DNA of 64,000 nucleotides from an uncultured Phycisphaerae bacterium (lineage in GTDB: Bacteria; Planctomycetota; Phycisphaerae; UBA1845; Fen-1342): assembly GCA_937928595.1 (NCBI GenBank), contig CALGJV010000026.1, forward strand, positions 106,930 to 170,929, written 5' to 3'. The translations under genes and the position numbers were made by a program. Below are positions 1 through 64,000 of this stretch, in pieces. The notes below the pieces were generated by a model. It had not been told where the DNA came from, ran no database searches, and worked only from the letters and a program-made list of their open reading frames with translations. Each line of letters opens with the position of its first letter. Within the stretch, counting starts at the first letter, position 1.

Positions 1-375
1 CGCGTTGATCCGCATCTCCAGGAAGGCGCCAGCGGCGACGAGACGCTGCTGTACCATTACGACACACGGCTCGGCGACCGGCTGGAGCTGGCGTTCGACG
101 TCCCGCAGGCCGGCCGCTACCGCATGCTCGCGCGGTTCCTCAAGTCGCGCGATTTCGGCATCGTCCAGTGGTCCGTCAACGGTGCGCCAGCGGGCCCGCC
201 CGTGGACCTGTACGCGCCGGAGGCCGTGTTGACCGAGGAGACATCGCTGGGCACGTTCGAGTTGCCGGCCGGTCAGAACCGGCTCGGCGCGGAGCTCGTG
301 GGCACCAACGAGGAGTCGGTCTCCCAGCGCTACATGCTCGGACTGGACTACATCCGGCTCGAGCCGGCCCCCTAG
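1..375 (+). CDS. C-terminal part of a secreted sugar-binding (GH172/DUF2961-like) protein, 5' truncated
   Basis: The reading frame is open from the first base and stops at 373-375, so only the last 124 residues are present. They form a beta-rich segment with the pattern LELAFDVPQAGRYRMLARF, a GIVQWSVNG strand, PVDLYAPE, a LGTFELPAGQNRL strand and the terminal GLDYIRLEP. This pattern is typical of the carbohydrate-binding-like domain at the end of DUF2961/GH172 proteins and of related planctomycete secreted proteins. The catalytic part lies outside the window, so activity cannot be judged. No membrane anchor or PEP-CTERM tail follows. The domain style is clear; the family name is inferred from memory of similar C-termini. 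Confidence 0.6.
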   Translation, partial: RVDPHLQEGASGDETLLYHYDTRLGDRLELAFDVPQAGRYRMLARFLKSRDFGIVQWSVNGAPAGPPVDLYAPEAVLTEETSLGTFELPAGQNRLGAELVGTNEESVSQRYMLGLDYIRLEPAP

Positions 376-748
376 TCCGCCGAAACCGCACCCGGCACGA
401 AGCGCCGAGCGGTCCGCCCCAACCCGTCGAACCACGGCCGCACACCATGCGGCCCGCCCCCGCGCGTTCGCGCCGGAGCGAAGAATCGGCCGGACTTGCC
501 GGCGTGAGAACGCCGCCCCAGCAAGCGAAAGGTCTGATAATGCTGTGTTCCAAAATGTGAAATGAGCGCACAAAGGAGCGCACAAACTTGAACGGGTTCA
601 ATACAGGAAGTATGATGCATAAACCGGTGGCGGAGACCGGGCCCGTCGTGCTCCTGTGGCCCTTGGCAAGTCAACGGCCCGTCGGGTGCGGGGAGTCGGC
701 GGGGAGAGAACACGTCCAGGTCCGTTGAACGAGGATGAGGAGATGGCA
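376..748. other. Intergenic region with the promoter of the following PEP-CTERM gene
   Basis: No convincing gene is seen in these 373 bases; the open frames here lack a ribosome binding site and read as low-complexity Arg/Pro/Ala translations. The downstream half carries a good sigma-70-like promoter (588-616), and just upstream of it an 11-bp sequence is repeated directly (564-574 and 576-586, GAGCGCACAAA). Confidence 0.6.
588..616 (+). promoter_or_regulatory. Sigma-70-type promoter for the PEP-CTERM gene
   Basis: TTGAAC at 588-593 and TATGAT at 611-616 are separated by exactly 17 bases. The -10 matches consensus at 5 of 6 positions. The expected transcript starts near 623 and would have a leader of about 125 bases before the start codon at 749. 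The tandem GAGCGCACAAA repeat ends two bases upstream of the -35 box, where an activator would sit. Confidence 0.5.
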
Positions 749-1549
749 ATGAGGAAGTCTTGTGTGATGGCGCTGTTGGTGGCCCTCCTGGTGCCGATGG
801 CCGCCGCCGACACGTGGATGGGACGGCTCTATGGTGGCATTCACCCGTCGGATCGGCCGGAGATCTCGACGACCGACCACGTGCAGGGGCAGGTTCCGGC
901 CGTCGGCGGCAAGGGCTTCCACGGCGCCACCCCGCCCGGCGGCGAGGTCAGGCTGACGGACGGCACGACTGCCGGCGTGGTGAACGCCGACTTCGGTGCG
1001 CACCTGGCGACGATCATCACCTTCGAGGACACCCTGAACAACTTCACCCCCACCGTCGTGGAGCGTATCCGCAGCTTCGGCGGCAACCCCGACACGCGCA
1101 ACTGGCAGAACCTCGTGGTCGAGTGGAAGAACGCCCAGGGCGTCTGGACGCGCTTCTTCGCCGACAGCCCGAGCTTCGGCCACATGTACGCCACGATCAC
1201 CGGCAGTGACGGCAACCCCCGTTGGGGCGAGAACATCGCGGTCGAGTACCCCTCGGCCACGCAGTCGCTGATCGAGATCTACAACCCCAACGGCGGCCTG
1301 CTGGCGGGCGGGGCCATGATCTACGGCCTCCGCTTCAACTACTGGCTAGTCTCGTCCTGGGGTTCGCAGATCCTCCCGGGCAAGGAGGAGTTCGACCTCG
1401 GCTTCCAGCCGACGCCGGCCGTCCCCGGCCAGCACCCCGGCTACGCCGACGTCACGGGCTCGATCATCCAGGAGATCGACGTGTTCGTTCCCGAGCCCGC
1501 CAGCCTGCTGCTCCTGGTGAGCTGCGCCGCCCTCATCCGGCGTCGCTGA
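749..1549 (+). CDS. PEP-CTERM sorted exported protein
   Basis: This 266-residue protein begins MRKSCVMALLVALLVP and has a signal peptide probably cleaved after PMAAA. It ends FVPEPASLLLLV...LIRRR, the PEP motif, hydrophobic helix and basic tail that exosortase systems recognise. The mature part is rich in Gly, Asn and aromatic residues and has no enzyme motif that I recognise. The start at 749 is preferred because the GAGGAG at 737-742 is spaced 6 bases from it; an ATG at 743 abuts this site. A promoter lies at 588-616 and a strong hairpin follows at 1580, so it is probably a single-gene transcript. It is likely a cell-surface or matrix protein; the substrate or partner is unknown. Confidence 0.85.
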   Translation: MRKSCVMALLVALLVPMAAADTWMGRLYGGIHPSDRPEISTTDHVQGQVPAVGGKGFHGATPPGGEVRLTDGTTAGVVNADFGAHLATIITFEDTLNNFTPTVVERIRSFGGNPDTRNWQNLVVEWKNAQGVWTRFFADSPSFGHMYATITGSDGNPRWGENIAVEYPSATQSLIEIYNPNGGLLAGGAMIYGLRFNYWLVSSWGSQILPGKEEFDLGFQPTPAVPGQHPGYADVTGSIIQEIDVFVPEPASLLLLVSCAALIRRR

Positions 1550-1579
1550 AACCGCCCTGCGCACCGACGTGCGAAACGC

Positions 1580-1624
1580 GGGGTCGCGTCCGGGTTCTCG
1601 CCCCGAACGCGACCCCGATCGTTT
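1580..1624 (+). terminator. Rho-independent terminator after PEP-CTERM gene
   Basis: A 15-bp stem with one mismatch pairs 1580-1594 (GGGGTCGCGTCCGGG) with 1602-1616 around a short loop, followed by GATCGTTTA. It lies 30 bases after the stop codon of the plus-strand gene and could also serve the minus-strand operon that ends at 1709, although the T tract is on the plus side. Confidence 0.6.
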
Positions 1625-1708
1625 ACCCCCGCGCTGCCGCCCGCATCCGCCGGCCGGCGACCCCACATCGTCTTCGTGGGACGCGCGTGCCGGGCCATGC
1701 GCGGCCGC

Positions 1709-2035
1709 TCAGAGCGTGATGACCTTCTCCGCCCCGTCCAGCACGCGGATGATCTCGTCCATGTTCGACACCGGCCCGACCGCGGGCTGCACACCGAACG
1801 CCTCCAGACACGTCCCGCACGGCAGCAGCTCGACCCCGTGCTCGTGCAGCGCGCGCAACTCGGCCAGCACCGGCGAATCCGCCGCCACGAGCCGGACGCC
1901 CGCGTTCACCAGCACGATCGCGGTGACAGTTTGGAACGCGACCGACTTCCGCAGAAACGTCGCCAGGAGCCGGCGGCCCAACGCCGCATCGCCGTGCCCC
2001 AGCCCGTCATGATTCAGCAGAACGACCGTTCGCAT
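1709..2035 (-). CDS. DsrE-like protein, YedF C-terminal domain type
   Basis: A 108-residue alpha/beta protein of the DsrE/DsrF fold. It shows the signatures of the C-terminal half of selenium-metabolism protein YedF: a start strand followed by NHDGLGHGD, then LVNAGVRLVA, LPCGTCLEAFGV and a final NMDEI...AEKVITL. The N-terminal TusA-like domain of full-length YedF is absent. The Cys pair in CGTC suggests sulfur or selenium chemistry or a thiol relay. ATG 2035 is chosen because a GGGAG lies 9 bases upstream; a GTG at 2068 that overlaps the stop of the cytochrome gene (GTGA) is an alternative and would imply translational coupling. It is the last gene of the cytochrome operon, so a role in sulfur-linked electron transfer is possible but unproven. 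Confidence 0.75.
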   Translation of the reverse strand: MRTVVLLNHDGLGHGDAALGRRLLATFLRKSVAFQTVTAIVLVNAGVRLVAADSPVLAELRALHEHGVELLPCGTCLEAFGVQPAVGPVSNMDEIIRVLDGAEKVITL

Positions 2036-2064
2036 ATCAAGCAACTCCCGTTTCGCGGCCTCGT

Positions 2065-4641
2065 TCACTGCGCCGCCGACGCGCCCGCCGGCACGGTGTT
2101 GCGCACCCGCGCATCATGGAAAAACAGGAACTTATTGCGGGCCTCGACCCCGTGGCAGGCCGTGCATACGTTCGGCGCGACGAACGGCCGCACCTGCGCC
2201 CGCAGCGCGTGCCGCTGCTCGGGCGTGAAGTCCGGGTTCTGCTCGAGCACTTTCAGCAGGTCCAGCCGGCCGTGCGAAACGTGGCACGTGCGGCACACGA
2301 CCTGGCCCTGCGGGTCCTCGCGCCCGTCCGGACCGAACAGCGGCAGGTAACCCGGCTCGCCGGCCTGCTTGATGTTCATCATCGGCATCTTCGGATGCGC
2401 GATGAACCGCCGCAGCGGCGCGGGGCCGTCGGCGTGGTGGCAGGCCATGCACGGCAGGCACGACTCGCCCTCGAACCCGGGCACGTCGTCGCACCGGCCC
2501 TCGAGGAAGCGCGGCGAAAGCATCTGTCCCCACGAACCGTCGGGCGCCGCGTGCATCGCGTGGCACGGCCGACACGAGTCGGCCTCGAACCCGACCGCAG
2601 CGAGCTTTTCCGCCGAGTGCCCGGTGTGCCGGATGTACTGCTTCTCGACGTGGCAGTTCAGGCACAACGCCTGCCCCGGCTCGCCCGGAGCGACCCGCGC
2701 CAGGTGCGCCGGCTGCGCCCCGGCGTGCGGATCGTGGCAGGTGCGGCAGCCGAGCCGCAACGTGCCCGTCTCGTCCGTCGGCACCAGCGCCAGGTTCACG
2801 CGCGACGCCTCCGGGTTGATCCGCTGCGGATGGAGGGCCGCGACGGCCGAGTTCGCCTGCCACGCGGTATCGACGTGGCACGACAGGCAGACGTCGTCGT
2901 GGTTGCCGACCGGCTCGGGACCGCCCACGCGGAACAGGTCCGCCCGGTCGCCGCCATGCGGCACGTGGCACGGCAGGCACGGCCCGTGCTGCGCCAGCGC
3001 CGCCGCCGCGGGCGTCAGCGCCGCCGGGGCCGACGCCGCCGGCCGGCCGCGCAAGAAGCGCGTCAGATCGTGCGGCCCGCCCACCAGCCGCGCCGCGTCC
3101 GCGTGGCACGTCTGGCACAGCTCGGCCGCCGGCCGCGCCAGGAACTGCCCGTGACGACGGCTGTGCGGATCGTGACACCCGGTGCAGGCCGTCTGAGGAT
3201 GCATCGCCCCGCCGACGACCTTCGCCTGCCCGCATTCGCCGCTGCGGTGGCAGTTCACGCAGGTGCCGGTCGGATCGCCGGGCCCGGGCACCGCCGGCCG
3301 CCCCGGCCGGTGCGCGAGGTGGCACGCCCCGCACGCGCCGCCGTCCGTCGGCGTCAGGCCCGCCGCGTTCGCCAGCCGCGGAAAGTTCGTCCGCAGGTCG
3401 TGCGGCGTGCCGAAGACGCCGGCCGTCTGCGGGTGACACGCGACGCACGCGTCGCCGTAGTGCGGCCGGTCCGCCAGCAGCTTCGCCTGGGGCGCGCCGC
3501 CGTGCACGCGGTGGCACGAGAGGCACAGCAGCTCGCCGCCCGGACCGACGCGGCCGTTCCAGCGGGCCACCACCGCGCGCTGCTCCGCGTCGAGCGGCGG
3601 GCTTTGCCCGTGTCGCGGCAGGCCGCCGTGCAGCGTGCCGGCCGCGAGGGCCTCGGCGTGGCACTTCAGGCACAGCTCGTTGCGGTCGCGCGGGAGGCGG
3701 AGCAGTCGCTCGTGGCCGGCCTCGTGAACCGCGTGGCAGGTGAGGCAGGTCACGTCTGTACCCGGGTCGTGCGGGCCGGTGCGGAGTTCGGCCGGTACCG
3801 CCTGGGCCGTCGGGCCGAGCGGGTGCATGCCGCGGGCGGCCCCGTCGGCGAGCCCGGCGTGGCAACGGATGCAAAGCTCGGCGGCGGGCTGACGCAGAAA
3901 CTCGCCGTGCGTGGCGTCGTGCGGGTTGTGGCACTGGAGGCAGTGCGACTCCGGGTGCTCCATCGTCGTCCGCGGGTGGCCCGCGGCGACCTGGTACGCG
4001 CGGTGGCAACTGAGGCAATACCCGTCCGGATCCAGCGGCGACGGGATGATCTCACGGGCAAAGCTGTGGGCCAGATGACACGCGCTGCACGGCCCCGCCT
4101 CGCCGGCCGTCTGGCCGAAGCGGTTGCGCTCCTGGGGGGCCGAGACGCGCAGATCGTGCGGCGTTCCCTGGGCGTAGTGACCGGGGTGGCAGCGCTGGCA
4201 CAGGCCGCTGTCCGCCAGCGACACCGCCAGCATGTAGCCGGTGCCGTCCACGCCGAGCCGGTGGCACGACATGCAGATGAGCGTGTCGCCGGGGCCCGCG
4301 ACGGTGCCCATCTCGCGAATGGCGGCCCGCTGCGTCTCGTTCAGCACAACGTTCTGCGAGTGTCCGCGCCGCACCTCCAGGCCGCCGGCCGCGGGCGCCA
4401 CCTGCCGGTGGCAGGCCAGGCAGTAGATGCTGCTGCCCGGGTCGTGCCAGTCCACCGGTTCGATCGCCGGCGGGACGACCGCCGCCCGCGGTTGCCGCCA
4501 CTGTCGGACGTACGGGACGGCCGCCGCCAGCACGGCCACCACGGCGCCGCTCAGTACGAGCGTCTGAACGCCCCACGCGACGCGGTCGAGCACGCGCGCC
4601 ACGGGGCGCGGACCGGGGGGCAACGGGGCGGCCCGGCTCAT
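2065..4641 (-). CDS. Giant multihaem c-type cytochrome with 23 CxxCH motifs
   Basis: An 858-residue protein with one N-terminal membrane segment (about residues 24-45, LVLSGAVVAVLAAAVPYV) followed by a periplasmic part with 23 CxxCH haem-binding motifs, from CLACH near residue 72 to CTACH near the C-terminus. Many motifs have the form CHxPH or CHxxH, as in the doubled CXXCH cytochrome families, giving spare histidines as distal ligands. HmcA of sulfate reducers has 16 haems, so this one is larger. The start at 4641 overlaps the stop of the preceding gene (ATGA), which shows tight operon coupling; longer upstream frame extension is Arg/Pro-rich noise. It probably stores or conducts electrons on the outer face of the membrane for the NrfD/ferredoxin/cytochrome b complex encoded upstream. 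The natural donor or acceptor is not evident. Confidence 0.9.
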   Translation of the reverse strand: MSRAAPLPPGPRPVARVLDRVAWGVQTLVLSGAVVAVLAAAVPYVRQWRQPRAAVVPPAIEPVDWHDPGSSIYCLACHRQVAPAAGGLEVRRGHSQNVVLNETQRAAIREMGTVAGPGDTLICMSCHRLGVDGTGYMLAVSLADSGLCQRCHPGHYAQGTPHDLRVSAPQERNRFGQTAGEAGPCSACHLAHSFAREIIPSPLDPDGYCLSCHRAYQVAAGHPRTTMEHPESHCLQCHNPHDATHGEFLRQPAAELCIRCHAGLADGAARGMHPLGPTAQAVPAELRTGPHDPGTDVTCLTCHAVHEAGHERLLRLPRDRNELCLKCHAEALAAGTLHGGLPRHGQSPPLDAEQRAVVARWNGRVGPGGELLCLSCHRVHGGAPQAKLLADRPHYGDACVACHPQTAGVFGTPHDLRTNFPRLANAAGLTPTDGGACGACHLAHRPGRPAVPGPGDPTGTCVNCHRSGECGQAKVVGGAMHPQTACTGCHDPHSRRHGQFLARPAAELCQTCHADAARLVGGPHDLTRFLRGRPAASAPAALTPAAAALAQHGPCLPCHVPHGGDRADLFRVGGPEPVGNHDDVCLSCHVDTAWQANSAVAALHPQRINPEASRVNLALVPTDETGTLRLGCRTCHDPHAGAQPAHLARVAPGEPGQALCLNCHVEKQYIRHTGHSAEKLAAVGFEADSCRPCHAMHAAPDGSWGQMLSPRFLEGRCDDVPGFEGESCLPCMACHHADGPAPLRRFIAHPKMPMMNIKQAGEPGYLPLFGPDGREDPQGQVVCRTCHVSHGRLDLLKVLEQNPDFTPEQRHALRAQVRPFVAPNVCTACHGVEARNKFLFFHDARVRNTVPAGASAAQ

Positions 4642-6689
4642 GGTCGGCCCTCCGGGCGGGTCGTCGCGGCCGGACGCGGCACGGGCACCGCGGCGGGCGC
4701 GGACGGCTGACTCCGCATGGCGTCGGCGGACACGTGTCCGGGCGGCATCGGCACATACGGGGCCATGCGCCGATGGTCGGTGTCCTGGAACTCGCGGTGA
4801 CAGACGTCGCAGCGGTCGAACTCGGCATAGCGCTCGGGGGCGCGGCGCGCCAGGTCCGCATGACACCGGATGCACAGGCCGTGCATGGCCTCCATGTAGC
4901 CGGGCGCCCGGCCGACCAGCTTCCGTTCGACGGTGGGGATGATGGAGCCGCGGACGACCATGTCGCCGTGGCACTCGTAGCAGGCCAGCGCGGTGTCGCG
5001 CGAGCGCCGGTCGATCTCGGGCGAGTGGCAGACCGTGCAGCCGCGGCTGTCGCTCAGCTTGCGAATGTGCAGGGCGTGGTCGAACGTGTCGGTCACTTCA
5101 TACATGTCGCGGTGACACTCGTAGCAGGCCGAGTGCTGGTCGAAGGTCATGTTCTGGTGGTGGCAGAGCCGGCACGATTCCTGGTCGCCCAGCGCCGCGA
5201 TGTGGTCGTCGTGCGTGAACGGCACAAAACGCCAGTCGCGGTTGCCGTCGACGACCAGGACGCGCGTGGCCACGGGCTCCGCCGCGCGCGGCACGTTGCC
5301 CGCCAGACTCGACACATGGAACGAGCGGCGCAGCGGCGGCGGCGCCGGCGTCGCCAGCGCCTCCAGCGACCGGGCCAACCGCACGGGGGTCGGCCGCGGA
5401 CGCGGCCCGAACAGCGCATCCTCGGGCAGGAAGCCGACCGCCAGCGCGGCCGCGATCACGAACGCCAGCGAGTGGCGGCGCAGCGCGGGCGTGTAGAACC
5501 CCGGCCCCTCCGGCGTCGGCGCCGCCGGCCGGGACGCCGGGACGGGCTCCGCCGGCCCGTGCTCGTCGACGATCCGCAGGTTCTCGTTGAAGAAGATGAA
5601 CACCAGCACGGCGCCGGCCACGATGCCCACACTCACGGCCAGCTCGGTCCACGTCGGCCAGTACGGCATGTTCTCCGGCCGATCGAACGCGACGATGCAG
5701 ATGTTGAAGCGGTAGCCGATCATGCCGAACACGACCAGCGTGGCCGCGGTCGCCAGCCCGGGAACGCTGTGCCGCACGCGCGGGATGAACAGCAGCACGG
5801 CCGGGATCACGGCGCTCAGCAGCAGCTCGAGCAGGAACAGGCCGGCCTGCCACGAGCCGTCCAGCGCCTCCGGCAGAATGCCGCGCCGCCACAGGTCGCC
5901 CATCCGGATCACCACGTACAGCGGCAGGACGAACGCCGCCACGCGACCGAGGCCCGCCAGCAGATCCGTTCGCACGCGATGTCCGAACAGCCAGGCCGAG
6001 AGCAGCGCCTCCAGCGTCACCATCATCAGGCCCAGCCCCACCGCGGACACGAAGAACAGCACGTACAGGATCGGGCTGTACCACAGCGGATGCACGCGGA
6101 ACGGCTGGATGAGAAACAGCGAGCCGAGCGACGACTGGTGCAGCGTCGACAGCACGATGCCCGCGATGACCAGCGGGATCGTGATACGCTTGATGAACTG
6201 CAGCAGGCGCTGGAACACCGGCCGGTGAAAGAGCGGGTGCTCGAGAATGGCCGGGCTGAACTCCAGCGACAGCACCGTCAGGTACAGCATCACGCACATC
6301 GCCACTTCGAACAGCACCGAGTGGTGCTGCGGGAAGACCATCGGGTGCCAGATGTGCCACGGAATGCCCAGGTCGTAGAGCAGGCCCACCGCCACCGCGA
6401 TGTAGCCCAGCAGTGCGGTAAGAATCGCCGGCCGCGCGAAGCCGTGGTAGCGCTCCAGCCCGAAGATGTACACCGCGGCCGCGATCACGAACCCGCCCGC
6501 CGCCAGGGCCACGCCGGCCATGACGTCGAAGGCGATCCAGAAGCCCCAGGGCGCGACGTCCGTCAGGCCGCTCGTGGCGCCGATGCCGTGCCCGAAACGC
6601 GCGACCGTCACCACCGTCCACACGCCGATGCACGCCCAGAGGAGGGTCTTGACCCGCTCGAGGTTGGTGCGCCCGACCGTCGGCTGCAT
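4638..6689 (-). CDS. NrfD/HybB-like quinone-interacting membrane subunit fused to a six-haem cytochrome
   Basis: 683 residues. The first about 380 residues form some ten membrane helices of the NrfD/PsrC/HybB family (early GHGIGATSGLTDVAPWGFW, then GIPWHIWHPMVFPQHHSVLFE), which exchange electrons with the quinone pool. After a linker of about 130 residues with one more hydrophobic segment, the C-terminal region carries six CxxCH motifs (CRLCH, CYECH, CTVCH, CYECH, CIRCH, CDVCH), resembling class III/c7-like cytochromes. In Hmc and Dsr complexes these parts are separate proteins (HmcC/DsrP and HmcA/DsrJ), so the fusion is unusual. One base separates it from the ferredoxin gene upstream; it overlaps the 23-haem cytochrome gene by four bases. 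It most likely links menaquinone to periplasmic haems. Confidence 0.88.
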   Translation of the reverse strand: MQPTVGRTNLERVKTLLWACIGVWTVVTVARFGHGIGATSGLTDVAPWGFWIAFDVMAGVALAAGGFVIAAAVYIFGLERYHGFARPAILTALLGYIAVAVGLLYDLGIPWHIWHPMVFPQHHSVLFEVAMCVMLYLTVLSLEFSPAILEHPLFHRPVFQRLLQFIKRITIPLVIAGIVLSTLHQSSLGSLFLIQPFRVHPLWYSPILYVLFFVSAVGLGLMMVTLEALLSAWLFGHRVRTDLLAGLGRVAAFVLPLYVVIRMGDLWRRGILPEALDGSWQAGLFLLELLLSAVIPAVLLFIPRVRHSVPGLATAATLVVFGMIGYRFNICIVAFDRPENMPYWPTWTELAVSVGIVAGAVLVFIFFNENLRIVDEHGPAEPVPASRPAAPTPEGPGFYTPALRRHSLAFVIAAALAVGFLPEDALFGPRPRPTPVRLARSLEALATPAPPPLRRSFHVSSLAGNVPRAAEPVATRVLVVDGNRDWRFVPFTHDDHIAALGDQESCRLCHHQNMTFDQHSACYECHRDMYEVTDTFDHALHIRKLSDSRGCTVCHSPEIDRRSRDTALACYECHGDMVVRGSIIPTVERKLVGRAPGYMEAMHGLCIRCHADLARRAPERYAEFDRCDVCHREFQDTDHRRMAPYVPMPPGHVSADAMRSQPSAPAAVPVPRPAATTRPEGRP

Positions 6690-6690
6690 G

Positions 6691-7521
6691 CTAGTGTCCC
6701 GTCGCGCCGGGGCCGCCCGCCGCCCGCTGGGCCGCCTCCGCCTGGAGCTTCATCCGCCGCCCGATGATCCAGTACACGCCGGACATCGCGGCCGCGACGC
6801 CGAAGATCACCGGCGGCACCTTGCTCAGCGCGGCCCAGGTCAGCGCGGGCAGCGGCTCGTCGCCCAGGTTCGGGCGCCAGCCGAGGAAGCTCAGATCAAT
6901 GTCCGAGATGTACAGCACGCAGGTGCCGCCGACCTCGTGCTCGCCGTAGATCTCGGGGCCCGACCGGCCGGGCGGCGTGAAGTACTTGCCGGGCTCGGCG
7001 GCGAAGCGGCGCCGCGCCTCGGCCAGGAGCGCGTCGCGCCGTCCGAAGATCGTCGCGCCGTAGGGGCACGCCTCCGTGCAGGCCGGCTGTCCGCCGGCCT
7101 TGAGGCGGTCGTAGCACAGGATGCACTTCCGCACGAGCGGAACCTTCGCCTCCCACGAATACCGTGGGATGCCGTACGGGCAGGCCATCATGCAGTACCG
7201 GCAGCCCATGCAGCGCTTCTCGTCGTAGATCACGGGCCCCAGCTCGGTCTTCCGCAGCGCGCCGACGATGCACGCCGAGGCGCAGGCCGGCTGGAGACAG
7301 TGGCGGCATTGCTGCCGCACGAACTTGCTGCCCGGCCGGCGGATGATCGTGGTGAAGCGGCTCGACGACAGGTCGTCAATCTTCTGCTTCCAGCGCCAGG
7401 CCCGGTCCGGCGGCAGGTTGTACGTGCGCTGGCACGCGTGGACACAGGTCTCGCACCCGGTGCAGCGCGTCGTGTCAGTCAGGATGGCGAACATCGGGTC
7501 GCCGCGGTCGGGAGTACTCAT
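6691..7521 (-). CDS. Four-cluster 4Fe-4S ferredoxin-type subunit (HybA/DsrO/HmcB-like)
   Basis: 276 residues with the classic four cysteine groups of this family: CTGCETCVHAC, CRHCLQPACASAC, CMGCRYCMMACPYG and CILC...CTEACPYGA. A single C-terminal membrane helix (VIFGVAAAMSGVYWIIG) anchors it. ATG 7521 overlaps the stop of the cytochrome b gene (ATGA). I see no clear twin-arginine signal, so the cluster domain could be cytoplasmic or be exported with a partner; this affects the direction of electron flow. Its usual partner is the NrfD-like subunit, encoded one base downstream. No catalytic molybdopterin, hydrogenase or DsrK-like gene follows, so the complex looks like a pure electron-transfer unit. 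Confidence 0.88.
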   Translation of the reverse strand: MSTPDRGDPMFAILTDTTRCTGCETCVHACQRTYNLPPDRAWRWKQKIDDLSSSRFTTIIRRPGSKFVRQQCRHCLQPACASACIVGALRKTELGPVIYDEKRCMGCRYCMMACPYGIPRYSWEAKVPLVRKCILCYDRLKAGGQPACTEACPYGATIFGRRDALLAEARRRFAAEPGKYFTPPGRSGPEIYGEHEVGGTCVLYISDIDLSFLGWRPNLGDEPLPALTWAALSKVPPVIFGVAAAMSGVYWIIGRRMKLQAEAAQRAAGGPGATGH

Positions 7522-8258
7522 GTCGTCAGATACCTCGCGGCGGCCTCGGACGGCCGGGGCGGCGGCTCGGGCCGCCAGCCCGCCCCGGGCACGATCGTCG
7601 TGATGCGCGTGTGGGTGTACGAAAGCAGCCGCGCAAACGGCACCAGCGCCAGCACCACCACAGCGCTGAGCACGTGCAGCAGCAGCGTCGTGTGGTAGTC
7701 CAGCGGGCTCCACGTCGGGTGCCGCGCCAGCACGCCGGTGAAGAACGGCACCAGCAGGATCAGCGGCTTGAAGAAGGTCCACGCCGGCTCCACCGCCCGC
7801 AGCAGCGGCGAGTACAGCCGGCCCAGGAACAGCACGAAGCCCAGCGTGATCGTCAGCACGGCGCACGCGTCCGCCACCCGCCCCGGCAGCGCCGGCCATG
7901 CCAACCCCAGGCCCCGCTCGAACAGGTACACGTGCGCCACCATGAAGGTCGGCACGAGCACCACCCCCAGCCGGAACAGCAGCGAGACCCCGCACAACGC
8001 CAGATGGTACGCGTACAGCCCGCGGCTGCGGAACGGCCGGGCCTCGTCCGCCACGAGCGTCGGCGCAACCTGCCAGACCAGCCGCTGCCGCACCTTGCGC
8101 CAGAACTCGCCGCGGTCCGTGCAGGTCAGCCAGCCGCCGACGAGATCCGCCAGCGCCAGGAGCAGGGTGCGGAGCACTCCGAGGATCGCCAGGGCCAGCG
8201 CGAAGCGCACCAGCGGTCCCTGCGCGACATCGAGCGCGACGCGCATGCCCGGATCCAC
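7518..8258 (-). CDS. NarI/DsrM-like membrane cytochrome b subunit
   Basis: 246 residues with about five hydrophobic helices and several in-membrane histidines (for example LYAYHLALC, VAHVYLFE and LLLHVLSAVVV), as expected for the nitrate reductase gamma/DsrM/HmcE family of di-haem quinol-oxidising subunits. GTG 8258 is chosen because GAGGAG lies six bases upstream; ATG 8246 is a weaker alternative. It is the first gene of the four-cistron operon, with a candidate promoter at 8345-8373. HmcE and DsrM normally pair with a cytoplasmic HmcF/DsrK FeS protein, which is missing here. Confidence 0.75.
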   Translation of the reverse strand: MDPGMRVALDVAQGPLVRFALALAILGVLRTLLLALADLVGGWLTCTDRGEFWRKVRQRLVWQVAPTLVADEARPFRSRGLYAYHLALCGVSLLFRLGVVLVPTFMVAHVYLFERGLGLAWPALPGRVADACAVLTITLGFVLFLGRLYSPLLRAVEPAWTFFKPLILLVPFFTGVLARHPTWSPLDYHTTLLLHVLSAVVVLALVPFARLLSYTHTRITTIVPGAGWRPEPPPRPSEAAARYLTT

Positions 8259-8344
8259 ACGCGACTCCTCGCCGGGCCGTCCGCCTCGTCCGCACTCCCC
8301 TCCCCTGCGTCGGCGGCATCCCGGTCCGCGTTCAATCCAGCAAC

Positions 8345-8373
8345 ATTGTCCGCGCGCGACGCGGACTTCTCAA
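8345..8373 (-). promoter_or_regulatory. Candidate promoter of the multihaem cytochrome operon
   Basis: Read on the minus strand, TTGAGA (8373-8368) and GACAAT (8350-8345) are 17 bases apart, matching the -35 at 5 of 6 and the -10 at 4 of 6. It would give a leader of about 80 bases to the GTG at 8258. The rest of the 8259-8548 gap holds no gene that I can support. Confidence 0.4.
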
Positions 8374-8548
8374 GGGATATATCAGCAAAAAGCGGAACCG
8401 CCCGACGTCGTTCGCCGTGTCCGAAGCGCAAGCAAGGCGCGGCGGCCGCGCCGACCCGGCCCGTTCGAAACCCGGAGGGTTCCGGCGAGCCGGGCCGCAG
8501 GCAGCCGCCGCGCCCGAGCGTGGTCAAGCCAAACGGGAGCCTGTGTGC

Positions 8549-10750
8549 CTACCAGTCCTTCAACTGCTCAGTGCCCTGATCCGGCTGAATGTCCCGCGCG
8601 GCGTGCGTCGCCGGTGCGACCGTCTGCTTCCTGGCCTTCGGCGCGGCCGCCGGCTGCGGGGCCGGCGCGTGCTCCGCCGGAGCCTGCGCGCGGGCGGCCC
8701 GCACCATGCCCAGCAGCCGGGCCAGCGCGTCGGCGGCGTGGGCCACGCCTTCGGCCTGCTCGCGCATCTCGTGCACCACCGCCGCGGACTGCTCGGCGCC
8801 GGCCGCGTTCGACTGGGTGACCTTGTCGAGCTCGGTCATGGCGGTGTTGATCTGGTTGACGCCCTCGGCCTGCTGCCGACTGCTTTCGGCGATCGCGCGG
8901 ACCAGCTCGGCGGACCGGGCCACGTCGGTTCCGATGCGGCCGAGCGCCGCGGTGACCTGGTCGGCGACACCGGCGCCGTCGCGGGCCCGACCCGCCGCCT
9001 GCTCGATGAGCGTGGTGGTCTCGCGCGCCGCCGTGGCCGCGCGCTGGGCGAGGTTGCGGACCTCCTCCGCGACGACGGCGAAGCCCTTGCCGTGCTCCCC
9101 GGCGCGGGCGGCCTCGACCGCCGCGTTCAGCGCGAGGAGGTTGGTCTGGAACGCGATCTCCTCGATGACCTTGATGATCTTCTGGATCTCGCGCGAAGAG
9201 TCGTTGATGGCGGCCATGGTGGCGTTCAGCCGCTGGACGGTCTGCTCGCCCTCGCCGGCCGCGGCCCGCGCCTGCTCGACCAATTCCGCGGCCTGGCCGG
9301 CGCTCTCCGCGTTGCCGTGGGTCGTGGCCGAAAGCTGCTCCAGCGCGCTGCTGGTCTGCTCGAGGGCGGCCGCCTGCTCCGAGGTCGACGACGCCAGCTG
9401 CGTCGCGGCCGAGTTGATCTGGGCGGCGGCGTTCGCGGCCGCTTCGGAGCGCTGGGTGAGGTCCCGCGCGATGCGGCTGACGGGCCCCGTGATGCTGCGG
9501 GCCACGAGCAGCGCCACGAGGGTCGCCAGCGCCGTGATGCCCAGGCCCACGCCGCTGCTCCAGGCGATCACCGCGCCCAGCGCGTGCCGGTTCGCGTCGC
9601 CGACGGCCTGCATCGCGGTCGCCGCCACCTGCTCCATCTCCTTGACCGGCGCGGTGAACTCGTCCATGTATGTGCCGATGCCGATCACCCAGTCCCACGG
9701 CGCGAAGTAGACGATCTTCGCGACCTTCTCGCGCGGCGCCGGATCGTCCTTGTTTTTCCACGGATAGCGGATCTCGCCGATCTCACCGGGCTTGAGCTTG
9801 AGCGCCAGCTCGCAGATGTCGCGGATCACGTAGCGCCCCGCGGCATCCTGCACGTCCCAGACGTTCTCCCCGTCGCGCTTGCCGCCGGCCGAAACCACGT
9901 AGTGGCCGCGCGTCGGGCCGGTCGCGTTCAGGATGTATACGTAGCCGGTCCGGCCGATCTTCATCCGGTACAGGGCTTCGCGCAGCGTCCGCGTGCTTTC
10001 CTGCGGCACGCCCACGTACACCATGCCCACGACCTCCCCGGCCGCGTCGCGCAGCGGCTCGTACGACGTGATGTACCAGCGGTCCACCACGAACGCCCGT
10101 CCGGTGTACGTTTCGCCCGCCAGCACGGCCTTCACGACCGGGTTCGGCCGGCCGTCGGGATCCGTCGCCGGAATGAACGTCCCGATCGCGCGCGTCCCGT
10201 CCGCCTTCTGGACGTTCGTGCACACCCGGAGCATGTCGCCGGCCGGGTTCATGCGCTGGAAGATCGTGCACGTGTCCCCGGTGAGTTCCCGCACGTAGTC
10301 CACGATCGGCGCCGGCTCGGACGCGCTCTGGACCGGCTCGATCACCGTGTCGCCGAATTGCAGCTTCGGCAGCGCGACCGTCACCTTCTCGCCGGTGAAC
10401 TGGTTGGCGGCCTGCCACTCGAACGTCGCGTCAGGCCGCTTCAGCGGGCCGGCCCGCCGCAAAGCGTCCTGCGCCGTCTTCAGATCCGCCGCGAGCTTCT
10501 GCTCCAGCGTCGTTTGCTGCACGGCGCACAAATTGTAGAGAATGCCGGCCTGGTGCGTGAGGTCTTCCAGGCTCGCCTCAGTGAGCGCTTGCGCCGCGTG
10601 TTGCGCGACCTCCTGGAACCCCTTCTCCGCGTCGGCGCTGCCCCGCTTGAAGCCGCTCGACGCCTGCCAGAGGCAGATGACCGCCACGATCACAACCGGC
10701 AACGTGGCCAGCGACAACTGCGAGACGAGGACCTTTTTTCCCAAAGTCAT
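8549..10750 (-). CDS. Methyl-accepting chemotaxis protein with periplasmic Cache sensor
   Basis: 733 residues. A first membrane helix (about residues 10-30) is followed by a large periplasmic region of Cache 3/Cache 2 type ([36 protein letters not shown]), a second membrane helix ([18 protein letters not shown]), HAMP, and a complete signalling domain with the conserved tip [20 protein letters not shown]. An Ala/Pro-rich tail follows; I see no CheR-binding NWETF-type pentapeptide. ATG 10750 has a GGAGGT ten bases upstream; the GTG at 10762 would abut that site. No other chemotaxis gene is in the window, so it works with a distant array. Cache receptors of this kind usually bind small organic acids or amino acids; the ligand here is unknown. 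Confidence 0.9.
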
Positions 10751-11057
10751 AATTCCCGACACCTCCGGGTGCTACCGGCGCGGCAGACGCCCGCCACGGC
10801 GCGTGGACGCGCGCGCACGTCACGTGGGCAAGCGCTTCTTCCGCTGGGCGGCATAAGTACCACCTTTCTGGTAGTCCTTCGGCTCGTGGCGTCTCATTCA
10901 TGAAAAAACGCCCCGGTCGGGGACCCCAGCCGCCACGCGGCCGGCCGTGCCCCGCCGTACACCCCGAGCTCCGCGGGCGACCGGGATTGTCGCGCGTCAG
11001 GGCACCCCCTACAGTGTCTCCGAGGCACGAGAAGTTATCGGCGATCGGACGGACACG
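10751..11057. other. Divergent intergenic region between chemoreceptor and dnaE
   Basis: 307 bases without a gene. On the minus strand there is a short GC hairpin (10911-10922) followed by six T residues (10903-10908), and an imperfect ACC/GGT hairpin near 10857-10873, so the chemoreceptor message may have a structured leader. I compared it with the GEMM cyclic-di-GMP riboswitch core and did not find the conserved motifs. Confidence 0.35.
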
Positions 11058-14000
11058 ATGGTTCAGACGCAGATCGCGGTACCGCCGTTCGTTCACCTGC
11101 ACCTGCACACCGAGTACTCGCTGCTCGACGGCGCGTGCCGGGCGAAGGACCTCGTCGAGCGCTGCAAGCAGCTCGGCATGCCCGCGGTCGCCGTGACCGA
11201 TCACGGCAACCTCTTCGGCGCGATCGAGTTCTATTCCGCCGCCATTGCCGCCGGCGTCAAGCCCATCATCGGGTGCGAGGTCTACATGGCGCCGGGGGAC
11301 CGACGCGACCGGGAGACGCGCGGGCTCGGCGAGGCGAGCTACCACCTGCTCCTGCTGGCCGAGAACCTGACCGGATACCGCAACCTGCTGAAGCTCACGA
11401 GCCTGGGCTACCTCGAGGGGTTCTACTACAAGCCGCGCATCGACAAGGAGGTGCTGCGGGCCTACCGCGAAGGTCTGATCTGCACCAGCACCTGCTTGGG
11501 GGGCGAAATCCCGCAGGCGCTGATCCGCCGCGACGCGAAATTCGCCCGGCAGGTGGCCGAGACGTACGCCGAGATCTTCGGGCCGGACCGCTTCTTCATC
11601 GAGCTCCAGGACCACGGCCTCGCCGACCAGCGGGAGCTGAACCCCGAGCTGGCGGAGCTGGCGCGGAAACTCGGGGTCGGCGTGGTCGCGACCAACGACG
11701 TGCATTACCTCGACGCCGGTGACTACGAGGCACACGACATCCTCTGCTGCATCGCGACACGGGCCCGCGTCAGCGAGGAGAAGCGCCTGCGGTTCGAGCA
11801 GAACGAGTTCTATCTCAAGTCGGCCGAGCAGATGGCGGCGGCGCTGGGGCGCTGGCCGGAGGCGCTGGCGAACACGGCCCGGATCGCCGAGCGGTGCAAC
11901 GTCGAGTTCGACTTCACGCGGCGCTTCGCGCCGAAGTACGACCCGCCGGCGGGGCGGACGGCGGACGACTACTTGCGCGAGCTGGTGCTGGCCGGGGCGC
12001 GCGACCGCTACGGCGAAATCCACGCCGAGCTGCGCGAGCGGATCGACTACGAGCTGGAAGTCATCCGCAGCAAGGGCTTCAGCAGCTACTTCCTGATCGT
12101 GTGGGACTTCGTCAAGTACGCCCGGGACCACGGCATCCCGGCGGTCGCCCGCGGCAGCGGGTGCAGCACGGTGGTCGGCTATTGCCTGGGCATCAGCGCG
12201 GTCGATCCGCTGCGGTACGGGCTGTATTTCGAGCGCTTCATGGACCCCGAGCGCGACGAGATGCCCGATATCGACATCGACCTGTGCCAGGACCGCCGGG
12301 CCGAGGTGATCGAGTACGTCCGACGCAAGTACGGGCACGTCGCGCAGATCATCACCTTCGGCCGCCTCAAGGCCCGGGCCGCGATCCGCGACATCTGCCG
12401 GGCCCTCGACGTGCCGCTCAGCCGGGCCGACGCCGTCGCGAAGCTCGTCCCCGAAGAGCTGAAGATGACGATCGACAAGGCGCTGCGGCAGGAGCCGGAG
12501 CTCAAGCGCCTGTACGACGGGGACGCGACCATCCGCAAGGTGCTGGACATCGCCCGCAAACTGGAGGGCCTGGCCCGCCACGCCAGCGTGCACGCCGCGG
12601 GCGTCGTGATCGCCGACGTGCCGCTCGACACGCTGGTCCCGCTGCACAAGCCCGCGGATTCCAAGGACGTCACTACGCAGTTCGAGGGCGGCACGGTCGA
12701 GAAGGTCGGCTTGCTGAAGATGGACTTCCTCGGCCTGCGCACGCTCTCGCAGATCGATCTGACCTGCCGCCTCATCCGGAAGAACCACGGCGTGGACGTG
12801 GACCTCGACCGCCTCGATCTGTCCGACCCGCAGGTCTACGCCCTGCTGGCCCGCGGCGACACCAAGGGCGTCTTCCAGTTCGAATCCGGCGGCATGCGCG
12901 ACGTCCTCATGAAGATGAAACCCAACCGCATCGAGGACCTCATCGCCGCCAACGCCCTCTTCCGCCCCGGCCCGATGGAGTACATCGACGAGTACGTCGC
13001 CCGCAAGCACGGCCGCAAGGCCTGGGACACGCCGCACCCGATCATGACCGAAGTCCTGCGCGAGACCTACGGCATCATGGTCTACCAGGAGCAGGTCTCG
13101 CGGCTGGTCCACCGGCTCGGCAACGTCCCGCTCCGCCGGGCCTTCCGCCTCGCGAAGGCCATCTCCAAGAAGAAGGAGTCGATGATCAACGCCGAGCGCG
13201 GCCCCTTCCTCGAGGGCGCCCGCGCCAACGGCCTATCCACCGACACCGCCGAGGCGATCTTCGCCGACATCCTCAAATTCGGAGGCTACGCCTTCAACAA
13301 GGCCCACTCCACCGGCTACGCCGTCGTCGCCTTCAAGACCGCCTGGCTCAAGACCTACTACCCCGCCGAGTTCATGGCCGCCCTCCTCACCTACGAGAGC
13401 GGCAGCACGGAAAAGGTGGCCGAATACATCGAAGAGTGCCGCCGCCTGGGCATCCGCGTCCGCCCGCCCGACATCAACCAGAGCGACGAGGCCTTCACGG
13501 TCGTCCCGGCCGACGGGCCGCGCGCCCCCGCCGCCGACGCGCCCGCCGGCGGCTCCGCACCGCCCCGGCGCAGCGACATCTGCTTCGGTCTGGCGGCCAT
13601 CAGCGGCGTCGGCCACCGGGCCGTGCAGGCGATTCTCGCGGCCCGGCAGACCGGCGGCCCGTTCCGCGACCTCTACGACTTCTGCGAGCGCGTCGACCTG
13701 CTGCTGGTCAACAAGGGCGTGCTCGAAGCGCTCATCAAGGCCGGGGCGTTCGACTGCACCGGCGCCATGCGCCGCGCTCTCCTGGAGGTCCTCGAGGCCG
13801 CCATCCAGTTCGGCCAGAACGCCCAGCGCGACCGCCGCGCCGGCCAGCTCAGCATGTTCGGCCACTTCGGCGGCGCCGCACCGCCCCCGCCCCCGATCGG
13901 CACCGCCGAGTGGAGCGACAGCGAGATGCTGGCCTACGAGAAGGCCACGCTCGGTTTCTACATCACCAAGCATCCCCTCGCGCAGTACGAGAGCCTCGTG

Positions 14001-14588
14001 CGGCGCTTCAGCACGTCCGACACCGCCGGCCTCGTCCGCCTCTCCGACGGCACCCAGGTCGTGCTCGGCGGCCTCGTGTCGCGCGTGCGGCCGGTGCTGA
14101 TCCGCAACGGCCGCTCCGCCGGAAAGAAGATGCTCGTGGCGACCATTGAGGACTTCGCCGGGGCAACCGAAGCCATCGTGTTCCCGGACCAGCTCGAGGC
14201 GCTCCAGCCGCTGCTCCGGCCGGACAGCGTGGTGTTCGTCGAGGGCGCCGTGGACCGCCGACGCGAGGAGCCGTGCATCCGCACCGAGCGACTCGTGCCG
14301 ATGGAGCAGGCCGAGCGGGAGTACGCCCGCGAGGTCGTCATCCGGCTGCGCACGCTCGGCCGCGAGTCGGCCGCGCTGCCGGAGCTCCAATCGCTGTGCC
14401 GCGCGCACCGCGGCCCGTCGACGTTGTTTCTGGAAGTCGTGTCGCCGGAGGGGTGGACGGCAACCATCAAGCGGCGCGAGGGGCCGGGGGTCGATCCGTC
14501 GCCGGAGTTCCTCGGCGCAGTGCGCGAGCTGCCCGGCGTCGACGCGGTGTTGTGCTGCGGCAACCGGGGCCCGCGCGGCGCTCAGTAG
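11058..14588 (+). CDS. dnaE: DNA polymerase III alpha subunit
   Basis: 1176 residues, the usual size of DnaE. The PHP domain opens with HLHLHTEYSLLDG, a metal-binding signature. The polymerase catalytic aspartates are in PDIDIDLCQDRR, and the palm/finger region continues through LFRPGPMEYID and YQEQVSRLVHRLGN. Near the C-terminus an OB fold is visible (VVLGGLVSRVRPVLIRNGRS...MLVATIEDF). Replicative leading- and lagging-strand synthesis is the expected role. ATG 11058 begins the conserved part; in-frame sequence upstream is not family-like. It stands alone between a chemoreceptor and a convergent GatD-like gene. Confidence 0.95.
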   Translation: MVQTQIAVPPFVHLHLHTEYSLLDGACRAKDLVERCKQLGMPAVAVTDHGNLFGAIEFYSAAIAAGVKPIIGCEVYMAPGDRRDRETRGLGEASYHLLLLAENLTGYRNLLKLTSLGYLEGFYYKPRIDKEVLRAYREGLICTSTCLGGEIPQALIRRDAKFARQVAETYAEIFGPDRFFIELQDHGLADQRELNPELAELARKLGVGVVATNDVHYLDAGDYEAHDILCCIATRARVSEEKRLRFEQNEFYLKSAEQMAAALGRWPEALANTARIAERCNVEFDFTRRFAPKYDPPAGRTADDYLRELVLAGARDRYGEIHAELRERIDYELEVIRSKGFSSYFLIVWDFVKYARDHGIPAVARGSGCSTVVGYCLGISAVDPLRYGLYFERFMDPERDEMPDIDIDLCQDRRAEVIEYVRRKYGHVAQIITFGRLKARAAIRDICRALDVPLSRADAVAKLVPEELKMTIDKALRQEPELKRLYDGDATIRKVLDIARKLEGLARHASVHAAGVVIADVPLDTLVPLHKPADSKDVTTQFEGGTVEKVGLLKMDFLGLRTLSQIDLTCRLIRKNHGVDVDLDRLDLSDPQVYALLARGDTKGVFQFESGGMRDVLMKMKPNRIEDLIAANALFRPGPMEYIDEYVARKHGRKAWDTPHPIMTEVLRETYGIMVYQEQVSRLVHRLGNVPLRRAFRLAKAISKKKESMINAERGPFLEGARANGLSTDTAEAIFADILKFGGYAFNKAHSTGYAVVAFKTAWLKTYYPAEFMAALLTYESGSTEKVAEYIEECRRLGIRVRPPDINQSDEAFTVVPADGPRAPAADAPAGGSAPPRRSDICFGLAAISGVGHRAVQAILAARQTGGPFRDLYDFCERVDLLLVNKGVLEALIKAGAFDCTGAMRRALLEVLEAAIQFGQNAQRDRRAGQLSMFGHFGGAAPPPPPIGTAEWSDSEMLAYEKATLGFYITKHPLAQYESLVRRFSTSDTAGLVRLSDGTQVVLGGLVSRVRPVLIRNGRSAGKKMLVATIEDFAGATEAIVFPDQLEALQPLLRPDSVVFVEGAVDRRREEPCIRTERLVPMEQAEREYAREVVIRLRTLGRESAALPELQSLCRAHRGPSTLFLEVVSPEGWTATIKRREGPGVDPSPEFLGAVRELPGVDAVLCCGNRGPRGAQ

Positions 14589-14708
14589 TGCCCCCCCGAC
14601 AGCCGCGGCCGGGCAACGGACTCTCATAACGACTGGTCCAGATTCCGGGGAGCAGGTCAACCCCACCGTGCCCCTCGCGCGGGCTCGGACGAAGCCCCGC
14701 CCGGCGCG

Positions 14709-16121
14709 CTACCGCTTGATCGACCGCAGGAACTCCTGCACCTCGGGGATGCCGCCCTGGTAGACGAGGTAGCCGTTGTACGGCTCGCGCTCGGTGATCT
14801 CGTCCGACACCGGCGTCAGCATCAGCCGCTGCACCTCGACCCGGTCGTCCGTCTGCCCGAGCACCCAGCACAGCTTCATGTACGCCACCTCCGGCAGCAT
14901 GTTGCTCGCCGGTACGATCCCGAGCGTCATCAGGTCGCGCCCCGTGTCGTACACGTACATCCCGCAGTAGCCCCAGAGCGTCTGCACGGTCATGTAGATG
15001 TGCACGCCCGCGTCCACCGCCCGCTTGATCGCCGGGTACAGCGGCTTGTTGATGTGTCCCAGCCCGGTCCCCGCGATCACGATCCCGCGATAGCCCTTTT
15101 CGACGATCGCGTCGACGATGTCCGGCCGCATGTTCGGGTAGTAGTACAGGATCGTGACCCGTTCCTCGAACGCGGTGTTCACGACCACGTCGCGGTCCGC
15201 CCGTCGCCGGCGGTAATCCTGCCGCAGCGGGATGATCTCGCGCGGCGAGATCATCGCCACCGGGATATCGCTCAGCGTGCGGAAGGTGCTGCGGTAGCTG
15301 CTGTGCATCTTCCGCACCCGCGTCCCGCGGTGCAGCAGGTTGTACTCGTCCGAGGTCGGCCCGAACATGCAGACCAGCACCTCAGCGATGTCGCCCTCCG
15401 CCGCCGCCTTCACCGCGCATTGCAGGTTGATGGCCGCGTCGGACGACGGCCGGTCGCTGGAACGCTGGCTGCCGACCATGACGATCGGCACGGGCGGGTT
15501 CTGGACCATGAACGTGAGGATCGCCGCGGTATGGTGCATCGTGTCGGTGCCGTGGCCGATGACGATGCCGCTGGTGCCCTGGCGGATTTCCTCGCCGATC
15601 TGCTCCGCGAGCTGGATGTACTGCTCGGGGCCCATGTTCTCGCTGAACACGCCGAAGAGCTTCTCGGTGCGCAGGTTGCAGATGTCCGCCAGCTCCGGCA
15701 CGGAGCCGTACAGCTCGCCGGGCGAGAAGGCGGGGATCACCGCGCCGGTGCGGTAGTCCAGCCGGCTGGCAATGGTCCCGCCCGTCCCGAACAACATCAC
15801 ATTCGGCTTCTTCGGGTCGTGCGGGAACTCCTTCTCGGGGATCTTGTAATGGGCCACGCGCCGCCCCGTCTCGCGGACCGCGTGGATCGAATCGGCCGCG
15901 ATGCCGATGTTGTAACCGCTGGCGAGCTTGAGCACGATGTGCTGATCGTCGGCGGTTTCCGAACGCGGCAGGATCAGGCCGCGGAAGCTCCCGCGGGTGC
16001 TGTCGAGCTCTACCTCGCTCCAGACGCCGACGTGGAAGCGCTCCAGGACGGCTCGGCCGGGGCCGCGATAGCCCTTGAAGGTGTCGTCGGCAGGGGTGGA
16101 CGATGGGGGAGCGGTGCTCAT
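14709..16121 (-). CDS. GatD-like asparaginase (Glu-tRNA(Gln) amidotransferase subunit D type)
   Basis: 470 residues. An N-terminal beta-rich domain (about residues 15-100) precedes a type I/II asparaginase fold, the arrangement of archaeal GatD rather than of free L-asparaginase, which is about 330 residues. Nucleophile motif GTGGTIASRLDYRTGAV and second-site motif GIVIGHGTDTMHHTAA contain the expected Thr, Thr-Asp and (later) Lys region. In archaea GatD supplies ammonia to GatE for making Gln-tRNA; no gatE is in this window. It could be a paralogue used as an amidohydrolase. ATG 16121 is followed by an acceptable leader; a weak GGAA lies upstream. The identity of the fold is clear, the physiological role is not. 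Confidence 0.85.
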   Translation of the reverse strand: MSTAPPSSTPADDTFKGYRGPGRAVLERFHVGVWSEVELDSTRGSFRGLILPRSETADDQHIVLKLASGYNIGIAADSIHAVRETGRRVAHYKIPEKEFPHDPKKPNVMLFGTGGTIASRLDYRTGAVIPAFSPGELYGSVPELADICNLRTEKLFGVFSENMGPEQYIQLAEQIGEEIRQGTSGIVIGHGTDTMHHTAAILTFMVQNPPVPIVMVGSQRSSDRPSSDAAINLQCAVKAAAEGDIAEVLVCMFGPTSDEYNLLHRGTRVRKMHSSYRSTFRTLSDIPVAMISPREIIPLRQDYRRRRADRDVVVNTAFEERVTILYYYPNMRPDIVDAIVEKGYRGIVIAGTGLGHINKPLYPAIKRAVDAGVHIYMTVQTLWGYCGMYVYDTGRDLMTLGIVPASNMLPEVAYMKLCWVLGQTDDRVEVQRLMLTPVSDEITEREPYNGYLVYQGGIPEVQEFLRSIKR

Positions 16122-16404
16122 CGGCGTTTCCGTTGCGGCTGAATCCTGACGCGCCCCACGGGCGCTGCGCGCAGTGTACTCGCGCGGCCGGCCCAGACCA
16201 AACCGGGCGGGCGGGTGCGCCCGTGAACGGCGCCGGCGGTTTCACCAGCTCCCGTGATCGCTGAATCCCGCGTCAGTTTTTTCGGCGACTTCCTGTCAAA
16301 GCGCCTCGTCCCGCCGGCTATGTACGGGCGGAGTGAAGGTCGGCCACGGCGGGTGAGGAGTCCCCCGGGCCGGCCAAGGGCCGCTTTCCCGGAGGAGGAG
16401 TCTC

Positions 16405-17346
16405 ATGGCTCGCGTTGCATACGTGTGTGTCGGTGTTTCCGTCGCGTCCCTGACGTTGGCCGCCGTGGCCGGCCCCAGCCTGCCCGTCACCAAGCCCCCC
16501 GTGCAGCCGCTGCCGAGCTGGACCGGTCCGGGTCTGGACTCGCACGCGCAGAACGGACAGTGGTTTGCCGATGCGACCGGGCTGCCGCAGCCCCGCTCGC
16601 ACGAGTTCTACGACAACGCCGTGCAGTTTGGCGGCGGTTTCCTGGGCACGGACGCGATCTACGGCAAAGTGACGAACGTGGTGATGGTGCCGGGAACCGC
16701 GGGGATCACCGCGTTTGAGATCACCGCGACGATCACGAACGACGGTCCGGCGACCGGTCCGTGGCAGCCCGGCCGGAACAGCCACGGCGAATTTCTGGTC
16801 ACGCAGGAGCAGTACGTCGGCACGCTGTACCAGGCGAAGCTGACGGCCGAGTTCGCGCTGGCGAGTCTGCAGTTCGTGCCGGCCGCGTGGGTCGGTCCGT
16901 ATCGGGACCGGCCGGAGTACATCGTCGCGGTCAATCACGACCAGACCGCGTGGTATTGCTACACGCCGGACAATCCGGTGGGCCTCGGGCCGGCGGGGAA
17001 CTACTATGTGCCCGCCTGGGACTTCGGCGATATCCCGGTCGGCACCTCGGTGACGCGCAAGCTGCTCTTCAACGTCGCCGGTGCCATCACGCCCAACGAC
17101 CCGCGCTTCAACGCCATCATGAGCTCGTTCCAGGCGCCGCTGGGCCAGGGCGACGTGTTCCTCAACCGCACGACCGACCTGAAGATCGGCGACTGGCTCG
17201 ATGAGCTGACCCTCGACCTCGGTGTCCCGTACCCGACCGACGGGCTGCTGCGGGGCGGCAACGTCTCGGTCTTCCACAACATTCCGGAGCCCGCCTCGCT
17301 CGTGCTGCTCACGCTCGGTGCGCTGCTCCGGCGCCGCCCGGCGTAA
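16405..17346 (+). CDS. PEP-CTERM sorted exported protein
   Basis: 313 residues with an N-terminal signal peptide (MARVAYVCVGVSVASLTLAAVAG) and a C-terminal exosortase tail (IPEPASLVLLTLGALLRRRPA). The mature domain has about 250 residues with no catalytic motif that I recognise. A very strong ribosome site, GGAGGAGGAG, lies just upstream of ATG 16405. An exceptionally stable terminator follows at 17444. As with the other two PEP-CTERM genes here, it stands as a single-gene unit, so expression is probably controlled individually. No exosortase or PEP-CTERM regulator gene is present in the window. Confidence 0.85.
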   Translation: MARVAYVCVGVSVASLTLAAVAGPSLPVTKPPVQPLPSWTGPGLDSHAQNGQWFADATGLPQPRSHEFYDNAVQFGGGFLGTDAIYGKVTNVVMVPGTAGITAFEITATITNDGPATGPWQPGRNSHGEFLVTQEQYVGTLYQAKLTAEFALASLQFVPAAWVGPYRDRPEYIVAVNHDQTAWYCYTPDNPVGLGPAGNYYVPAWDFGDIPVGTSVTRKLLFNVAGAITPNDPRFNAIMSSFQAPLGQGDVFLNRTTDLKIGDWLDELTLDLGVPYPTDGLLRGGNVSVFHNIPEPASLVLLTLGALLRRRPA

Positions 17347-17443
17347 GCCGCGCGAACGCTGCGGCGCAGCCGCCGCCCAACGGCGGCCGCCCCGCGGCGG
17401 AGGATCTCGACAGACTTTGGCTCCCATTCCTCTCCCCCATCCG

Positions 17444-17489
17444 CCCCGGCCCGCAATCGTCCCCGACGATTGCGGGCCGGGGTCGTTTT
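17444..17489 (+). terminator. Perfect 18-bp hairpin terminator
   Basis: Positions 17444-17461 pair perfectly with 17465-17482 (GACGATTGCGGGCCGGGG) around a CCC loop, followed by TCGTTTTGC. It ends the PEP-CTERM transcript about 100 bases after the stop. The remaining 17490-17842 stretch holds no gene; it carries a candidate rplU promoter. Confidence 0.8.
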
Positions 17490-17703
17490 GCGCGCCGCGC
17501 CGCGGCGTCCCACCCCAACCCCAGCGCTGCACCCTTCGAGCCCGACCGATGAGCCGAGGCACCCGGCGTTGCGACGCCGCAGCCGGGCCCCGGCGCCCCC
17601 GGCCGGGCCCCGGAGACATGCGGCACGGCACCCGCGCGCTCCGGGCGGCAAACTGCTACCCGTACGGTATTTAGGGCTCAGAAGACCAGTGCCCGGCTCC
17701 CCG

Positions 17704-17732
17704 TTGCGGGCCGTCTGAATCTCAGATAAACT
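17704..17732 (+). promoter_or_regulatory. Candidate rplU promoter
   Basis: TTGCGG at 17704-17709 and TAAACT at 17727-17732 are 17 bases apart, each matching 4 of 6 consensus bases. The expected leader to the GTG at 17843 is about 105 bases, long enough for feedback control by L21, but I recognise no defined leader structure. Confidence 0.3.
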
Positions 17733-17842
17733 ACCGGGTTCCCGTGGAGCTGCCGGGCCGGCGGCCGGCGCGGAGTGTGCGCGGTGGCCGCGCCACGCGC
17801 GGCCCAAGGCGAAGGGATCACGCCGGGCGTGAAGGAGCGAAC

Positions 17843-18157
17843 GTGTACGCGATTTTCGAAGACGGCGGCAAACAGTACAAGGTATCTTCCGGCGACAAGC
17901 TGCTGATCGAACTCCGCGACCTGCCGGAAAGCCAGACCGACGTGACGTTCGACAAAGTGCTCATGGTCGGTGAGGGCGCCGGCGCCAGGATTGGCACGCC
18001 GTGGGTCAGCGGCGCGACCGTCACCGCAAAGGTGCTCGAGACGCTCCAGATGCCCAAGGTCCGCGGCGTCAAGTTCGCACGCCGCAAAGGCCTCTACAAA
18101 CGTTGGGGTCATCGCCAGAAAATGATGAAAGTGGAGATCGCGGCGATTAATGCCTAG
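17843..18157 (+). CDS. rplU: 50S ribosomal protein L21
   Basis: 104 residues, the normal length. It opens YAIFEDGGKQYKV, the L21 signature, and closes with the basic segment KFARRKGLYKRWGHRQ that contacts 23S rRNA. The start is GTG 17843, preceded by AAGGAG five bases upstream; longer upstream frame is not family-like. In most bacteria rpmA (L27) follows directly, but here a secreted Pro/Ala-rich protein overlaps the last eight bases instead. Confidence 0.95.
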   Translation: MYAIFEDGGKQYKVSSGDKLLIELRDLPESQTDVTFDKVLMVGEGAGARIGTPWVSGATVTAKVLETLQMPKVRGVKFARRKGLYKRWGHRQKMMKVEIAAINA

Positions 18158-19217
18158 CTCCCGCGCCTGGATTCGCGCAACGCGGCGGCTGCTGGTGGCG
18201 GCCGTCGCGTTTTCGTGCGCGGCCGCGGCCCTGGCCCAGTCACCCCCGACCGGCCGCAATCGCGGTTCGCGGAGCAAGGCCGCTCCAACGCCGGCCTCCC
18301 GTCCGACTCCACCGCCGGCGACACAACCGGCGCCGGATCCCGTACCGGCCGAGACCCGGCCAGCCGGCCCGGAAACCGTGGCAGACGCCTTTCGCCGGCT
18401 GACGCCGGTCTTGCCCAAACCACTGCGAACCCCGGCGCGCCGCGCTCCGCGGGGGGCGGCGCCGCTGCCGACCGCGCCACCGCCACCGCCGGCGCTGACC
18501 CACAACGAGCGGGCGCTGCGGGCCGTGCTCGATCTGACGCTCGCCCTCGGACAGGCCGACGGCAAACGGGCCGCGCTCGTGATCGACGGCAGCGGCTACC
18601 AGCCCCTGCCGGAGACCGGCGAGCTCCCGGAGCGGCCCGACAAACCGCTGCACGCAGCCGCGGTCGCGGCACTGGTGGCGGCGCGGGCGCCCGCGCCGCT
18701 GGGTGAGTTGCTCGTGGAGGACTTCCGCGTGGCGCGGGCCCGCGAGATCGAGTCCCGGTATCCGCCGATCGCCCGCTGGATGCTCAGCCGCGAGGATCGC
18801 GCGGTGCTCATCCGGGCGCCCGAAACGCCTGTGCCGGGCTGGATCGCACGCGACGCGGTCGTCGTCGTGCGTCTGCGCGGGGCCGTGGCAACCGTAGTCG
18901 GCGGGACTCTGCTGGACTGCCTGACGCCCGCGCCGCCCGGCGCGGGGCGCCCGACGGAGCCGTCGACCGGCGGGTCGCCGCCGGCTGCGACGCCGACCGC
19001 ACCTCCGGTCGCCGCACCGACCGCCCCCCCGGCCGCCGCTCCCGCTACGCGGCCGGCCGCGAAGCCCGCCGCGGCGCCGAAGGAAGGCGAGCTGCCGCCG
19101 GTCGCCGCGCCGCAGACACCCGCCCCGCCGCCACGTCCCGCCACACGGCCCGCGTTGCCGCCTCGCCAACCGCTGCCGCCGCCCGCGCCGGAAGAGCCGG
19201 AAGGCGAGGACAAATGA
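18150..19217 (+). CDS. Exported Pro/Ala-rich protein of unknown function
   Basis: 355 residues beginning with a basic region and signal peptide (LLVAAVAFSCAAAALAQ). A low-complexity Pro/Ala/Thr segment follows (about residues 30-115). A compact central domain of about 130 residues (LTHNERALRAVLDLTLALGQ to VVGGTLLDCLT) is next, then a long Pro-rich tail ending PEEPEGEDK. No family is recognised. The ATG overlaps rplU by eight bases, so it may be read from the same message, although a role with the ribosome is not suggested by an export signal. Confidence 0.6.
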   Translation: MPSSRAWIRATRRLLVAAVAFSCAAAALAQSPPTGRNRGSRSKAAPTPASRPTPPPATQPAPDPVPAETRPAGPETVADAFRRLTPVLPKPLRTPARRAPRGAAPLPTAPPPPPALTHNERALRAVLDLTLALGQADGKRAALVIDGSGYQPLPETGELPERPDKPLHAAAVAALVAARAPAPLGELLVEDFRVARAREIESRYPPIARWMLSREDRAVLIRAPETPVPGWIARDAVVVVRLRGAVATVVGGTLLDCLTPAPPGAGRPTEPSTGGSPPAATPTAPPVAAPTAPPAAAPATRPAAKPAAAPKEGELPPVAAPQTPAPPPRPATRPALPPRQPLPPPAPEEPEGEDK

Positions 19218-19311
19218 GTCTGGACGTGCCCCCCAGGACGTGTCGCGCCGGTCCCCGCCGGGCGGCGTGACGGCCGCCGTCCGGGGCCGGGCAAGCCCGG
19301 GGGCGGGTGGT

Positions 19312-20631
19312 TTACAGCGGCGCGTGCCGCACGTCGGCCGCGATGCTGTGCAAGTGATCCAGCGCCCGCGGCGCGATCTCGACCTCGAGGATCGCCCGCC
19401 CGTCCTCGAAACTGCGCGTCAGGACGTCGGCGAAGCGCTCCAGAAACCCCAGCGCGCGCCCGTCGTGCGCCGGCAGCGACAACGTGATTCGCCGCTGCTC
19501 GCCCCGCATGCGCCGCTCGACCTCGGCCCGCAGCGCCTCCAGCCCCTCCCCCGTGCGGGCCGACAGCGACAGCGCCTCCGGATGCGCCTGCCGCAGCACC
19601 GCCGCCAGCGACGGGTCGCCCACCGCGTCCATCTTGTTCAGCACCAGCAGGAGCGGGCGCTTGTCAGCCCCGAGCTCCGCCAGCACGCCGTGCACGGCCG
19701 CGATCTGGGCCGGGGCCTCGATGCTGGCCGCGTCGACCACGTGCAGGAGCAGGTCGGCGTGGATGGCCTCCTCCAGCGTGGCGCGGAAGGACGCGACCAG
19801 GTGGTGCGGCAGGTCGCGGATGAACCCCACGGTGTCCGACAGCAGGGCGTAGCGACCGTTGCCGAGGTCCCAGCGGCGCGTCAGCGTGTCGAGCGTTGCG
19901 AAGAGACGGTCCTCGGCCAGCGTGCCCGCGCCGGTCAGGGCGTTCATGAGCGTGCTCTTGCCCGCGTTGGTGTAGCCCACGAGCGAGACGTTGAAGAAGT
20001 CCTTGCGGGCGCGGACCTCGCGGACCTTGCGCCGGTCGATCTCGGCGATCTGCCGTTTCAGCAGCGACACGCGCTTCTCGACCAGGCGGCGGTCGATCTC
20101 GAGCTGGCTCTCGCCCGGGCCGCGCGTGCCGATGCCGCCGACCGCGCCCACGCCCGTGCCGCCGCCGGCGCCGGCGATCCGCTCCAGGTGCGTCCACATG
20201 CCGCGCAGCCGCGGCGCGGTGTACTCGAGCTGGGCCAGCTCGACCTGCAACCGCGCCTCGTGCGTGCGGGCCCGCGACGCGAAGATGTCCAGGATCAGCT
20301 CGCTGCGGTCGAGCACCTTGCGACCGGTCGCCTTCTCGATCTCGCGAATCTGCGACGGCGACAGGTCGTTGTCGAAGATGACGACATCGGCCTCGTACGC
20401 GTCCGCCCGCTGCCGGATCTCCTCGAGCTTGCCTTTGCCGACGCACGTGGCCGCGTGGTACGCGGGCCGCCGCTGCACGACCCGGCTCACGACATTGGCC
20501 CCGGCCGAGCGGGCCAGCTCGGCCAGCTCGGCCAGCGGATCGTCGGTCAGGGGGGCGTCGCCCAGCAGGACTTTAACCAGCACCGCGTTTTCACGCCGGA
20601 CGGAAAGATCTTCGCGCGGTCGCTGCGACAC
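19312..20631 (-). CDS. hflX: GTPase HflX
   Basis: 439 residues. The N-terminal HflX domain (ANVVSRVVQRRPAYHAATCV, GKGKLEEIR) is followed by the glycine-rich linker GGGTGVGAVGGIGTRGPGES and the G domain with GYTNAGKST (G1), DTVGFI (G3) and NKMD (G4). HflX splits stalled or stressed 70S ribosomes. The GTG at 20631 is chosen because GGAGG lies nine bases upstream and the sequence from here (RRENAVLVKVLL) matches the usual N-terminus; further upstream the frame is Arg/Pro-rich noise. It lies alone, convergent with the rplU unit. No hfq or miaA is nearby. Confidence 0.92.
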   Translation of the reverse strand: MSQRPREDLSVRRENAVLVKVLLGDAPLTDDPLAELAELARSAGANVVSRVVQRRPAYHAATCVGKGKLEEIRQRADAYEADVVIFDNDLSPSQIREIEKATGRKVLDRSELILDIFASRARTHEARLQVELAQLEYTAPRLRGMWTHLERIAGAGGGTGVGAVGGIGTRGPGESQLEIDRRLVEKRVSLLKRQIAEIDRRKVREVRARKDFFNVSLVGYTNAGKSTLMNALTGAGTLAEDRLFATLDTLTRRWDLGNGRYALLSDTVGFIRDLPHHLVASFRATLEEAIHADLLLHVVDAASIEAPAQIAAVHGVLAELGADKRPLLLVLNKMDAVGDPSLAAVLRQAHPEALSLSARTGEGLEALRAEVERRMRGEQRRITLSLPAHDGRALGFLERFADVLTRSFEDGRAILEVEIAPRALDHLHSIAADVRHAPL

Positions 20632-21103
20632 CCGTGATGGCCTCCGAACCCTGCCGGGCGCGGCCGCCGGCCGGGCCGTCCAGGCCCGAAGGGCCGCCGC
20701 TGGGGACGGCACGACGCCCGCATGCCGCCCGACCGACCCCCTCATTGTACCGTCCGCCCGGTCCGAACCACCCACCGCGCCGGGAACGGCCCACCGCCAC
20801 GGAAAACGCTTTTCTTCCCCCCCGAAACCGCCGGCGGGACCCCGCCCGATCGCAAACGGGAGGTCGGAAATGTCGTCCGAGCCCCGGCCGCCAGGCCGGG
20901 GTCCATCGATCGCCGACCCGGACGAAACCCGGAGCTCGCGCCCCGGGTTCGGATGCCGCGCACCGTGCCGTGCCAGCCGCCGTCGCCTCGCCGGGCCCGG
21001 CCGACACGGGGGTCGGCCCGACATCCGCGGCGGTACTCGTGCGTGCAGCTCCTCCGCGGTACGCTGTCCCCGCAAGTATCCCAACGCCGTGGAGTCCACG
21101 CCG
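20632..21103. other. Divergent intergenic region
   Basis: About 470 bases between hflX (minus) and the metalloprotease-like gene (plus). All frames translate to Arg/Pro/Ala-rich sequence without ribosome sites, and no clear promoter or RNA is seen. Confidence 0.4.
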
Positions 21104-23509
21104 ATGGCATCGTCACGCACAACCTGTTCACGGAAAAGTCGTCCGGCTCGAGTTGATCGGTCGCAGGTCGATGCGTTGCGGTTGGGTCCGTCTCAGGTCG
21201 AATCGCCGGAACTCGAACCGCCGGCGGCCGATTCTTCGCATCCGTCGGCTCTCGGCGCCGACCCGGGCCGCACCGGCCGCAGGCCCCGCGGCACGGCGCG
21301 GCGGTGGTCCGCGTTCGCCGTCCTGTTGCCCGTGGTGGGTGCGCTGAGCGCACCCGTCCGCGCCGCGGAGCGGGCCGCGTGGGGCGCACCGACGCCCGAC
21401 GCCCGGCCGGTGAGCTATCTCAGCGCGACGAAGGCCGTGCTAAACTACGAAACGTCGACGCCGCAGCCGACGCGCATCCAGATCCGCGTCGGCACGCTGC
21501 CGGCCAGCACGCCCGGGCAGGAGGAGGCGTGGCGTGACGTCCTGATCCTCGACAACGACCCCACCCCCAAGCGCCGCCACAGCGTCACGCTCAGCGGTTT
21601 CGAGCCGGCCACGCGCTATTTCTATCGCTACTGGGTCGGCGACGAGAACGGCGACCGGCCCGGGCCGTGGTCGGCCGACCCGCCCTGGAGCCGCGAGTAC
21701 GCCTTCGCGACGCTGGGCGGCCCCGGCCGGACCAGCTTCCTGCGCATCCCCGTGAAGGTGTTGATCGTGCCGAACGTGATCAACCTGAGCACCGTCGCGC
21801 CGGAGGCGCCCGCGCCGACGCCGATGCCGGAGGAGGAAATCGAGCAGTACCGCGTCAGTCTCCGCCAAGCGGCCCTCTTCTACTGGGTCAACAGCCGGAT
21901 GCGCTACTGGATCGACTGCGAGTTCTTCGTCGAGCCCGAGTGGCAGCGCGTGGGCGAGCCGCGGCCCGAGCTGGGCGAGTTCTACCGCGACCTGCGGCCG
22001 GTGCGGGACGGTCTGCGGGTGTTCGACCCGGGCGACGTCGCGAACCACGACCCCCGGCCGCCGCTGAAGGACGAGCGCATCTGGACGGGACAGGTCGTGA
22101 TCGTCTGCGAGCGGCGGTGGGATGCGGCCCGGCGGGCGTGGGTGTATCAGCTGAGCGGCGGGGGGACGTTCGGCGTGGACTGGATGCTGTGGGGCGACGA
22201 GACTCAGCGGCCGGCACCGGGGCGGAGCACGTGGCTGGGCGGCAGCGACCAGGCCTGGCTCATGTGCCACGAGTTCCATCACCAGAAGGAGAGCCAGTAC
22301 GCGTTCTCGGGGCTGACGACCGAGCACGACCGTGTGGTGTTCTGCCATTTCGCGCCGCCCTACCGCAGCCCGTTCGACGAGCAGCGCTGGGCGACGGCGT
22401 TCAACCACGGCGAGCATTGGGACGGCATCGCGTGGGAGCTGCGGATGCTGACGGACGCGCAGTACTTCCGCAACATGTTCGGCGAGATCGCGACCGCGAC
22501 CGACACCGACGGCGACGGCATCCCGGACCATGACCCGCGCCTGCCGCTCGACGAGAAACGCCTCGGCAGCGACGCGACGAGCGCGACGACCGACGGCGTC
22601 AACCACGACATGGACAAGGTGCTGATGGCCAAGTGGGTGCCGTCCATGCTCACCGACCTGCGCGTGCGGCGATTCAACCCGGGCTATGCGGCGCTGTGGG
22701 CGTTGAGCACCGGCGCGGCCCGGCCGGAGTCGCGGCCCGGCGACGCGGGCTACCGCTGGCCGGAGTTCCGCACGACCGACAGCGACGGCGACGGCGTGCC
22801 GGACGCCGAGGATCCGTACCCGATTTATCCGTGGAAGCCCGCGATTCCCGCGGCGCAGATCACGGTGGACGGCGACCTGGCGGACTGGGCGGACGTGCCG
22901 CCGATCGGCGCGCTGCGCTGGGCAGGCGACCGGTCGGATGCGGAGCTGGTCTGTACGCTGAAGACGGCGCACGACGACCAGAACCTGTACTACGCGGTGG
23001 AGATCGTCGGCGCGTACAGCTCGGTGATGTTCAACATCGACGCGGACGCGGACGGCTGGTACGTCGGCAACGACAACCTTCAGATCGTGGTCGGTCAACC
23101 GGCCGCCGAGAACGACCCCGGGCCGGGACGGTCGCCGGACCGCGGGGTCGCACTGGACCCGGCCGGCGCGCCGGTCTTGCGGCAGGTGCTCGGGCACATT
23201 TCGAGCCAGCGCGGCTGGCCGTACTGGGACGACGGCCGCCCGTTGACGTGGACGGACCCGCGGACCGGCCGGGCGTACACGTGGGCGCGGCCGAAAATGT
23301 ACGGGGACTGGCGGGATGTGACGTTCAGGAGCAGCGCGGCGAACGGGCGGCGGGTGTTCGAGCTGGCGCTGCCGAACGGGGCCGGCAAGCTGCCGATTCA
23401 GGCGGGGCCGGGGCATCCGGTGGCGCTGGCGTTCTACATCCGCCTCGCGGACGGCGGCGCGCTGTCCGTGTACGAGCCGTACACGCTCTTCGCGACGACG
23501 TGGGAGTGA
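21104..23509 (+). CDS. Secreted zinc-metallopeptidase-like multidomain protein
   Basis: About 801 residues. After a basic stretch and a signal-like helix (WSAFAVLLPVVGALSAPVRAA), a fibronectin-III-like strand pattern (VTLSGFEPATRYFYRYWVGD) is followed by a central domain with WLMCHEFHHQKES, an HExxH zinc site. The downstream FCHFAPPYRSPFDEQ, FNHGEHWDGIAWE and DMDKVLMAKWVPSML could supply a third ligand. Two thrombospondin-3/EF-hand-like calcium loops (TDTDGDGIPDHDP and TDSDGDGVPDAEDP) lead into a C-terminal CBM9/DOMON-like domain (ITVDGDLADWADVP). The start is uncertain: ATG 21104 is the nearest in-frame ATG, while TTG codons near 21176 would place the signal peptide closer to the N-terminus. 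It probably degrades or binds extracellular glycoprotein or polysaccharide. I do not recognise a named peptidase family. Confidence 0.7.
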   Translation: MASSRTTCSRKSRPARVDRSQVDALRLGPSQVESPELEPPAADSSHPSALGADPGRTGRRPRGTARRWSAFAVLLPVVGALSAPVRAAERAAWGAPTPDARPVSYLSATKAVLNYETSTPQPTRIQIRVGTLPASTPGQEEAWRDVLILDNDPTPKRRHSVTLSGFEPATRYFYRYWVGDENGDRPGPWSADPPWSREYAFATLGGPGRTSFLRIPVKVLIVPNVINLSTVAPEAPAPTPMPEEEIEQYRVSLRQAALFYWVNSRMRYWIDCEFFVEPEWQRVGEPRPELGEFYRDLRPVRDGLRVFDPGDVANHDPRPPLKDERIWTGQVVIVCERRWDAARRAWVYQLSGGGTFGVDWMLWGDETQRPAPGRSTWLGGSDQAWLMCHEFHHQKESQYAFSGLTTEHDRVVFCHFAPPYRSPFDEQRWATAFNHGEHWDGIAWELRMLTDAQYFRNMFGEIATATDTDGDGIPDHDPRLPLDEKRLGSDATSATTDGVNHDMDKVLMAKWVPSMLTDLRVRRFNPGYAALWALSTGAARPESRPGDAGYRWPEFRTTDSDGDGVPDAEDPYPIYPWKPAIPAAQITVDGDLADWADVPPIGALRWAGDRSDAELVCTLKTAHDDQNLYYAVEIVGAYSSVMFNIDADADGWYVGNDNLQIVVGQPAAENDPGPGRSPDRGVALDPAGAPVLRQVLGHISSQRGWPYWDDGRPLTWTDPRTGRAYTWARPKMYGDWRDVTFRSSAANGRRVFELALPNGAGKLPIQAGPGHPVALAFYIRLADGGALSVYEPYTLFATTWE

Positions 23510-23621
23510 AGAAGGCACGCAGGCACGAAGGCACGCAGGGGGATCGCGGCAAGGGAGACCAGTCGCGAAGGCATGGAGGAAGGGGTCGGGGGATGGAGGG
23601 ATTGAGGGAGCAAGAGAGCCG
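23510..23621 (+). repeat. Low-complexity tandem repeat (GGCACGAAGGCACG and GGATTGAGGGAG types)
   Basis: Directly after the stop codon of the metalloprotease-like gene lie tandem copies of GAAGGCACGCAGGCAC, followed by GA-rich units (GGGATGGAGGGATTGAGGGA). The same two repeat types, in the same order relative to the preceding gene, occur at 54281-54346 on the other strand, again directly after a stop codon. Confidence 0.6.
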
Positions 23622-23631
23622 CGGAAAAACA

Positions 23632-23667
23632 CGACTCCCCGGCCTCCGCGCGGACGCCGGGGAGTCG
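23632..23667 (-). terminator. Terminator of minus-strand PEP-CTERM gene
   Basis: A perfect 12-bp stem (CGACTCCCCGGC at 23632-23643 with 23656-23667) is followed on the minus strand by TGTTTTTCC. It lies about 40 bases beyond the stop of the gene that ends at 23710. Confidence 0.75.
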
Positions 23668-23709
23668 TCGCATTTCAGCTGAGCGCGTCGCGCGCCACGT
23701 CTCCGTGGC

Positions 23710-24378
23710 TTAGCGGCGGCGCAGAACGAGCGCGCCCAAACCGATCAGCAGCAGACTGGCCGGCTCGGGAACGCCCGTCAGGTAGAACGCCATCTCCACG
23801 CCACCGGTGCCGGGCGCGAGCGGCGTCCAGAAGTTGGTGCCGAGCAGCGGGAAGCCCTGCCGAGCGTTGCCGCCCGTGGAGGTCGCCGTCACCCAGCCCC
23901 ACTGCGGCGGGAAGGTGTTGACCGACTGGATCGCGATCCAGTACTGCTGGCCGGGCGTGGCGATGAACGGATCGGCCGACACGTCCGCGCTGTACGAGAA
24001 GAAGTTGCCGCTGGGCGTCTCGTTGGCAGCCGCAGCCGGGATCGTCCACACCTTCAGTGCGGTGGGCGTCGGGTCGGGGTTGCCGCCGGTCGGCTGGCCG
24101 CCGGCGTCGGCGTAGATGATGACGCGGAACGCGGTGGCGTTGCCCGGGGGGCCGGGGTTCCACCAGGTGCCCCACCAGTGCACGTCGGTGATCACGTTGC
24201 CGCCGGCCTGCAACACGAAGTTGTCGGCCGTCTGCGACTGGAACGGATACACCGTGTCGAGCTGCGACGAGTACCCGGTGCTCGTCGAACCCGGCGCGCC
24301 GTTGTCGTAGATGATGGGATCGGCCACAGCGAACGCGGCCACGCTCAGCGTGGCCACCACAGCCAGAACACGGTTCAT
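23710..24378 (-). CDS. PEP-CTERM sorted exported protein
   Basis: 222 residues. Signal peptide MNRVLAVVATLSVAAFAVA is cleaved before DPIIYDNGAP. The mature domain resembles the beta-sandwich of planctomycete PEP-CTERM proteins (TADNFVLQAGGNVITDVHWW, PGQQYWIAIQS). The tail is VPEPASLLLIGLGALVLRRR, the exosortase signal. ATG 24378 is fixed by AGGAGGAGG six bases upstream; the in-frame extension upstream is not needed. A terminator follows at 23632. The function of the domain is unknown. Confidence 0.88.
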   Translation of the reverse strand: MNRVLAVVATLSVAAFAVADPIIYDNGAPGSTSTGYSSQLDTVYPFQSQTADNFVLQAGGNVITDVHWWGTWWNPGPPGNATAFRVIIYADAGGQPTGGNPDPTPTALKVWTIPAAAANETPSGNFFSYSADVSADPFIATPGQQYWIAIQSVNTFPPQWGWVTATSTGGNARQGFPLLGTNFWTPLAPGTGGVEMAFYLTGVPEPASLLLIGLGALVLRRR

Positions 24379-24858
24379 CTTGAACCTCCTCCTACTTGGG
24401 ACAGACACTCCTCTCTCAACCGTCCAGACAAACACGATTGTGAGCGCCCCGCCGGCCATCCACCGCCGGGGCGCCTGATTGTTTCAGAACCATAAATGGG
24501 TGTCGGGTGAACGGCGCGCTCACGAGACGCGCGTGCCCCATGGTGCGAGCATACGCCGGTCGGAGGCAACCCCGCTGACTTTCGTCCGGCTCACAGCGGG
24601 TTCGATTGCGACCCGAACACCTCCTCCAAAGGCAGACGGTATCAGTTTCGGGGCGGATTCGTCAACAGAAATCTTCACAGAACCGCACAAGCCGGGCGGT
24701 GGTGTCTGATAACGGGGCTCGCCGCGCGGCGGGTCGCGCGGCGGAATACGCCGGCTGGGACTTCACCGGCGGGTGTTTGAAGACGGGCCGTGGGGCCGGT
24801 GCGGATACCGGTCGCACACGATGTGCGCCGCGCGGGGCGCGACAGGAAGGAGACACGC
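24379..24858. other. Divergent intergenic region
   Basis: 480 bases between a minus-strand PEP-CTERM gene and a plus-strand lipoprotein gene. It contains an imperfect GC hairpin near 24445-24475 but no gene, RNA or promoter that I can support. Confidence 0.4.
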
Positions 24859-25425
24859 ATGCTTCGCAAGTGGGCACTCATCACGTTGTGGGCCGGTGTA
24901 GCGCTCGGCGTCACGGGCTGCATGCCCAAAATGACGATCGAGCAGATGAAGCAGCAGATGCCGCAGCGGCCGGCGGAACTGGATCGGCTGGAGGCGTTCG
25001 TCGGCAAGTGGCAGGGCGACGGCGAGGCGAAGTTCGCGTTCCTCGATGCGCCGCTGAGGATCACCGGGACGACGCAGATGGAGTGGGGCGGCAACCGCTG
25101 GTTCGTCGTCGGCAAGAGCGTGATGGCGATGGAGCATTTCGACGACATGCACGGGCTGGAGACCTGGACGTACGACGCCCGCGCGAAGAAGTACCGCTCC
25201 ACATGGGTGGACAGCATGGGCTCGTCGGGCACCGGCGAGAGCACGTACGACGAGAAGGCCCAGGTGTGGCACATGAAGGCGAAGAGCTACGGCGCCTGGG
25301 GCGAGTCGACGATGAAAGGCACGTTGCGATTTACCAACCCGGACACGATGGAGTGGTCGCTGGAGGAATGGCAGGGCCTGATGAAGGTCAGCGAGATGAA
25401 GGGCACGAGCAAGCGCGTGAAATAG
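24859..25425 (+). CDS. DUF1579-like lipoprotein
   Basis: 188 residues with a lipoprotein signal: a basic start, a hydrophobic core and the lipobox GVTGC, so the mature protein starts at Cys and is membrane-anchored. The domain (LEAFVGKWQGDGEAKF, TGTTQMEWGGNRWFVVGKS, TWTYDARAKKYRSTWVDSM) is a lipocalin-like beta barrel typical of DUF1579, whose ligand is unknown. AAGGAG lies upstream of ATG 24859 with a spacing of about eight bases. It stands alone. Confidence 0.82.
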   Translation: MLRKWALITLWAGVALGVTGCMPKMTIEQMKQQMPQRPAELDRLEAFVGKWQGDGEAKFAFLDAPLRITGTTQMEWGGNRWFVVGKSVMAMEHFDDMHGLETWTYDARAKKYRSTWVDSMGSSGTGESTYDEKAQVWHMKAKSYGAWGESTMKGTLRFTNPDTMEWSLEEWQGLMKVSEMKGTSKRVK

Positions 25426-26208
25426 CTTGCCGCCACGGCGTCGGCCGCGGCGGGTCACGGGGTCCGGCGCGGCCGGGCCAAGGCCCCTCACAACGCCTGG
25501 ACCCGTTTTGAGGAGCAGGCCCCATGCCAGCGGGCCCCGTGATTCGCCCGGAGCGGAAGTTGGATCCAATCGGAGCGCTCATTCGTGGCCTTTCGGGCGG
25601 CAGTGACGGACGGTCGAGCAAATGACCGCGGTCCCGTGGTGGCTCGTGACGCTGGCTGCTGCAGATTCGAGCAAGGAGTCCCCGCCGCCGCTGATACAAG
25701 TCGGTCTCGCCGGAGCGATCATCATCGCCGTCCTGTTGACGGATCCAACGCTTCCGTTCTTCTGATCCGGGACCCAGTGGTGCGGCCCATACGGTGGATG
25801 GTCCGCCGGCGGCGACGCCGAAATACGAACGACGACCTCGGGGAGCGCTGCGCCACATCCGGCCACCCGAAGCAGGGACGGCCGGAACCGCGCTGCCCGG
25901 CGTGTGGAAGTGCTCTCGACGGGCCGGTCCCAGGGCGAGCGGGGGGACACTCGGCCTGGCACACCACCATCGCGGAAAGGGGACTAAAAGCGCGCTGAGC
26001 GATGCCGGCGGATTCGCAGCCGCAGCCCGCCCACGCCGACCGCGCGCAGAAACCCGCCGATCCGCCATCCGGGCGGCAACCGCCGCCGGAATCCGCCGAC
26101 CGGAGAGCGCATGCCCCGACCGCGCCGGGGGCTTCCGTGTCCCAAACACGGCCGCGGGTGCGGACGGGGGGCTCGGGGCGCCGACGGGGAAGGCCCCCCC
26201 GGTGGCGC
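25426..26208. other. 780-base region of decayed or non-coding sequence
   Basis: No gene of normal appearance is found between the DUF1579 lipoprotein and the ABC transporter. The one coding-like island is the small membrane-peptide frame at 25622-25765. After its stop another frame reads DPVVRPIRWMVRRRRRR and then CPACGSALDG, which could be the displaced 3' part of the same gene after a frameshift. The rest is GC-rich low-complexity sequence. Confidence 0.35.
25622..25765 (+). CDS. Possible small membrane protein (47 aa), perhaps the N-terminal remnant of a frameshifted gene
   Basis: The frame ATG 25622 to TGA 25765 encodes MTAVPWWLVT..., then a polar stretch and a clear membrane helix LIQVGLAGAIIIAVLL, ending DPTLPFF. 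Codon use is less extreme in GC than in its surroundings. There is no strong ribosome site (the upstream bases are GGTCGAGCAA). Downstream, a +1 or +2 frame continues with a basic stretch and CPACGS, the order membrane helix, basic linker, zinc-ribbon half that is common in this genome, which suggests one broken gene. Confidence is low. Confidence 0.25.
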   Translation: MTAVPWWLVTLAAADSSKESPPPLIQVGLAGAIIIAVLLTDPTLPFF

Positions 26209-26871
26209 TCACTCCTGTGAGATCCGGCCGTTCTGCAACCGCAAGGTCCGCTTCGCTCGGGCGGCAGCGCGGGGATCGTGCGTCACCATGACGATCGTAC
26301 GCCCCTCGCGGTTCATGTCTTCGAGCAAATCCAGGATGTGCTGCCCCGTTTCGGGGTCGAGGTTGCCCGTGGGTTCATCGGCCAGAATGATTCCCGGGTC
26401 ATTGGCCAGAACGCGCGCGAGCGCGACACGCTGCTGTTGCCCGATGCTCAGCTCCGACGGCTTGTGGTCGAGACGGTCCCCCAGACCGACGCGCTCGAGG
26501 AGGGCGGCGGCGCGCTCCCGTTGGGCCGCCGGCTTCATGTCCGCCAGGTACAGGGGCACTTGTACGTTCTCCCGGGCGGTCAGATACGGCACGAGGTTGA
26601 ACGTTTGAAAGACGAACCCGACCTGCCGCCGGCGCAGCTCGGCCCGCTGGTTCGGGGAGAGATCGTAGAGCGCGTGCCCGTTGAGATACACCTTGCCCGC
26701 GGTCGGCGACAACATGCCGCCCAACACCAGCAGGAGCGTGCTTTTCCCGCTGCCGCTGGGGCCGACCACGGCGACGAATTCGCCCGCGGCGATCTGCACC
26801 GACGCATTATCCAACGCGGTGACGGTGCGCCGGTTGTGCCGGTAGGTCTTGCTGACGGATTCCAATCGCAT
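26209..26871 (-). CDS. ABC transporter ATP-binding protein, LolD/MacB type
   Basis: 220 residues, the size of LolD/FtsE-type ATPases. Walker A is GPSGSGKST, the signature is LSIGQQQRVALARV and Walker B is IILADEPTGNLD; the Q-loop (VGFVFQTFNLVPYLTARENV) and H-loop (VMVTHD) are present, so it should be active. AGGAGGT precedes ATG 26871. It is the last gene of an operon that starts with an ArsR-type regulator and pairs with the FtsX-like permease encoded six bases upstream. MacB-type pairs act as mechanotransmission machines that drive periplasmic events rather than moving a substrate across the membrane, so an extracytoplasmic target is likely. Confidence 0.92.
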   Translation of the reverse strand: MRLESVSKTYRHNRRTVTALDNASVQIAAGEFVAVVGPSGSGKSTLLLVLGGMLSPTAGKVYLNGHALYDLSPNQRAELRRRQVGFVFQTFNLVPYLTARENVQVPLYLADMKPAAQRERAAALLERVGLGDRLDHKPSELSIGQQQRVALARVLANDPGIILADEPTGNLDPETGQHILDLLEDMNREGRTIVMVTHDPRAAARAKRTLRLQNGRISQE

Positions 26872-26877
26872 GAAGCG

Positions 26878-28101
26878 TCAGACCTCCTGAAGGGTCGCAC
26901 ACGGGTCGAGGCGAGCGGCCCGCCGGGCGGGGAAATAGCTGGCGACCAGCGCCAGCGCCACGGAAATGCCGATGGCCCACGGCACGAGCACGGGCATCGG
27001 CAGCACGGGAATGCCGGCCACCCGCGGCCCCAACGACACCGCCAGGACCGTGCCGAGTCCGTAGCCGCAGATGCCGCCCGCCAGCCCCAGCAGGAGCGCC
27101 TTGAGCAGGAACATCTTCAGGATCACGGCCGAGCTCGCGCCCAGCGCCATGAATGTGCCGATTTCCCGCCGCCGCTCATAAACGTTGGCGTACATGTAAT
27201 TCGCGATACTGGCGCCGCCGACGAGGACGATGATGGCCAGGAAAATCAACGACAGGCGTGCCATCATCTGGTTGGTTCGGACCTGCGTGTCCACCACCTG
27301 GGCGATGGTGACGACCTTGGCCTCCGGCAGAAGCTTGTTGATCTTCTGCACCAACCCGCCGGAAATTTCGTGGCAGCAGCCGACGATCTCGATCGCGTTG
27401 AGCACCGGGCCCTTGCCCGCCAGCTCCTGCACGGCGTGCAGATGTGCGAAGAGGCGCGCGTCATCGACCGTGCCGGTCGGGGGCAGAACCGCGGTCACCG
27501 TGAAGCGGCGGCCGAGCAGCTCCAGGCTGTCGCCCGGCTGCAACCCCAGGACCGCCGCCACGTCGGCGCCCGTAAGCACCTCTGTGTCACTCAAATCGTC
27601 GATCACGCGCTGGCGGACGAGCGTCTCGCGCGCCGGGGGCCGGAAGATTCCGGGCACGTCGGCGACGGCCCCGCAACCCTCGGCCGGCCGGGAGAAGATG
27701 CCCGCGCCCGACCACATGGCCTTGGCCTGAAACTCGCTCTTGGGCAGGATGCCGGTGAGCGTGAAAGTGCGCTCACGGAGTTTCACCGGCAGCGAGAGCT
27801 TGGGCGACAGGTTGTCCAGTCCCTGAAGATCGGACAGCGCCAGACGCTGCACGTACTCCTCGGGAAACTCCTCGTCCTGCATGTCGGCGCTGTAGTAATC
27901 CTGGAGCGAGGCCGACTTGGGCAGAACCAGGATATTCGCGCCCAGCGCGTCGAGCTGCGCGGCGACGGCCTTTTCGGAGTAAAAACTGATGTTTTGGATC
28001 GCGACGACCACCGCGATGCCCAGCAGAATCGCCAGGAAGCTCGTGGCGAGCTGGTTCTTGCGCTCGAACATCTCGCGCCACACAAGCTTTCGCAGGTGCA
28101 T
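26878..28101 (-). CDS. FtsX/MacB-type ABC permease
   Basis: 407 residues. One N-terminal membrane helix (SFLAILLGIAVVVAIQ) precedes a periplasmic domain of about 230 residues, then three C-terminal helices (LSLIFLAIIVLVGGASIANYM; MFLLKALLLGLAGGICGYGL; WAIGISVALALVASYF) and the coupling motif YERRREIGTFMALGAS. This is the MacB/LolC fold. The periplasmic domain contains EIVGCCHEISGG, a vicinal cysteine pair next to a histidine that could bind a soft metal or take part in a thiol relay. GAGGT lies upstream of ATG 28101. It is coupled to the thioredoxin-like gene (12 bases apart) and the ATPase. Confidence 0.88.
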   Translation of the reverse strand: MHLRKLVWREMFERKNQLATSFLAILLGIAVVVAIQNISFYSEKAVAAQLDALGANILVLPKSASLQDYYSADMQDEEFPEEYVQRLALSDLQGLDNLSPKLSLPVKLRERTFTLTGILPKSEFQAKAMWSGAGIFSRPAEGCGAVADVPGIFRPPARETLVRQRVIDDLSDTEVLTGADVAAVLGLQPGDSLELLGRRFTVTAVLPPTGTVDDARLFAHLHAVQELAGKGPVLNAIEIVGCCHEISGGLVQKINKLLPEAKVVTIAQVVDTQVRTNQMMARLSLIFLAIIVLVGGASIANYMYANVYERRREIGTFMALGASSAVILKMFLLKALLLGLAGGICGYGLGTVLAVSLGPRVAGIPVLPMPVLVPWAIGISVALALVASYFPARRAARLDPCATLQEV

Positions 28102-28113
28102 GGGAGTACCTCG

Positions 28114-28995
28114 TCAGGGCTGGTTCTCGGCGCCGCCGGCGGACGGCGTCCGACCCGGGGGACGCGGCGGCGCGGTCGCGGGTTTCCGCGGCGGCGGGCA
28201 GCAGCCGCTGCCCGGCGCGCAGCCCGGAGCTTGGGTCGCCGCCCGGGCCGCCGCGACCAGCACCTCCTTGCGGACCTCGCCCTTGTACGTGCCGACCAGC
28301 GTCCCCGGCGGCGCCAGCAGAACCGTCACCGCCTCTGCGGTCTGCGGGTCCACCTGGAGCTGCCTCAGGAAGCCCTCCTCCGCCGCGTCCCGCGGGTCCA
28401 CCGTGATGATCGCGGTCGCCGGAGCGAACTGCGGATCGGCCGCGAACTCCCGCACCCCCTGCAGGGCCTCCGCATTGTGCGCCGTCGTGCCATTCTGAAC
28501 GCAGAGCAGCGCGAGCTTGCGGTCCTGCAAGGCCTTGAGACACTTCTGCATGCCCGGGCTCACGAAGGCGGTTTGCAACTGCTCCTCGGCAAACGGCCAG
28601 GGGAAGGCCCGCGTCACGGCTCCGTTCGGCGCGAGGGCCAGCACGAGCGGTAGCGGCGACCGATGCAAACCGTACTTGAGCACCAGCGCTCGCTCGCGGG
28701 CGTCCAGGACGCTCACCGTGCCGGCCGCGGCCCGATCGGCGAGCTTCTCCAAGGCCGCCTCGAAGACCTTGCGTGCCGCCGGCGTCGGCTCGTCCTCGTT
28801 CCGGTGGACAAACAGAAAGAGATACTTCTCCTCCCGGGCGGCCTGCTCGATCGCGGCCGTCAAGGGACTCGGCGACGGCGCTGCGGCGACGGCCGGCGCC
28901 GGGGCGCTCGCCGGCGTCTGGGCCGGCGCACCCGGTGCCAGCGCGAGCAGCGCCAACCCGGTCACGAAACCTGCATGCACCCGGTTGTCCAACAT
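28114..28995 (-). CDS. Exported thioredoxin-like protein with C-terminal cysteine cluster
   Basis: 293 residues with a signal peptide (VTGLALLALAPGAPAQ) and an Ala/Pro spacer, then a thioredoxin-like repeat: AAREEKYLFLFVHRNEDEPT...VLDARERALVLKYGL and a second (DRKLALLCVQNGTTAHNAEAL...IITVDPRDAAEEGFLRQL). The usual CxxC is replaced by other residues in both, so it is not a standard disulfide reductase. The C-terminus holds GCAPGSGCCPPPRKP, a cysteine cluster in a Pro-rich tail that could bind metal. ATG 28995 has AGGAG seven bases upstream. It lies between the ArsR-type regulator and the ABC permease, pointing to a periplasmic role in metal or metalloid handling. Confidence 0.7.
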   Translation of the reverse strand: MLDNRVHAGFVTGLALLALAPGAPAQTPASAPAPAVAAAPSPSPLTAAIEQAAREEKYLFLFVHRNEDEPTPAARKVFEAALEKLADRAAAGTVSVLDARERALVLKYGLHRSPLPLVLALAPNGAVTRAFPWPFAEEQLQTAFVSPGMQKCLKALQDRKLALLCVQNGTTAHNAEALQGVREFAADPQFAPATAIITVDPRDAAEEGFLRQLQVDPQTAEAVTVLLAPPGTLVGTYKGEVRKEVLVAAARAATQAPGCAPGSGCCPPPRKPATAPPRPPGRTPSAGGAENQP

Positions 28996-29298
28996 TCGTG
29001 TGCTCCTACTGTTCCGACGGCTCGCAAGACTCCGGACGGAGTCGCGTCCCCAAGGCCGCGCTCCCGCGAGCCTGGCCGGCGCGGGCCACGTGTACGATGC
29101 GGGGTGGCCCGGCCGCTCGCGGCACCCCGAACGTTCCGCCCTGCGCGGGCGACCGTCACGTCCGTTGCTCAGCACCGGGGCGGCCGCGACGCGCAGCGGC
29201 CGGCGGGGCGCTGCGCCGTTTCGGCAACACGCCGTCGCAGCCACATCGCCCGGCCCCCACGTGGCCCGGGTCCCAGTGACCGCGCCCAGCGGCACGCT
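28996..29298. other. 303-base spacer inside the arsR operon
   Basis: No gene is seen. A short perfect hairpin (GACTCC GTCC GGAGTC) lies near 29022-29037, in front of the thioredoxin-like gene, and could modulate read-through from the arsR gene. Confidence 0.35.
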
Positions 29299-29703
29299 CT
29301 AGCCTCTTCCCAAGTCTTGCACCAGCAGAGCCCCGCGGTCCCGGTCGCCGCCGTCGCCTCGCACGCCGCAGCGCTGCGTGCCGCGCTGCACCCGGCGGAG
29401 GGCTCTCAGGTCGGCCAGGACCCGCGGCGATTCAACCGCGGCCTGCCGCAACCATCGCAGGATCCACCGATGTGTCGCACTTTTCGGGCGGGCCAGCACA
29501 TAATACGTCCAGACCCCTTCGCGCCGGTCTTCGACCAACCCGACGTTTCGCAAACAGGCCAAGTGCCGCGACGCCTTCGATTGGCCAATGCCCAACACGG
29601 CCGTGATGTCGCACACGCACAACTCCGCGCGCACCAGCAGATTCAGAATCCGCAGGCGGGTCTCGTCCGCGAGGGCCTTGAAAAGCTCAGCACTGCTCCG
29701 CAC
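29299..29703 (-). CDS. ArsR/SmtB-family metal(loid)-responsive repressor
   Basis: 134 residues. The winged helix-turn-helix is clear: ELFKALADETRLRILNLL, then LGIGQSKASRHLACLRNVGLV (recognition helix) and the wing DRREGVWTYYVL. ELCVCDIT at the start of helix 3 is the CVC metal-binding motif of ArsR/SmtB sensors for As(III), Cd(II) or Pb(II). GTG 29703 is chosen because GGGAG lies six bases upstream and the family usually starts just before this point. The C-terminal extension (about 35 residues, Arg-rich) is unusual. A promoter and a palindrome lie immediately upstream, so it very probably represses its own operon, which encodes a thioredoxin-like protein and an ABC transporter. Confidence 0.88.
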   Translation of the reverse strand: MRSSAELFKALADETRLRILNLLVRAELCVCDITAVLGIGQSKASRHLACLRNVGLVEDRREGVWTYYVLARPKSATHRWILRWLRQAAVESPRVLADLRALRRVQRGTQRCGVRGDGGDRDRGALLVQDLGRG

Positions 29704-29720
29704 GCCCGGCTCCCGACCTC

Positions 29721-29748
29721 GTATCCGTACATCCGGATGACCGTATAC
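29721..29748. promoter_or_regulatory. Imperfect 28-bp palindrome, candidate ArsR operator
   Basis: The sequence is symmetrical around ATCC/GGAT (29731-29738): outer arms GTATCCGTAC and GACCGTATAC match at 7 of 10 positions. It overlaps the -10 box and transcription start of the promoter in front of the arsR-type gene, the classical position for repression by this family. Confidence 0.5.
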
Positions 29749-29775
29749 AATAGCCAAACCACGAAGACCAGTCAA
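29747..29775 (-). promoter_or_regulatory. Promoter of the arsR-ABC operon
   Basis: On the minus strand TTGACT (29775-29770) and TATTGT (29752-29747) are 17 bases apart, both 4-5 of 6 consensus matches. Transcription would begin inside the palindrome at 29721-29748, giving a short leader to GTG 29703. Confidence 0.55.
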
Positions 29776-29844
29776 GCCCAATTCCGCCCTGCCCGCAGCC
29801 CCATCCCCGACCCTCGCCGGGGGACAACCGGCCGCGGCCGGTTT

Positions 29845-30015
29845 TCATGCGGCGATCGGCCGGGCTTGCATCGATGTCCTCCGCCGCGCGGCGACTTCCC
29901 TGATTGGGCGCTGCCGCCCGGTCCGTTCCCGCCGCCGACAGAACTCCGCCTGACTCAGACCACTGTCTTCCCACTCGCCCAGCAACCGCCGCCAATACGC
30001 CGCACGTCCCGACAT
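29845..30015 (-). pseudogene. Remnant of an IS66-type accessory gene (tnpA-like)
   Basis: The frame MSGRAAYWRRLLGEWEDSGLSQAEFCRRR matches the N-terminus of the small IS66-family accessory protein (TnpA), in which a W-x6-W-x2-SGLS-x2-FC pattern precedes SFYRWRRRL. Here the sequence departs into a basic, non-homologous tail after about 30 residues, so only a fragment remains. No tnpB, tnpC or terminal inverted repeats are seen nearby. It marks an old insertion just upstream of the arsR-type operon. Confidence 0.45.
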
Positions 30016-30339
30016 GCCGCACCTTCGGCGGCATGCTCGCAAATCTACCGTGCCGACTTCAAGACGTGATTGGTCGAGCGCTCACCGTGGCATTGCATCG
30101 CGGGGGCAACCCTTGTTCTCCTGAGGACTCGCTCGCTTGATCTCTGCCCTTCGGCTCCTCGCGCCCGCTTAGGCTCGGTCGCAGGGCCGCTCCCGGCCGG
30201 ACGCGACTCACACTGACCGTTTCGGAGGCTTCTCGCTTTCTCACCTTCGGCCCGTCCCGCGCCCCGCACCAATTGGGCCGCCGGCGGTCGTCGTTCCCAC
30301 CCCGCCCGCCGCGTAGAATCCCGCGTCGGCAGGTGTCCC
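30016..30339. other. Intergenic region upstream of thiL
   Basis: About 320 bases with no supportable gene, RNA or promoter. A frame on the minus strand is open but its translation is Ser/Arg/Ala-rich low complexity. Confidence 0.35.
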
Positions 30340-31281
30340 ATGACCACGGCGTCTTCCGAGCCCCGCGGCGAACTCGAGCTGATCCGCCGCCTCGCCGCGC
30401 GCTTCGCGCCCCCCGGCGCCGCCCGCGGCGCCGTCGATTTCGGCGACGACATGGCGCTGCTCGACCCGTCCGGACCGCTCCTCTGGACCGTGGACATGCT
30501 CATGGACGGCGTCGATTTCGACTCGCGCCGCCACGCGTGGGACGCCGTCGGCCGCAAGGCCATGGCCGTCAACCTCAGCGACTGCGCCGCGATGGCCGTC
30601 GCGCCCGTCGCGGCCCTGTGCGCCGTCGCACTCAACGAACGGCTGAGCATGGCAGACGCCGAGACGCTCATCGCGGCGGCGGACGCCTGCGGCCGGCAGT
30701 ACGGCTGCCCGATCGTCGGCGGCGACACGAACAGCTGGGCCGCGCCGACCGTGATCAGCATCACCGTCGCCGCCCGCGCCCGTTCCGGCGCGCCGCCGGT
30801 CCGCCGCGACGGCGCCCGCCCGGGCGACACGGTCTGGCTCACGGGGCCGGTCGGCGGCTCGATCCTCGGGCGGCATCTCACGTTCGAGCCGCGGGTCACG
30901 CTCGCGCTCGAGCTTGCCGCCCGGTTGCGGCCGCACGCCCTGATCGACATCAGCGACGGCCTGGCGCTCGACCTGAGCCGCATCCTGACCGCCTCCGGTT
31001 GCGGCGCGGAGCTGGACGCGGCCGCGCTCGACGCCGCCCTGCACGCCGACGCCGCGCGGCTGGCGGCCGAAGATGGCCGGCCGGCGCGCGAGCACGGTCT
31101 GTACGACGGCGAAGATTTCGAGCTGATCGCGGTCCTGCCGTCGGACGTGCCGGAGTCCGACGCCGCCGCGCTCGGCCTGCGGCCGATCGGATGCATCGTG
31201 GCGGATCGCGGCCTATGGCTGGCGAGTGGGGAAGGCCCGCCGGAGCCACTGCCGGTCCGGGGCTGGGAGCACTTCCGATGA
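30340..31281 (+). CDS. thiL: Thiamine-monophosphate kinase
   Basis: 313 residues of the ThiL/PurM-like fold. GELELIRRLAARFAP is the usual start, followed by FGDDMALLD (metal and ATP binding), TVDMLMDGVDFD, and AVNLSDCAAMAV, GGDTN and DISDGLALDLSRI, all family signatures. It phosphorylates thiamine phosphate to thiamine diphosphate in the cytoplasm. The TGA overlaps the next start (ATGA), so it is translationally coupled to tsaE, a pairing seen in several bacteria. Confidence 0.93.
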   Translation: MTTASSEPRGELELIRRLAARFAPPGAARGAVDFGDDMALLDPSGPLLWTVDMLMDGVDFDSRRHAWDAVGRKAMAVNLSDCAAMAVAPVAALCAVALNERLSMADAETLIAAADACGRQYGCPIVGGDTNSWAAPTVISITVAARARSGAPPVRRDGARPGDTVWLTGPVGGSILGRHLTFEPRVTLALELAARLRPHALIDISDGLALDLSRILTASGCGAELDAAALDAALHADAARLAAEDGRPAREHGLYDGEDFELIAVLPSDVPESDAAALGLRPIGCIVADRGLWLASGEGPPEPLPVRGWEHFR

Positions 31282-31760
31282 TCACCGAGGTCGTCTACAC
31301 CTCACCGGACCCGCAGCTCACCTACGCCGCCGGCCGCGAACTGGGACATTTGCTCCGCGGTCGGGACGTGGTGGCGCTGCACGGGCCGCTGGGCGCGGGC
31401 AAGACGCAGTTCGCAAAGGGGCTGGCGGCCGGGCTGGGCGTGCCGCCGGACGAGCCGGTCGTCAGTCCGACCTTCGTGCTCGTGCGGGAGTACGCGGGGC
31501 GGCTGCGGTTGTACCACGTGGACGCGTACCGGCTGACGGGTGCGGAGGAGCTGCGGGCGCTGGGGTTCGACGAGATGCTGGCCGAGGCCGACGCCGTGAT
31601 CGCGGTGGAGTGGGCGGAGCGGGTGGCGGATGCGGTGCCGGCCGGGGCGGTTCATGTGGAGTTTGCGCACGTCGGCGAGCTGGAGCGTCGGCTGCGGGCC
31701 ACATGGTCGGACCGTGCGCGCCTGGCCCGGTTCGCCGCGCTGCTCGATCCGCCGGCGTAA
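31278..31760 (+). CDS. tsaE: tRNA t6A biosynthesis ATPase TsaE
   Basis: 160 residues with the P-loop LHGPLGAGKTQFAKGLAAGLG, the motif VSPTFVLVREY and LYHVDAYRL, then GFDEML and VEWAER, all diagnostic of TsaE (YjeE). It drives the TsaB-TsaD complex that makes the N6-threonylcarbamoyl modification on tRNAs reading ANN codons. The start overlaps the thiL stop by four bases. TsaB and TsaD are not in the window. Confidence 0.93.
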   Translation: MITEVVYTSPDPQLTYAAGRELGHLLRGRDVVALHGPLGAGKTQFAKGLAAGLGVPPDEPVVSPTFVLVREYAGRLRLYHVDAYRLTGAEELRALGFDEMLAEADAVIAVEWAERVADAVPAGAVHVEFAHVGELERRLRATWSDRARLARFAALLDPPA

Positions 31761-31775
31761 CCGGGCACGGCGCGG

Positions 31776-31803
31776 TTGACACCGCGGCGATTGGGGCCCA
31801 CAC
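31776..31803 (+). promoter_or_regulatory. Possible promoter of the small lipoprotein gene
   Basis: A perfect TTGACA lies at 31776-31781; the best -10 candidate, around 31799-31804 (CACACT), is poor. The leader to ATG 31848 would be about 40 bases. Confidence 0.3.
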
Positions 31804-31847
31804 TACACCCCGGCGCTTGAGTGAGTGTCGCCCTCAAGAGGTGTGCT

Positions 31848-32048
31848 ATGCGCAAGTGGCTCTTGATCGCGTTGTTTGTGGGCGTCGGGCTGGCGACGGG
31901 GTGCGCGACGGTCACGCGGACTCCCGAGGAGAACTGGAACGCGCAGCGGCAGGCGGCCGAGCTGGGCCTCCGGCAGATCACCGACGACTGGAACATGATC
32001 TGGATGAGCGACCGCCAGAGCCGCCTGACGCGCTGGCACGTGCGCTAG
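31848..32048 (+). CDS. Small lipoprotein of unknown function
   Basis: 66 residues. MRKWLLIALFVGVGLATGC is a lipoprotein signal with lipobox ATGC, leaving a 48-residue mature helix-rich peptide (ENWNAQRQAAELGLRQITDDW). AAGAGG lies upstream of ATG 31848. A strong hairpin follows at 32088. No family is recognised. Confidence 0.7.
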   Translation: MRKWLLIALFVGVGLATGCATVTRTPEENWNAQRQAAELGLRQITDDWNMIWMSDRQSRLTRWHVR

Positions 32049-32087
32049 CCGCCGCAGCGCGAGGCGCCGGCCGCAGTCGAAACAACG

Positions 32088-32128
32088 CGGGCCGCGGTGC
32101 AGATCGGGGTGCCCTGCGCCGCGGCCCG
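32088..32128 (+). terminator. Stem-loop after the small lipoprotein gene
   Basis: Positions 32088-32102 (CGGGCCGCGGTGCAG) pair with 32114-32128 over 15 bp with one G-T wobble. There is no T tract, so it may be a weak terminator or an mRNA-stabilising structure. No gene is seen in 32049-32325. Confidence 0.4.
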
Positions 32129-32325
32129 TACCTTGCGCGAGAGCCGGCCGCGTTGACCTGGGGGGCGTGGGGCCCGGTCCGTCGAGAACCGGAATGCCGG
32201 GCTTGCACCGGTTGTGCGCGCATGCGAAGCGAGCCCGGCCCGCTCTTCGCGTCGCGGCCCGACTTTGTGGGCCCCGGGGGGCGGACGCGGCGCGCCGGGG
32301 CTCCGGCCGTTGCGGCGCGGGCCGC

Positions 32326-33651
32326 TCAGGCGCGGTAGACCTTCTTCGCCGCGTGCTTGAGGCGGCCGGTCGCGTTCCGCGTGTCGACGATCAGCCGGGC
32401 GTGTTGGCAGACCAGTGCGTAGTCGACCTTCGAGTGGTCGGTCGAGATCAGCACGCAATCGTACTTGCGCAGGTTCGCGGCCGTCAGCGGCACGCTCTTC
32501 ATGTGCGTGATGTTGTGCTCACGCATCTCCTTGGCGACCGGGATGTGCGGGTCGTGGTAGTCGACCGACGCGCCCTGCTTCTGGAGCAGCTCGATCAGCG
32601 TGACCGACGGCGACTCGCGCACGTCATCCACGTCCTTCTTGTACGCCAGCCCGAGCACCAGCACCTTCGAGCCCTTCAGCGGCTTGCCGTGCTCGTTCAG
32701 GGCCTGCATGACCTTCGACACCACGTACTCCGGCATGGCCGTGTTGATCTCGCCGGCCAGCTCGATGAAGCGCGTGGTCATGTTGTAGGCGCGGGCCTTC
32801 CAGGACAGATAGAACGGGTCGATCGGGATGCAGTGCCCGCCCAGCCCCGGCCCGGGGTAGAACGCCTGAAAACCGAACGGCTTGGTCTTGGCCGCCTCGA
32901 TCACGTCCCACACGTTGATGCCCATCCGGTCGAAGAGCACCTTCAGCTCGTTGACCAGCGCGATGTTCACGCAGCGGTAGACGTTTTCCACGATCTTGCA
33001 CGCCTCGGCCACATCCGCCGTCGCCACCGGCACGACCGTGTCGAGCGCCAGCGCGTACGTGGCGGCCGCGAGCTTGCCGCTGGTGGGCGTGACCCCGCCG
33101 ACGACCTTCGGAATCTGCTTCGTGGTGATGTCCTTGCGGCCGGGGTCCTCGCGCTCGGGCGAGAACGCCAGGAAGTAGTCCTGGTCGAGCTTGAGGCCGG
33201 TCGCGTCGAGCATCGGCTGGCAGACCTCGCGGGTCGTGCCCGGGTAAGTCGTGGACTCGAGGACGACGACCTGCCCGGGGCGCAGGCGCTTCGCGATGTC
33301 GCGGGTCGTGCTGACGATGTACGACATGTCGGGCTCGCGCATCTTGTCGAGCGGCGTCGGCACGGCGATCAGGATCACGTCCGGCTTGGCCAGCAGATTC
33401 ATGTCCGTAGTCGGCGTGAAGAGCTTCCGCTGGATCAGGCCCTTGAAGAAAGCGCCGGGCAGATGCTCGATGTAGGTCTGTCCGGCCTTCAGCTTGCGCA
33501 CCTTGCGCTCGTCGATGTCGAAGCCGATCACCCGCACGTCGGAGTTGCAGAACTCGCGCACGAGAGGCAGCCCGACGTACCCGAGGCCGACGACGCCCAC
33601 GACGACCTGGCGGGACTTGATCTTCTCCATCAACGCGTCTGCATGTTTCAT
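32326..33651 (-). CDS. UDP-N-acetylhexosamine 6-dehydrogenase (WbpA/WecC-like nucleotide-sugar dehydrogenase)
   Basis: 441 residues. The NAD-binding site GVVGLGYVGLPLV and FDIDERK open the protein; the catalytic cysteine is in GPGLGGHCIPIDPFYLSWKA, where the FYLSWKA ending points to the UDP-GlcNAc/ManNAc group rather than UDP-glucose dehydrogenase. It oxidises C6 of the sugar to a uronic acid for surface polysaccharide. ATG 33651 has AAGGA seven bases upstream and starts just before the Rossmann fold. No glycosyltransferase genes are adjacent, so the polysaccharide locus must be elsewhere. Confidence 0.88.
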   Translation of the reverse strand: MKHADALMEKIKSRQVVVGVVGLGYVGLPLVREFCNSDVRVIGFDIDERKVRKLKAGQTYIEHLPGAFFKGLIQRKLFTPTTDMNLLAKPDVILIAVPTPLDKMREPDMSYIVSTTRDIAKRLRPGQVVVLESTTYPGTTREVCQPMLDATGLKLDQDYFLAFSPEREDPGRKDITTKQIPKVVGGVTPTSGKLAAATYALALDTVVPVATADVAEACKIVENVYRCVNIALVNELKVLFDRMGINVWDVIEAAKTKPFGFQAFYPGPGLGGHCIPIDPFYLSWKARAYNMTTRFIELAGEINTAMPEYVVSKVMQALNEHGKPLKGSKVLVLGLAYKKDVDDVRESPSVTLIELLQKQGASVDYHDPHIPVAKEMREHNITHMKSVPLTAANLRKYDCVLISTDHSKVDYALVCQHARLIVDTRNATGRLKHAAKKVYRA

Positions 33652-33877
33652 CGCTGTGTCCTTGCGCTGTGAACCCGGTGCCGGAGCCGGGGTTGTACGC
33701 GACCCGCGGCGCCCCGGCAAGCCGCACAGCGGCCGCTGGGATGCCTTCCGGCAGGGGAGTTATCGGCAAGTTTCGGCCGGCAACTGCGTGAACCGCGCCG
33801 CCGCGCCCGCTCACGAGAAGGTACGCTCGGACGGGGGGGCCGTTCGGCCGCCCGCGGATGTGTTCATTTCACGACGG

Positions 33878-35272
33878 TCAGCCGGCCAGCGCCGCGACGA
33901 ACGGGTCGATGTCGTCGAAGTCCACGGCGCCGTCGCCGTTCACGTCGCCGTTCAGCCAGCGACACGCGGGGTACGCCGCCTCGTACCCGGCCTGGCCGCT
34001 GAGGGCCAGCACGAAGGGGTCGATGTCGTCGAAGTTGACCACGCCGTCGCAGTTGAGGTCCGCCGGCACGCCCACCGGCGCCGGCGGCAGGATGAAATCG
34101 GCAATGACCGGGCGGTGATCCGAGGCCACCGAGCTCACCCAGTACGCCGCGTTGGGAAAGCCGATGAGCTCGGGCGGAATCCAGCTCGGGACGTTCCACA
34201 GTTCGTTCGAGTAGAAGATGAACGAGCGGCGCAGCGTCGCGATGCTGTCCTGCCACGCGATGTAGTCCAGCTTGCTCCCCGAGTTCTGCGTGTTCCGCGT
34301 GTTGCTGCGGGGCTCCACCGACGCGTCATACGTCATGTCGGACCGGTCGCGGTCCGTGCCGTCGGTGCCGCCGGCCGTCGCCGCCTGCGTGAGCCACTCC
34401 GCCGGTCCCTTGCGGCCGTTGGCGGCCTCGTCCTCGTTCCAGTCGCCGCCGATGATCACAGGCGTCTGCGGATCCAGAATGCGGGTGGCCGGGGGCACGT
34501 CCGCGATCTTGTTGTTGGGATCGGGCACCGTCCCGCCCGCGCCGTTGAGCAGGTAGTCGATGTAGTAAGCGACATTCCGCGCGGCGCGCTCCCGCGCGGA
34601 AAGGTCGCTGCTCGTGCCGCCGCTTTGCAGGTGCGCGTTGCCGATCACGAGATCGCCGGCGTAGACCGCGTCCGGCAGGTCGAACTCGGCGAACATGAAC
34701 CCGCGAATTCCGCCGTTGCCGCCCCAGGCATACGCGTCCGCGCTGATCGTGGCCGGCGACGGCCGCTGGCTGACGCCGTCCCCGTTCAGGTCCGCGAACG
34801 GGAACCGACTCAGGATCACGTTGCGGTTGTAGCCGTCGGTCACGGAGCTGACCCACACGAACGGCAAGTCGTAATCGGGAGCGTACTTCTGCACGTACGC
34901 GCCGACGGGACCGCCGGGCAGGAACGGGTCCGTCCCGCCGCGCAGAAACAAACCCAGCGTGATCGTGAGCTGGTCAACCGTGTCATTGCCGCCGGTCGTG
35001 CCGTTGCCGTCGTTGTCGCCGGCTTCCTGGAGCATCAGGACGTCCGGCTTCATGGCCGCCACCACGCGGGCCAGCGCGCACCAGCCGTTGTACCCCTCGG
35101 CCTTCACGGCGTTCCGGCAGATGTGGTCGCGGATGTTGTACGTCATCACTCGTACGTCGGTGGGCTCCGTCTTGCCCCACTGCCCCGCCGCGGGGTTCCA
35201 TTGCCCCCGCGCCGTCGTGGCGACCAGCAGAACGAGCGCCCCGGCCATCCAACGCTGCATGCCCGCACGCAT
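33878..35272 (-). CDS. Secreted endonuclease/exonuclease/phosphatase-family protein with two dockerin-like repeats
   Basis: 464 residues. A signal peptide (MAGALVLLVATTARG) precedes a DNase-I-like domain with the expected motifs in order: VRVMTYNIRDH, MLQEAGD, VIGNAHLQSGG, IIGGDWNEDE and ASDHRPVI, so metal-dependent phosphodiesterase activity is likely. The C-terminus carries DLNCDGVVNFDDIDPFVLAL and DVNGDGAVDFDDIDPFVAAL, paired calcium-binding loops of the planctomycete dockerin-like type that probably attach it to the cell surface. ATG 35272 has GGGAGG seven bases upstream. It is a single gene; the substrate (DNA, phospholipid or other) is unknown. Confidence 0.88.
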   Translation of the reverse strand: MRAGMQRWMAGALVLLVATTARGQWNPAAGQWGKTEPTDVRVMTYNIRDHICRNAVKAEGYNGWCALARVVAAMKPDVLMLQEAGDNDGNGTTGGNDTVDQLTITLGLFLRGGTDPFLPGGPVGAYVQKYAPDYDLPFVWVSSVTDGYNRNVILSRFPFADLNGDGVSQRPSPATISADAYAWGGNGGIRGFMFAEFDLPDAVYAGDLVIGNAHLQSGGTSSDLSARERAARNVAYYIDYLLNGAGGTVPDPNNKIADVPPATRILDPQTPVIIGGDWNEDEAANGRKGPAEWLTQAATAGGTDGTDRDRSDMTYDASVEPRSNTRNTQNSGSKLDYIAWQDSIATLRRSFIFYSNELWNVPSWIPPELIGFPNAAYWVSSVASDHRPVIADFILPPAPVGVPADLNCDGVVNFDDIDPFVLALSGQAGYEAAYPACRWLNGDVNGDGAVDFDDIDPFVAALAG

Positions 35273-35486
35273 CGCGTATCCTCCCGCGGCTGCCGCCGGG
35301 GGCCCGACGGCGTTTGTGCTCGCGCTTGTTATCACCAGCGCACCGGCCGCGGCCGCAGCGCCGCGGGCCCCCCTGATTATGTCGGCCCGGCCGGTTGCAA
35401 TACAAGGCGGATACCGCGTCCCGGGCGCCGGAAACTGCTCCCGACCCACCTCCGCAAGGTTCGGCGATACACCGCGGCCGACGGGC

Positions 35487-36482
35487 CTAGGCCCGGCGCG
35501 CCACAACGAACTCGGCCAGCGCATCGAGCCGCTCGCGCGCCGGCGACGGCGGCAGGTCCGCCAGCGCTGCCCGGGCCGACGCCACATACTCGCGCGCTAC
35601 CCCCTCCGCGTACGCCAGGCTCTCCGTCGCGCGGAGCAGGTGCCCCACCGTGCGGTCCCGCTGCGGGTCGTCCGACAGCAGCGCGGCGACCAGCGCGGCC
35701 CGCCGGTCCGGCGGCGCCACGCGCAGCGCGTGGATGACCGGCAGCGTCAGCTCACCCTCGCACACGTCCCGCCTGAGCGACTTGCCGGCCTCGGACTCGT
35801 CCCCCGTCAGGTCCAGCAGGTCGTCAACCACCTGAAAAGCCAGCCCCAGACTGTGTCCGTACGTTCGCAGCCGGGCGACCGTCGCCTCGTCGGCGCCGGC
35901 GTAGTACGCCCCGAGGTGGCAACAGGTCTCCGTGAGCACCGCGGTCTTGCGGCCGATGATGTCGAGATACTCGGCTTCGGTGAGGGCGAGGTTGCCGCGG
36001 TTGGCGACCTGCATCATCTCCCCCTCGCAGACGGTGACCGCGGTCTGGCCCACGAGCCGCGCGGCCAGGGGCGTCGGCAGGCTGCTGCACAGGTGAAAGG
36101 CGTGGCTGTACAGGAAGTCGCCCATCAGCACCGCCCGCTCGTTGCCCCAGAGCCGGTTCACCGTCGCGGCCCGCCGGCGGATGTCGGCCTCGTCCAGCAC
36201 GTCGTCATGCACCAGCGTCGCGATGTGCACGAGCTCCACGACCGCGGCGAGCACGGCATGTTCCGGCCGCAACTCGCCGGTCGCGCGGGCCGAGAGCAGC
36301 AGCAGCGCAGGCCGCAGCAGCTTTCCGTGAAACTGCCGCACGTGGTGACACAAATCGCTGATGAAGGCCTGATCGCTGATCAGTTCGTCGGCGAGGATGC
36401 CCTGGGCACGCTCCAGGTCGGCCGCGATGGGCGCGTACAGCTCGGCCAGTCGCAGCACTCTGCGTTCGCTGTCCCGTCGCAC
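35487..36482 (-). CDS. Polyprenyl diphosphate synthase
   Basis: 331 residues of the trans-isoprenyl diphosphate synthase fold. The first aspartate-rich motif is LVHDDVLDEAD, the second VVDDLLDLTGDE; GKLLRPALLLLSA is the usual start of the fold. It makes the side chain of menaquinone or a similar long polyprenyl chain, fitting with the quinone-linked complex at 2065-8258. The residues before the first motif suggest a medium to long product. GTG 36482 has GGGAG eight bases upstream. It stands alone, facing the CoA-binding protein gene. Confidence 0.9.
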   Translation of the reverse strand: MRRDSERRVLRLAELYAPIAADLERAQGILADELISDQAFISDLCHHVRQFHGKLLRPALLLLSARATGELRPEHAVLAAVVELVHIATLVHDDVLDEADIRRRAATVNRLWGNERAVLMGDFLYSHAFHLCSSLPTPLAARLVGQTAVTVCEGEMMQVANRGNLALTEAEYLDIIGRKTAVLTETCCHLGAYYAGADEATVARLRTYGHSLGLAFQVVDDLLDLTGDESEAGKSLRRDVCEGELTLPVIHALRVAPPDRRAALVAALLSDDPQRDRTVGHLLRATESLAYAEGVAREYVASARAALADLPPSPARERLDALAEFVVARRA

Positions 36483-36608
36483 CGGCCGATCTCCCGAGCG
36501 TGCTGCTACACTCTTGCAACCGCGCGTCCGGGTGTCCAGCCGCGTCGGAATGTTTCAGAACGATTGAAAGGAACCCCGGGGCGGTCGCGCGGGAACCGGG
36601 AGCAGCGC

Positions 36609-36980
36609 ATGTCCGTCGGCACCGTGGCGATCATCGGGGCTTCGCCCGACCGGACCAAGTTCGGCAACCGGGCCGTGCGGGCCTACCGGCGGCGCGGCTG
36701 GGAGGTGTTTCCGGTCAATCCGCGCGGCGGGTTCATCGAGGGACTGCCGGTCTACCCCAGCGTCCGGGACGTGCCCGCGCGGCTCGACCGCGTTCTGCTG
36801 TACCTGCCGCCGCACCTCGGCGAGCACGTGCTGCCGGACATCGCCGCCGTCGCCCCCCGCGAGTTCTACGTGAACCCCGGGGCCGAGAGCCCGGCCCTGG
36901 TCGAGGAAGCCCGCCGCCTGGGGCTCGACCCCATCCTCGCCTGCGCCCTGGTCGCCATCGGCGCAGACCCGGACGACTGA
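36609..36980 (+). CDS. CoA-binding (Rossmann) protein, YccU type
   Basis: 123 residues of the CoA_binding_2 family: GTVAIIGASPDRTKFGNRAVR (nucleotide-binding start), FPVNPRGGFIEGLPVYPSV and a YVNPGAESPALVEEARRLG segment. It lacks the catalytic parts of succinyl-CoA synthetase. The role of this family is not established, though some members bind CoA. GGGAG lies six bases upstream of ATG 36609. It is convergent with recG, with a five-base gap. Confidence 0.85.
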   Translation: MSVGTVAIIGASPDRTKFGNRAVRAYRRRGWEVFPVNPRGGFIEGLPVYPSVRDVPARLDRVLLYLPPHLGEHVLPDIAAVAPREFYVNPGAESPALVEEARRLGLDPILACALVAIGADPDD

Positions 36981-36985
36981 CGCCG

Positions 36986-39103
36986 TCACGCCGCGTCGAT
37001 CAGCGCGAGCTTGTCCGCGAACATCTTCCGCAGCGCGGCCCGCAGCGCCTGGTGCTCCGGCCGTACCAGCCCCGGGTCGGCCGCGATGAGCGTGAACGCG
37101 TCCTGCCGGGCCGGCTCCAGCAGCCCGAAATCGTCCACGATGCTCGCGACGCGCAGCTCGGGCAGGCCGTGCTGCTTCGTGCCGAAGAGCTGCCCGGGCC
37201 CGCGCAGCTTCAGGTCGGCTTCCGCAATCCGGAAACCGTCGGTCGTCCGGGCCATGACGGCGAGCCGCTCCCCGGCCAACCCGCTCGACTCGTACGCCAG
37301 CAACACGCACAGGCTGTCCCGCGCGCCGCGCCCGACGCGTCCGCGGAGCTGGTGCAGTTGCGACAGACCGTAGCGGTCCGCCTGCTCCACCACCATGATC
37401 GTCGCGTTCGCCACGTCCACCCCCACCTCGACGACGGTCGTGGCGACGACCGCGTGGATCCTTCCGGCCACGAAGTCCGCCAGGATCGCCTGTTTCCGCG
37501 CCGCCGGCAGCCCGCCGTGCAGCAACTCGATGCGCAGCCCGCACCACGGCCCCTCCGTCAGCCGCCGGTACGTTTCCGCGGCCGTCACGACGGCCCGCCC
37601 GGGGTTGCCCCGCCGGCGCTCGGCCGGGTCCGGCGGCGCGGCCTCCTCGTCCCGCCCGCCGACCTGCGGGCAGACGACGTACGCCTGCTCCCCGCGCTCG
37701 AGCCGCCCGCGCACGTAGCTCATCACCACGTCCCACTTCTGCCGCGGCACAACCTTGGTGATGACGCGGCCGCGGCCGGGCGGCGGCCTGCGGATGATCG
37801 ACACGTCGAGGTCGCCGAAGACGGTCATGGCGAGCGTGCGCGGGATGGGCGTGGCGGTCATGACCAGGTAGTGCGGCATGGGCCCCTTGGTGCGGAACTC
37901 GTGCCGTTGCAGCACGCCGAACTTGTGCTGCTCGTCGACCAAGACCAGTGCCAGCTCGTTGAACGCCACGTCCTTCTGGATGAGGGCCTGCGTGCCGACC
38001 ACCAGGTCCATCTCGCCGCGCTCGATCGCGGCCAGCGCGGCCGCGCGGTCGCGCTGGCTCATGCCGCCGCGCAGCAGCACGTAGCGTACGCGGCTGTCGA
38101 CGAGGTAGCGGTCGATGTTGCGGAAGTGCTGACCCGCGAGGATTTCGGTGGGCGCCATGATGGCGGCCTGCCGGCCGTTGGCGACCGCCGTGAGCGCGGC
38201 GTACAGCGCGATCACCGTCTTGCCGCTGCCCACGTCGCCCTGGAGCAGGCGGGTCATCGGCCGGCCGCTCTGGAGGTCGGCCGCGATCTCCCGCACCACC
38301 TGGTCTTGCGCGGGGGTGAGCGGGAAGGGGAAACGCGCGCGGATGCGGCGGTCGATCTCGGGCGTGACGTGCAGTTTCATCCCGCTCTGAAGCGTCAGGC
38401 GCTTCTGGCGCCGCACCGCCATGGCGAGCTCCATGAGCAGGAGCTCCTCGTAGGCCAGGCGACGCCGCGCGCGCTCGAGCGCAGCGGCGCCGGTCGGCCG
38501 GTGCATCTGTCGGATCGCCTCGGCCCGCCCGGGCAGCTTGCGACGGGCCAGCAGCGCGGGCGGCAGGAATTCCTCGACCGGCAGCTCGGCGTGGGCGAGG
38601 ACGTTCTGCACGGTGCGGCGGATCAGTGCACTGTTGACCTGGGCGTTGCCGCGGTAGACGCCGACCTGCCGGGGGCCGCGGGCCTGCGCGGTCAGCAGCG
38701 CATCGGGCGCGAAGACCTGGATGCGCGGCTGGCGCAGCTCGAGGCGCTCGTTGAAGAGCTCGGCGACCCCCGTCGCGATGACCGTCGCACCACGGAAGAG
38801 GTTGTAGGCGCCGTACGGCATGTTGAACCAGCGCAGGACGCAGGTCCCGGTGCCGTCGTCGACTTCGCAGCGCACGGTGGGCCGGCGCCCGCCGACCCGC
38901 ACGACTTCGCCCCGGATCGTGACGAGCGTGCCCGGGACCACGTCCTCGATCGCGGCCTCGCCGCAATCCGTCTCGTACCGGAACGGGTAATACTCGAGCA
39001 GGTCGCCGACCGTGCGGAGGTTCAGCGTCGCCAGCAGCTCCGCGCGGCGCGGCCCGACCCCTTGGACATACTGGAGCGCGCTGTCCGCCCGCAGGTTTCC
39101 CAT
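36986..39103 (-). CDS. recG: ATP-dependent DNA helicase RecG
   Basis: 705 residues. The N-terminal wedge domain (VGPRRAELLATLNLRTVGDLLEYYPFRYE) is followed by an OB fold and the helicase core with LLQGDVGSGKTVIALYA (Walker A), LVDEQHKFGVLQR (Walker B), MTATPIPRTLAM, and the TRG-region ADLKLRGPGQLFGTKQHGLPE. RecG remodels stalled replication forks and recombination intermediates. ATG 39103 has no strong ribosome site; the 58 residues upstream in frame are not family-like. It follows the LysM lipoprotein gene by 89 bases. Confidence 0.93.
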   Translation of the reverse strand: MGNLRADSALQYVQGVGPRRAELLATLNLRTVGDLLEYYPFRYETDCGEAAIEDVVPGTLVTIRGEVVRVGGRRPTVRCEVDDGTGTCVLRWFNMPYGAYNLFRGATVIATGVAELFNERLELRQPRIQVFAPDALLTAQARGPRQVGVYRGNAQVNSALIRRTVQNVLAHAELPVEEFLPPALLARRKLPGRAEAIRQMHRPTGAAALERARRRLAYEELLLMELAMAVRRQKRLTLQSGMKLHVTPEIDRRIRARFPFPLTPAQDQVVREIAADLQSGRPMTRLLQGDVGSGKTVIALYAALTAVANGRQAAIMAPTEILAGQHFRNIDRYLVDSRVRYVLLRGGMSQRDRAAALAAIERGEMDLVVGTQALIQKDVAFNELALVLVDEQHKFGVLQRHEFRTKGPMPHYLVMTATPIPRTLAMTVFGDLDVSIIRRPPPGRGRVITKVVPRQKWDVVMSYVRGRLERGEQAYVVCPQVGGRDEEAAPPDPAERRRGNPGRAVVTAAETYRRLTEGPWCGLRIELLHGGLPAARKQAILADFVAGRIHAVVATTVVEVGVDVANATIMVVEQADRYGLSQLHQLRGRVGRGARDSLCVLLAYESSGLAGERLAVMARTTDGFRIAEADLKLRGPGQLFGTKQHGLPELRVASIVDDFGLLEPARQDAFTLIAADPGLVRPEHQALRAALRKMFADKLALIDAA

Positions 39104-39192
39104 GACGCTCGTGCCGCGGTCGTGCAGCGCGCCCGCAGGCATGCCCCGCGCCGCCCGCGCGGGGCGCGGGCCCGCAGCGGCCCGGCCGCGGC

Positions 39193-39615
39193 CTACGGAA
39201 TGATGAGCTTGGTCCCGACCGTCAAACGGTTCGGGTCGGAAATGCGGTTGCGATTCGCGTTGAAAATGGTCTTCCACTTCGACGAATCACCGTAGTACTT
39301 CCGCGCGATCGACGAGAGCGTGTCGCCCTTGGCGACCACGTGCGTTCGCCCGGAAGTCGCCGGGGCCGCGGCGCTCTTCGCCGTCTTGCCGCTGCTCTTG
39401 GGCGGCGGCGGAGTCGTCATGCGGGTGTCGGCTGCGTCGTCCGTCGGCAGCAGCGGGTCGCTGGCGTACGGGTCGGTCGCGCCCATGTTGTCGTTGGCAA
39501 GCGGGGCGGGCGCCGGCTCCTCTTTGAGCGGCTCCGTCTTCTTGTTGTTCTTCTGCTCGCAGCCGGCGACCAGCAGCGCCGCGCCGGCAACCAGGATCAG
39601 GTGCCACCGTTCCAT
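39193..39615 (-). CDS. LysM-domain lipoprotein
   Basis: 140 residues. A lipoprotein signal (LILVAGAALLVAGC) leads to a Lys/Glu/Pro-rich linker and a single C-terminal LysM domain (THVVAKGDTLSSIARKYYGD, then WKTIFNANRNRI and LTVGTKLIIP). The LysM fold binds peptidoglycan or chitin-like polymer, so the protein probably links membrane and cell wall. AAGGAG precedes ATG 39615. Confidence 0.9.
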   Translation of the reverse strand: MERWHLILVAGAALLVAGCEQKNNKKTEPLKEEPAPAPLANDNMGATDPYASDPLLPTDDAADTRMTTPPPPKSSGKTAKSAAAPATSGRTHVVAKGDTLSSIARKYYGDSSKWKTIFNANRNRISDPNRLTVGTKLIIP

Positions 39616-39926
39616 CCGTGGATCTCCTTGTGCGTGCGTTCAGGCCAGATGGCGCGCATGAAAACCGAACCGCCCGGGGTTGTAAAGCCGCCCGGTCGGC
39701 GCCGGTTTTTCGCGGTTTTTGTTTGCCCCCGGCGCGCCGCGTTTTCTACACTGGGAACGGATCGGCCTCGGCCGCGCATCGCGTAGCGACGCACAGTCGC
39801 TGTCGGGGCGTCGCGCGGCAGGCGGATCGCCTTCCTGGGTGGTCGGCTGTGCGGGACAGTCGCCACCCCTTTTTGTCGGCCGCCCCAGCGGTTATCGGCC
39901 GTACACCGCCGCCCGCCGGCCGGCGG
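39616..39926. other. Intergenic region with a possible plus-strand small RNA
   Basis: 311 bases with no protein gene. A plus-strand promoter-like sequence and a strong plus-strand terminator lie 120 bases apart with no open frame that looks coding between them; see the ncRNA entry. Confidence 0.45.
39759..39876 (+). ncRNA. Candidate small RNA of about 118 nt with its own terminator
   Basis: A sigma-70-like promoter (TTGCCC 39723-39728, 18-base spacer, TACACT 39747-39752) precedes about 118 bases without coding character. The 3' end has a hairpin: GGTGG and CGGCTGT pair with ACAGTCG and CCACC (one bulge, one wobble) followed by CCTTTTTG at 39869-39876. Both flanking genes are on the opposite strand, so the plus-strand terminator is not explained by a protein gene. 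The sequence does not show the SRP RNA core or a tmRNA tag. The start is inferred from the promoter. Confidence 0.35.
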
Positions 39927-40793
39927 CTACCACTTGTCGCCTTCGCCGCCGAGCAGGTTCTCCAGCCGCCGGTCAATGATCGCCTCGCGTTCGGCCTCGC
40001 GCTCCCGGAGCTCCTGCTTCACGCGCTCCAGCTGTTCCTGGAGCATCCGGAGCTGGCGCTCCATCCGCTCCGCGTGCAGCTTCCGCAGCTCGCCCCGCAG
40101 CTCGAACTGCTCGCGCAGCCGTTTGCGCAACTCCTCTCGAGCCGCCGGCCGATCTGCTTCCGTGGCTCCCCGCGTCCGTCGCGCCAGTTCGCGGGTCTGC
40201 TGTTCCAGCTCGCCCACGCGCTGTTCCAGCTCCCGCACCCGTGACTCGACCGCTTCGTCGCCGGGAGGCCCCTGCGGCCCCGGTCCCCACGGGCCCGGCC
40301 CCAAGCCCGGCCCGGGCCGATCGGGAGCCCTCGGGGGCTCACCCCGCGGGCCGCGGCCTTCTGGGCGTCCCGGCGGGCCCTTTCGCGGAGGCCCCCCTTC
40401 CGCACGGTCCAAGGCCTCCTCCAGGTGCGACAGGAGCGCGTCCGCGATCACCTCGCGAAAGCGCTCCGGCGACCGCTCACGCAGCTCCCGCAGCCGCCGC
40501 GCCAGGTCCGGCCGTCGCGCATGCACCAGCCGCAGCACCGGATCCGCAGGTCCCATGGGCGGTCGCGCCGCAGGGGATCTGAACGGCGGCCGGCCCGGTT
40601 CGCCGGCCGGCGGGCCACCGGGACCGTCCGGCGGCGGTGCGGGCGGGGGAGCGTCCACCTCGTGCGGAGGCGGAGGCGGCGGCGGCTGCACCGCCGGACC
40701 ACCCGGCGGCGGCCCTCCCGGCGGCTGCGCGAGCGTGCTCGCGGCAGCCCAACCCAACCCCAGGATGACGAGAATCAGAATCGTGGATCGCAT
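39927..40793 (-). CDS. Exported Pro-rich coiled-coil protein
   Basis: 288 residues with a signal peptide (ILILVILGLGWAAASTLA), a Pro/Gly-rich segment (residues 23-85), a helical domain of about 50 residues (VLRLVHARRPDLARRLRELR), another Pro-rich linker and a long C-terminal coiled coil (VRELEQRVGELEQQTRELARR to AEREAIIDRRLENLL). It is the third gene of a sigma/anti-sigma operon and is probably its envelope-located sensor or effector. No family is recognised; the helical parts recall Spy/CpxP-like envelope proteins but I cannot support that assignment. Confidence 0.65.
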   Translation of the reverse strand: MRSTILILVILGLGWAAASTLAQPPGGPPPGGPAVQPPPPPPPHEVDAPPPAPPPDGPGGPPAGEPGRPPFRSPAARPPMGPADPVLRLVHARRPDLARRLRELRERSPERFREVIADALLSHLEEALDRAEGGPPRKGPPGRPEGRGPRGEPPRAPDRPGPGLGPGPWGPGPQGPPGDEAVESRVRELEQRVGELEQQTRELARRTRGATEADRPAAREELRKRLREQFELRGELRKLHAERMERQLRMLQEQLERVKQELREREAEREAIIDRRLENLLGGEGDKW

Positions 40794-40853
40794 GGCGCAC
40801 CTCGCTTGCCGGCGCCGGCAGGCCGGCCGTCGAACTCGTCCAAGTAAACGGAA

Positions 40854-41417
40854 TCATGATCGGGTCCCGCACTGCGGAGGCAGGTCCCAGTCGTCCTCGA
40901 CACCCCACGGCAAGCCGCGCTTGCCGGCCTGAGTCGCCGTGAGGGTCTCCACCACATTGGTTGCCAGTTCGGCCAACGCCTCGGCGCCCGCCCCCGACGC
41001 ATCCCACTGCCCCGCGGCGACCGTGGCGGCAATCGCCTCCACCGCCTCCCGCGTCAATGCCTCGGCTTCGGCGCCGGAACCGGGGCCCGTCGCCGGCCGC
41101 AACGCCACGGCGAGCGCCGCAGCGGCGGCCGCGCACGCGCCCCACCGTCCGAGCCGCAAGAACACGCCCCGCCCGCAGCGCCCAGAGGCCGCCCGCGCCA
41201 CGACACGTTCGATGACCGCGGCGTCCAGCGGCGGCGGGCGCAACGCCGCCCGCAGTTCGGCCGCCAGCGCGCGCGACTCGTCCACCTCGGCCCGACACGC
41301 GGGACACCGCTCGAGGTGCGCCGCGAGCGCCGCCGACGGCTCGGCGGTATCGTCGGCGCAGAGCCTCTCCACCGCCCCTCGCCATTCGTCACACGCACGC
41401 GTCCACGACCGATTCAT
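40854..41417 (-). CDS. Zinc-binding anti-sigma factor
   Basis: 187 residues. The N-terminal region has HLERCPACRAE, the C-terminal part of the His-x3-Cys-x2-Cys (ZAS) motif of group-IV anti-sigma factors, followed by one membrane helix (GACAAAAAALAVALRP). The periplasmic part of about 75 residues has no recognised domain. ATG 41417 overlaps the stop of the upstream sigma factor gene by four bases, the usual arrangement for such a pair. It should hold the sigma factor inactive at the membrane until a signal is received. Confidence 0.82.
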   Translation of the reverse strand: MNRSWTRACDEWRGAVERLCADDTAEPSAALAAHLERCPACRAEVDESRALAAELRAALRPPPLDAAVIERVVARAASGRCGRGVFLRLGRWGACAAAAAALAVALRPATGPGSGAEAEALTREAVEAIAATVAAGQWDASGAGAEALAELATNVVETLTATQAGKRGLPWGVEDDWDLPPQCGTRS

Positions 41418-41947
41418 CGCTCGACACCCAACGCGCTTCGCAGCCGCTGAAGCGCCGCATGCATCCGCGACAGAGCCGTCCCGAGCGGAATGTGCAGAAG
41501 CTCGGCGATCTCCTCGAACTTCAACCCGACGGACATCCGCAACACCACAACCTCCCGCAGCGGCTCGGGCAGCTCGTCCACGGCGGCCTGAACCGCCGCC
41601 CGCTGCTCTCGCAGGACCGCCACGTCCGTCGGGGCTTCGCCCGACGCCGCGCGCTCATCCAGCCATTCGGCCGACTCGCTCGCGCGCCGTCGCCGGAACC
41701 GGTCTCGGCACAGGTTCCGCGCGATCTTCAGCACGTACAGATCGTGCCGGCCGCCGGTCCGCACCGCCGACAGGTTCTCGACCGCCCGGCAGAACGTCTC
41801 GGCCACGATGTCCTCGGCCGCCTGCCGATCACCGCACACGCGGTGGACGTACGCCAGCACGCGTGGCCCGAGGTCTCGAACCAGCGTCTCGACGAACGCC
41901 CGGTCATCCGGGCGCAGCGGGCTCGCGGCCTCGGAGCGCACGCTCAT
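41414..41947 (-). CDS. ECF-type RNA polymerase sigma factor
   Basis: 177 residues with sigma region 2 (RVLAYVHRVCGDRQAAEDIVAETFCRAVENL, recognised in parts) and region 4 (AVDELPEPLREVVVLRMSVG, then EEIAELLHIPLGTALSRMH). Region 3 is absent, as in extracytoplasmic-function sigma factors. ATG 41947 has AGGA close upstream; upstream in-frame residues are unlike the family. It is the first gene of the operon with the anti-sigma factor and the Pro-rich exported protein, so the three probably form one envelope stress circuit. Confidence 0.92.
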   Translation of the reverse strand: MSVRSEAASPLRPDDRAFVETLVRDLGPRVLAYVHRVCGDRQAAEDIVAETFCRAVENLSAVRTGGRHDLYVLKIARNLCRDRFRRRRASESAEWLDERAASGEAPTDVAVLREQRAAVQAAVDELPEPLREVVVLRMSVGLKFEEIAELLHIPLGTALSRMHAALQRLRSALGVER

Positions 41948-42020
41948 GCTTCCTGAACAGTAAGACGCGCGATCGGGCGGGCTATTCGGCGAAGTCCGCC
42001 GGAGGCACAGCGACCGATAA

Positions 42021-42977
42021 TCATAACGACGCTTCCCGGTCGGACGGCTCAGAGTCGGCTGTCGTTGTGGCTGCGTCCAGCACGATGCGGACCTCGGCAA
42101 CGTGGGCCGGCGTCGTCCCGCAGCAGCCGCCGATGATCACCGCCCCGGCCCGACGCCAGGCTACCGCCAGCCGCCCGTACTCGGCCGGCGTCACAGCTCC
42201 GGCGAACGACCAGCCGCGAATCGGGGCCGCATTGTTGACGTGGGCGTAGGCCGCCAGCGGCCGGCCGGTCAGCGCCCGCAGCGAGGGCAGTTGCCGGGTC
42301 ATCCCCGCGGGCGGAATGCAGTTCAGGCCGATCGCCACCGGATCGAACGGCTCGATCGCCGTTACGGCCGTCGCGAGTTCGTCGCCGCCGAGCAGGCGCC
42401 CATCTTCGCCGGTCACGAACGACACGGCCGCGGGCAAGCCGACGTCCCGCGCGGCGGTGATCGCGGCCCGCGCCTCGCGGAGCGTGCCCATGGTCTCGAT
42501 CCAGAGCAACTCCGCGCCCGCGTCGGCGAGCCAGCGGGCGAGCGGGGCGTGCTCGTCGGCCAGCTCCGCATCGGAAGGCACCCGTTCGGGCGTGTAGCAG
42601 TCCTCGACCGGCGCGACGCTGGCCGCCACGAGCGGGCGCGGCCGGCCGGGCCGGCGGATAGCGGTGTCGTCGGCCGCGGCGCGGGCGAGAGCGACGGCGA
42701 GCCGGTTGAGCTGCGGACCGTCGGCCAACCGGCCCGCGCGGGCGAGGGTGCGCGAGTTCGTGCGAAATGTGTCGGCCACGAGGATGTCAGCGCCGGCGGC
42801 GACGTATTCGCGATGAATCTTCGCGACCACCTCGGGAGCATTGATGAGCGCGGCCGCGGACCAGAGCGGAGCGGGGGTCGGTACGCCGCGGCGCTCGAGC
42901 TCGGTGCCCAGCGCGCCGTCGAGCACGAGCGGGCCGTGGGCGAGGCGGTGACGCAGTTCGTCGGCGGTCGTGTTCAC
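42021..42977 (-). CDS. Homocysteine S-methyltransferase
   Basis: 318 residues of the Pfam S-methyl-transferase family (MetH N-terminal domain fold). VLDGALGTELERRG opens it; the zinc ligands are the Cys of GLNCIPP and the CC pair in IIGGCCGTTPAHV. It methylates homocysteine using a methylated donor such as S-methylmethionine or a betaine-like compound. GTG 42977 lies 21 bases after the nadE stop with GAGGA further upstream, so it is the last gene of the debranching enzyme/nadE unit. Confidence 0.88.
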   Translation of the reverse strand: MNTTADELRHRLAHGPLVLDGALGTELERRGVPTPAPLWSAAALINAPEVVAKIHREYVAAGADILVADTFRTNSRTLARAGRLADGPQLNRLAVALARAAADDTAIRRPGRPRPLVAASVAPVEDCYTPERVPSDAELADEHAPLARWLADAGAELLWIETMGTLREARAAITAARDVGLPAAVSFVTGEDGRLLGGDELATAVTAIEPFDPVAIGLNCIPPAGMTRQLPSLRALTGRPLAAYAHVNNAAPIRGWSFAGAVTPAEYGRLAVAWRRAGAVIIGGCCGTTPAHVAEVRIVLDAATTTADSEPSDREASL

Positions 42978-42998
42978 AGTCAGGGCGGTCCTCGCGGC

Positions 42999-44651
42999 TC
43001 AACCAGCCGGCAGCCCCAGCCGCGCCGCGATGGGCATGCGCCGCCCGAAGCCGAACGCCCGCGACGTGACCTTCAGCCCCGGCGCGGCCTGCTGCCGCTT
43101 GTACTCGCTGGTGAGCACCTTGCGCAGCACGTCCGCCACCGTGCGCGGATCGAAGCCGGCCGCCACGATCTCGGCCGCGCTTTCCAGCCGGACCTCGTAA
43201 CGCTCCAGGATCGCGTCGAGCACCTCGTAAGGCGGCAGCGAGTCCTGGTCGGTCTGGTTCGGCCGCAGCTCCGCCGAGGGCGGTTTCGTGAGGACGCCCG
43301 GCGGGATCAGCGCCCGGCCGGCCCGCGCGTTGATGTGCCGCGCCAGGTCGTAGACCATCGTCTTCGGCACGTCGCTGATGACCGCCAGCCCGCCCGCCAT
43401 GTCGCCGTAGAGCGTGCAATAGCCCACCGCGACCTCGCTCTTGTTGCCGGTGGTGAGCAGCAGGCGGCCGAACTTGTTGGACAGCGCCATCAGGATCACG
43501 CCGCGGCAGCGCGCCTGGATGTTTTCCTCGGTCACGTCCGGGGCGCGGCCGGCGAACTGCGGCGCCAGCAGCGTTTCGAACGCGGCGTGCACCGGCTCGA
43601 TCGGGATGACGGAAAACCGGATGCCCAGGTTCTCGGCCAGCGCGCGGGCGTCCGCGAGGCTGTGGTCGCTGCTGAAACGGCTCGGCATCGCCACGCCGTG
43701 CACGGCCTCCGGCCCCAGCGCCGCCGCGGCCAGGCAGGCGACGACGGCCGAATCGATCCCGCCCGACAGGCCGACCAGCACTTCGCGGAAGCCGCACTTG
43801 GTCACGTAGTCGCGCACGCCCATCACCAGCGCGTCGTGCAGGCTGGCGGCGCCGGTCGGCTGCGGCTCGACCCGCGTCGCCGCCAGGTCGTCGAGATCGA
43901 CCAGCAGCAGGTCCTCCGCGAACGCCGCGGCCTGTCCCACCACGCGGCCGGTTGCGTCGACGACGGTGCTGGTACCGTCGAAGAGCAGCTCGTCGTTGCC
44001 GCCGACCTGGTTCACGAACAGCACCGGCGTCCGGTTCCGCCGCGCGTGCGACGCCAGCAGGTCCACCCGCACGGCGTGTTTGCCCAGGAAATACGGCGAA
44101 GCCGAGATGTTCAGCAGCAGGTCGGCGCCGGCGGCGGCCAGCTCGGCCAGCGGGTCGCCGGCGTACAGCGGCTGGCCGAGCATCTCCTCGCGCGACCACA
44201 TGTCCTCGCAGATCGTCACGCCGAGACGCCGGCCGCCGAGCGGCACGACCGGGTGCGGTCCGCCCGGCTCGAAGTAGCGCACCTCGTCGAAGACGTCGTA
44301 CGTCGGCAGCAGCCGCTTGCGCCAGCGGGCCACGATGCGGCCGTCGTGCAGCAGCGCCGCGGCGTTGAAGAGCGGGCGGCCGACGGGGCCGGGGTTGCGC
44401 TCGGCAAAGCCGACGATCGCCGCGGGCCCGCGGCATTCGGCCGCGAGCGCCTCGAGCGCGGCGAGGTTGGCGTCGATGACCTCGCGGCGGAGCAGCAGAT
44501 CTTTGGCCGGATAGCCGATGAGCGTCTGCTCGGGGAACACGACGAGGTCGGCGCCGGCGGCGGCCGCGCGGCGCAGGCCCTCGCGCACACGGCGGCTGTT
44601 TCCGGCGATGTCGCCGATGAGCGGATTGGTCTGGACGAGGGCGATCTTCAC
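42999..44651 (-). CDS. nadE: Glutamine-dependent NAD+ synthetase
   Basis: 550 residues, the normal size for the two-domain enzyme. The N-terminal nitrilase-type amidase (residues 1-260) has the Glu of VVFPEQTLIGYP, the Lys of RWRKRLLPTYDVF and the Cys of VTICEDMW. The C-terminal synthetase has the ATP loop VGLSGGIDSAVVA, LLTTGNKSEVAVGYCTLYGD and the family C-terminus. It makes NAD+ from nicotinate adenine dinucleotide with glutamine as nitrogen source. GTG 44651 has GGAG six bases upstream and begins at the conserved KIALVQTNP. Confidence 0.95.
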   Translation of the reverse strand: MKIALVQTNPLIGDIAGNSRRVREGLRRAAAAGADLVVFPEQTLIGYPAKDLLLRREVIDANLAALEALAAECRGPAAIVGFAERNPGPVGRPLFNAAALLHDGRIVARWRKRLLPTYDVFDEVRYFEPGGPHPVVPLGGRRLGVTICEDMWSREEMLGQPLYAGDPLAELAAAGADLLLNISASPYFLGKHAVRVDLLASHARRNRTPVLFVNQVGGNDELLFDGTSTVVDATGRVVGQAAAFAEDLLLVDLDDLAATRVEPQPTGAASLHDALVMGVRDYVTKCGFREVLVGLSGGIDSAVVACLAAAALGPEAVHGVAMPSRFSSDHSLADARALAENLGIRFSVIPIEPVHAAFETLLAPQFAGRAPDVTEENIQARCRGVILMALSNKFGRLLLTTGNKSEVAVGYCTLYGDMAGGLAVISDVPKTMVYDLARHINARAGRALIPPGVLTKPPSAELRPNQTDQDSLPPYEVLDAILERYEVRLESAAEIVAAGFDPRTVADVLRKVLTSEYKRQQAAPGLKVTSRAFGFGRRMPIAARLGLPAG

Positions 44652-44701
44652 GGCGAACTCCGGGGCCGCGCGCATGATAGCGGCGCGCGGCAGCGGGGGG
44701 T

Positions 44702-46762
44702 TCAGTCCGCCGGGACGTCGCCGCAGACGTCGGCTTCGGCCGGGGCGGCGTGGCGGTGCCGCAGCGTGGGGAGCTGCGTCACGTGCCAGGCCCGCAGGGC
44801 CTCGGCCACGGTCCAGGCCTGGGCCGGGCAGCCGTTGGGCGCGAACGGCTCCTCCGCGTCGAAGATCTCACCGAGGCTGCCGAACCCGTACGTCCAGAGC
44901 TGCCCCAGGAGGGGCTCGAGCAGCAGCCGCGCGCGGCGCGCGTCGCGGTGCAGGTTCCAGTGGGCCTGCACGAAGAACCCGAGCAGCCAGCCCCAGGCCG
45001 TGCCCTGGTGATACGCCTCGTCCCGCTCGACCGGACCGCCGCGGTAGTGCCCCCGGTAACCCGGTTCGCCGGGGGCCAGGCTGCGCAGGCCGAACCACGT
45101 GAGCAGGCGCCGCTCGCAGGTCTGGACCACCTGCTCCCGCTGCTCGCGGGTCAGCGGGCTGTGCGACAGCGCGACGGCCAGAATCTGATTCGGGCGCAGC
45201 CGGGCGTCGTCGCCGTGCGGGCCGTCGAGCACGTCGAGGCACGCGTGCCGGCGCGGGTTCCAGAAGCGCGTGAACGAAGCCCGCGTCCGCTGCGCCAGGC
45301 GCACGTACTCGTCGCTGGACTGCTCCATCAGCTCGGCCAGCCGGGCGAGGTTGCACACGGCGTCGTACCACAGGGCGCTGAGCTCGACCGGCTTGCCCGT
45401 CCGGGGGGTGACGGCCCGGTCGCCGATCTTCGCGTCCATCCAGGTGAGGTTCAGCCCCGGCTCGCCGGCTACGACGAGGCCGTCGTCGCCGACGCGGATC
45501 TGGTGCACGGTGCCGCGGCGGTACCAGTTAACGATCTCGCGCATCAGCGGGAACAGCTCGCGCAGCACGGCCATGTCGGCCGTCGCGCGGAAGTACTGGT
45601 CGATGGCCCACAGGTACCACAGGGTCGCGTCGGCGGTGTGGTACTCCGGGCGACCCGGACCGTCCGGGAAACGGTTCGGAATCAGCCCCTGCTCCACGTA
45701 CCCCGCCCAGGTCCGCAGGATCTCGCGCGCCAGCTCGTAGCGGCCCGTGCACAGCGTCAACCCCGGCAGCGCGATCATCGTGTCGCGCCCCCAGTCCGTG
45801 AACCACGGATACCCCGCGATCACCGTGTGCCCGCCGGGAGCATCCGGCAGGGGGCGGACCGCGATGAACTGGTCGGCGGCGAGGACGAGCCGGCGCACCG
45901 GGGCCGGCGTATGCTGCGGGTCGACGTGCGTTGCGCGGGCCCACTCGGTGATCCGCGCGCCCGCGCGCTCGCGCGCCCGCTCCAGCGCCCCGGTGAGGGG
46001 CACGGCGGCGGCCTCGTCGCCGGCGGCCAGCGCGATCGTCACCGGGCGGCCCGGCCGGAGCGTGATGCGGCCCAGGCCGACGCTGCAATGGTCCTCCACG
46101 TGGTCGAAGCCGCGGTCGCGCTCGATCGGCAGGAGGAACCCGCGGTACCACGTGTGATCGACGCGCCATTGCACGGCGGCCCCGTCGGCCGCGGCGCCAC
46201 GCGCGTGCAGGCTCGTCCGCGCGCCCTCCGGGCGGACCGTCAGGCGCCCGTCCTGCACATGAATCTGGAAGCCCGGCCCCGCCCCGGTCGTCAGGTAGTG
46301 GTAGTCGCGGTAGTTGGCCAAGAGCCGGCCCTCGAGCTCCACCGGGCCCGCGCCGTGCACCTCGTAGCGCAGGAACGTGACGTTGCGGCCGTGTTCCATC
46401 CAGACCTGCTTCACCAGCACGCGGCCGGCGACCTCGTATGTCCACGTCGGGATGCCGTCCATCAGGTCAAAACGCCGCAGGTAGCGCCAGCCGGCCGGGT
46501 CGGCCACGCCGTCGCGCCAGAGGCTCGTGTAGATCAGGTGCTCGTCGTCCCCCACGGTGAGCGCCTCGTCGAAGCGGGCCGCCAGGAGCGTGCGGCCGGT
46601 GGGGGGGCGCAGCGCCGCCACGAGCAGGCCGTGGTAGCGGCGGGTCAGGGGGCCGGCGATGGTGCCGGAGGCGAAGCCGCCGAGGCCGTTCGTGACGAGC
46701 CATTCGCGGCGCAGCACGGCATCGAGGTCCTGGCAGATCCGCGTGGGCAAGTGCAAGTGCAT
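44702..46762 (-). CDS. Glycogen debranching enzyme (amylo-alpha-1,6-glucosidase type)
   Basis: 686 residues. The N-terminal beta-sandwich (EWLVTNGLGGFASGTIAG, TRRYHGLLVAAL) and the (alpha/alpha)6 catalytic barrel with YPWFTDWGRDTMIALPGL (catalytic acid region) and RPEYHTADATLWYLWAI are those of the bacterial GDE family. It hydrolyses alpha-1,6 branches in stored glycogen. ATG 46762 has GGGAG six bases upstream. It is the first gene of a minus-strand unit with nadE (50 bases downstream) and the homocysteine methyltransferase. Confidence 0.92.
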   Translation of the reverse strand: MHLHLPTRICQDLDAVLRREWLVTNGLGGFASGTIAGPLTRRYHGLLVAALRPPTGRTLLAARFDEALTVGDDEHLIYTSLWRDGVADPAGWRYLRRFDLMDGIPTWTYEVAGRVLVKQVWMEHGRNVTFLRYEVHGAGPVELEGRLLANYRDYHYLTTGAGPGFQIHVQDGRLTVRPEGARTSLHARGAAADGAAVQWRVDHTWYRGFLLPIERDRGFDHVEDHCSVGLGRITLRPGRPVTIALAAGDEAAAVPLTGALERARERAGARITEWARATHVDPQHTPAPVRRLVLAADQFIAVRPLPDAPGGHTVIAGYPWFTDWGRDTMIALPGLTLCTGRYELAREILRTWAGYVEQGLIPNRFPDGPGRPEYHTADATLWYLWAIDQYFRATADMAVLRELFPLMREIVNWYRRGTVHQIRVGDDGLVVAGEPGLNLTWMDAKIGDRAVTPRTGKPVELSALWYDAVCNLARLAELMEQSSDEYVRLAQRTRASFTRFWNPRRHACLDVLDGPHGDDARLRPNQILAVALSHSPLTREQREQVVQTCERRLLTWFGLRSLAPGEPGYRGHYRGGPVERDEAYHQGTAWGWLLGFFVQAHWNLHRDARRARLLLEPLLGQLWTYGFGSLGEIFDAEEPFAPNGCPAQAWTVAEALRAWHVTQLPTLRHRHAAPAEADVCGDVPAD

Positions 46763-46892
46763 GGCCGTCTCCCGGGGTGGAGCGCGGCGCCGCGCTCCCG
46801 CCTGGCACGCATTATTCACCGGCGGGGGCGGGCGGCACAGGGCGCGGCGCCGCGTTTGCTGGGTCGGCGGGGGGGCCGAGCGAGGGTCCGTT

Positions 46893-46921
46893 TTGGGCCG
46901 CGGCTCGCGATCTAGTAGAAT
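46893..46921 (+). promoter_or_regulatory. Promoter of the HTH-EIIA gene
   Basis: TTGGGC at 46893-46898 and TAGAAT at 46916-46921 are 17 bases apart. The -10 overlaps an in-frame ATG at 46920, which therefore cannot be the start; this supports the GTG at 46953. Confidence 0.5.
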
Positions 46922-46952
46922 GGTTGAAGCGCGCTGTACTGGGAGCCGTCCC

Positions 46953-47657
46953 GTGCCGTACCGCAACATGTCGCTGGAAGATCTCGCCCGGCACATCGGG
47001 ATGGACGCCCGCGTCGTGCGCAAGTGGGCGGAAAAGGGCAAGCTGCCGGGGCAGCTCGTCGGCGGGGAGTGGCGGTTCAACCGGGCGGCGATGCTGGACT
47101 GGCTCCAGCGCGAGATGCACTCCTTCGACGTCGAGCACATCCGCAATCTCGAGCAGGCGATGCGCGAGGGCGAGACCGACCGCCTGATCGCGGCGTACCT
47201 GCCGGTCGAGGCCGTCGAGATGAATTTGCACGCGCACTCGCGGGCGTCCGTCCTGCGCGAGCTCGTGCAGGTCGCCGAGCGCACGGGGCTCGTGTACGAC
47301 GCCGCGCAGATCGTGGACGCCCTCGAGCAGCGCGAAGCGCTCGGGCCCACGGCCCTGCCGCGGGGTATCGCGTTTCCGCACCCGCGGCGCCCGCTGGAGT
47401 ACGCCACGGCGGAGCCGCTGTTGTGCCTGGGACGGGTGCCGGCCGGCATCCCGTTCGGTGCGCCGGACGGAGGTCTGACGGACCTGTTCGTGCTGGTGAT
47501 CGCGACCGGCGAGAAGCTGCACCTCGGGCTGCTGGCGCGGCTGGCGATGATGTTCAACGGCGAGCTGCCGGACCTGCTGCGGGACGTGGATGACGCCGAG
47601 TCCGCGCTCAAGCTGATGCGGGCGCGCGAAGCGGCGGTGTTGGCGGCCGGCAAGTAA
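46953..47657 (+). CDS. DNA-binding protein with C-terminal PTS EIIA-like domain
   Basis: 234 residues. An excisionase/MerR-like helix-turn-helix (MSLEDLARHIGMDARVVRKWAEKG, GEWRFNRAAMLDWLQ; residues 6-55) is followed by a PTS fructose/nitrogen-type EIIA domain (from about residue 90). The phosphorylatable His is conserved in RGIAFPHPRRPLE, and VIATGEKLHLGLLARL is typical of PtsN-like proteins. Such a protein could bind DNA according to its phosphorylation state. GTG 46953 has GGGAG seven bases upstream. No PTS EI, HPr or permease gene is in the window, so a regulatory rather than transport role is likely. Confidence 0.8.
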   Translation: MPYRNMSLEDLARHIGMDARVVRKWAEKGKLPGQLVGGEWRFNRAAMLDWLQREMHSFDVEHIRNLEQAMREGETDRLIAAYLPVEAVEMNLHAHSRASVLRELVQVAERTGLVYDAAQIVDALEQREALGPTALPRGIAFPHPRRPLEYATAEPLLCLGRVPAGIPFGAPDGGLTDLFVLVIATGEKLHLGLLARLAMMFNGELPDLLRDVDDAESALKLMRAREAAVLAAGK

Positions 47658-47750
47658 ACGCGGGCCACGTCCGCGCCCAGGCGCCCGGATCAGCGCCGGG
47701 GCACCGAGCCGGCCGAGGACACGGAGCCGTCGCGAGGAGACCGGCGCGGT

Positions 47751-48125
47751 TCAAGCGGGGTACCAGCCGCCACAGCACAGCGACACCCACAGAAGCGTTG
47801 CGGCCGCGGCGAGCGCCACGCCGGTCAGCGCCATGCCCTTTCCCGAGTAGCGCCCCCCGGACGCTTCGATCTGGCTCGCGGCGGTCAGCCCCAGCGGAAT
47901 CGCCAACAGCGCGAAGACGACGCCCACGAACGGCATCAGGCTGAACAGCCCCAGCAGCAGCGACGCCGTGGCCGCGGGCGGCGTCGCCCCGAACGAGGTG
48001 AAGGACGGCCCCGCACCGGTCAACATTTGCCCGCAGGTGCCGCAGAAGCGCAGGGCGCGGCCGTCGCGGGGCGCCGTCGTCCGCCCGCAGCGCGGACACG
48101 TGCGGTCGGCCCGCCCCTCGTCCAT
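47751..48125 (-). CDS. Zinc-ribbon plus DUF4190-like membrane protein
   Basis: 124 residues. An N-terminal zinc ribbon (CPRCGR...FCGTCGQML) is followed by a two-helix membrane region with the DUF4190 pattern (ASLLLGLFSLMPFVGVVFALLAIP, ALTGVALAAAATLL). ATG 48125 lies immediately after the deoC stop. The same zinc-ribbon-plus-membrane design occurs at 55771-56046 in the cluster upstream, and the kinase at 56053 also carries zinc ribbons, so these proteins may be related in function. The role is unknown. Confidence 0.75.
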   Translation of the reverse strand: MDEGRADRTCPRCGRTTAPRDGRALRFCGTCGQMLTGAGPSFTSFGATPPAATASLLLGLFSLMPFVGVVFALLAIPLGLTAASQIEASGGRYSGKGMALTGVALAAAATLLWVSLCCGGWYPA

Positions 48126-48812
48126 CTACGCCTCCAGTGCCGTGACCAGCGCGACGCTCGCGGACGTACCCAGCCGGTCGGCGCCGGCGGCCAGCAGCGC
48201 GCGGGCCGTGGCCAGGTCGCGGATGCCGCCGGAGGCCTTCACGCGAATCGGCGCGGCGTGGCGCCGCAGCAGCGCGACATGCTCGACCGTGGCGCCGCCG
48301 GCCGGGTGGAAGCCCGTGGAGGTCTTCACGAAATCGGCCTGCGCCTCGGCGGTGCAGCGGCACCCGCGGATGATCTGCTCGTCCGTCAGGGCGCGGGTTT
48401 CGAGGATCACTTTGACCAGCACCGCGGCGTCCGTGCCCTTCGCGGCGTCCACCACGGCGGCGATGTCGCGCGTCACGGCGGGGTAGTCGCCGCCGAGCAG
48501 GGCCCCGAGATTCGCGACCATGTCGATCTCCCGCGCGCCCGCGCGGACCGCGAGCTGCGCCTCGTGGGCCTTGGTCGCCGTGGCCGCGGCGCCGAGCGGA
48601 AACCCGACGACCGTGGCGACGACCGTCGGCCGACCCGCCAGCCGCGCGACGCAGCGCGGCACCCAGTACGGGTTCACGCACGCGGCGAAAAAGCCCCACT
48701 GGACGCACTCCTCGCAGAGCCGGTCGATGGCGTCGGCCGTCGCCTCGGGCTTCAGCAGCGTGTGGTCGATCACACGGGCCAGAGCCGTGCGGGTGAGTGG
48801 TGTCGCGAGCAA
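48126..48812 (-). CDS. deoC: Deoxyribose-phosphate aldolase
   Basis: 228 residues of the class I aldolase family: VIDHTLLKPEATADAI, the Schiff-base lysine in DFVKTSTGF, and the relay lysine in IRVKASGGIRDL. It splits deoxyribose 5-phosphate into acetaldehyde and glyceraldehyde 3-phosphate in deoxynucleoside degradation. The start is TTG 48812 with a strong AGGAGG seven bases upstream. Its position at the end of the ESCRT-like cluster seems incidental. Confidence 0.94.
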   Translation of the reverse strand: MLATPLTRTALARVIDHTLLKPEATADAIDRLCEECVQWGFFAACVNPYWVPRCVARLAGRPTVVATVVGFPLGAAATATKAHEAQLAVRAGAREIDMVANLGALLGGDYPAVTRDIAAVVDAAKGTDAAVLVKVILETRALTDEQIIRGCRCTAEAQADFVKTSTGFHPAGGATVEHVALLRRHAAPIRVKASGGIRDLATARALLAAGADRLGTSASVALVTALEA

Positions 48813-48899
48813 CCGCCGTCCTCCTGCGCGCCGCCTGAACCACCGGCGCCGCGCGGGCCACCGCTTCCAGTCGTTGCCCGCCGGCGCGAACGCCCGCCG

Positions 48900-50648
48900 C
48901 TACGCCGCCGCCGGGCGCGTCACGATGCACGCATCCTGAAGGGTGTGACCCAGCAGCCGCGCCGCCGGCACCTCCACCGGCCGACGCTCGGCCGCCGTCG
49001 CCGACAGCACCAGCAGCCGGTCCCGAAGCGTGTTCACCCCCAGGATCAGGTCGTCGCACGCCCACGCGCGCCGCACCGGCACCGCCGCCGCCAGGAGTCG
49101 CGCGGTCACGCCCTCGTCGCCGTAAATCGCCAGCACGCCGTCCGCGCCCGCGGGGATGACCAGCTCCACCAGGTCGTCCCACGTCCGCGCGTGCACCGTC
49201 TCGATGCTCTGCCCGCCGCGGTACCGCACCTGCCAGATGTTCGGCGACTGCCAGTCGTCTTCCAGAACGAACCCTTCCGACGTCGCCACGTACACCGTTC
49301 GGCCCAGCACCGCCACGTCGTGGACCGACCCCCGCCCGACGCTCAGCGACCGCACCGCCGTGCCGTCGGGGCCGAACACCCGCACCTCGTCGTCGGCCGC
49401 CAGCAGCACGTGCTCGCCCTCGGCCGTGCGGACCGCGCGAATCGTCTTCGGCCGGCCGCCCTCCGGCCGCAGCAGCGCCCGCGGCGTCCCCGGGATGCCG
49501 AGCGGCCACTGCCAGGCCCCGAGCTGCGAGTGCGTCGCGATCAGCGTGTCGCCCGCGATCGCGGCGGCGTTGAAACCGCTCGTCGGCGGCGGGGCGTCGG
49601 GCACCGGCCAGCGGCGCTCGATCGCGCGGGTCGTCGCGTGGACCGCCCACACGCCGGTCGCCGCGCCCACCAGCAGCCAGTCGCGCTGCCGGTCGTACGT
49701 CACCGACCGGAGCCCGCCCAGATCCGGCGGCAGAGCCAGCCGCGCCGCGACTTGCCCCGGGGCCGCCGGGTCGAACCAGGCGCACTCGCTTCCGGCAACC
49801 GTCACGATCGCGGCCGCGACGTTCCGGTCCGGCGTCAGCCGCCACAGGCTCTCCAGCAGCCGGCCGCGCTCCCCCGGCGACAGCACCGGCAGCAGCTCGC
49901 GCCAGCGGAGGCTGCCAGCGGCGGCGGCCTCGGCCTTGAGCTTGCCGAGGATCTCGCCCAGGTCGTCGAGTCGGCGGCGGGTGGCGGTGCGTGCGGCGGC
50001 CTCGAGCGCCGCGCGGGCCGCGACTTCCTGCGCGCGGCGGGCCGTCTGGCGCTCGAGCGCGGCCTGCGCCTGGTAGGTGGGGCTGGCGCAGGCGACGCGG
50101 CCCAGGCGCTCGAGCACCAGGCCGCAGTCGAACAGGAACTTCTCGAGATCCGCCGCGAGCTGCGCTTGCAGCGGCTCGCGGACGTCCTCGTCCACCAGCC
50201 GCGCGGCGGGGCGCGCGGCCAGGAACCGCCGCACGCCGGCGGTGGCGCCGGCCTCGGCGATGCGCTGCGCCAAGCGCGCCAGCGTCAGCGTGTCCTCGTC
50301 GAGCAACGTGCGATGCAGCGCGGCCAGCTCGTCGTCCCGCGGCATCCAGCGGACCAGCAGCTCGACGTCGGCGTGCACTTCGTGGTTGTCGGCCGAGCGG
50401 CCGACGGCCGGCGCGACCGGCACCGTGATGGCGCGGTTGCGGACGAGGACGAGCGTGTCCTCGCGGTCCGGGGCCGGATCCTCGCCGGACGGGACGAACC
50501 GCCGGCGGCCGTCGGGGCGCTGCACCAGCGCCATCCAGGCGTCCGGGATGAGCGTGCCGCGCAGCAGGCTCCGCGGCCACTGCGCGCCGCGGATGCGCAG
50601 CGCCACGACCTGCGGGTCGGCGAGCGTCTTGAGCACATCCAGGATCAT
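48900..50648 (-). CDS. SPFH-like domain, coiled coil and beta-propeller protein
   Basis: 582 residues. Residues about 15-190 show the pattern of an SPFH/band-7 domain: short strands (TLIPDAWMALVQRPDGR; DTLVLVRNRAITVPV; VHADVELLVRW) and a helix followed by the tail GLVLERLGRVACASPTY, as in flotillin-type proteins. A coiled coil of about 60 residues (QAALERQTARRAQEVAARAA) leads to a C-terminal region of about 300 residues made of repeated four-stranded units (LLVGAATGVWAVHATTRAI, LLAADDEVRVFGPDGT, VYVATSEGFVLEDDW), a likely beta-propeller. No signal peptide is seen. It lies 45 bases after the TM2-like gene and is the last protein of the ESCRT-like cluster; an SPFH membrane scaffold fits that setting. 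I do not know a named family with this domain order. Confidence 0.65.
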   Translation of the reverse strand: MILDVLKTLADPQVVALRIRGAQWPRSLLRGTLIPDAWMALVQRPDGRRRFVPSGEDPAPDREDTLVLVRNRAITVPVAPAVGRSADNHEVHADVELLVRWMPRDDELAALHRTLLDEDTLTLARLAQRIAEAGATAGVRRFLAARPAARLVDEDVREPLQAQLAADLEKFLFDCGLVLERLGRVACASPTYQAQAALERQTARRAQEVAARAALEAAARTATRRRLDDLGEILGKLKAEAAAAGSLRWRELLPVLSPGERGRLLESLWRLTPDRNVAAAIVTVAGSECAWFDPAAPGQVAARLALPPDLGGLRSVTYDRQRDWLLVGAATGVWAVHATTRAIERRWPVPDAPPPTSGFNAAAIAGDTLIATHSQLGAWQWPLGIPGTPRALLRPEGGRPKTIRAVRTAEGEHVLLAADDEVRVFGPDGTAVRSLSVGRGSVHDVAVLGRTVYVATSEGFVLEDDWQSPNIWQVRYRGGQSIETVHARTWDDLVELVIPAGADGVLAIYGDEGVTARLLAAAVPVRRAWACDDLILGVNTLRDRLLVLSATAAERRPVEVPAARLLGHTLQDACIVTRPAAA

Positions 50649-50693
50649 GGCACGCCCACTCAGAGACAGCGTAACCTACGCGGACGGCGGCGA

Positions 50694-50897
50694 CTACCAG
50701 CGCGCTGCGTGGCTGTTGAAGCGCTCAACCATCTGCGGCAGGACGATCAGGTCGTACACCAGCCCGATGCCCAGCAGTCCCCAGGTCACGAGCCACAGCA
50801 ACCCCGTCAGCCACTTGCCGAGATAGAACCGGTGCACACCGGCCACGCCGACGATACACAGCGCCCACAACCCGTATGCCGTGCCCACCGAACGCAT
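50694..50897 (-). CDS. TM2-domain-like small membrane protein
   Basis: 67 residues with two membrane helices: AYGLWALCIVGVAGVHRFYLGK and LLWLVTWGLLGIGLVYDLIVLP. The short loop with GxHRFYLG between them is the TM2 signature; the second helix ends in an aspartate-containing stretch. ATG 50897 has AGGGAG five bases upstream. It lies between the Vps4-like ATPase and the SPFH-like protein genes on the same strand. Confidence 0.8.
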   Translation of the reverse strand: MRSVGTAYGLWALCIVGVAGVHRFYLGKWLTGLLWLVTWGLLGIGLVYDLIVLPQMVERFNSHAARW

Positions 50898-51004
50898 ACC
50901 GGCTCCCTTCTGCCGCGCTTCGCGGCCCCCGCACCGGAGCACGCGCTCGGGCGCGAACCTCCGCGGGCGGCGCTGGCCGCCCGTCCGGGCCTCCGGCGCG
51001 GCCG

Positions 51005-52126
51005 TCAGTTTTCCGCCGCCCACTGCTCGAACCTCGCCAGACCGCGGCGGTTCACCGACGGCGGCTGTTCGGCGATCACGGCCAGCACATCCGCCAACGT
51101 GATGTTACGCGCTTCGCCCCCGGCCACCGATTCCAAAAACGGACGTTGTGCGGAACGCTCGGCCAAGGCCTTGATGTCGGCCCCGCTGTAGCCGTCCGTG
51201 GCCTCCACCAGTTGGGCGAAATCCACATCATCCGACAGCGGACGCTTGCCGAGGTAGATCTCGAACAGCTTGAACCGGGCCGGCGCGTCGGGCAGCGGCA
51301 CGTAGATCTTCGCGTCGAGCCGGCCGGGGCGGAGCATGGCCGGGTCCAGGCTCCAGGGCTCGTTGGTGGCGCCGAGGAACATGAGCGCCCGGCCGGCCTG
51401 GCGGTCGAAGCCCTCGAGCTCCTGGAGGATCTGGGGAACGACGCGGGTCATGACGGTGGACTGGCTCTCGCGGCGGCGGGGGACGAGGGCCTCGACCTCG
51501 TCCATGAAGATGACGGCCTTGGGCTCGGCCTTGGCGGCGTCGAAGAGCTTCTTGACGTTCTGTTCGGCCTCGCCGACCCACTTGCTCATGATCTGGGCGG
51601 GGCTGATGACGAACATGGTGGCGTCGAGCTCGCAGGCGATGGCCTTGGCGAACATGGTCTTGCCGGTGCCGGGCGGGCCGAAGAGCAGCACGCCGCCGCC
51701 GACGCTGATACCGTACTTCCGGGCCAGCTCCGGGTGCTGAAAGGGGTACAGCATCTTGAGGCGGATCTCCTCCTTCACCTCGTCGAGGCCGGCGATGTCG
51801 TCGAACCGAACGTTGGGCTTCTCGCGGACGATCCAGTCCTCGGCCCGGGCGCCGCTTTCTTCTTCATCGCGGGCCCGCGCCCCGCGCGGGCGGGCGCCAG
51901 CCGGCCCGGCCGCGGCCCGGCGGTCGCAGTCCTTCGCGAGTTCGATCAGCTCTTTGGCGTACGCCTCCTGGTCGGCGCGCTGGGCGGGGTCGCGGTTGGC
52001 CTCGGCCAGCTCGATCATGCACTCGGCGGCCTGGATGAGGTAGGGCCGGGCGGCGACGTAATCGCCGGCGCGCAGAGCGGCGAGGCCCTTGTCCTTCAGA
52101 CGCAGAAAAGTCGCAAAGGTGGCCAT
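51005..52126 (-). CDS. Vps4-like AAA ATPase with N-terminal MIT-like domain
   Basis: 373 residues. Residues 5-70 form a three-helix unit with the MIT pattern (KGLAALRAGDYVAARPYLIQ, then YAKELIELAKDCDRR). A charged linker (71-98) leads to REKPNVRFDDIAGLDEVKEE (101-120), close to the EKPNIRWNDVAGL of eukaryotic Vps4. The AAA core has Walker A GPPGTGKT (150-157), pore loop SKWVGEAEQNVKKLF (181-195), Walker B VIFMDEVE (205-212), sensor 1 GATNEPW (252-258) and RPGRLD (266-271). After DGYSGADIKAL the end, AEQPPSVNRRGLARFEQWAAEN, resembles the Vps4 C-terminal helix. ATG 52126 is preferred; TTG 52144 with GGAG upstream is possible. It is encoded 83 bases after an ESCRT-III-like gene. The family likeness is seen by eye and is strong; the function, disassembly of the filament, is inferred. 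Confidence 0.85.
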   Translation of the reverse strand: MATFATFLRLKDKGLAALRAGDYVAARPYLIQAAECMIELAEANRDPAQRADQEAYAKELIELAKDCDRRAAAGPAGARPRGARARDEEESGARAEDWIVREKPNVRFDDIAGLDEVKEEIRLKMLYPFQHPELARKYGISVGGGVLLFGPPGTGKTMFAKAIACELDATMFVISPAQIMSKWVGEAEQNVKKLFDAAKAEPKAVIFMDEVEALVPRRRESQSTVMTRVVPQILQELEGFDRQAGRALMFLGATNEPWSLDPAMLRPGRLDAKIYVPLPDAPARFKLFEIYLGKRPLSDDVDFAQLVEATDGYSGADIKALAERSAQRPFLESVAGGEARNITLADVLAVIAEQPPSVNRRGLARFEQWAAEN

Positions 52127-52209
52127 AGCTCTAGTGCTGCCCAATCCTCACTCCGCCCCGAATACGCCGTCGCGAGGGCGGCCGGCGGCCCCGGGGCGGG
52201 GTGCCCGCC

Positions 52210-52821
52210 TTACTTCGTCTCCTTCTGCCCCGCTTCGCCCTTCAGGGCGTTCAGCTCCGCCCGCAGCGCGCTCATCTGCTGGGCCTCGCGGGCCTGGTCC
52301 ACCTGCTCTTCCGCCGCGATCAGCCGGTCGATCTCGTCGTCCGTGATCGCCTCGGCCGGCGCCCGCGATACGTCGGCCGCGGCCGTGTCCTCCAACCCCT
52401 CGAGGAACATGGTCATGCGCTCCTCCATGGTCTGCGACTGGGCCATGGCTTTCTCCCAGTCCAATTGCGTCTGGGACAGGTTGGTGTCGCCGTAGAGGCG
52501 GCTGACCTCGGAGGCCATGGTTTTCATCGCAGCCGCGAAGTCGGCCGTGGCCTCGGCCTGCCGCTTGATGAGCAGGGCGTTCTTCACGGCCAGGAGCTGG
52601 CGCTCGAGCATCTTCTTGATCGTGGCGGTTTTCTTGAGCGAGTTGCGGATGAACTGGTAGCTCGCCTGGTCGCCGATCTGGCGGGCTTGACGGGCGTTCT
52701 TGACGAACTCGTCGGTGAACTTGTTCTGCTCGGCGATGGCCTTCTCGATCCGCCGGATACCCTGGCGGATCTTCATGTCGCGCTCGATGCGGCGTTCTTC
52801 GCTGGATTTGAAGAGACCCAT
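52210..52821 (-). CDS. ESCRT-III-like (Snf7/CHMP-type) helical protein with MIM1-like motif
   Basis: 203 residues, almost entirely helical. The start MGLFKSSEERR resembles that of CHMP proteins. Helix 1 (about 8-49, basic) and helix 2 (51-92) form a hairpin; FAAAMKTMASEVSRLYGDTNL and QLDWEKAMAQSQTMEERMTM (95-140) match the helix 3/4 pattern of CHMP1-3 proteins. An acidic helix (ITDDEIDRLIAAEE, 159-172) corresponds to helix 5, and the C-terminus has LRAELNALK (186-194), a LxxELxxLK version of the MIM1 motif LxxRLxxL(K/R) that binds MIT domains. The next gene encodes an MIT-type AAA ATPase. No signal peptide or membrane helix is present. PspA/Vipp1, the known bacterial relatives, are longer-hairpin proteins without this motif. 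Confidence 0.75.
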   Translation of the reverse strand: MGLFKSSEERRIERDMKIRQGIRRIEKAIAEQNKFTDEFVKNARQARQIGDQASYQFIRNSLKKTATIKKMLERQLLAVKNALLIKRQAEATADFAAAMKTMASEVSRLYGDTNLSQTQLDWEKAMAQSQTMEERMTMFLEGLEDTAAADVSRAPAEAITDDEIDRLIAAEEQVDQAREAQQMSALRAELNALKGEAGQKETK

Positions 52822-52852
52822 GATTGCACTCGCTGGGGGCCCAGGTCACAAA

Positions 52853-52877
52853 GTCACAAGGTGACAAAGTCACAAAG
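52853..52877. repeat. Left inverted repeat of the four-helix-bundle cassette
   Basis: The 25 bases GTCACAAGGTGACAAAGTCA-CAAAG match the reverse complement of 53362-53386 at 23 of 25 positions. Additional CACAAAGT units precede it (52844-52852). The stop codon of the four-helix-bundle gene lies inside it. Confidence 0.6.
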
Positions 52878-53343
52878 CAACGCGGCCGGCGCGGTCGCGG
52901 CCGTCGGATGTCGCGGGTCGATCGCGGCTTCCGTGCGTCTTGACCCCCGGGAACTCCGCACGCGTGCGCTGGAGGACCGCGATGTAGGCCGACAGCATGC
53001 GCGAACAGGCTTCACAGCGGGCCAGCAACCAGGCTGATGCGGTCTCGTCAAGCAGGCCGGCGTCACGGGCCAGCGTGACGTGGCTGCGCAGCTCACCGGC
53101 GGAGCCCTTCGCGATGTAGCAGAACTCGATGTGCTGCTTCCGCGTCCCGCGCTCATAGCCTTCAGCGATGTTGCCCGCGATGCTGGTGGCGGCCCGCTTC
53201 ATCTGGGTGGCCAGGGCCGGATCGTTGCGCAGCTTCTGTGTCGCGGCCGCGCGGTATACGCCCCGACTCAATTCGCGGGCCGCTTGCCACACCTTGAGAT
53301 CCTCGAACCTCCGAATCACACAGTCACCCCGCTTCTCTCCCAT
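52870..53343 (-). CDS. Four-helix-bundle protein (TIGR02436/23S rRNA IVS type)
   Basis: 157 residues of the widespread four-helix-bundle family: FEDLKVWQAARELSRGVYRA, TQMKRAATSIAGNIAEGYER, KQHIEFCYIAKGSAGELRSH and a fourth helix with AYIAVL. The C-terminus (about 30 residues) is variable. Its function is not known, although relatives are encoded in insertions of 23S rRNA genes. It interrupts a run of ESCRT-like genes and is bounded by inverted repeats, so it is likely a small mobile or recently gained element. ATG 53343 is used; GTG 53319 is a family-like alternative. Confidence 0.85.
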   Translation of the reverse strand: MGEKRGDCVIRRFEDLKVWQAARELSRGVYRAAATQKLRNDPALATQMKRAATSIAGNIAEGYERGTRKQHIEFCYIAKGSAGELRSHVTLARDAGLLDETASAWLLARCEACSRMLSAYIAVLQRTRAEFPGVKTHGSRDRPATSDGRDRAGRVAL

Positions 53344-53361
53344 GGGCGCGGCACCTGGCCA

Positions 53362-53386
53362 CTTTGTGCCTTTGTCACCTTGTCAC
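53362..53386. repeat. Right inverted repeat of the four-helix-bundle cassette
   Basis: Complement partner of 52853-52877 (23 of 25 positions). It starts a few bases beyond the stop codon of the gene ending at 53393 and runs up to the start region of the four-helix-bundle gene. Confidence 0.6.
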
Positions 53387-53392
53387 TCCCGG

Positions 53393-53998
53393 TCACTCCG
53401 CCGCCGCGCCGCGCTCCCGCAGCCGCTTCTCGGCCTCGTCGTACGCCGTGGCCGGGTCGCGGATCAGCCCCGCGTCCATGTCGTTCCAGATCTTCAGCAG
53501 CTCCTCGCCCGCGGGCGACAGCCCGGTCGCCCCCGCGTCCGCCGCGGCCCCCAGCCGCAGGATCTCATCCAGCCGCTCCTGGTACACCTCCGACGTGATC
53601 TGGTCGTTCTCGATCAGCCGCGCGATCACCGCCAGGTCGCCCTCCCGGATCGCCACCCGCCCCGCGCCGGACAGCGCCGCCGACGGCGCGTTCTCCCGCA
53701 GCATCCGCAGCCGCGACACCGTCAGCAGCTCCTTGCTGCGGATGTTGAGCTGCCGCGCAATCATCATCTGCTCGGTGTGCAGCAGGTCGTACTGCTGCGC
53801 GTACGTGCGGCGCAGCTCGGGCGTCTTTTCCCCCGCCCCCTGCGCGACGAGCTGTTGCTTCTCCGCGGCCAGCTTGCGGACTTTCGCCAGCAGCCGGTCG
53901 CGGTCATTCGTCAGGAGCATTTCCTGCGCCCGGAGTTCCGCGGCCGACATGGTCGCGAGGGTCTTGCGCCGCGTGGTCAGCCATTCGAAGAAGTTCAT
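53393..53998 (-). CDS. Second ESCRT-III-like helical protein
   Basis: 201 residues, helical throughout. It begins MNFFEWLTTRRKTL, a short amphipathic start as in ESCRT-III proteins, followed by a long helical hairpin: SAAELRAQEMLLTNDRDRLL...KLAAEKQQLVAQG and ELRRTYAQQYDLLHTEQMMI...IRSKELLTVSRLRML. A hinge (NAPSAALSGAGRVAI) leads to shorter helices (DLAVIARLIENDQITSEVYQ, GEELLKIWNDMDAG) and a charged end (DEAEKRLRERG). The hairpin lengths and the glycine between them match Snf7-type folds, but primary similarity is weaker than for the 52210 protein. There is no clear MIM motif. It lies in the same gene series; without structure prediction it could also be an unrelated coiled-coil protein. Confidence 0.5.
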   Translation of the reverse strand: MNFFEWLTTRRKTLATMSAAELRAQEMLLTNDRDRLLAKVRKLAAEKQQLVAQGAGEKTPELRRTYAQQYDLLHTEQMMIARQLNIRSKELLTVSRLRMLRENAPSAALSGAGRVAIREGDLAVIARLIENDQITSEVYQERLDEILRLGAAADAGATGLSPAGEELLKIWNDMDAGLIRDPATAYDEAEKRLRERGAAAE

Positions 53999-54346
53999 CG
54001 GCAGCTCTCAGCGGTCAGTCGTCGGCGTTCGGCCGACAGCCCTCGGCTCTCCGTCGTCAGCGTCCGGCGCTCGGCCCTCAACCGCCGGCGACCTGCTCTC
54101 AGCCATCAACCGTCCGCGATCTGCTCTCAGCCGTCCGGCATCCGCTTGCCGCCGCCGGCGCGGCGTCCGGACCAGGACCACTGCTCAAGCGCAGTGGCAC
54201 ATGTGCCGGCGAGCCGTGGCACATGCACCAGCGAGCCGCGGCACCGGCGTGCGAACGTTCGAAGGCGATGGCACCGGCGACTCATCCTCAATCCCTCAAC
54301 TCTGATTCCCTCAGTCCCTTGCTTCGTGCCTTCGTGCCTCTCGTCA
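53999..54346. repeat. Low-complexity repeat cluster between ESCRT-like genes
   Basis: 348 bases without a gene. Three repeat types follow each other: CTGCTCTCAGCC-type units (54004-54140), two copies of a 22-bp unit TGGCACATG...GCGAGCCG (54194-54238) and, next to the stop codon at 54347, TCAATCCCTCA and CTTCGTGCCTTCGTGCC units (54287-54337). The last types recur at 23510-23621. Confidence 0.6.
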
Positions 54347-55765
54347 TCACCCCGTCTCCGGCCGGGCCTTGCTCTTCTCCGCAGCCGGCGGTGCCGGGGC
54401 GGGGGCCCGCTCCGCGGCGGGGGCGGGCGCGGCGGGGGCCGGCGCGGCGGCCTGCTGCTCGGCGGCCGCCTGTTTGAATTCCGCCAGAATCGCCGCTTCC
54501 TCCTCATCCTGGAGCGGCGTGGCGGCGCCGACCTCGATGCCCGCGGCCAGGTCGGCGTTGGCGGCCAGTTCGGCCATCATCTGCTCGGCCTCGGCCGCGA
54601 CCTGCGTGAGCTCCTCGGCCTTGGGCAGCGCGAGCTGCTTGCCCTGCTGGGCGAGCGTCAAGTTGTGGATGTGCGTGCCGAGGATGTCGATCTGCTGCGA
54701 CAGCAGCGTGGCCTGAGCCCGCACGCGCCGCAGCTCGCGCCGGGAGCGGACGAGCCGGCCGGCGATCTGCTTGCGCTCAACGTCGGTCTTCGCGGCCGCG
54801 CCCCGCTCGACGGCCTCGCGCTCGTCCTTCTCGAGCGTGTCGAGGCGCTGATCGAGCTCGTGGCGCTGCTGTTCGAGCCGCACGCGCTGCGCGGTCAGGG
54901 CCCGCACCTGCTCGGCGGGCGTCGGCCTCAGCCGCAGCAGTTTCCGGATCCAGCTCCGCAGACTCATGGTCTGACCCTCGTCCGCCAGCGGGCTGCGGCA
55001 CACGTGCGCCACGCCCTCGTGGACCACCGTCATCAGCCGCGGATCGTGCCGGCAAGCCTGCCGGAGCAGCGGTTCGACCTGGGCCCGCGGCAGGCCCAGC
55101 CGCTCGGCAAGCTCCGGCACCGACAGCCCGCGCGCTTCGAGCTCCGCGCCGCTGCGCTCCAGATGATACAGCAGGCGGCGGAGGCGTTCGTCCTCGGTCT
55201 CCAGCTCGAACAACGCCGCCCAGCGGGTTTTTCGCAACGCCGCGGGCAGCGTCACGTCCCAGCCGCCGTCGGCCCGGCCGCCGAGCAGCACGAGCGTCGG
55301 CCCGCCGCCCGCATGCACCAGCGCCTGGGCGTCCGGCGTGAAACCCGTCGCGCTCGCCAGCGCGACCGCCGTCGGGCGCTCGCGGCGCGGCAGGAGCTCG
55401 TAGCGGGCCAGCGCGTCCAGCACGAGCTCGCGCCCGACCGGCCCCGGCGGCTGCCCGGCGACGAGCGCTTCGATCGGCGCGAGCGCCTGGGCCCGCAGCC
55501 GGGCGCAGGTGCGCCGCAGCGGTCCGAAGACGCGGCGCTCGAAGCGCAGCTGCACGGCCCGCGTGCCGGGCAGCTCGTCCAGCAGCCCGCGGTCGTAGCG
55601 CGCCAGGCGCGTGAGCGTCGCGCGGACACCGTCGATCCCGTCCGGCAACGCCTCGATCACGACGCGGTCCGCCGGCAGCTTGCCGTCAATGAGCTGCTGC
55701 GCCCGGGCGCGCAATTGGCGGAGAAACCGGTCTTCAAACTGCCGGTGGCGACTGCGTTCGTCCAT
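54347..55765 (-). CDS. Winged-helix region fused to an ESCRT-III-like domain (CHMP7-like architecture)
   Basis: 472 residues in one frame. Residues 1-200 form a helical and strand-rich region (RQLRARAQQLIDGKLPADRV, VALASATGFTPDAQALV). About residues 205-255 look like a winged helix (LSVPELAERLGLPRAQVEPLLRQACRHD split across helices, then the wing LMTVVHEGVAHV). From residue 267 (MSLRSWIRKLLRLRP) an ESCRT-III-like section begins: amphipathic start, hairpin (LTAQRVRLEQQRHELDQRLD; RKQIAGRLVRSRRELRRVRA...LLSQQIDIL), PKAEELTQVAAEAEQMMAEL and an acidic helix (EEEAAILAEF), then a Pro/Ala-rich tail. The order winged helix then Snf7 domain is that of eukaryotic CHMP7. GAGGG seven bases before the internal ATG at 54967 raises the possibility that the ESCRT-III part is also made alone. 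It lies five bases after the zinc-ribbon gene. Confidence 0.65.
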   Translation of the reverse strand: MDERSRHRQFEDRFLRQLRARAQQLIDGKLPADRVVIEALPDGIDGVRATLTRLARYDRGLLDELPGTRAVQLRFERRVFGPLRRTCARLRAQALAPIEALVAGQPPGPVGRELVLDALARYELLPRRERPTAVALASATGFTPDAQALVHAGGGPTLVLLGGRADGGWDVTLPAALRKTRWAALFELETEDERLRRLLYHLERSGAELEARGLSVPELAERLGLPRAQVEPLLRQACRHDPRLMTVVHEGVAHVCRSPLADEGQTMSLRSWIRKLLRLRPTPAEQVRALTAQRVRLEQQRHELDQRLDTLEKDEREAVERGAAAKTDVERKQIAGRLVRSRRELRRVRAQATLLSQQIDILGTHIHNLTLAQQGKQLALPKAEELTQVAAEAEQMMAELAANADLAAGIEVGAATPLQDEEEAAILAEFKQAAAEQQAAAPAPAAPAPAAERAPAPAPPAAEKSKARPETG

Positions 55766-55770
55766 CGCTC

Positions 55771-56046
55771 TCAGCCTGACAGCGGCTGTCCACACCGGGC
55801 GCAGAAGCGCGCGTTGCCGGCGTTCAGGTATCCGCATCGCGGCCGCGAGCAGAGCCGAGCGAAGGCCGGGGCGCCGGCGCGCCCCGCGCTGGTCGGCAGC
55901 GCCGGCCCGATGAGCCGCGCGGCGCTGCGCAGCACGCGCCGCGCCAAGCGCACGATGGCCGCCAGGATCGTGATGAAGAACGCCACGAACCCCAGCAGCA
56001 ACACGCCGGCGAACCACGCGATCACGATGCCGTCGGCGAGGATCAC
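55771..56046 (-). CDS. Membrane-anchored zinc-ribbon protein
   Basis: 91 residues. One N-terminal membrane helix (VIAWFAGVLLLGFVAFFITIL), a basic stretch and a C-terminal zinc ribbon (CSRPRCGYLNAGNARFCARC). ATG 56046 lies six bases after the kinase stop. A single-helix anchor with a cytoplasmic zinc ribbon could recruit partners to the membrane. The zinc ribbon resembles those at the end of the kinase. No named family. Confidence 0.75.
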   Translation of the reverse strand: MILADGIVIAWFAGVLLLGFVAFFITILAAIVRLARRVLRSAARLIGPALPTSAGRAGAPAFARLCSRPRCGYLNAGNARFCARCGQPLSG

Positions 56047-56052
56047 GGCCCG

Positions 56053-57156
56053 TCACTCCGTCGGCGCGAGCAGCGCGCTGCCGCAGAAAATGCAGTAGCG
56101 GTCGCCCCGCGCCGGAAAGCCGCCGCAGCTCGGACAGCGGCGCACCCGCTCCACGACCTGACGGCCGCACTGCGTGCAGAACTGGTCGTCCGGCTCCAGC
56201 GGCGTCCGGCAGCTCGGGCAGGCGGTCGCGCGCGGCTTCAGCGGCGCGTTCGGCAGCGGCGGCGGGCGGTTTGGACCGGCGCCGACCCCCGCGGGCAGGG
56301 GCGGCAGTCGGCCGGCACCGCTCAGGCGAGCGTCGAGGTCCGCCAGCACGGCGGTTGCGCTCTCGTAGCGACGATCCGCGCGGGCGTACAGCCGCCGAAA
56401 CACCTCGTCGAGCGCGGGCGGCACCTCGGCCCGGATGGTGCTCGGCAGCTCCGCGCCGGCCGGCCGGTCGCCGGTCAGCAGCTCGAACAGCATCACGCCG
56501 ATCGAGTACAGGTCGCTGCGGGCGCTGGGACGGCCTTCCCCTTCGCGCAGCTCGGGGGCCATGTACGCCAGCGTGCCCGTGAGGGCCGCGCTCTGCTCGT
56601 TGCGCTCGAGCGAGGCCGACTGCATGACCAGCGACCGGACCGTGTCGGCATCGCCCGCCCCCAGGCCGAAATCCACGACCTTGACATCATCGACGGTCAG
56701 CGCCGCGAGCGGCCGCCCGTCCAGGTTCAGCAGCACGTTGCCGGGCTTGAGATCGCGGTGCACGATGTTGGCCTCGTGCGCGACGGTCATGGCCCGCAGC
56801 AGCCCGCGCAGCACCGTGACGGCCGTGTCGATCGCCACGCCGTGCGGATGCTCGGCCAGCACCTGGCGCAGCGACGGCCCGCGCACCAGCTCCATCACGA
56901 GGTACGGCACGTCGGCGTACGGATCGAGCCCCAGCACGCGCACGATGTTCGGGTGCCGCAGGCCGTGGACCATCACCCCTTCCTGTCGCAGGAACCGGAC
57001 GTATTCCGGCTCCGTCGGCAGCTTGATCGCGACGTGTTCCTTGTCCCAGACGTGGTGGCGGGCACGCCACACCTCGCCGAACGTACCCCGCCCGATGCAC
57101 TCCTCGAGCAGGTACTCGCTGACCCGCGTGCCGGACCGGTATTTCGTGTCGCCCAT
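56053..57156 (-). CDS. Ser/Thr protein kinase with C-terminal zinc ribbons
   Basis: 367 residues. The kinase has the glycine loop IGRGTFGEVW (21-30), the catalytic lysine in HVAIKLP, NIVHRDLKPGNVLLNLDG (catalytic loop), VDFGLG (DFG) and TLAYMAPE, with all key residues, so it should be active. After a Pro-rich linker the C-terminus carries two zinc ribbons (CPSCRTPLEPDDQFCTQCGR; CPSCGGFPARGDRYCIFCG). There is no membrane helix or sensor domain. It is the second gene of the ESCRT-like series, upstream of the zinc-ribbon membrane protein, and may control filament assembly by phosphorylation; that is inference from context only. Confidence 0.9.
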   Translation of the reverse strand: MGDTKYRSGTRVSEYLLEECIGRGTFGEVWRARHHVWDKEHVAIKLPTEPEYVRFLRQEGVMVHGLRHPNIVRVLGLDPYADVPYLVMELVRGPSLRQVLAEHPHGVAIDTAVTVLRGLLRAMTVAHEANIVHRDLKPGNVLLNLDGRPLAALTVDDVKVVDFGLGAGDADTVRSLVMQSASLERNEQSAALTGTLAYMAPELREGEGRPSARSDLYSIGVMLFELLTGDRPAGAELPSTIRAEVPPALDEVFRRLYARADRRYESATAVLADLDARLSGAGRLPPLPAGVGAGPNRPPPLPNAPLKPRATACPSCRTPLEPDDQFCTQCGRQVVERVRRCPSCGGFPARGDRYCIFCGSALLAPTE

Positions 57157-57187
57157 GTTCTCCGCCCGCCTCGGCGCCGCCGCGGCC

Positions 57188-57598
57188 TCAGCCGCCGGCC
57201 CTTTCGGCCAGGTACTCCGCCACCAGGTAATTATAAGTCCCGACCACCGCGAGGGCTGCGAGCGATGCCAGCCACGCCCAGCCGCCGGACGGCCATCCGC
57301 CCATCAGGATCAGGCCCAGCCCGGCGTTGATCAGCGTCAGCACCGCGATCAGGATCGCGCCGGCCCAGTTCGAGCCGATCTCCAGCAGCCGCGTCACGAA
57401 CAGCCGCGTGACCCACGGCAGGGCGGCCGCCACCACCACCCAAAGGATCGTGCGCCCGATGCCGCCGAGAATCGCACCGCGGGTGCCGGCGTCCATGCGA
57501 TAGACCGCGACGGCCAGCACGAGCAGCAGCCCCGCCGCGACCCACGTCAGCACCTTTTCGCCGAGGCGACCCAGCAGGCCGCCGCCACCGCTTTCCAT
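57188..57598 (-). CDS. Polytopic membrane protein of unknown function
   Basis: 136 residues with four hydrophobic helices (VLTWVAAGLLLVLAVAVY, TILWVVVAAALPWVTRLFV, AGAILIAVLTLINAGLGLIL, WLASLAALAVVGTYNYLV). ATG 57598 has GGAG upstream at a short spacing; a TTG at 57622 is a weaker alternative. It is the first gene of the minus-strand series running into the kinase and ESCRT-like genes, 31 bases ahead of the kinase. Confidence 0.7.
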   Translation of the reverse strand: MESGGGGLLGRLGEKVLTWVAAGLLLVLAVAVYRMDAGTRGAILGGIGRTILWVVVAAALPWVTRLFVTRLLEIGSNWAGAILIAVLTLINAGLGLILMGGWPSGGWAWLASLAALAVVGTYNYLVAEYLAERAGG

Positions 57599-57770
57599 CG
57601 TCTCCAAGTGTAATGGATACAAAGGGTAACGCGGCTACAAAAAGGGACGTTGTCCGGAATCCGCGCGTTTCCGGGCCGCGACGACGCGGTCCTCGAAGGG
57701 ATTCGCTCGCCCCCCGGCGGGATTCGCTTGCTCCGGACCGCCGCGGCCGAAAAATGGCCGGCGGGGCGGC

Positions 57771-60572
57771 TCAGGCGATGAGGTTCACCAACCGCCCCCG
57801 GACGATCACGACGCGCTTCAGCGGCCGGCCGGCCACATCGCGGGCGGCGTTGGGGCAGGCCTGCGCAGCGGCCGTGATTTCGGCGTCGCTGGCGTTTGCG
57901 GCGATCGTGATGCGGTCGCGGACCTTGCCGTTGACCTGCACGGCCATCGTGACGACCTCGTCGCGGGTGAGCGCCTCGTCGTAGGTCGGCCACGGCTCGC
58001 GGGCCAGCGGCTGCGGGTGGCCGAGACGCGCCCACAGTTCTTCGGCGATGTGCGGGGCGAAGGGGGCGAGAATCAACAGGAAGCGCTCGACCTGCCCGCG
58101 GCCGAGGGTCGCGGCGCGGCCGGCCTCGTTGACCCAGACGATCATCTGGGCGATGGCGGTGTTGAAGGCGAACTTCGGGATGTCCTCGGTGACTTTGCGG
58201 ATGGTCTTGTGCAGCAGCCGCTCGAGGTCGGGGTCGGGTGCGTCGGCCAACCGCGGGTTGAGCGGGGGCGCGGCGCCGTCCTCGGCCGGAACGGGCACGA
58301 CCAGCCGCCAGACCCGCTGGAGGAAGCGGTGGACGCCGATGATGTCGCGCGTGTTCCAGGGTTTGCTGGCCTCGAGCGGCCCCATGTACATCTCGTAGAG
58401 CCGCAACGTGTCGGCGCCGTACTCGTGGATGATCGCATCCGGGTTGACGACGTTCCGCAGCGACTTCGACATCTTCTCGACCGCGGCGGAGAGGCGCTCG
58501 CCCGTCTGCTTGTGGTAGGGAACCTCCGTCCCCCCCTCTTCCGCGCGGAACTCGACCAGGTCGTGGGCCACGGGCACGCCGCGGCCGTCGCGGTAGGCGT
58601 ACGCCTGGATCATGCCCTGGTTGAACAGCTTCTGGAACGGTTCCGGCGTGGTGACGTAGCCGAGGTCGTAGAGCACCTTGTGCCAGAAGCGGGCGTACAG
58701 CAGGTGCAGGACCGCGTGCTCGGCGCCGCCCATGTACAGATCGACGCCGCCATGCTTGGGCGTGCCGTCCGGCCCGGCGCCGCCGAGCCAGTAGCGCTCG
58801 ACCTCCGGCGCGGCGAACGCCCGCGGGTTGCGGGGATCACAGAAGCGCAGGTAATACCAGCACGAGCCGGCCCACTGCGGCATCGTGTTCGCCTCGCGGC
58901 GATACGTCTGCCCGTCGCGCGCCAGCGTCAGCCAGTGCGTCGCGCGGCTCAGCGGCGTCTGCGGCTCGGCCTCGGGGTCGTCGCTGGCGTGCGGTCGGAA
59001 GTCCTCCATCTCGGGCAGCACCACGGGCAGCTCGCGCTCGTCCAGGGGCACGATGCGCCCGTCCGCGCGGTAGAGGATCGGAAACGGCTCGCCCCAGTAC
59101 CGCTGCCGCGAGAACAGCCAGTCGCGCAGCTTGTACTGCACCGTGCCTTCGCCCAGCTCGTGCTCTGCCAGCCAGGCCGTGATCCGCCGCTTGGCCTCCG
59201 GCGTCGGCAGGCCGTTCAGCACGCACTGCCCGGTGAAGTGCGGCTCGTCGTCCGGCGGGGAGTTGACCGCCACGCCGTCGTCCACGAAGCCCCGCCAGTC
59301 CGTCCCGGCCGGGGGCTGCACGACCTGGCGGACCGGCAGCCCGAACGTTTCGGCGAACTCCAGGTCGCGCGTGTCGTGCGCCGGCACCGCCATGATCGAG
59401 CCCGTGCCGTAGCTGATGAGCACGTAGTCCGCCACCCAGATCGGCACGAGCTGCCGGTTGACCGGGTTCACCGCGTACGCCCCCGTGAACACGCCGGTCT
59501 TGGTCTTCGAGTCGGCCGTGCGGTCAAGCTCCGATTTCTGCTGGGCCTGGTTCACGTACGCCCGCACGTCCTCGCGCCGCTCGGGCGTCGTGATGATCGG
59601 GACCAGCCGGTGTTCCGGCGCCAGCACGAGGTACGTCGCGCCGAACAGCGTGTCCGGCCGCGTCGTGAACACCCGGATCGTGCTCCCGGCGGCCGGTCCG
59701 TCGCCCACCAGGGCGAAATCGACGTACGCCCCCTCGCTGCGGCCGATCCAGTTGCGCTGCATCAGCTTGATCGGCTCGGGCCAGTCCAGCGCGTCGAGGT
59801 CGCGCAGCAGCCGGTCGGCGTATTCGGTGATGCGCAGCATCCACTGGCGCATCGGCCGGCGGTACACCGGGTGGTTGCCGCGCTCGCTGCGGCCCTCGTT
59901 CGTGACCTCCTCGTTGGACAGGACGGTCCCCAGCGCCGGGCACCAGTTCACGGGCACCTCGGCGAGGTACGCCAGCCGGTGCTCGGCACGGTACTCGTCG
60001 ATCGCGGCCTCGCCGCGGGCCGCGACCTCCGGCGGAATCGGCAGCTCCTCGATCGGCCGGGCGCGGCCGACGACCGCCCGCCCGCGTCGGTCAATCCAGC
60101 GGCACTCGGGGTCGTACCACGAGTCGTATATCTTCAGGAAGATCCACTGCGTCCAGCGGTAGTAGGACTCGTCGCACGTGGCCAGCTCGCGGTCCCAGTC
60201 GTACGACAGGCCGATCGCCTTGAGCTGCCGCGTGTACGTGGCGATGTTCTTCCGCGTCGTCTCACGCGGATGCACGCCGGTCTCGATCGCGTACTGCTCG
60301 GCCGGCAGGCCGAAGGCGTCCCAGCCCATCGGGTGCAGGACGTTGCAGCCCCGCATCCGCATGAACCGCGCGACGATGTCGGAAGCGATGTAACCGAGCG
60401 GGTGTCCCACGTGCAGCCCGGCCCCGGACGGGTACGGGAAGAAGTCGAGCACGTAGAACGGCGGGCGCTCGCTGCCGGGCTGTCCGGGGTTGGCCGCCCG
60501 GAACACGCCGCGCTCCTCCCAGACGCGCTGCCAGCGGGGCTCGAGCTCGTTGAAGTCGTAGCGGTTGTTCAC
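57771..60572 (-). CDS. leuS: Leucyl-tRNA synthetase
   Basis: 933 residues, a normal bacterial LeuRS. YPSGAGLHVGHPLGY contains the HIGH-type motif, KMSKSLRNVVNPD the KMSKS loop, and the CP1 editing domain has TTRPDTLFGATYLVLAPEH and GTGSIMAVPAHDTRD with the conserved Asp. It charges tRNA-Leu and removes mischarged amino acids. GTG 60572 has AAGGA ten bases upstream. It follows the SurA/PpiD-like gene by 66 bases and precedes the ESCRT-like cluster, with 172 bases between the leuS stop and the first cluster gene. Confidence 0.96.
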   Translation of the reverse strand: MNNRYDFNELEPRWQRVWEERGVFRAANPGQPGSERPPFYVLDFFPYPSGAGLHVGHPLGYIASDIVARFMRMRGCNVLHPMGWDAFGLPAEQYAIETGVHPRETTRKNIATYTRQLKAIGLSYDWDRELATCDESYYRWTQWIFLKIYDSWYDPECRWIDRRGRAVVGRARPIEELPIPPEVAARGEAAIDEYRAEHRLAYLAEVPVNWCPALGTVLSNEEVTNEGRSERGNHPVYRRPMRQWMLRITEYADRLLRDLDALDWPEPIKLMQRNWIGRSEGAYVDFALVGDGPAAGSTIRVFTTRPDTLFGATYLVLAPEHRLVPIITTPERREDVRAYVNQAQQKSELDRTADSKTKTGVFTGAYAVNPVNRQLVPIWVADYVLISYGTGSIMAVPAHDTRDLEFAETFGLPVRQVVQPPAGTDWRGFVDDGVAVNSPPDDEPHFTGQCVLNGLPTPEAKRRITAWLAEHELGEGTVQYKLRDWLFSRQRYWGEPFPILYRADGRIVPLDERELPVVLPEMEDFRPHASDDPEAEPQTPLSRATHWLTLARDGQTYRREANTMPQWAGSCWYYLRFCDPRNPRAFAAPEVERYWLGGAGPDGTPKHGGVDLYMGGAEHAVLHLLYARFWHKVLYDLGYVTTPEPFQKLFNQGMIQAYAYRDGRGVPVAHDLVEFRAEEGGTEVPYHKQTGERLSAAVEKMSKSLRNVVNPDAIIHEYGADTLRLYEMYMGPLEASKPWNTRDIIGVHRFLQRVWRLVVPVPAEDGAAPPLNPRLADAPDPDLERLLHKTIRKVTEDIPKFAFNTAIAQMIVWVNEAGRAATLGRGQVERFLLILAPFAPHIAEELWARLGHPQPLAREPWPTYDEALTRDEVVTMAVQVNGKVRDRITIAANASDAEITAAAQACPNAARDVAGRPLKRVVIVRGRLVNLIA

Positions 60573-60638
60573 GACGGGATCGTCCTTCCCGGCAGGCGCC
60601 CGCCCGCCGCCTCGGCCCCGCGCGCCGGAACCGGTGCG

Positions 60639-62561
60639 CTAGGGTTCCACGGCGGGCGTCAGGGCACTCACGAAACCGGTCCGCGCACGCACGTCGCCGA
60701 ACCAGATCTGGACGAACTGATTGCGGGCGCCGCCCACCGCGCGCTGGATGAGTTCGGGCAGCTCGCTCTTCAGGCTTTCCTCGTACAACGGCTTGACGCG
60801 CTCGAGCTCCGCGAGGGCCCACCGCAGCGCCGGCGTCTGCGGCGCCAGGGCGACCGGGCGCTGCCCCGCCGGCGGCTCGTCGACAAACGCGAATAGGGCC
60901 TTCACCAGCGCCGGCGCCGCGCCCACGCCCCCGCGGATCATCTGGTCCCCGCGGCGGATGCCCTCCACTGGGGTCGGCCCGAGGTCGGTGAGGTAGGCCG
61001 GCGCGGCCGGCGGCACGACGCCGTCTTTCGGCTCCGTGGACGCCGTCTGCACTTCCGTCAGGAAGGCCTTGAGCTCGGTGGCCTGCTCGAGCGCAGCCAC
61101 CAGGCCCACGGTCCGGGCGGCTGCCAGCAGCCGCTCCGCCTCGGCCCGCGCGAGCTCGAACGCCCGCATGTTCTTCCAGTCTTCGATCAGTTGCGGCCGC
61201 ACGTCGTCCAGCGAAGCCGGCGGCGCCGCCGGCGCCACCGCCACAACCCGGTACAGGTAGGCCTGGTGCAGCCGGCCGGGGACGCGGCTGATCGCCAGCG
61301 GACCGGGCTCCAGCACGTTGACGGACTGGGGCGTGGTCTTCGGGTCGCTGATGCCCTTGACGCGGAACGCCGCCGTTCGCAGCGGCGTGCCGCTGGGCGT
61401 GCCGTCGGACACGGTGGCCTGTCCCAGGCCCGGCACCAGGGCCAGCCCCCGCGTGTCGACCAGCTCCGTCTTGTGATAGAGGATCCGCAAGCCGGCCCCG
61501 TACTGCGTCTCGTACCGCCGCAGGTATTTCTCGCGGAGGGTCTCGAACGAGACGATCTGCTCCGGAGGCGGGTAGAACCCGTCGGGGCCTCGCTCCTGCG
61601 CCCGCCAGGGCGCGAGCGCCTCGTCTCGCAGCTCGTTCAGGATCGCCTGGGCGACCTCGACGGCCCGCTGCGTGCGATAGTCCTCCTTCACCTTGTCGCG
61701 GGCCTCGTCGAGCGTCATCGGTACCGTCGCGCCGGGCTGCGTCGCCGCGGGGTCGGGCTTGGTATACTTCAAGCGGTTTTCCTCGAAGTATTGCTCGAGC
61801 GCCGAGGCCTTCGCCGTGACATAGCTGCGCAGCGGCTCCGGCTCGATAGTCAGGTACTCCAGCTGCACCCGGTCCGGCAGCTTGTAACCGTACACCAGCG
61901 TGTCTTCGGTGTGCGCCGTCGTGCGGTTCTTGCTCTCTTCGAAGAACCGCGCCAACTCCTCCTCCGTCGGCTCCGGCACCCGCCCCAGGAACGCCTTGGC
62001 GTGCAACACCGACACGGTCGCGACCGCCTCCTGCTTCTCGTCCCGATAGGCCAGCTCCGCCCGCGGCAGGCTCACGGTCAGCGCCGCCCCCTGCACGAAC
62101 ATCAGCCGCCAGACCGCCATCCACCGCCCGAGCGTGTCGTACACCCGGTCGTAGCTCATCGACGCGTCGCGCGCGCACTGCCGCAGCGCTTCGTTCGTCA
62201 CGCCGGCCGCGCGCAGCCGCTCCTTGACCTCTTCCCGGCCGACGCGCACGCCCGCGCGAGCCGCCTCCTCGGTCAGGAGGTAATGATCGAGCGCGTCCAG
62301 ATTCATCCCGAGGAGGTTCGTCGGCGGCGCTCCCACGGCCATCCCGAGTTGCTGCACCACGCGCAGCTCGCTCGTGAGCGCCCGGACCTCCTCGCTGTAA
62401 AGCGTGCGCCCGAACGCCTCGCCGATCTTCACGCCGCGGACCTGCGCACCGCGGTTCAGGCCCTGGACCGCGTCCGGAACCAGGAACGCGACCAGAAGCA
62501 GGGCCATGAAGACCATGAGCAACGTGCGGCTGTTCTTGCGGAAGAACTTCGTCAGGTTCAT
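60639..62561 (-). CDS. Membrane-anchored SurA/PpiD-like periplasmic chaperone
   Basis: 640 residues. One N-terminal anchor (TLLMVFMALLLVAFLVPDA) precedes a SurA-N-like region (IGEAFGRTLYSEEVRALTSEL, DALDHYLLTEEAARAGVRVG), the domain that binds unfolded outer-membrane or secreted proteins. A long helical middle region (TEEELARFFEE; AEVAQAIL-type helices) and possibly degenerate PPIase modules follow; I do not see a clear parvulin active site. ATG 62561 has GGAAG seven bases upstream. It may assist folding of exported proteins such as the PEP-CTERM and lipoprotein products. Confidence 0.75.
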   Translation of the reverse strand: MNLTKFFRKNSRTLLMVFMALLLVAFLVPDAVQGLNRGAQVRGVKIGEAFGRTLYSEEVRALTSELRVVQQLGMAVGAPPTNLLGMNLDALDHYLLTEEAARAGVRVGREEVKERLRAAGVTNEALRQCARDASMSYDRVYDTLGRWMAVWRLMFVQGAALTVSLPRAELAYRDEKQEAVATVSVLHAKAFLGRVPEPTEEELARFFEESKNRTTAHTEDTLVYGYKLPDRVQLEYLTIEPEPLRSYVTAKASALEQYFEENRLKYTKPDPAATQPGATVPMTLDEARDKVKEDYRTQRAVEVAQAILNELRDEALAPWRAQERGPDGFYPPPEQIVSFETLREKYLRRYETQYGAGLRILYHKTELVDTRGLALVPGLGQATVSDGTPSGTPLRTAAFRVKGISDPKTTPQSVNVLEPGPLAISRVPGRLHQAYLYRVVAVAPAAPPASLDDVRPQLIEDWKNMRAFELARAEAERLLAAARTVGLVAALEQATELKAFLTEVQTASTEPKDGVVPPAAPAYLTDLGPTPVEGIRRGDQMIRGGVGAAPALVKALFAFVDEPPAGQRPVALAPQTPALRWALAELERVKPLYEESLKSELPELIQRAVGGARNQFVQIWFGDVRARTGFVSALTPAVEP

Positions 62562-62807
62562 CTTGGCGCTTCCAGGGTTCGCGGCCCACGGCACCGCTGT
62601 CCGGCCCGCGCAACCGCAGAACGTCCATCATACGGGACCACCCGTCCAACACAAGGCGCCGCGCCCGGGCGCCGGGGTCCGAGAAACCGCGCCCGGCGGC
62701 CCGCCGGCCGTCCCCCGGCGCAGTGCCCTTTCTGGTCGCGCGCCGCCCGCGTGGTTATCCTGACGGCCGGCCGGTCACCCCGGTCCGCACTCGACCCGGA
62801 GCCCGCC

Positions 62808-63998
62808 ATGCCCCACGCCCTGGCCGACAAGATCGCCGCCGACATGCAGGCCGCCTCATTCATCCGCGAGATGTTCGAGAAAGGCCGCCGGCTGATGGCC
62901 GAGCACGGTCCCGAGAACGTCTACGACCTCTCGCTCGGCAACCCCAACGCGACGCCGCCCGACGCGTTCTTTGACGCCCTCCGGGCCGTCGCCGCCGACC
63001 GCCAGCCCGCCCGCCACCGCTACATGCCCAACGCCGGGTTCGATGACGCCCGGGCAGCGGTGGCCGCCTTCGTGGCCCGCGAGTACCGCGTCGATCTCGG
63101 CCCCGACGGCGTCATCCTGACCAGCGGCGCCGCCGGCGGGATGAACTGCGTGCTCCGCGCGATCTGCAACCCCGGCGACGAGGTCATCGTCCTCGCCCCG
63201 TATTTCCCGGAGTACCGCTTCTACATCGAGCAGGCCGGCGGGCGCATGGTGCTCGTGCAGACCGACGCCGAGTTCCAGCCCGACCTCGACGCCCTGGCGG
63301 CCGCCCTCACCGACCGCACGCGCGCCGTCCTGATCAACACGCCGAACAACCCCTCGGGCGCCGTGTATACCGCCGAGCGTTGCGCGGGCCTCGCGGCCGT
63401 GCTGGCCCGGCACGACCGGCCGGATCGGCCGCTGTACCTCGTGTGCGACGACCCCTACCGGCGGATCCTGTACGGACTGGACTGGTGCCCGACGCCCGTA
63501 CACGACTACCCGCGGACGGTGATCGTCTCGAGCTACTCCAAGGACCTCAGCATTCCGGGCGAGCGGGCGGGGTACATCGTCGTCCCGCCGGCCGTGCCGG
63601 AGCGGGCGCAGCTGCTCGGCGCGCTGACGATGCTGAACCGGACGCTGGGGTACGTGAACGCGCCGGCGCTGATCCAGCGCGTGCTGGCGCGCTGCGCGGA
63701 CGCGTTGTGCGACGTCGCGGTGTATCGCACGAACCGGGATCTGCTGTGCAGCGCGCTGTGCGAGTACGGGTATGCGCTGACGACGCCGCGCGGGGCGCTC
63801 TATGCGTTCCCGCAGACGCCGATCCCGGACGACGTCGCGTTCACGGAAATCCTGCTGCAGCACCGTGTGCTGGTCGTGCCGGGGCGCGGGTTCGGCCGGC
63901 CGGGGCACGTGCGGATCGCGTTCTGCGTGGAGCGGGCGACGATCCTCGGAGCGCTACCGGCTTTCAAGGCGGCGCTGGCCGAGTGCCGCGGCGCGTGA
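62808..63998 (+). CDS. Pyridoxal-phosphate aminotransferase (class I/II)
   Basis: 396 residues of the aspartate aminotransferase fold. SLGNPNATPP is the N-terminal substrate segment; VILTSGAAGGMN, TPNNPSGAVYTAE and CDDPYRRILYGL are the PLP-contacting motifs, and the Schiff-base lysine is in SSYSKDLSIPGERAGYIV. Arg in HVRIAFCVE binds the substrate carboxylate. The SYSKDLSIPGERAG version is found in clostridial and planctomycete aminotransferases annotated for aromatic or branched amino acids; the exact substrate cannot be told. The stop codon is at 63996-63998, just inside the window. Confidence 0.9.
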   Translation: MPHALADKIAADMQAASFIREMFEKGRRLMAEHGPENVYDLSLGNPNATPPDAFFDALRAVAADRQPARHRYMPNAGFDDARAAVAAFVAREYRVDLGPDGVILTSGAAGGMNCVLRAICNPGDEVIVLAPYFPEYRFYIEQAGGRMVLVQTDAEFQPDLDALAAALTDRTRAVLINTPNNPSGAVYTAERCAGLAAVLARHDRPDRPLYLVCDDPYRRILYGLDWCPTPVHDYPRTVIVSSYSKDLSIPGERAGYIVVPPAVPERAQLLGALTMLNRTLGYVNAPALIQRVLARCADALCDVAVYRTNRDLLCSALCEYGYALTTPRGALYAFPQTPIPDDVAFTEILLQHRVLVVPGRGFGRPGHVRIAFCVERATILGALPAFKAALAECRGA

Positions 63999-64000
63999 CC

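Follow-up and report, generated by a model that had tools for sequence, protein, structure and literature searches.

Can a planctomycete without FtsZ possess a membrane-remodelling system built on an ESCRT-III protein and a Vps4-type ATPase? In the part of Makarova et al. 2024 (PMC10936438) considered here, such systems are stated to be restricted to archaea and eukaryotes. The window (the whole stretch of 64,000 nucleotides analysed here, from an uncultured Phycisphaerae bacterium) contains a gene cluster that bears directly on this question. Our analysis indicates that the cluster combines a bacterial ESCRT-III protein (D) with a Vps4-like ATPase (C) and that, together with their partners, these likely constitute an ATP-driven membrane-remodelling machine.

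Gene content of the cluster

Ten closely spaced genes, all on the minus strand, span positions 48900-57622 (Table 1). The series lies where the initial annotation had placed it, with its end extended to 57622, and gene E, which lies within it, was absent from that annotation. Intergenic gaps are 2-83 bases, with the exceptions of an overlap of 19 bases between C and B and a gap of 348 bases between G and F. The ATPase ORF as listed begins ahead of its conserved start, which is M7, and the coordinates of C are therefore given from that residue.

Table 1. Genes of the cluster, in window coordinates.
Gene	Position	Strand	Product	Evidence
A	48900-50648	-	Region weakly resembling SPFH/Band_7, followed by a coiled coil and propeller-like repeats (last two by eye)	
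B	50694-51023	-	TM2-domain protein	Pfam TM2 2.5e-12
C	51005-52126	-	Vps4-like AAA ATPase; N-domain, linker, AAA domain, C-terminal helix	
D	52210-52821	-	ESCRT-III protein	Family profile, Pfam Snf7, Foldseek of model
E	52870-53343	-	23S rRNA-intervening-sequence (IVP) four-helix-bundle protein	Pfam 1.9e-29
F	53393-53998	-	Helical protein, homologue of G C-terminal half	
G	54347-55768	-	Weak HTH/winged-helix N-terminal region, ESCRT-III-like helical half, Pro-rich tail	
H	55771-56046	-	Small protein; hydrophobic N-terminal half (by eye), C-terminal zinc ribbon	Pfam Zn_Ribbon_1 2.6e-5, just under cut-off
I	56053-57156	-	Ser/Thr protein kinase, C-terminal double zinc ribbon	Pfam Pkinase 1.4e-35, DZR 1.8e-7
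J	57188-57622	-	Polytopic membrane protein (by eye)	ORF

The TM2-like protein and the Ser/Thr kinase predicted earlier are both present (B and I). Kinase I carries a double zinc ribbon, and the zinc-ribbon match of H stayed just under the cut-off. An SPFH identity of A was not upheld, the Band_7 match (E 7.8e-4, 20 bits) being under the cut-off of 23.6 bits. J had no significant family match in Pfam or NCBIfam. For D, F and J, searching these databases with one window sequence at a time was uninformative, and family alignments were therefore needed. The alignment of D (A1) comprises the window protein and 17 of 38 others, with L085 and L087 omitted because their start was not recognised, and A2 (31 rows), A3 (37), A4 (35), A5 (28) and A7 (26, without L150 and L162) are likewise chosen subsets.

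The ESCRT-III protein, its helical neighbours and the ATPase

D is a member of the ESCRT-III (Snf7) family and is closest to CHMP2A/CHMP3 among the proteins compared. As a single sequence it had no PDB matches at E<=10; the D family profile searched against the whole PDB matched CHMP3, CHMP2A and Snf7 only (seven of seven matches at E<=10), and D and the eukaryotic CHMP2A/CHMP3 profiles matched each other in both directions. In this two-way comparison of D, F and G, proteins without a score were entered as -20 bits. Pfam Snf7 matched 14 of 18 D family members, and in the four phylum genomes with Snf7 above cut-off the matched gene was always D. The model of D consists of helices at residues 7-49, 52-111, 115-147 and 161-199 (pLDDT 87-90 over residues 11-80), with the long alpha1-alpha2 hairpin followed by further helices, and Foldseek ranks 1-13 were all ESCRT-III. 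Profile, Pfam and model agree with the earlier description of D as ESCRT-III-like, and an unrelated coiled-coil family is not indicated. In the VIA results for the D model, coiled coils match helical proteins readily, and families outside the listing are possible.

PspA and Vipp1 are known bacterial proteins of the ESCRT-III superfamily. They share the helical character of D and appear further down in its Foldseek ranking, but D is nearer to Snf7/CHMP and adjoins a Vps4-like ATPase gene. PspA_IM30 (PF04012) had no match listed for the window protein, was not shown among the best 25 of 45 families listed for D family members, and in ten D-bearing genomes none of its 25 rows at E<=1 fell on D. 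The MIM1-like tail ascribed to D is putative: the relaxed motif L..xL..L[KR] occurs in 27 of 54 rows (26 of the window's type and L056), or 26 of 48 distinct sequences compared with 2.8% in shuffles, but the strict MIM1 motif, whose absence separates D from eukaryotic CHMP2/CHMP3, in none of the 54.

The initial annotation counted three ESCRT-III-like proteins. This holds for D and weakly for G, whose helical half has a CHMP6-like/ESCRT-III profile signal, but F is linked to the family only by its homology to that half of G. F itself had no direct match to ESCRT-III profiles, the PDB matches of its profile were limited to Atg16 (0.073) and a phosphorylase (0.1), and hhalign of D with F or with G gave no significant match. 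The winged helix assigned to G was not substantiated, since the HTH matches of its N-terminal region (E 0.007-0.035) were under the cut-off. Some ORFs in other classes match only one half of G.

C is a Vps4-like AAA ATPase, as proposed earlier. In a small tree, which contains no katanin or spastin, it groups with Vps4 and separately from Cdc48 (93/91, unstarred); a grouping of C with Cdc48-D2 was rejected (p-AU 0.026) and one with Vps4 was not (p-AU 0.40). The top structural match of the C model in VIA was Metallosphaera Vps4, and C shares the pore-loop and sensor motifs of Vps4, including the eukaryotic one. It differs from eukaryotic Vps4 by having no insert ahead of the C-terminal helix, and has RPGR at the place of RRF in the Vps4 rows. 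Vps4_C matched 30 of 31 C family members at E<=10 (best 1.1e-6) and the window protein with 21.2 bits, just below the cut-off of 21.3; it was dropped as a marker because it does not discriminate, p97 D2 passing as well with 25.9 bits.

For the N-domain of C the initial annotation had proposed an MIT type. AF2 predicts a three-helix bundle (pLDDT mostly >90), and the profile of the domain matched MIT domain 2mpk over its full length (E 0.003, with TPR matches alongside), but hhalign prefers TPR (80.8%) over MIT (1.5%). The Pfam MIT scan is unselective, with matches in 204 of 294 genomes and eight of 14 controls. VIA scarcely probes residues 1-90 of C, so no claim on this domain rests on it. The MIT-like nature of the N-domain is unproven.

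Distribution and neighbourhood

With the window's own genome included, 50 of 61 relatives carry a gene for D (in one of them a fragment of 26 residues), and where D is full-length in the relatives it is 62-88% identical. Within the phylum D occurs in 55 of 294 genomes, of which the window's own is the only one of its class, and is absent from 239. D and C are adjacent and tend to co-occur: 31 of 34 genomes with C also have D, and of the 32 pairs whose positions were determined, 22 are no more than 4 kb apart. As six C candidates were scored per genome, weaker copies may be missed.

The neighbourhood of D is conserved beyond chance, with G, F, the SPFH-like A, the kinase and C retained around it in relatives. 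Neighbours were counted only where D is flanked by 7 kb or more in both directions (20 of 20 loci from the order, 12 of 20 from other classes, 36 of 80 named); in these counts the label C also covers the paralogue C', and the named and unnamed sets share some genomes (e.g. L074, L131). Same-strand neighbours at the 20 order-level loci were F and G (19 each), the kinase (19), the ATPase and the SPFH-like protein (15 each), J (14), H (11), TM2 (3) and IVP (2). In other classes C or C' was present at all 12 loci. E, found near D at five of 36 named loci, is an occasional insert, and B is seldom present elsewhere.

Archaeal ESCRT systems comprise the Main clade, Halo_FHA and Meth_adaptin as well as CdvB/CdvC, according to the part of PMC10936438 considered here. 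An ESCRT-III gene near a Vps4-like gene, one criterion of that study, is found here with D and C, and its archaeal loci likewise contain winged-helix proteins, Ser/Thr kinases, SPFH proteins and zinc ribbons. In contrast to them the present cluster is bacterial, carries in G an HTH-like region fused ahead of the helical half and has an ATPase whose MIT domain is unproven; CdvA, adaptin, FHA or ubiquitin parts, which were not searched one by one, were not noticed. The bacterial Vps4-like genes described in the available part of Ravi et al. 2024 (PMC11237479) differ in that a TPR/6TM gene has displaced snf7; ABC transporter and OmpA parts belong to the Snf7/PspA-AAA+ operons of that study. The main text of that paper, as far as available, does not name planctomycetes. 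In agreement with the initial annotation, a literature search, which covered few subscription papers and no preprints, found no published description of a planctomycete ESCRT-III/Vps4 cluster.

Possible functions

In a membrane-remodelling machine of this kind the N-terminal half of G and the SPFH-like A might position or nucleate a polymer, from which C would extract subunits by gripping a C-terminal tail with its three-helix N-domain. Such extraction could lead to constriction or scission, and the timing may be set by kinase I together with J, H and B. The machine might serve to form vesicles or compartments, to repair the envelope or to complete the last step of division.

A more far-reaching proposal is that these bacteria have a full ESCRT, with D as CHMP2/3-like (A-type) subunit, CHMP6-like (B-type) subunits, one of them with an ESCRT-II-like winged helix, one or two MIT-bearing Vps4 and kinase control, cutting or shaping membranes in FtsZ-less Planctomycetota. 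We consider this possible but put it forward tentatively.

Two other readings are narrower forms of the remodelling machine, and their probabilities therefore overlap with it. It seems unlikely that the cluster is an envelope-stress system like PspA/Vipp1 with an AAA partner, in which D coats and mends the cytoplasmic membrane and C recycles it, with no scission. PspA and Vipp1 do function in membrane repair, and the window's own genome has no PspA match at E<=0.01, so D could take that role. In the parts of the sources considered here, bacterial PspA/Snf7 proteins with AAA+ neighbours (PMC11237479) and an SPFH protein beside PspA at some loci (PMC10936438) are reported. However, D is closer to CHMP2A/3 and Snf7 and was never matched by PspA, three of ten D-bearing genomes keep a separate PspA above cut-off, and the putative winged-helix, kinase and SPFH-like neighbours recall archaeal ESCRT loci.

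Rather improbable is a constriction machine replacing FtsZ in these Phycisphaerae, comparable to Cdv in Sulfolobus. FtsZ above cut-off was found in none of the 294 phylum genomes (ten weak matches) and was missing in 60 of 61 relatives, and such a role would suit the identity of full-length D in the latter (62-88%). The FtsZ of the remaining relative, G307, was taken as likely contamination (8% in that genome). In the available parts of the sources, Phycisphaerae are described as dividing without FtsZ much like binary fission (PMC6952346), and the driver of FtsZ-less division and membrane remodelling is a stated open question (PMC6952346, PMC5147048). Yet the 239 phylum genomes without D also lack FtsZ, and the cluster is therefore not a general planctomycete divisome; moreover, the 55 D-bearing phylum genomes include a single one of this class, D is missing in 11 of 61 relatives, and the cluster holds no recognised known division gene. 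Budding, which the initial annotation had linked to the locus along with endomembranes, was not adopted as function; both links are weak given the fission-like division of Phycisphaerae and the absence of D from most phylum genomes.

Coincidental coiled coils beside a Cdc48-like unfoldase, forming a protein quality-control operon with no ESCRT, are very unlikely: Cdc48/p97 was the best match of C in PDB sequence searches and Foldseek, and helical proteins readily match coiled coils, but with a crenarchaeal Vps4 as query p97 likewise comes next after that query's own kind, the Cdc48-D2 grouping was rejected, and the D profile matched ESCRT-III alone in the PDB.

The cluster is a concrete candidate for membrane remodelling or division in some FtsZ-less Phycisphaerae, and the presence of an ESCRT-III/Vps4 pair in many bacterial genomes matters for dating the origin of ESCRT and for the question whether planctomycete membrane complexity has an engine of its own. 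A full bacterial ESCRT, if true, would extend the A/B split of ESCRT-III and its partnership with Vps4 beyond archaea and eukaryotes.

Organisation of the gene cluster

The minus-strand series described in the initial annotation is indeed present, as ten closely packed genes that span 57622 to 48900. The series is flanked by leuS (57771-60572) and, on its other side, by a deoC-like gene (48126-48812), both named by eye from their translations. Intergenic distances are 2-83 bases, with the exception of a 19-base overlap of C and B and a gap of 348 bases between G and F. Against NCBIfam, C scored nearly equally with CDC48 (234.7 bits) and CdvC (230.9 bits), and the CdvC match extends to the C-terminal helix. 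Visual reading of a plus-strand ORF at 46659-47657 gave an HTH domain joined to a PTS EIIA-like domain.

Genes of the cluster with window positions and Pfam matches
Gene	Description	Position	Strand	Pfam match
J	polytopic membrane protein	57188-57622	-	nothing firm
I	Ser/Thr kinase	56053-57156	-	protein kinase (1.4e-35) and double zinc ribbon
H		55771-56046	-	zinc ribbon
G	HTH-like N-terminal region and helical half	54347-55768	-	HTH, sub-threshold (0.007-0.035)
F	helical protein	53393-53998	-	nothing firm
E	between F and D	52870-53343	-	23S rRNA-intervening-sequence (IVP, four-helix bundle), 1.9e-29
D	ESCRT-III protein	52210-52821	-	nothing firm (single protein)
C	Vps4-like AAA ATPase	51005-52126	-	AAA (4e-38)
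B		50694-51023	-	TM2 (2.5e-12)
A		48900-50648	-	Band_7/SPFH, sub-threshold (7.8e-4)

Distribution and conserved neighbourhood

D occurs in 50 of 61 relatives (own genome included; 62-88% identity for full-length matches) and in 55 of 294 Planctomycetota genomes, none of which, apart from the window's own, is from the same class; the protein database held 2789 homologues at E<=0.001. Of 124 confirmed D loci, 80 were retained in the named scan, and their titles gave Planctomycetota in 75 cases, no group in three, and Alphaproteobacteria (L125) and Gemmatimonadaceae (L165) in one each. Both L125 and L165 bear a planctomycete-type D; we infer that they are probably mislabelled MAGs.

The gene order J-I-H-G-F-D-C-A is largely preserved within the window's order. 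Counting genes on the strand of D and within 7 kb of it, we found F, G and I in 19 of 20 order loci each (C and A 15, J 14, H 11, B 3, E 2), with the following counts for 36 named loci (I and G 33, F 32, C 27, J 24, A 23, H 20, E 5, B 2). E, with its two occurrences among the order loci, may be a passenger gene. All 12 loci of other classes had C or its paralogue C' (A 6, G 5, F 4, I 3; J, H, B and E each 0). Several loci from other classes encoded two F-like genes together with both ATPases, and ORFs matching the first half of G alone or its helical half alone (L173 has both), so that within the window's order G appears to be a fused gene.

C and D also co-occur across genomes: C was detected at E<=1e-90 in 34 of 294 genomes, 31 of them with D (Fisher 1.4e-23, not corrected for relatedness), and at 1e-60 in 46, 32 of them with D (1.9e-17, likewise uncorrected). 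Sixteen of the 24 D genomes lacking C at 1e-90 belong to one family, f29, whose fetched loci all had a C'-type ATPase (6/6). Where both genes were located (32 genomes), they lay <=4 kb apart in 22 and on separate contigs in 10. C' (L063, L056, L057, L068, L071, L167, L170, L173) carries the motifs ATNRPW(D/E)(L/I)D and then SRF(E/D)K and is nearer to eukaryotic Vps4 at these motifs than C, with which it is found together in some loci. In genome G111, from another family of the same class, an ESCRT-III-like (Snf7-profile) ORF (locus L190, 1996-2652) extends into the beginning of a C-like ATPase gene (2649-3785). The ESCRT-III-like product, 218 aa counted from an internal ATG, has RLxxL in the tail, and the pair is possibly a minimal two-gene version.

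Subunit types and the ATPase N-domain

The assignment of each CHMP to A-type or B-type is presumed here. Against human CHMPs, the D profile scored CHMP2A at 22.5 and CHMP3 at 17.6 bits, reached by none of 100 shuffles, and gave no score for CHMP1B, CHMP4B or CHMP6. Against database proteins, 120 of the CHMP2A/CHMP3 type averaged 20.7 bits, versus -4.5 for 118 CHMP4 proteins and -10 to -12 for two CHMP6 proteins. With the reverse A-type profile, 10 of the 54 D sequences outscored every shuffle (mean -0.3 bits). The G helical half scored CHMP6 at 3.9 and 9.9 bits, CHMP4 at -0.2 on average (maximum 7.7) and CHMP2/3 at -8.9. In reverse, a CHMP6 profile of three sequences placed 5 of 26 G helical halves above all shuffles, and the CHMP4 and combined B-type profiles none of 26. 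The 17 PDB matches of the G helical half were mostly designed coiled coils, with CHMP4b (0.061) and CdvB (0.1) among them. F gave no direct signal. In hhalign comparisons F proved to be a homologue of G (96.2%, E 2.6e-9); neither F nor G was significant against D. Taken together, the CHMP2/3 scores of D, the weak CHMP6 scores of G and the F-G homology suggest, at the level of sequence, that the cluster may pair A-type and B-type subunits, an arrangement reported in Asgard archaea and in eukaryotes (PMC11804906).

For the N-domain of C, the best whole-domain PDB match was 2mpk (E 0.003), an MIT domain from Saprolegnia chitin synthase 1 (PMC8851075). Designed TPR proteins outscored it by summing short repeats, and hhalign gave 1.5% for MIT and 80.8% for TPR over 26 columns. 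A profile of eukaryotic Vps4 MIT domains reached 2w2u, which we take to be a crenarchaeal MIT, at 0.044 only and matched TPRs too, so that MIT and TPR are poorly told apart by sequence. A strict MIM1 was found in none of 54 D tails (48 distinct sequences); a relaxed MIM1 was found in 27, 26 of them of the window's type, and in 2.8% of shuffles.

Novelty and potential function

According to Makarova 2024 (PMC10936438), systems with both ESCRT-III and Vps4 are confined to archaea and eukaryotes. Ravi 2024 (PMC11237479) reported Vps4-like genes without snf7 in bacteria, as well as some bacterial operons in which an AAA+ ATPase accompanies PspA or Snf7; the bacterial Snf7-AAA+ association as such is therefore already known. 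Its main text does not name planctomycetes, and the literature searched contained no description of a planctomycete ESCRT-III/Vps4 locus.

Division in Phycisphaerae has been described as FtsZ-less and closely resembling binary fission, with its driver given as an open question (PMC6952346). No FtsZ exceeded the cut-off in the 294 phylum genomes, which gave 10 weak matches. Among 61 relatives a single FtsZ did so (G307, C302:1267-2226; genome contamination 8%). Since D is absent from 239 of 294 phylum genomes, a role as general planctomycete divisome is ruled out. PspA gave no match at E<=0.01 in the window's own genome; nine of 14 controls pass the cut-off. Archaeal ESCRT loci hold winged-helix proteins, kinases and SPFH proteins (PMC10936438), and by this likeness the cluster is best read as a putative regulated membrane-remodelling machine, whose predicted features are polymerisation, recruitment, disassembly and a membrane event.
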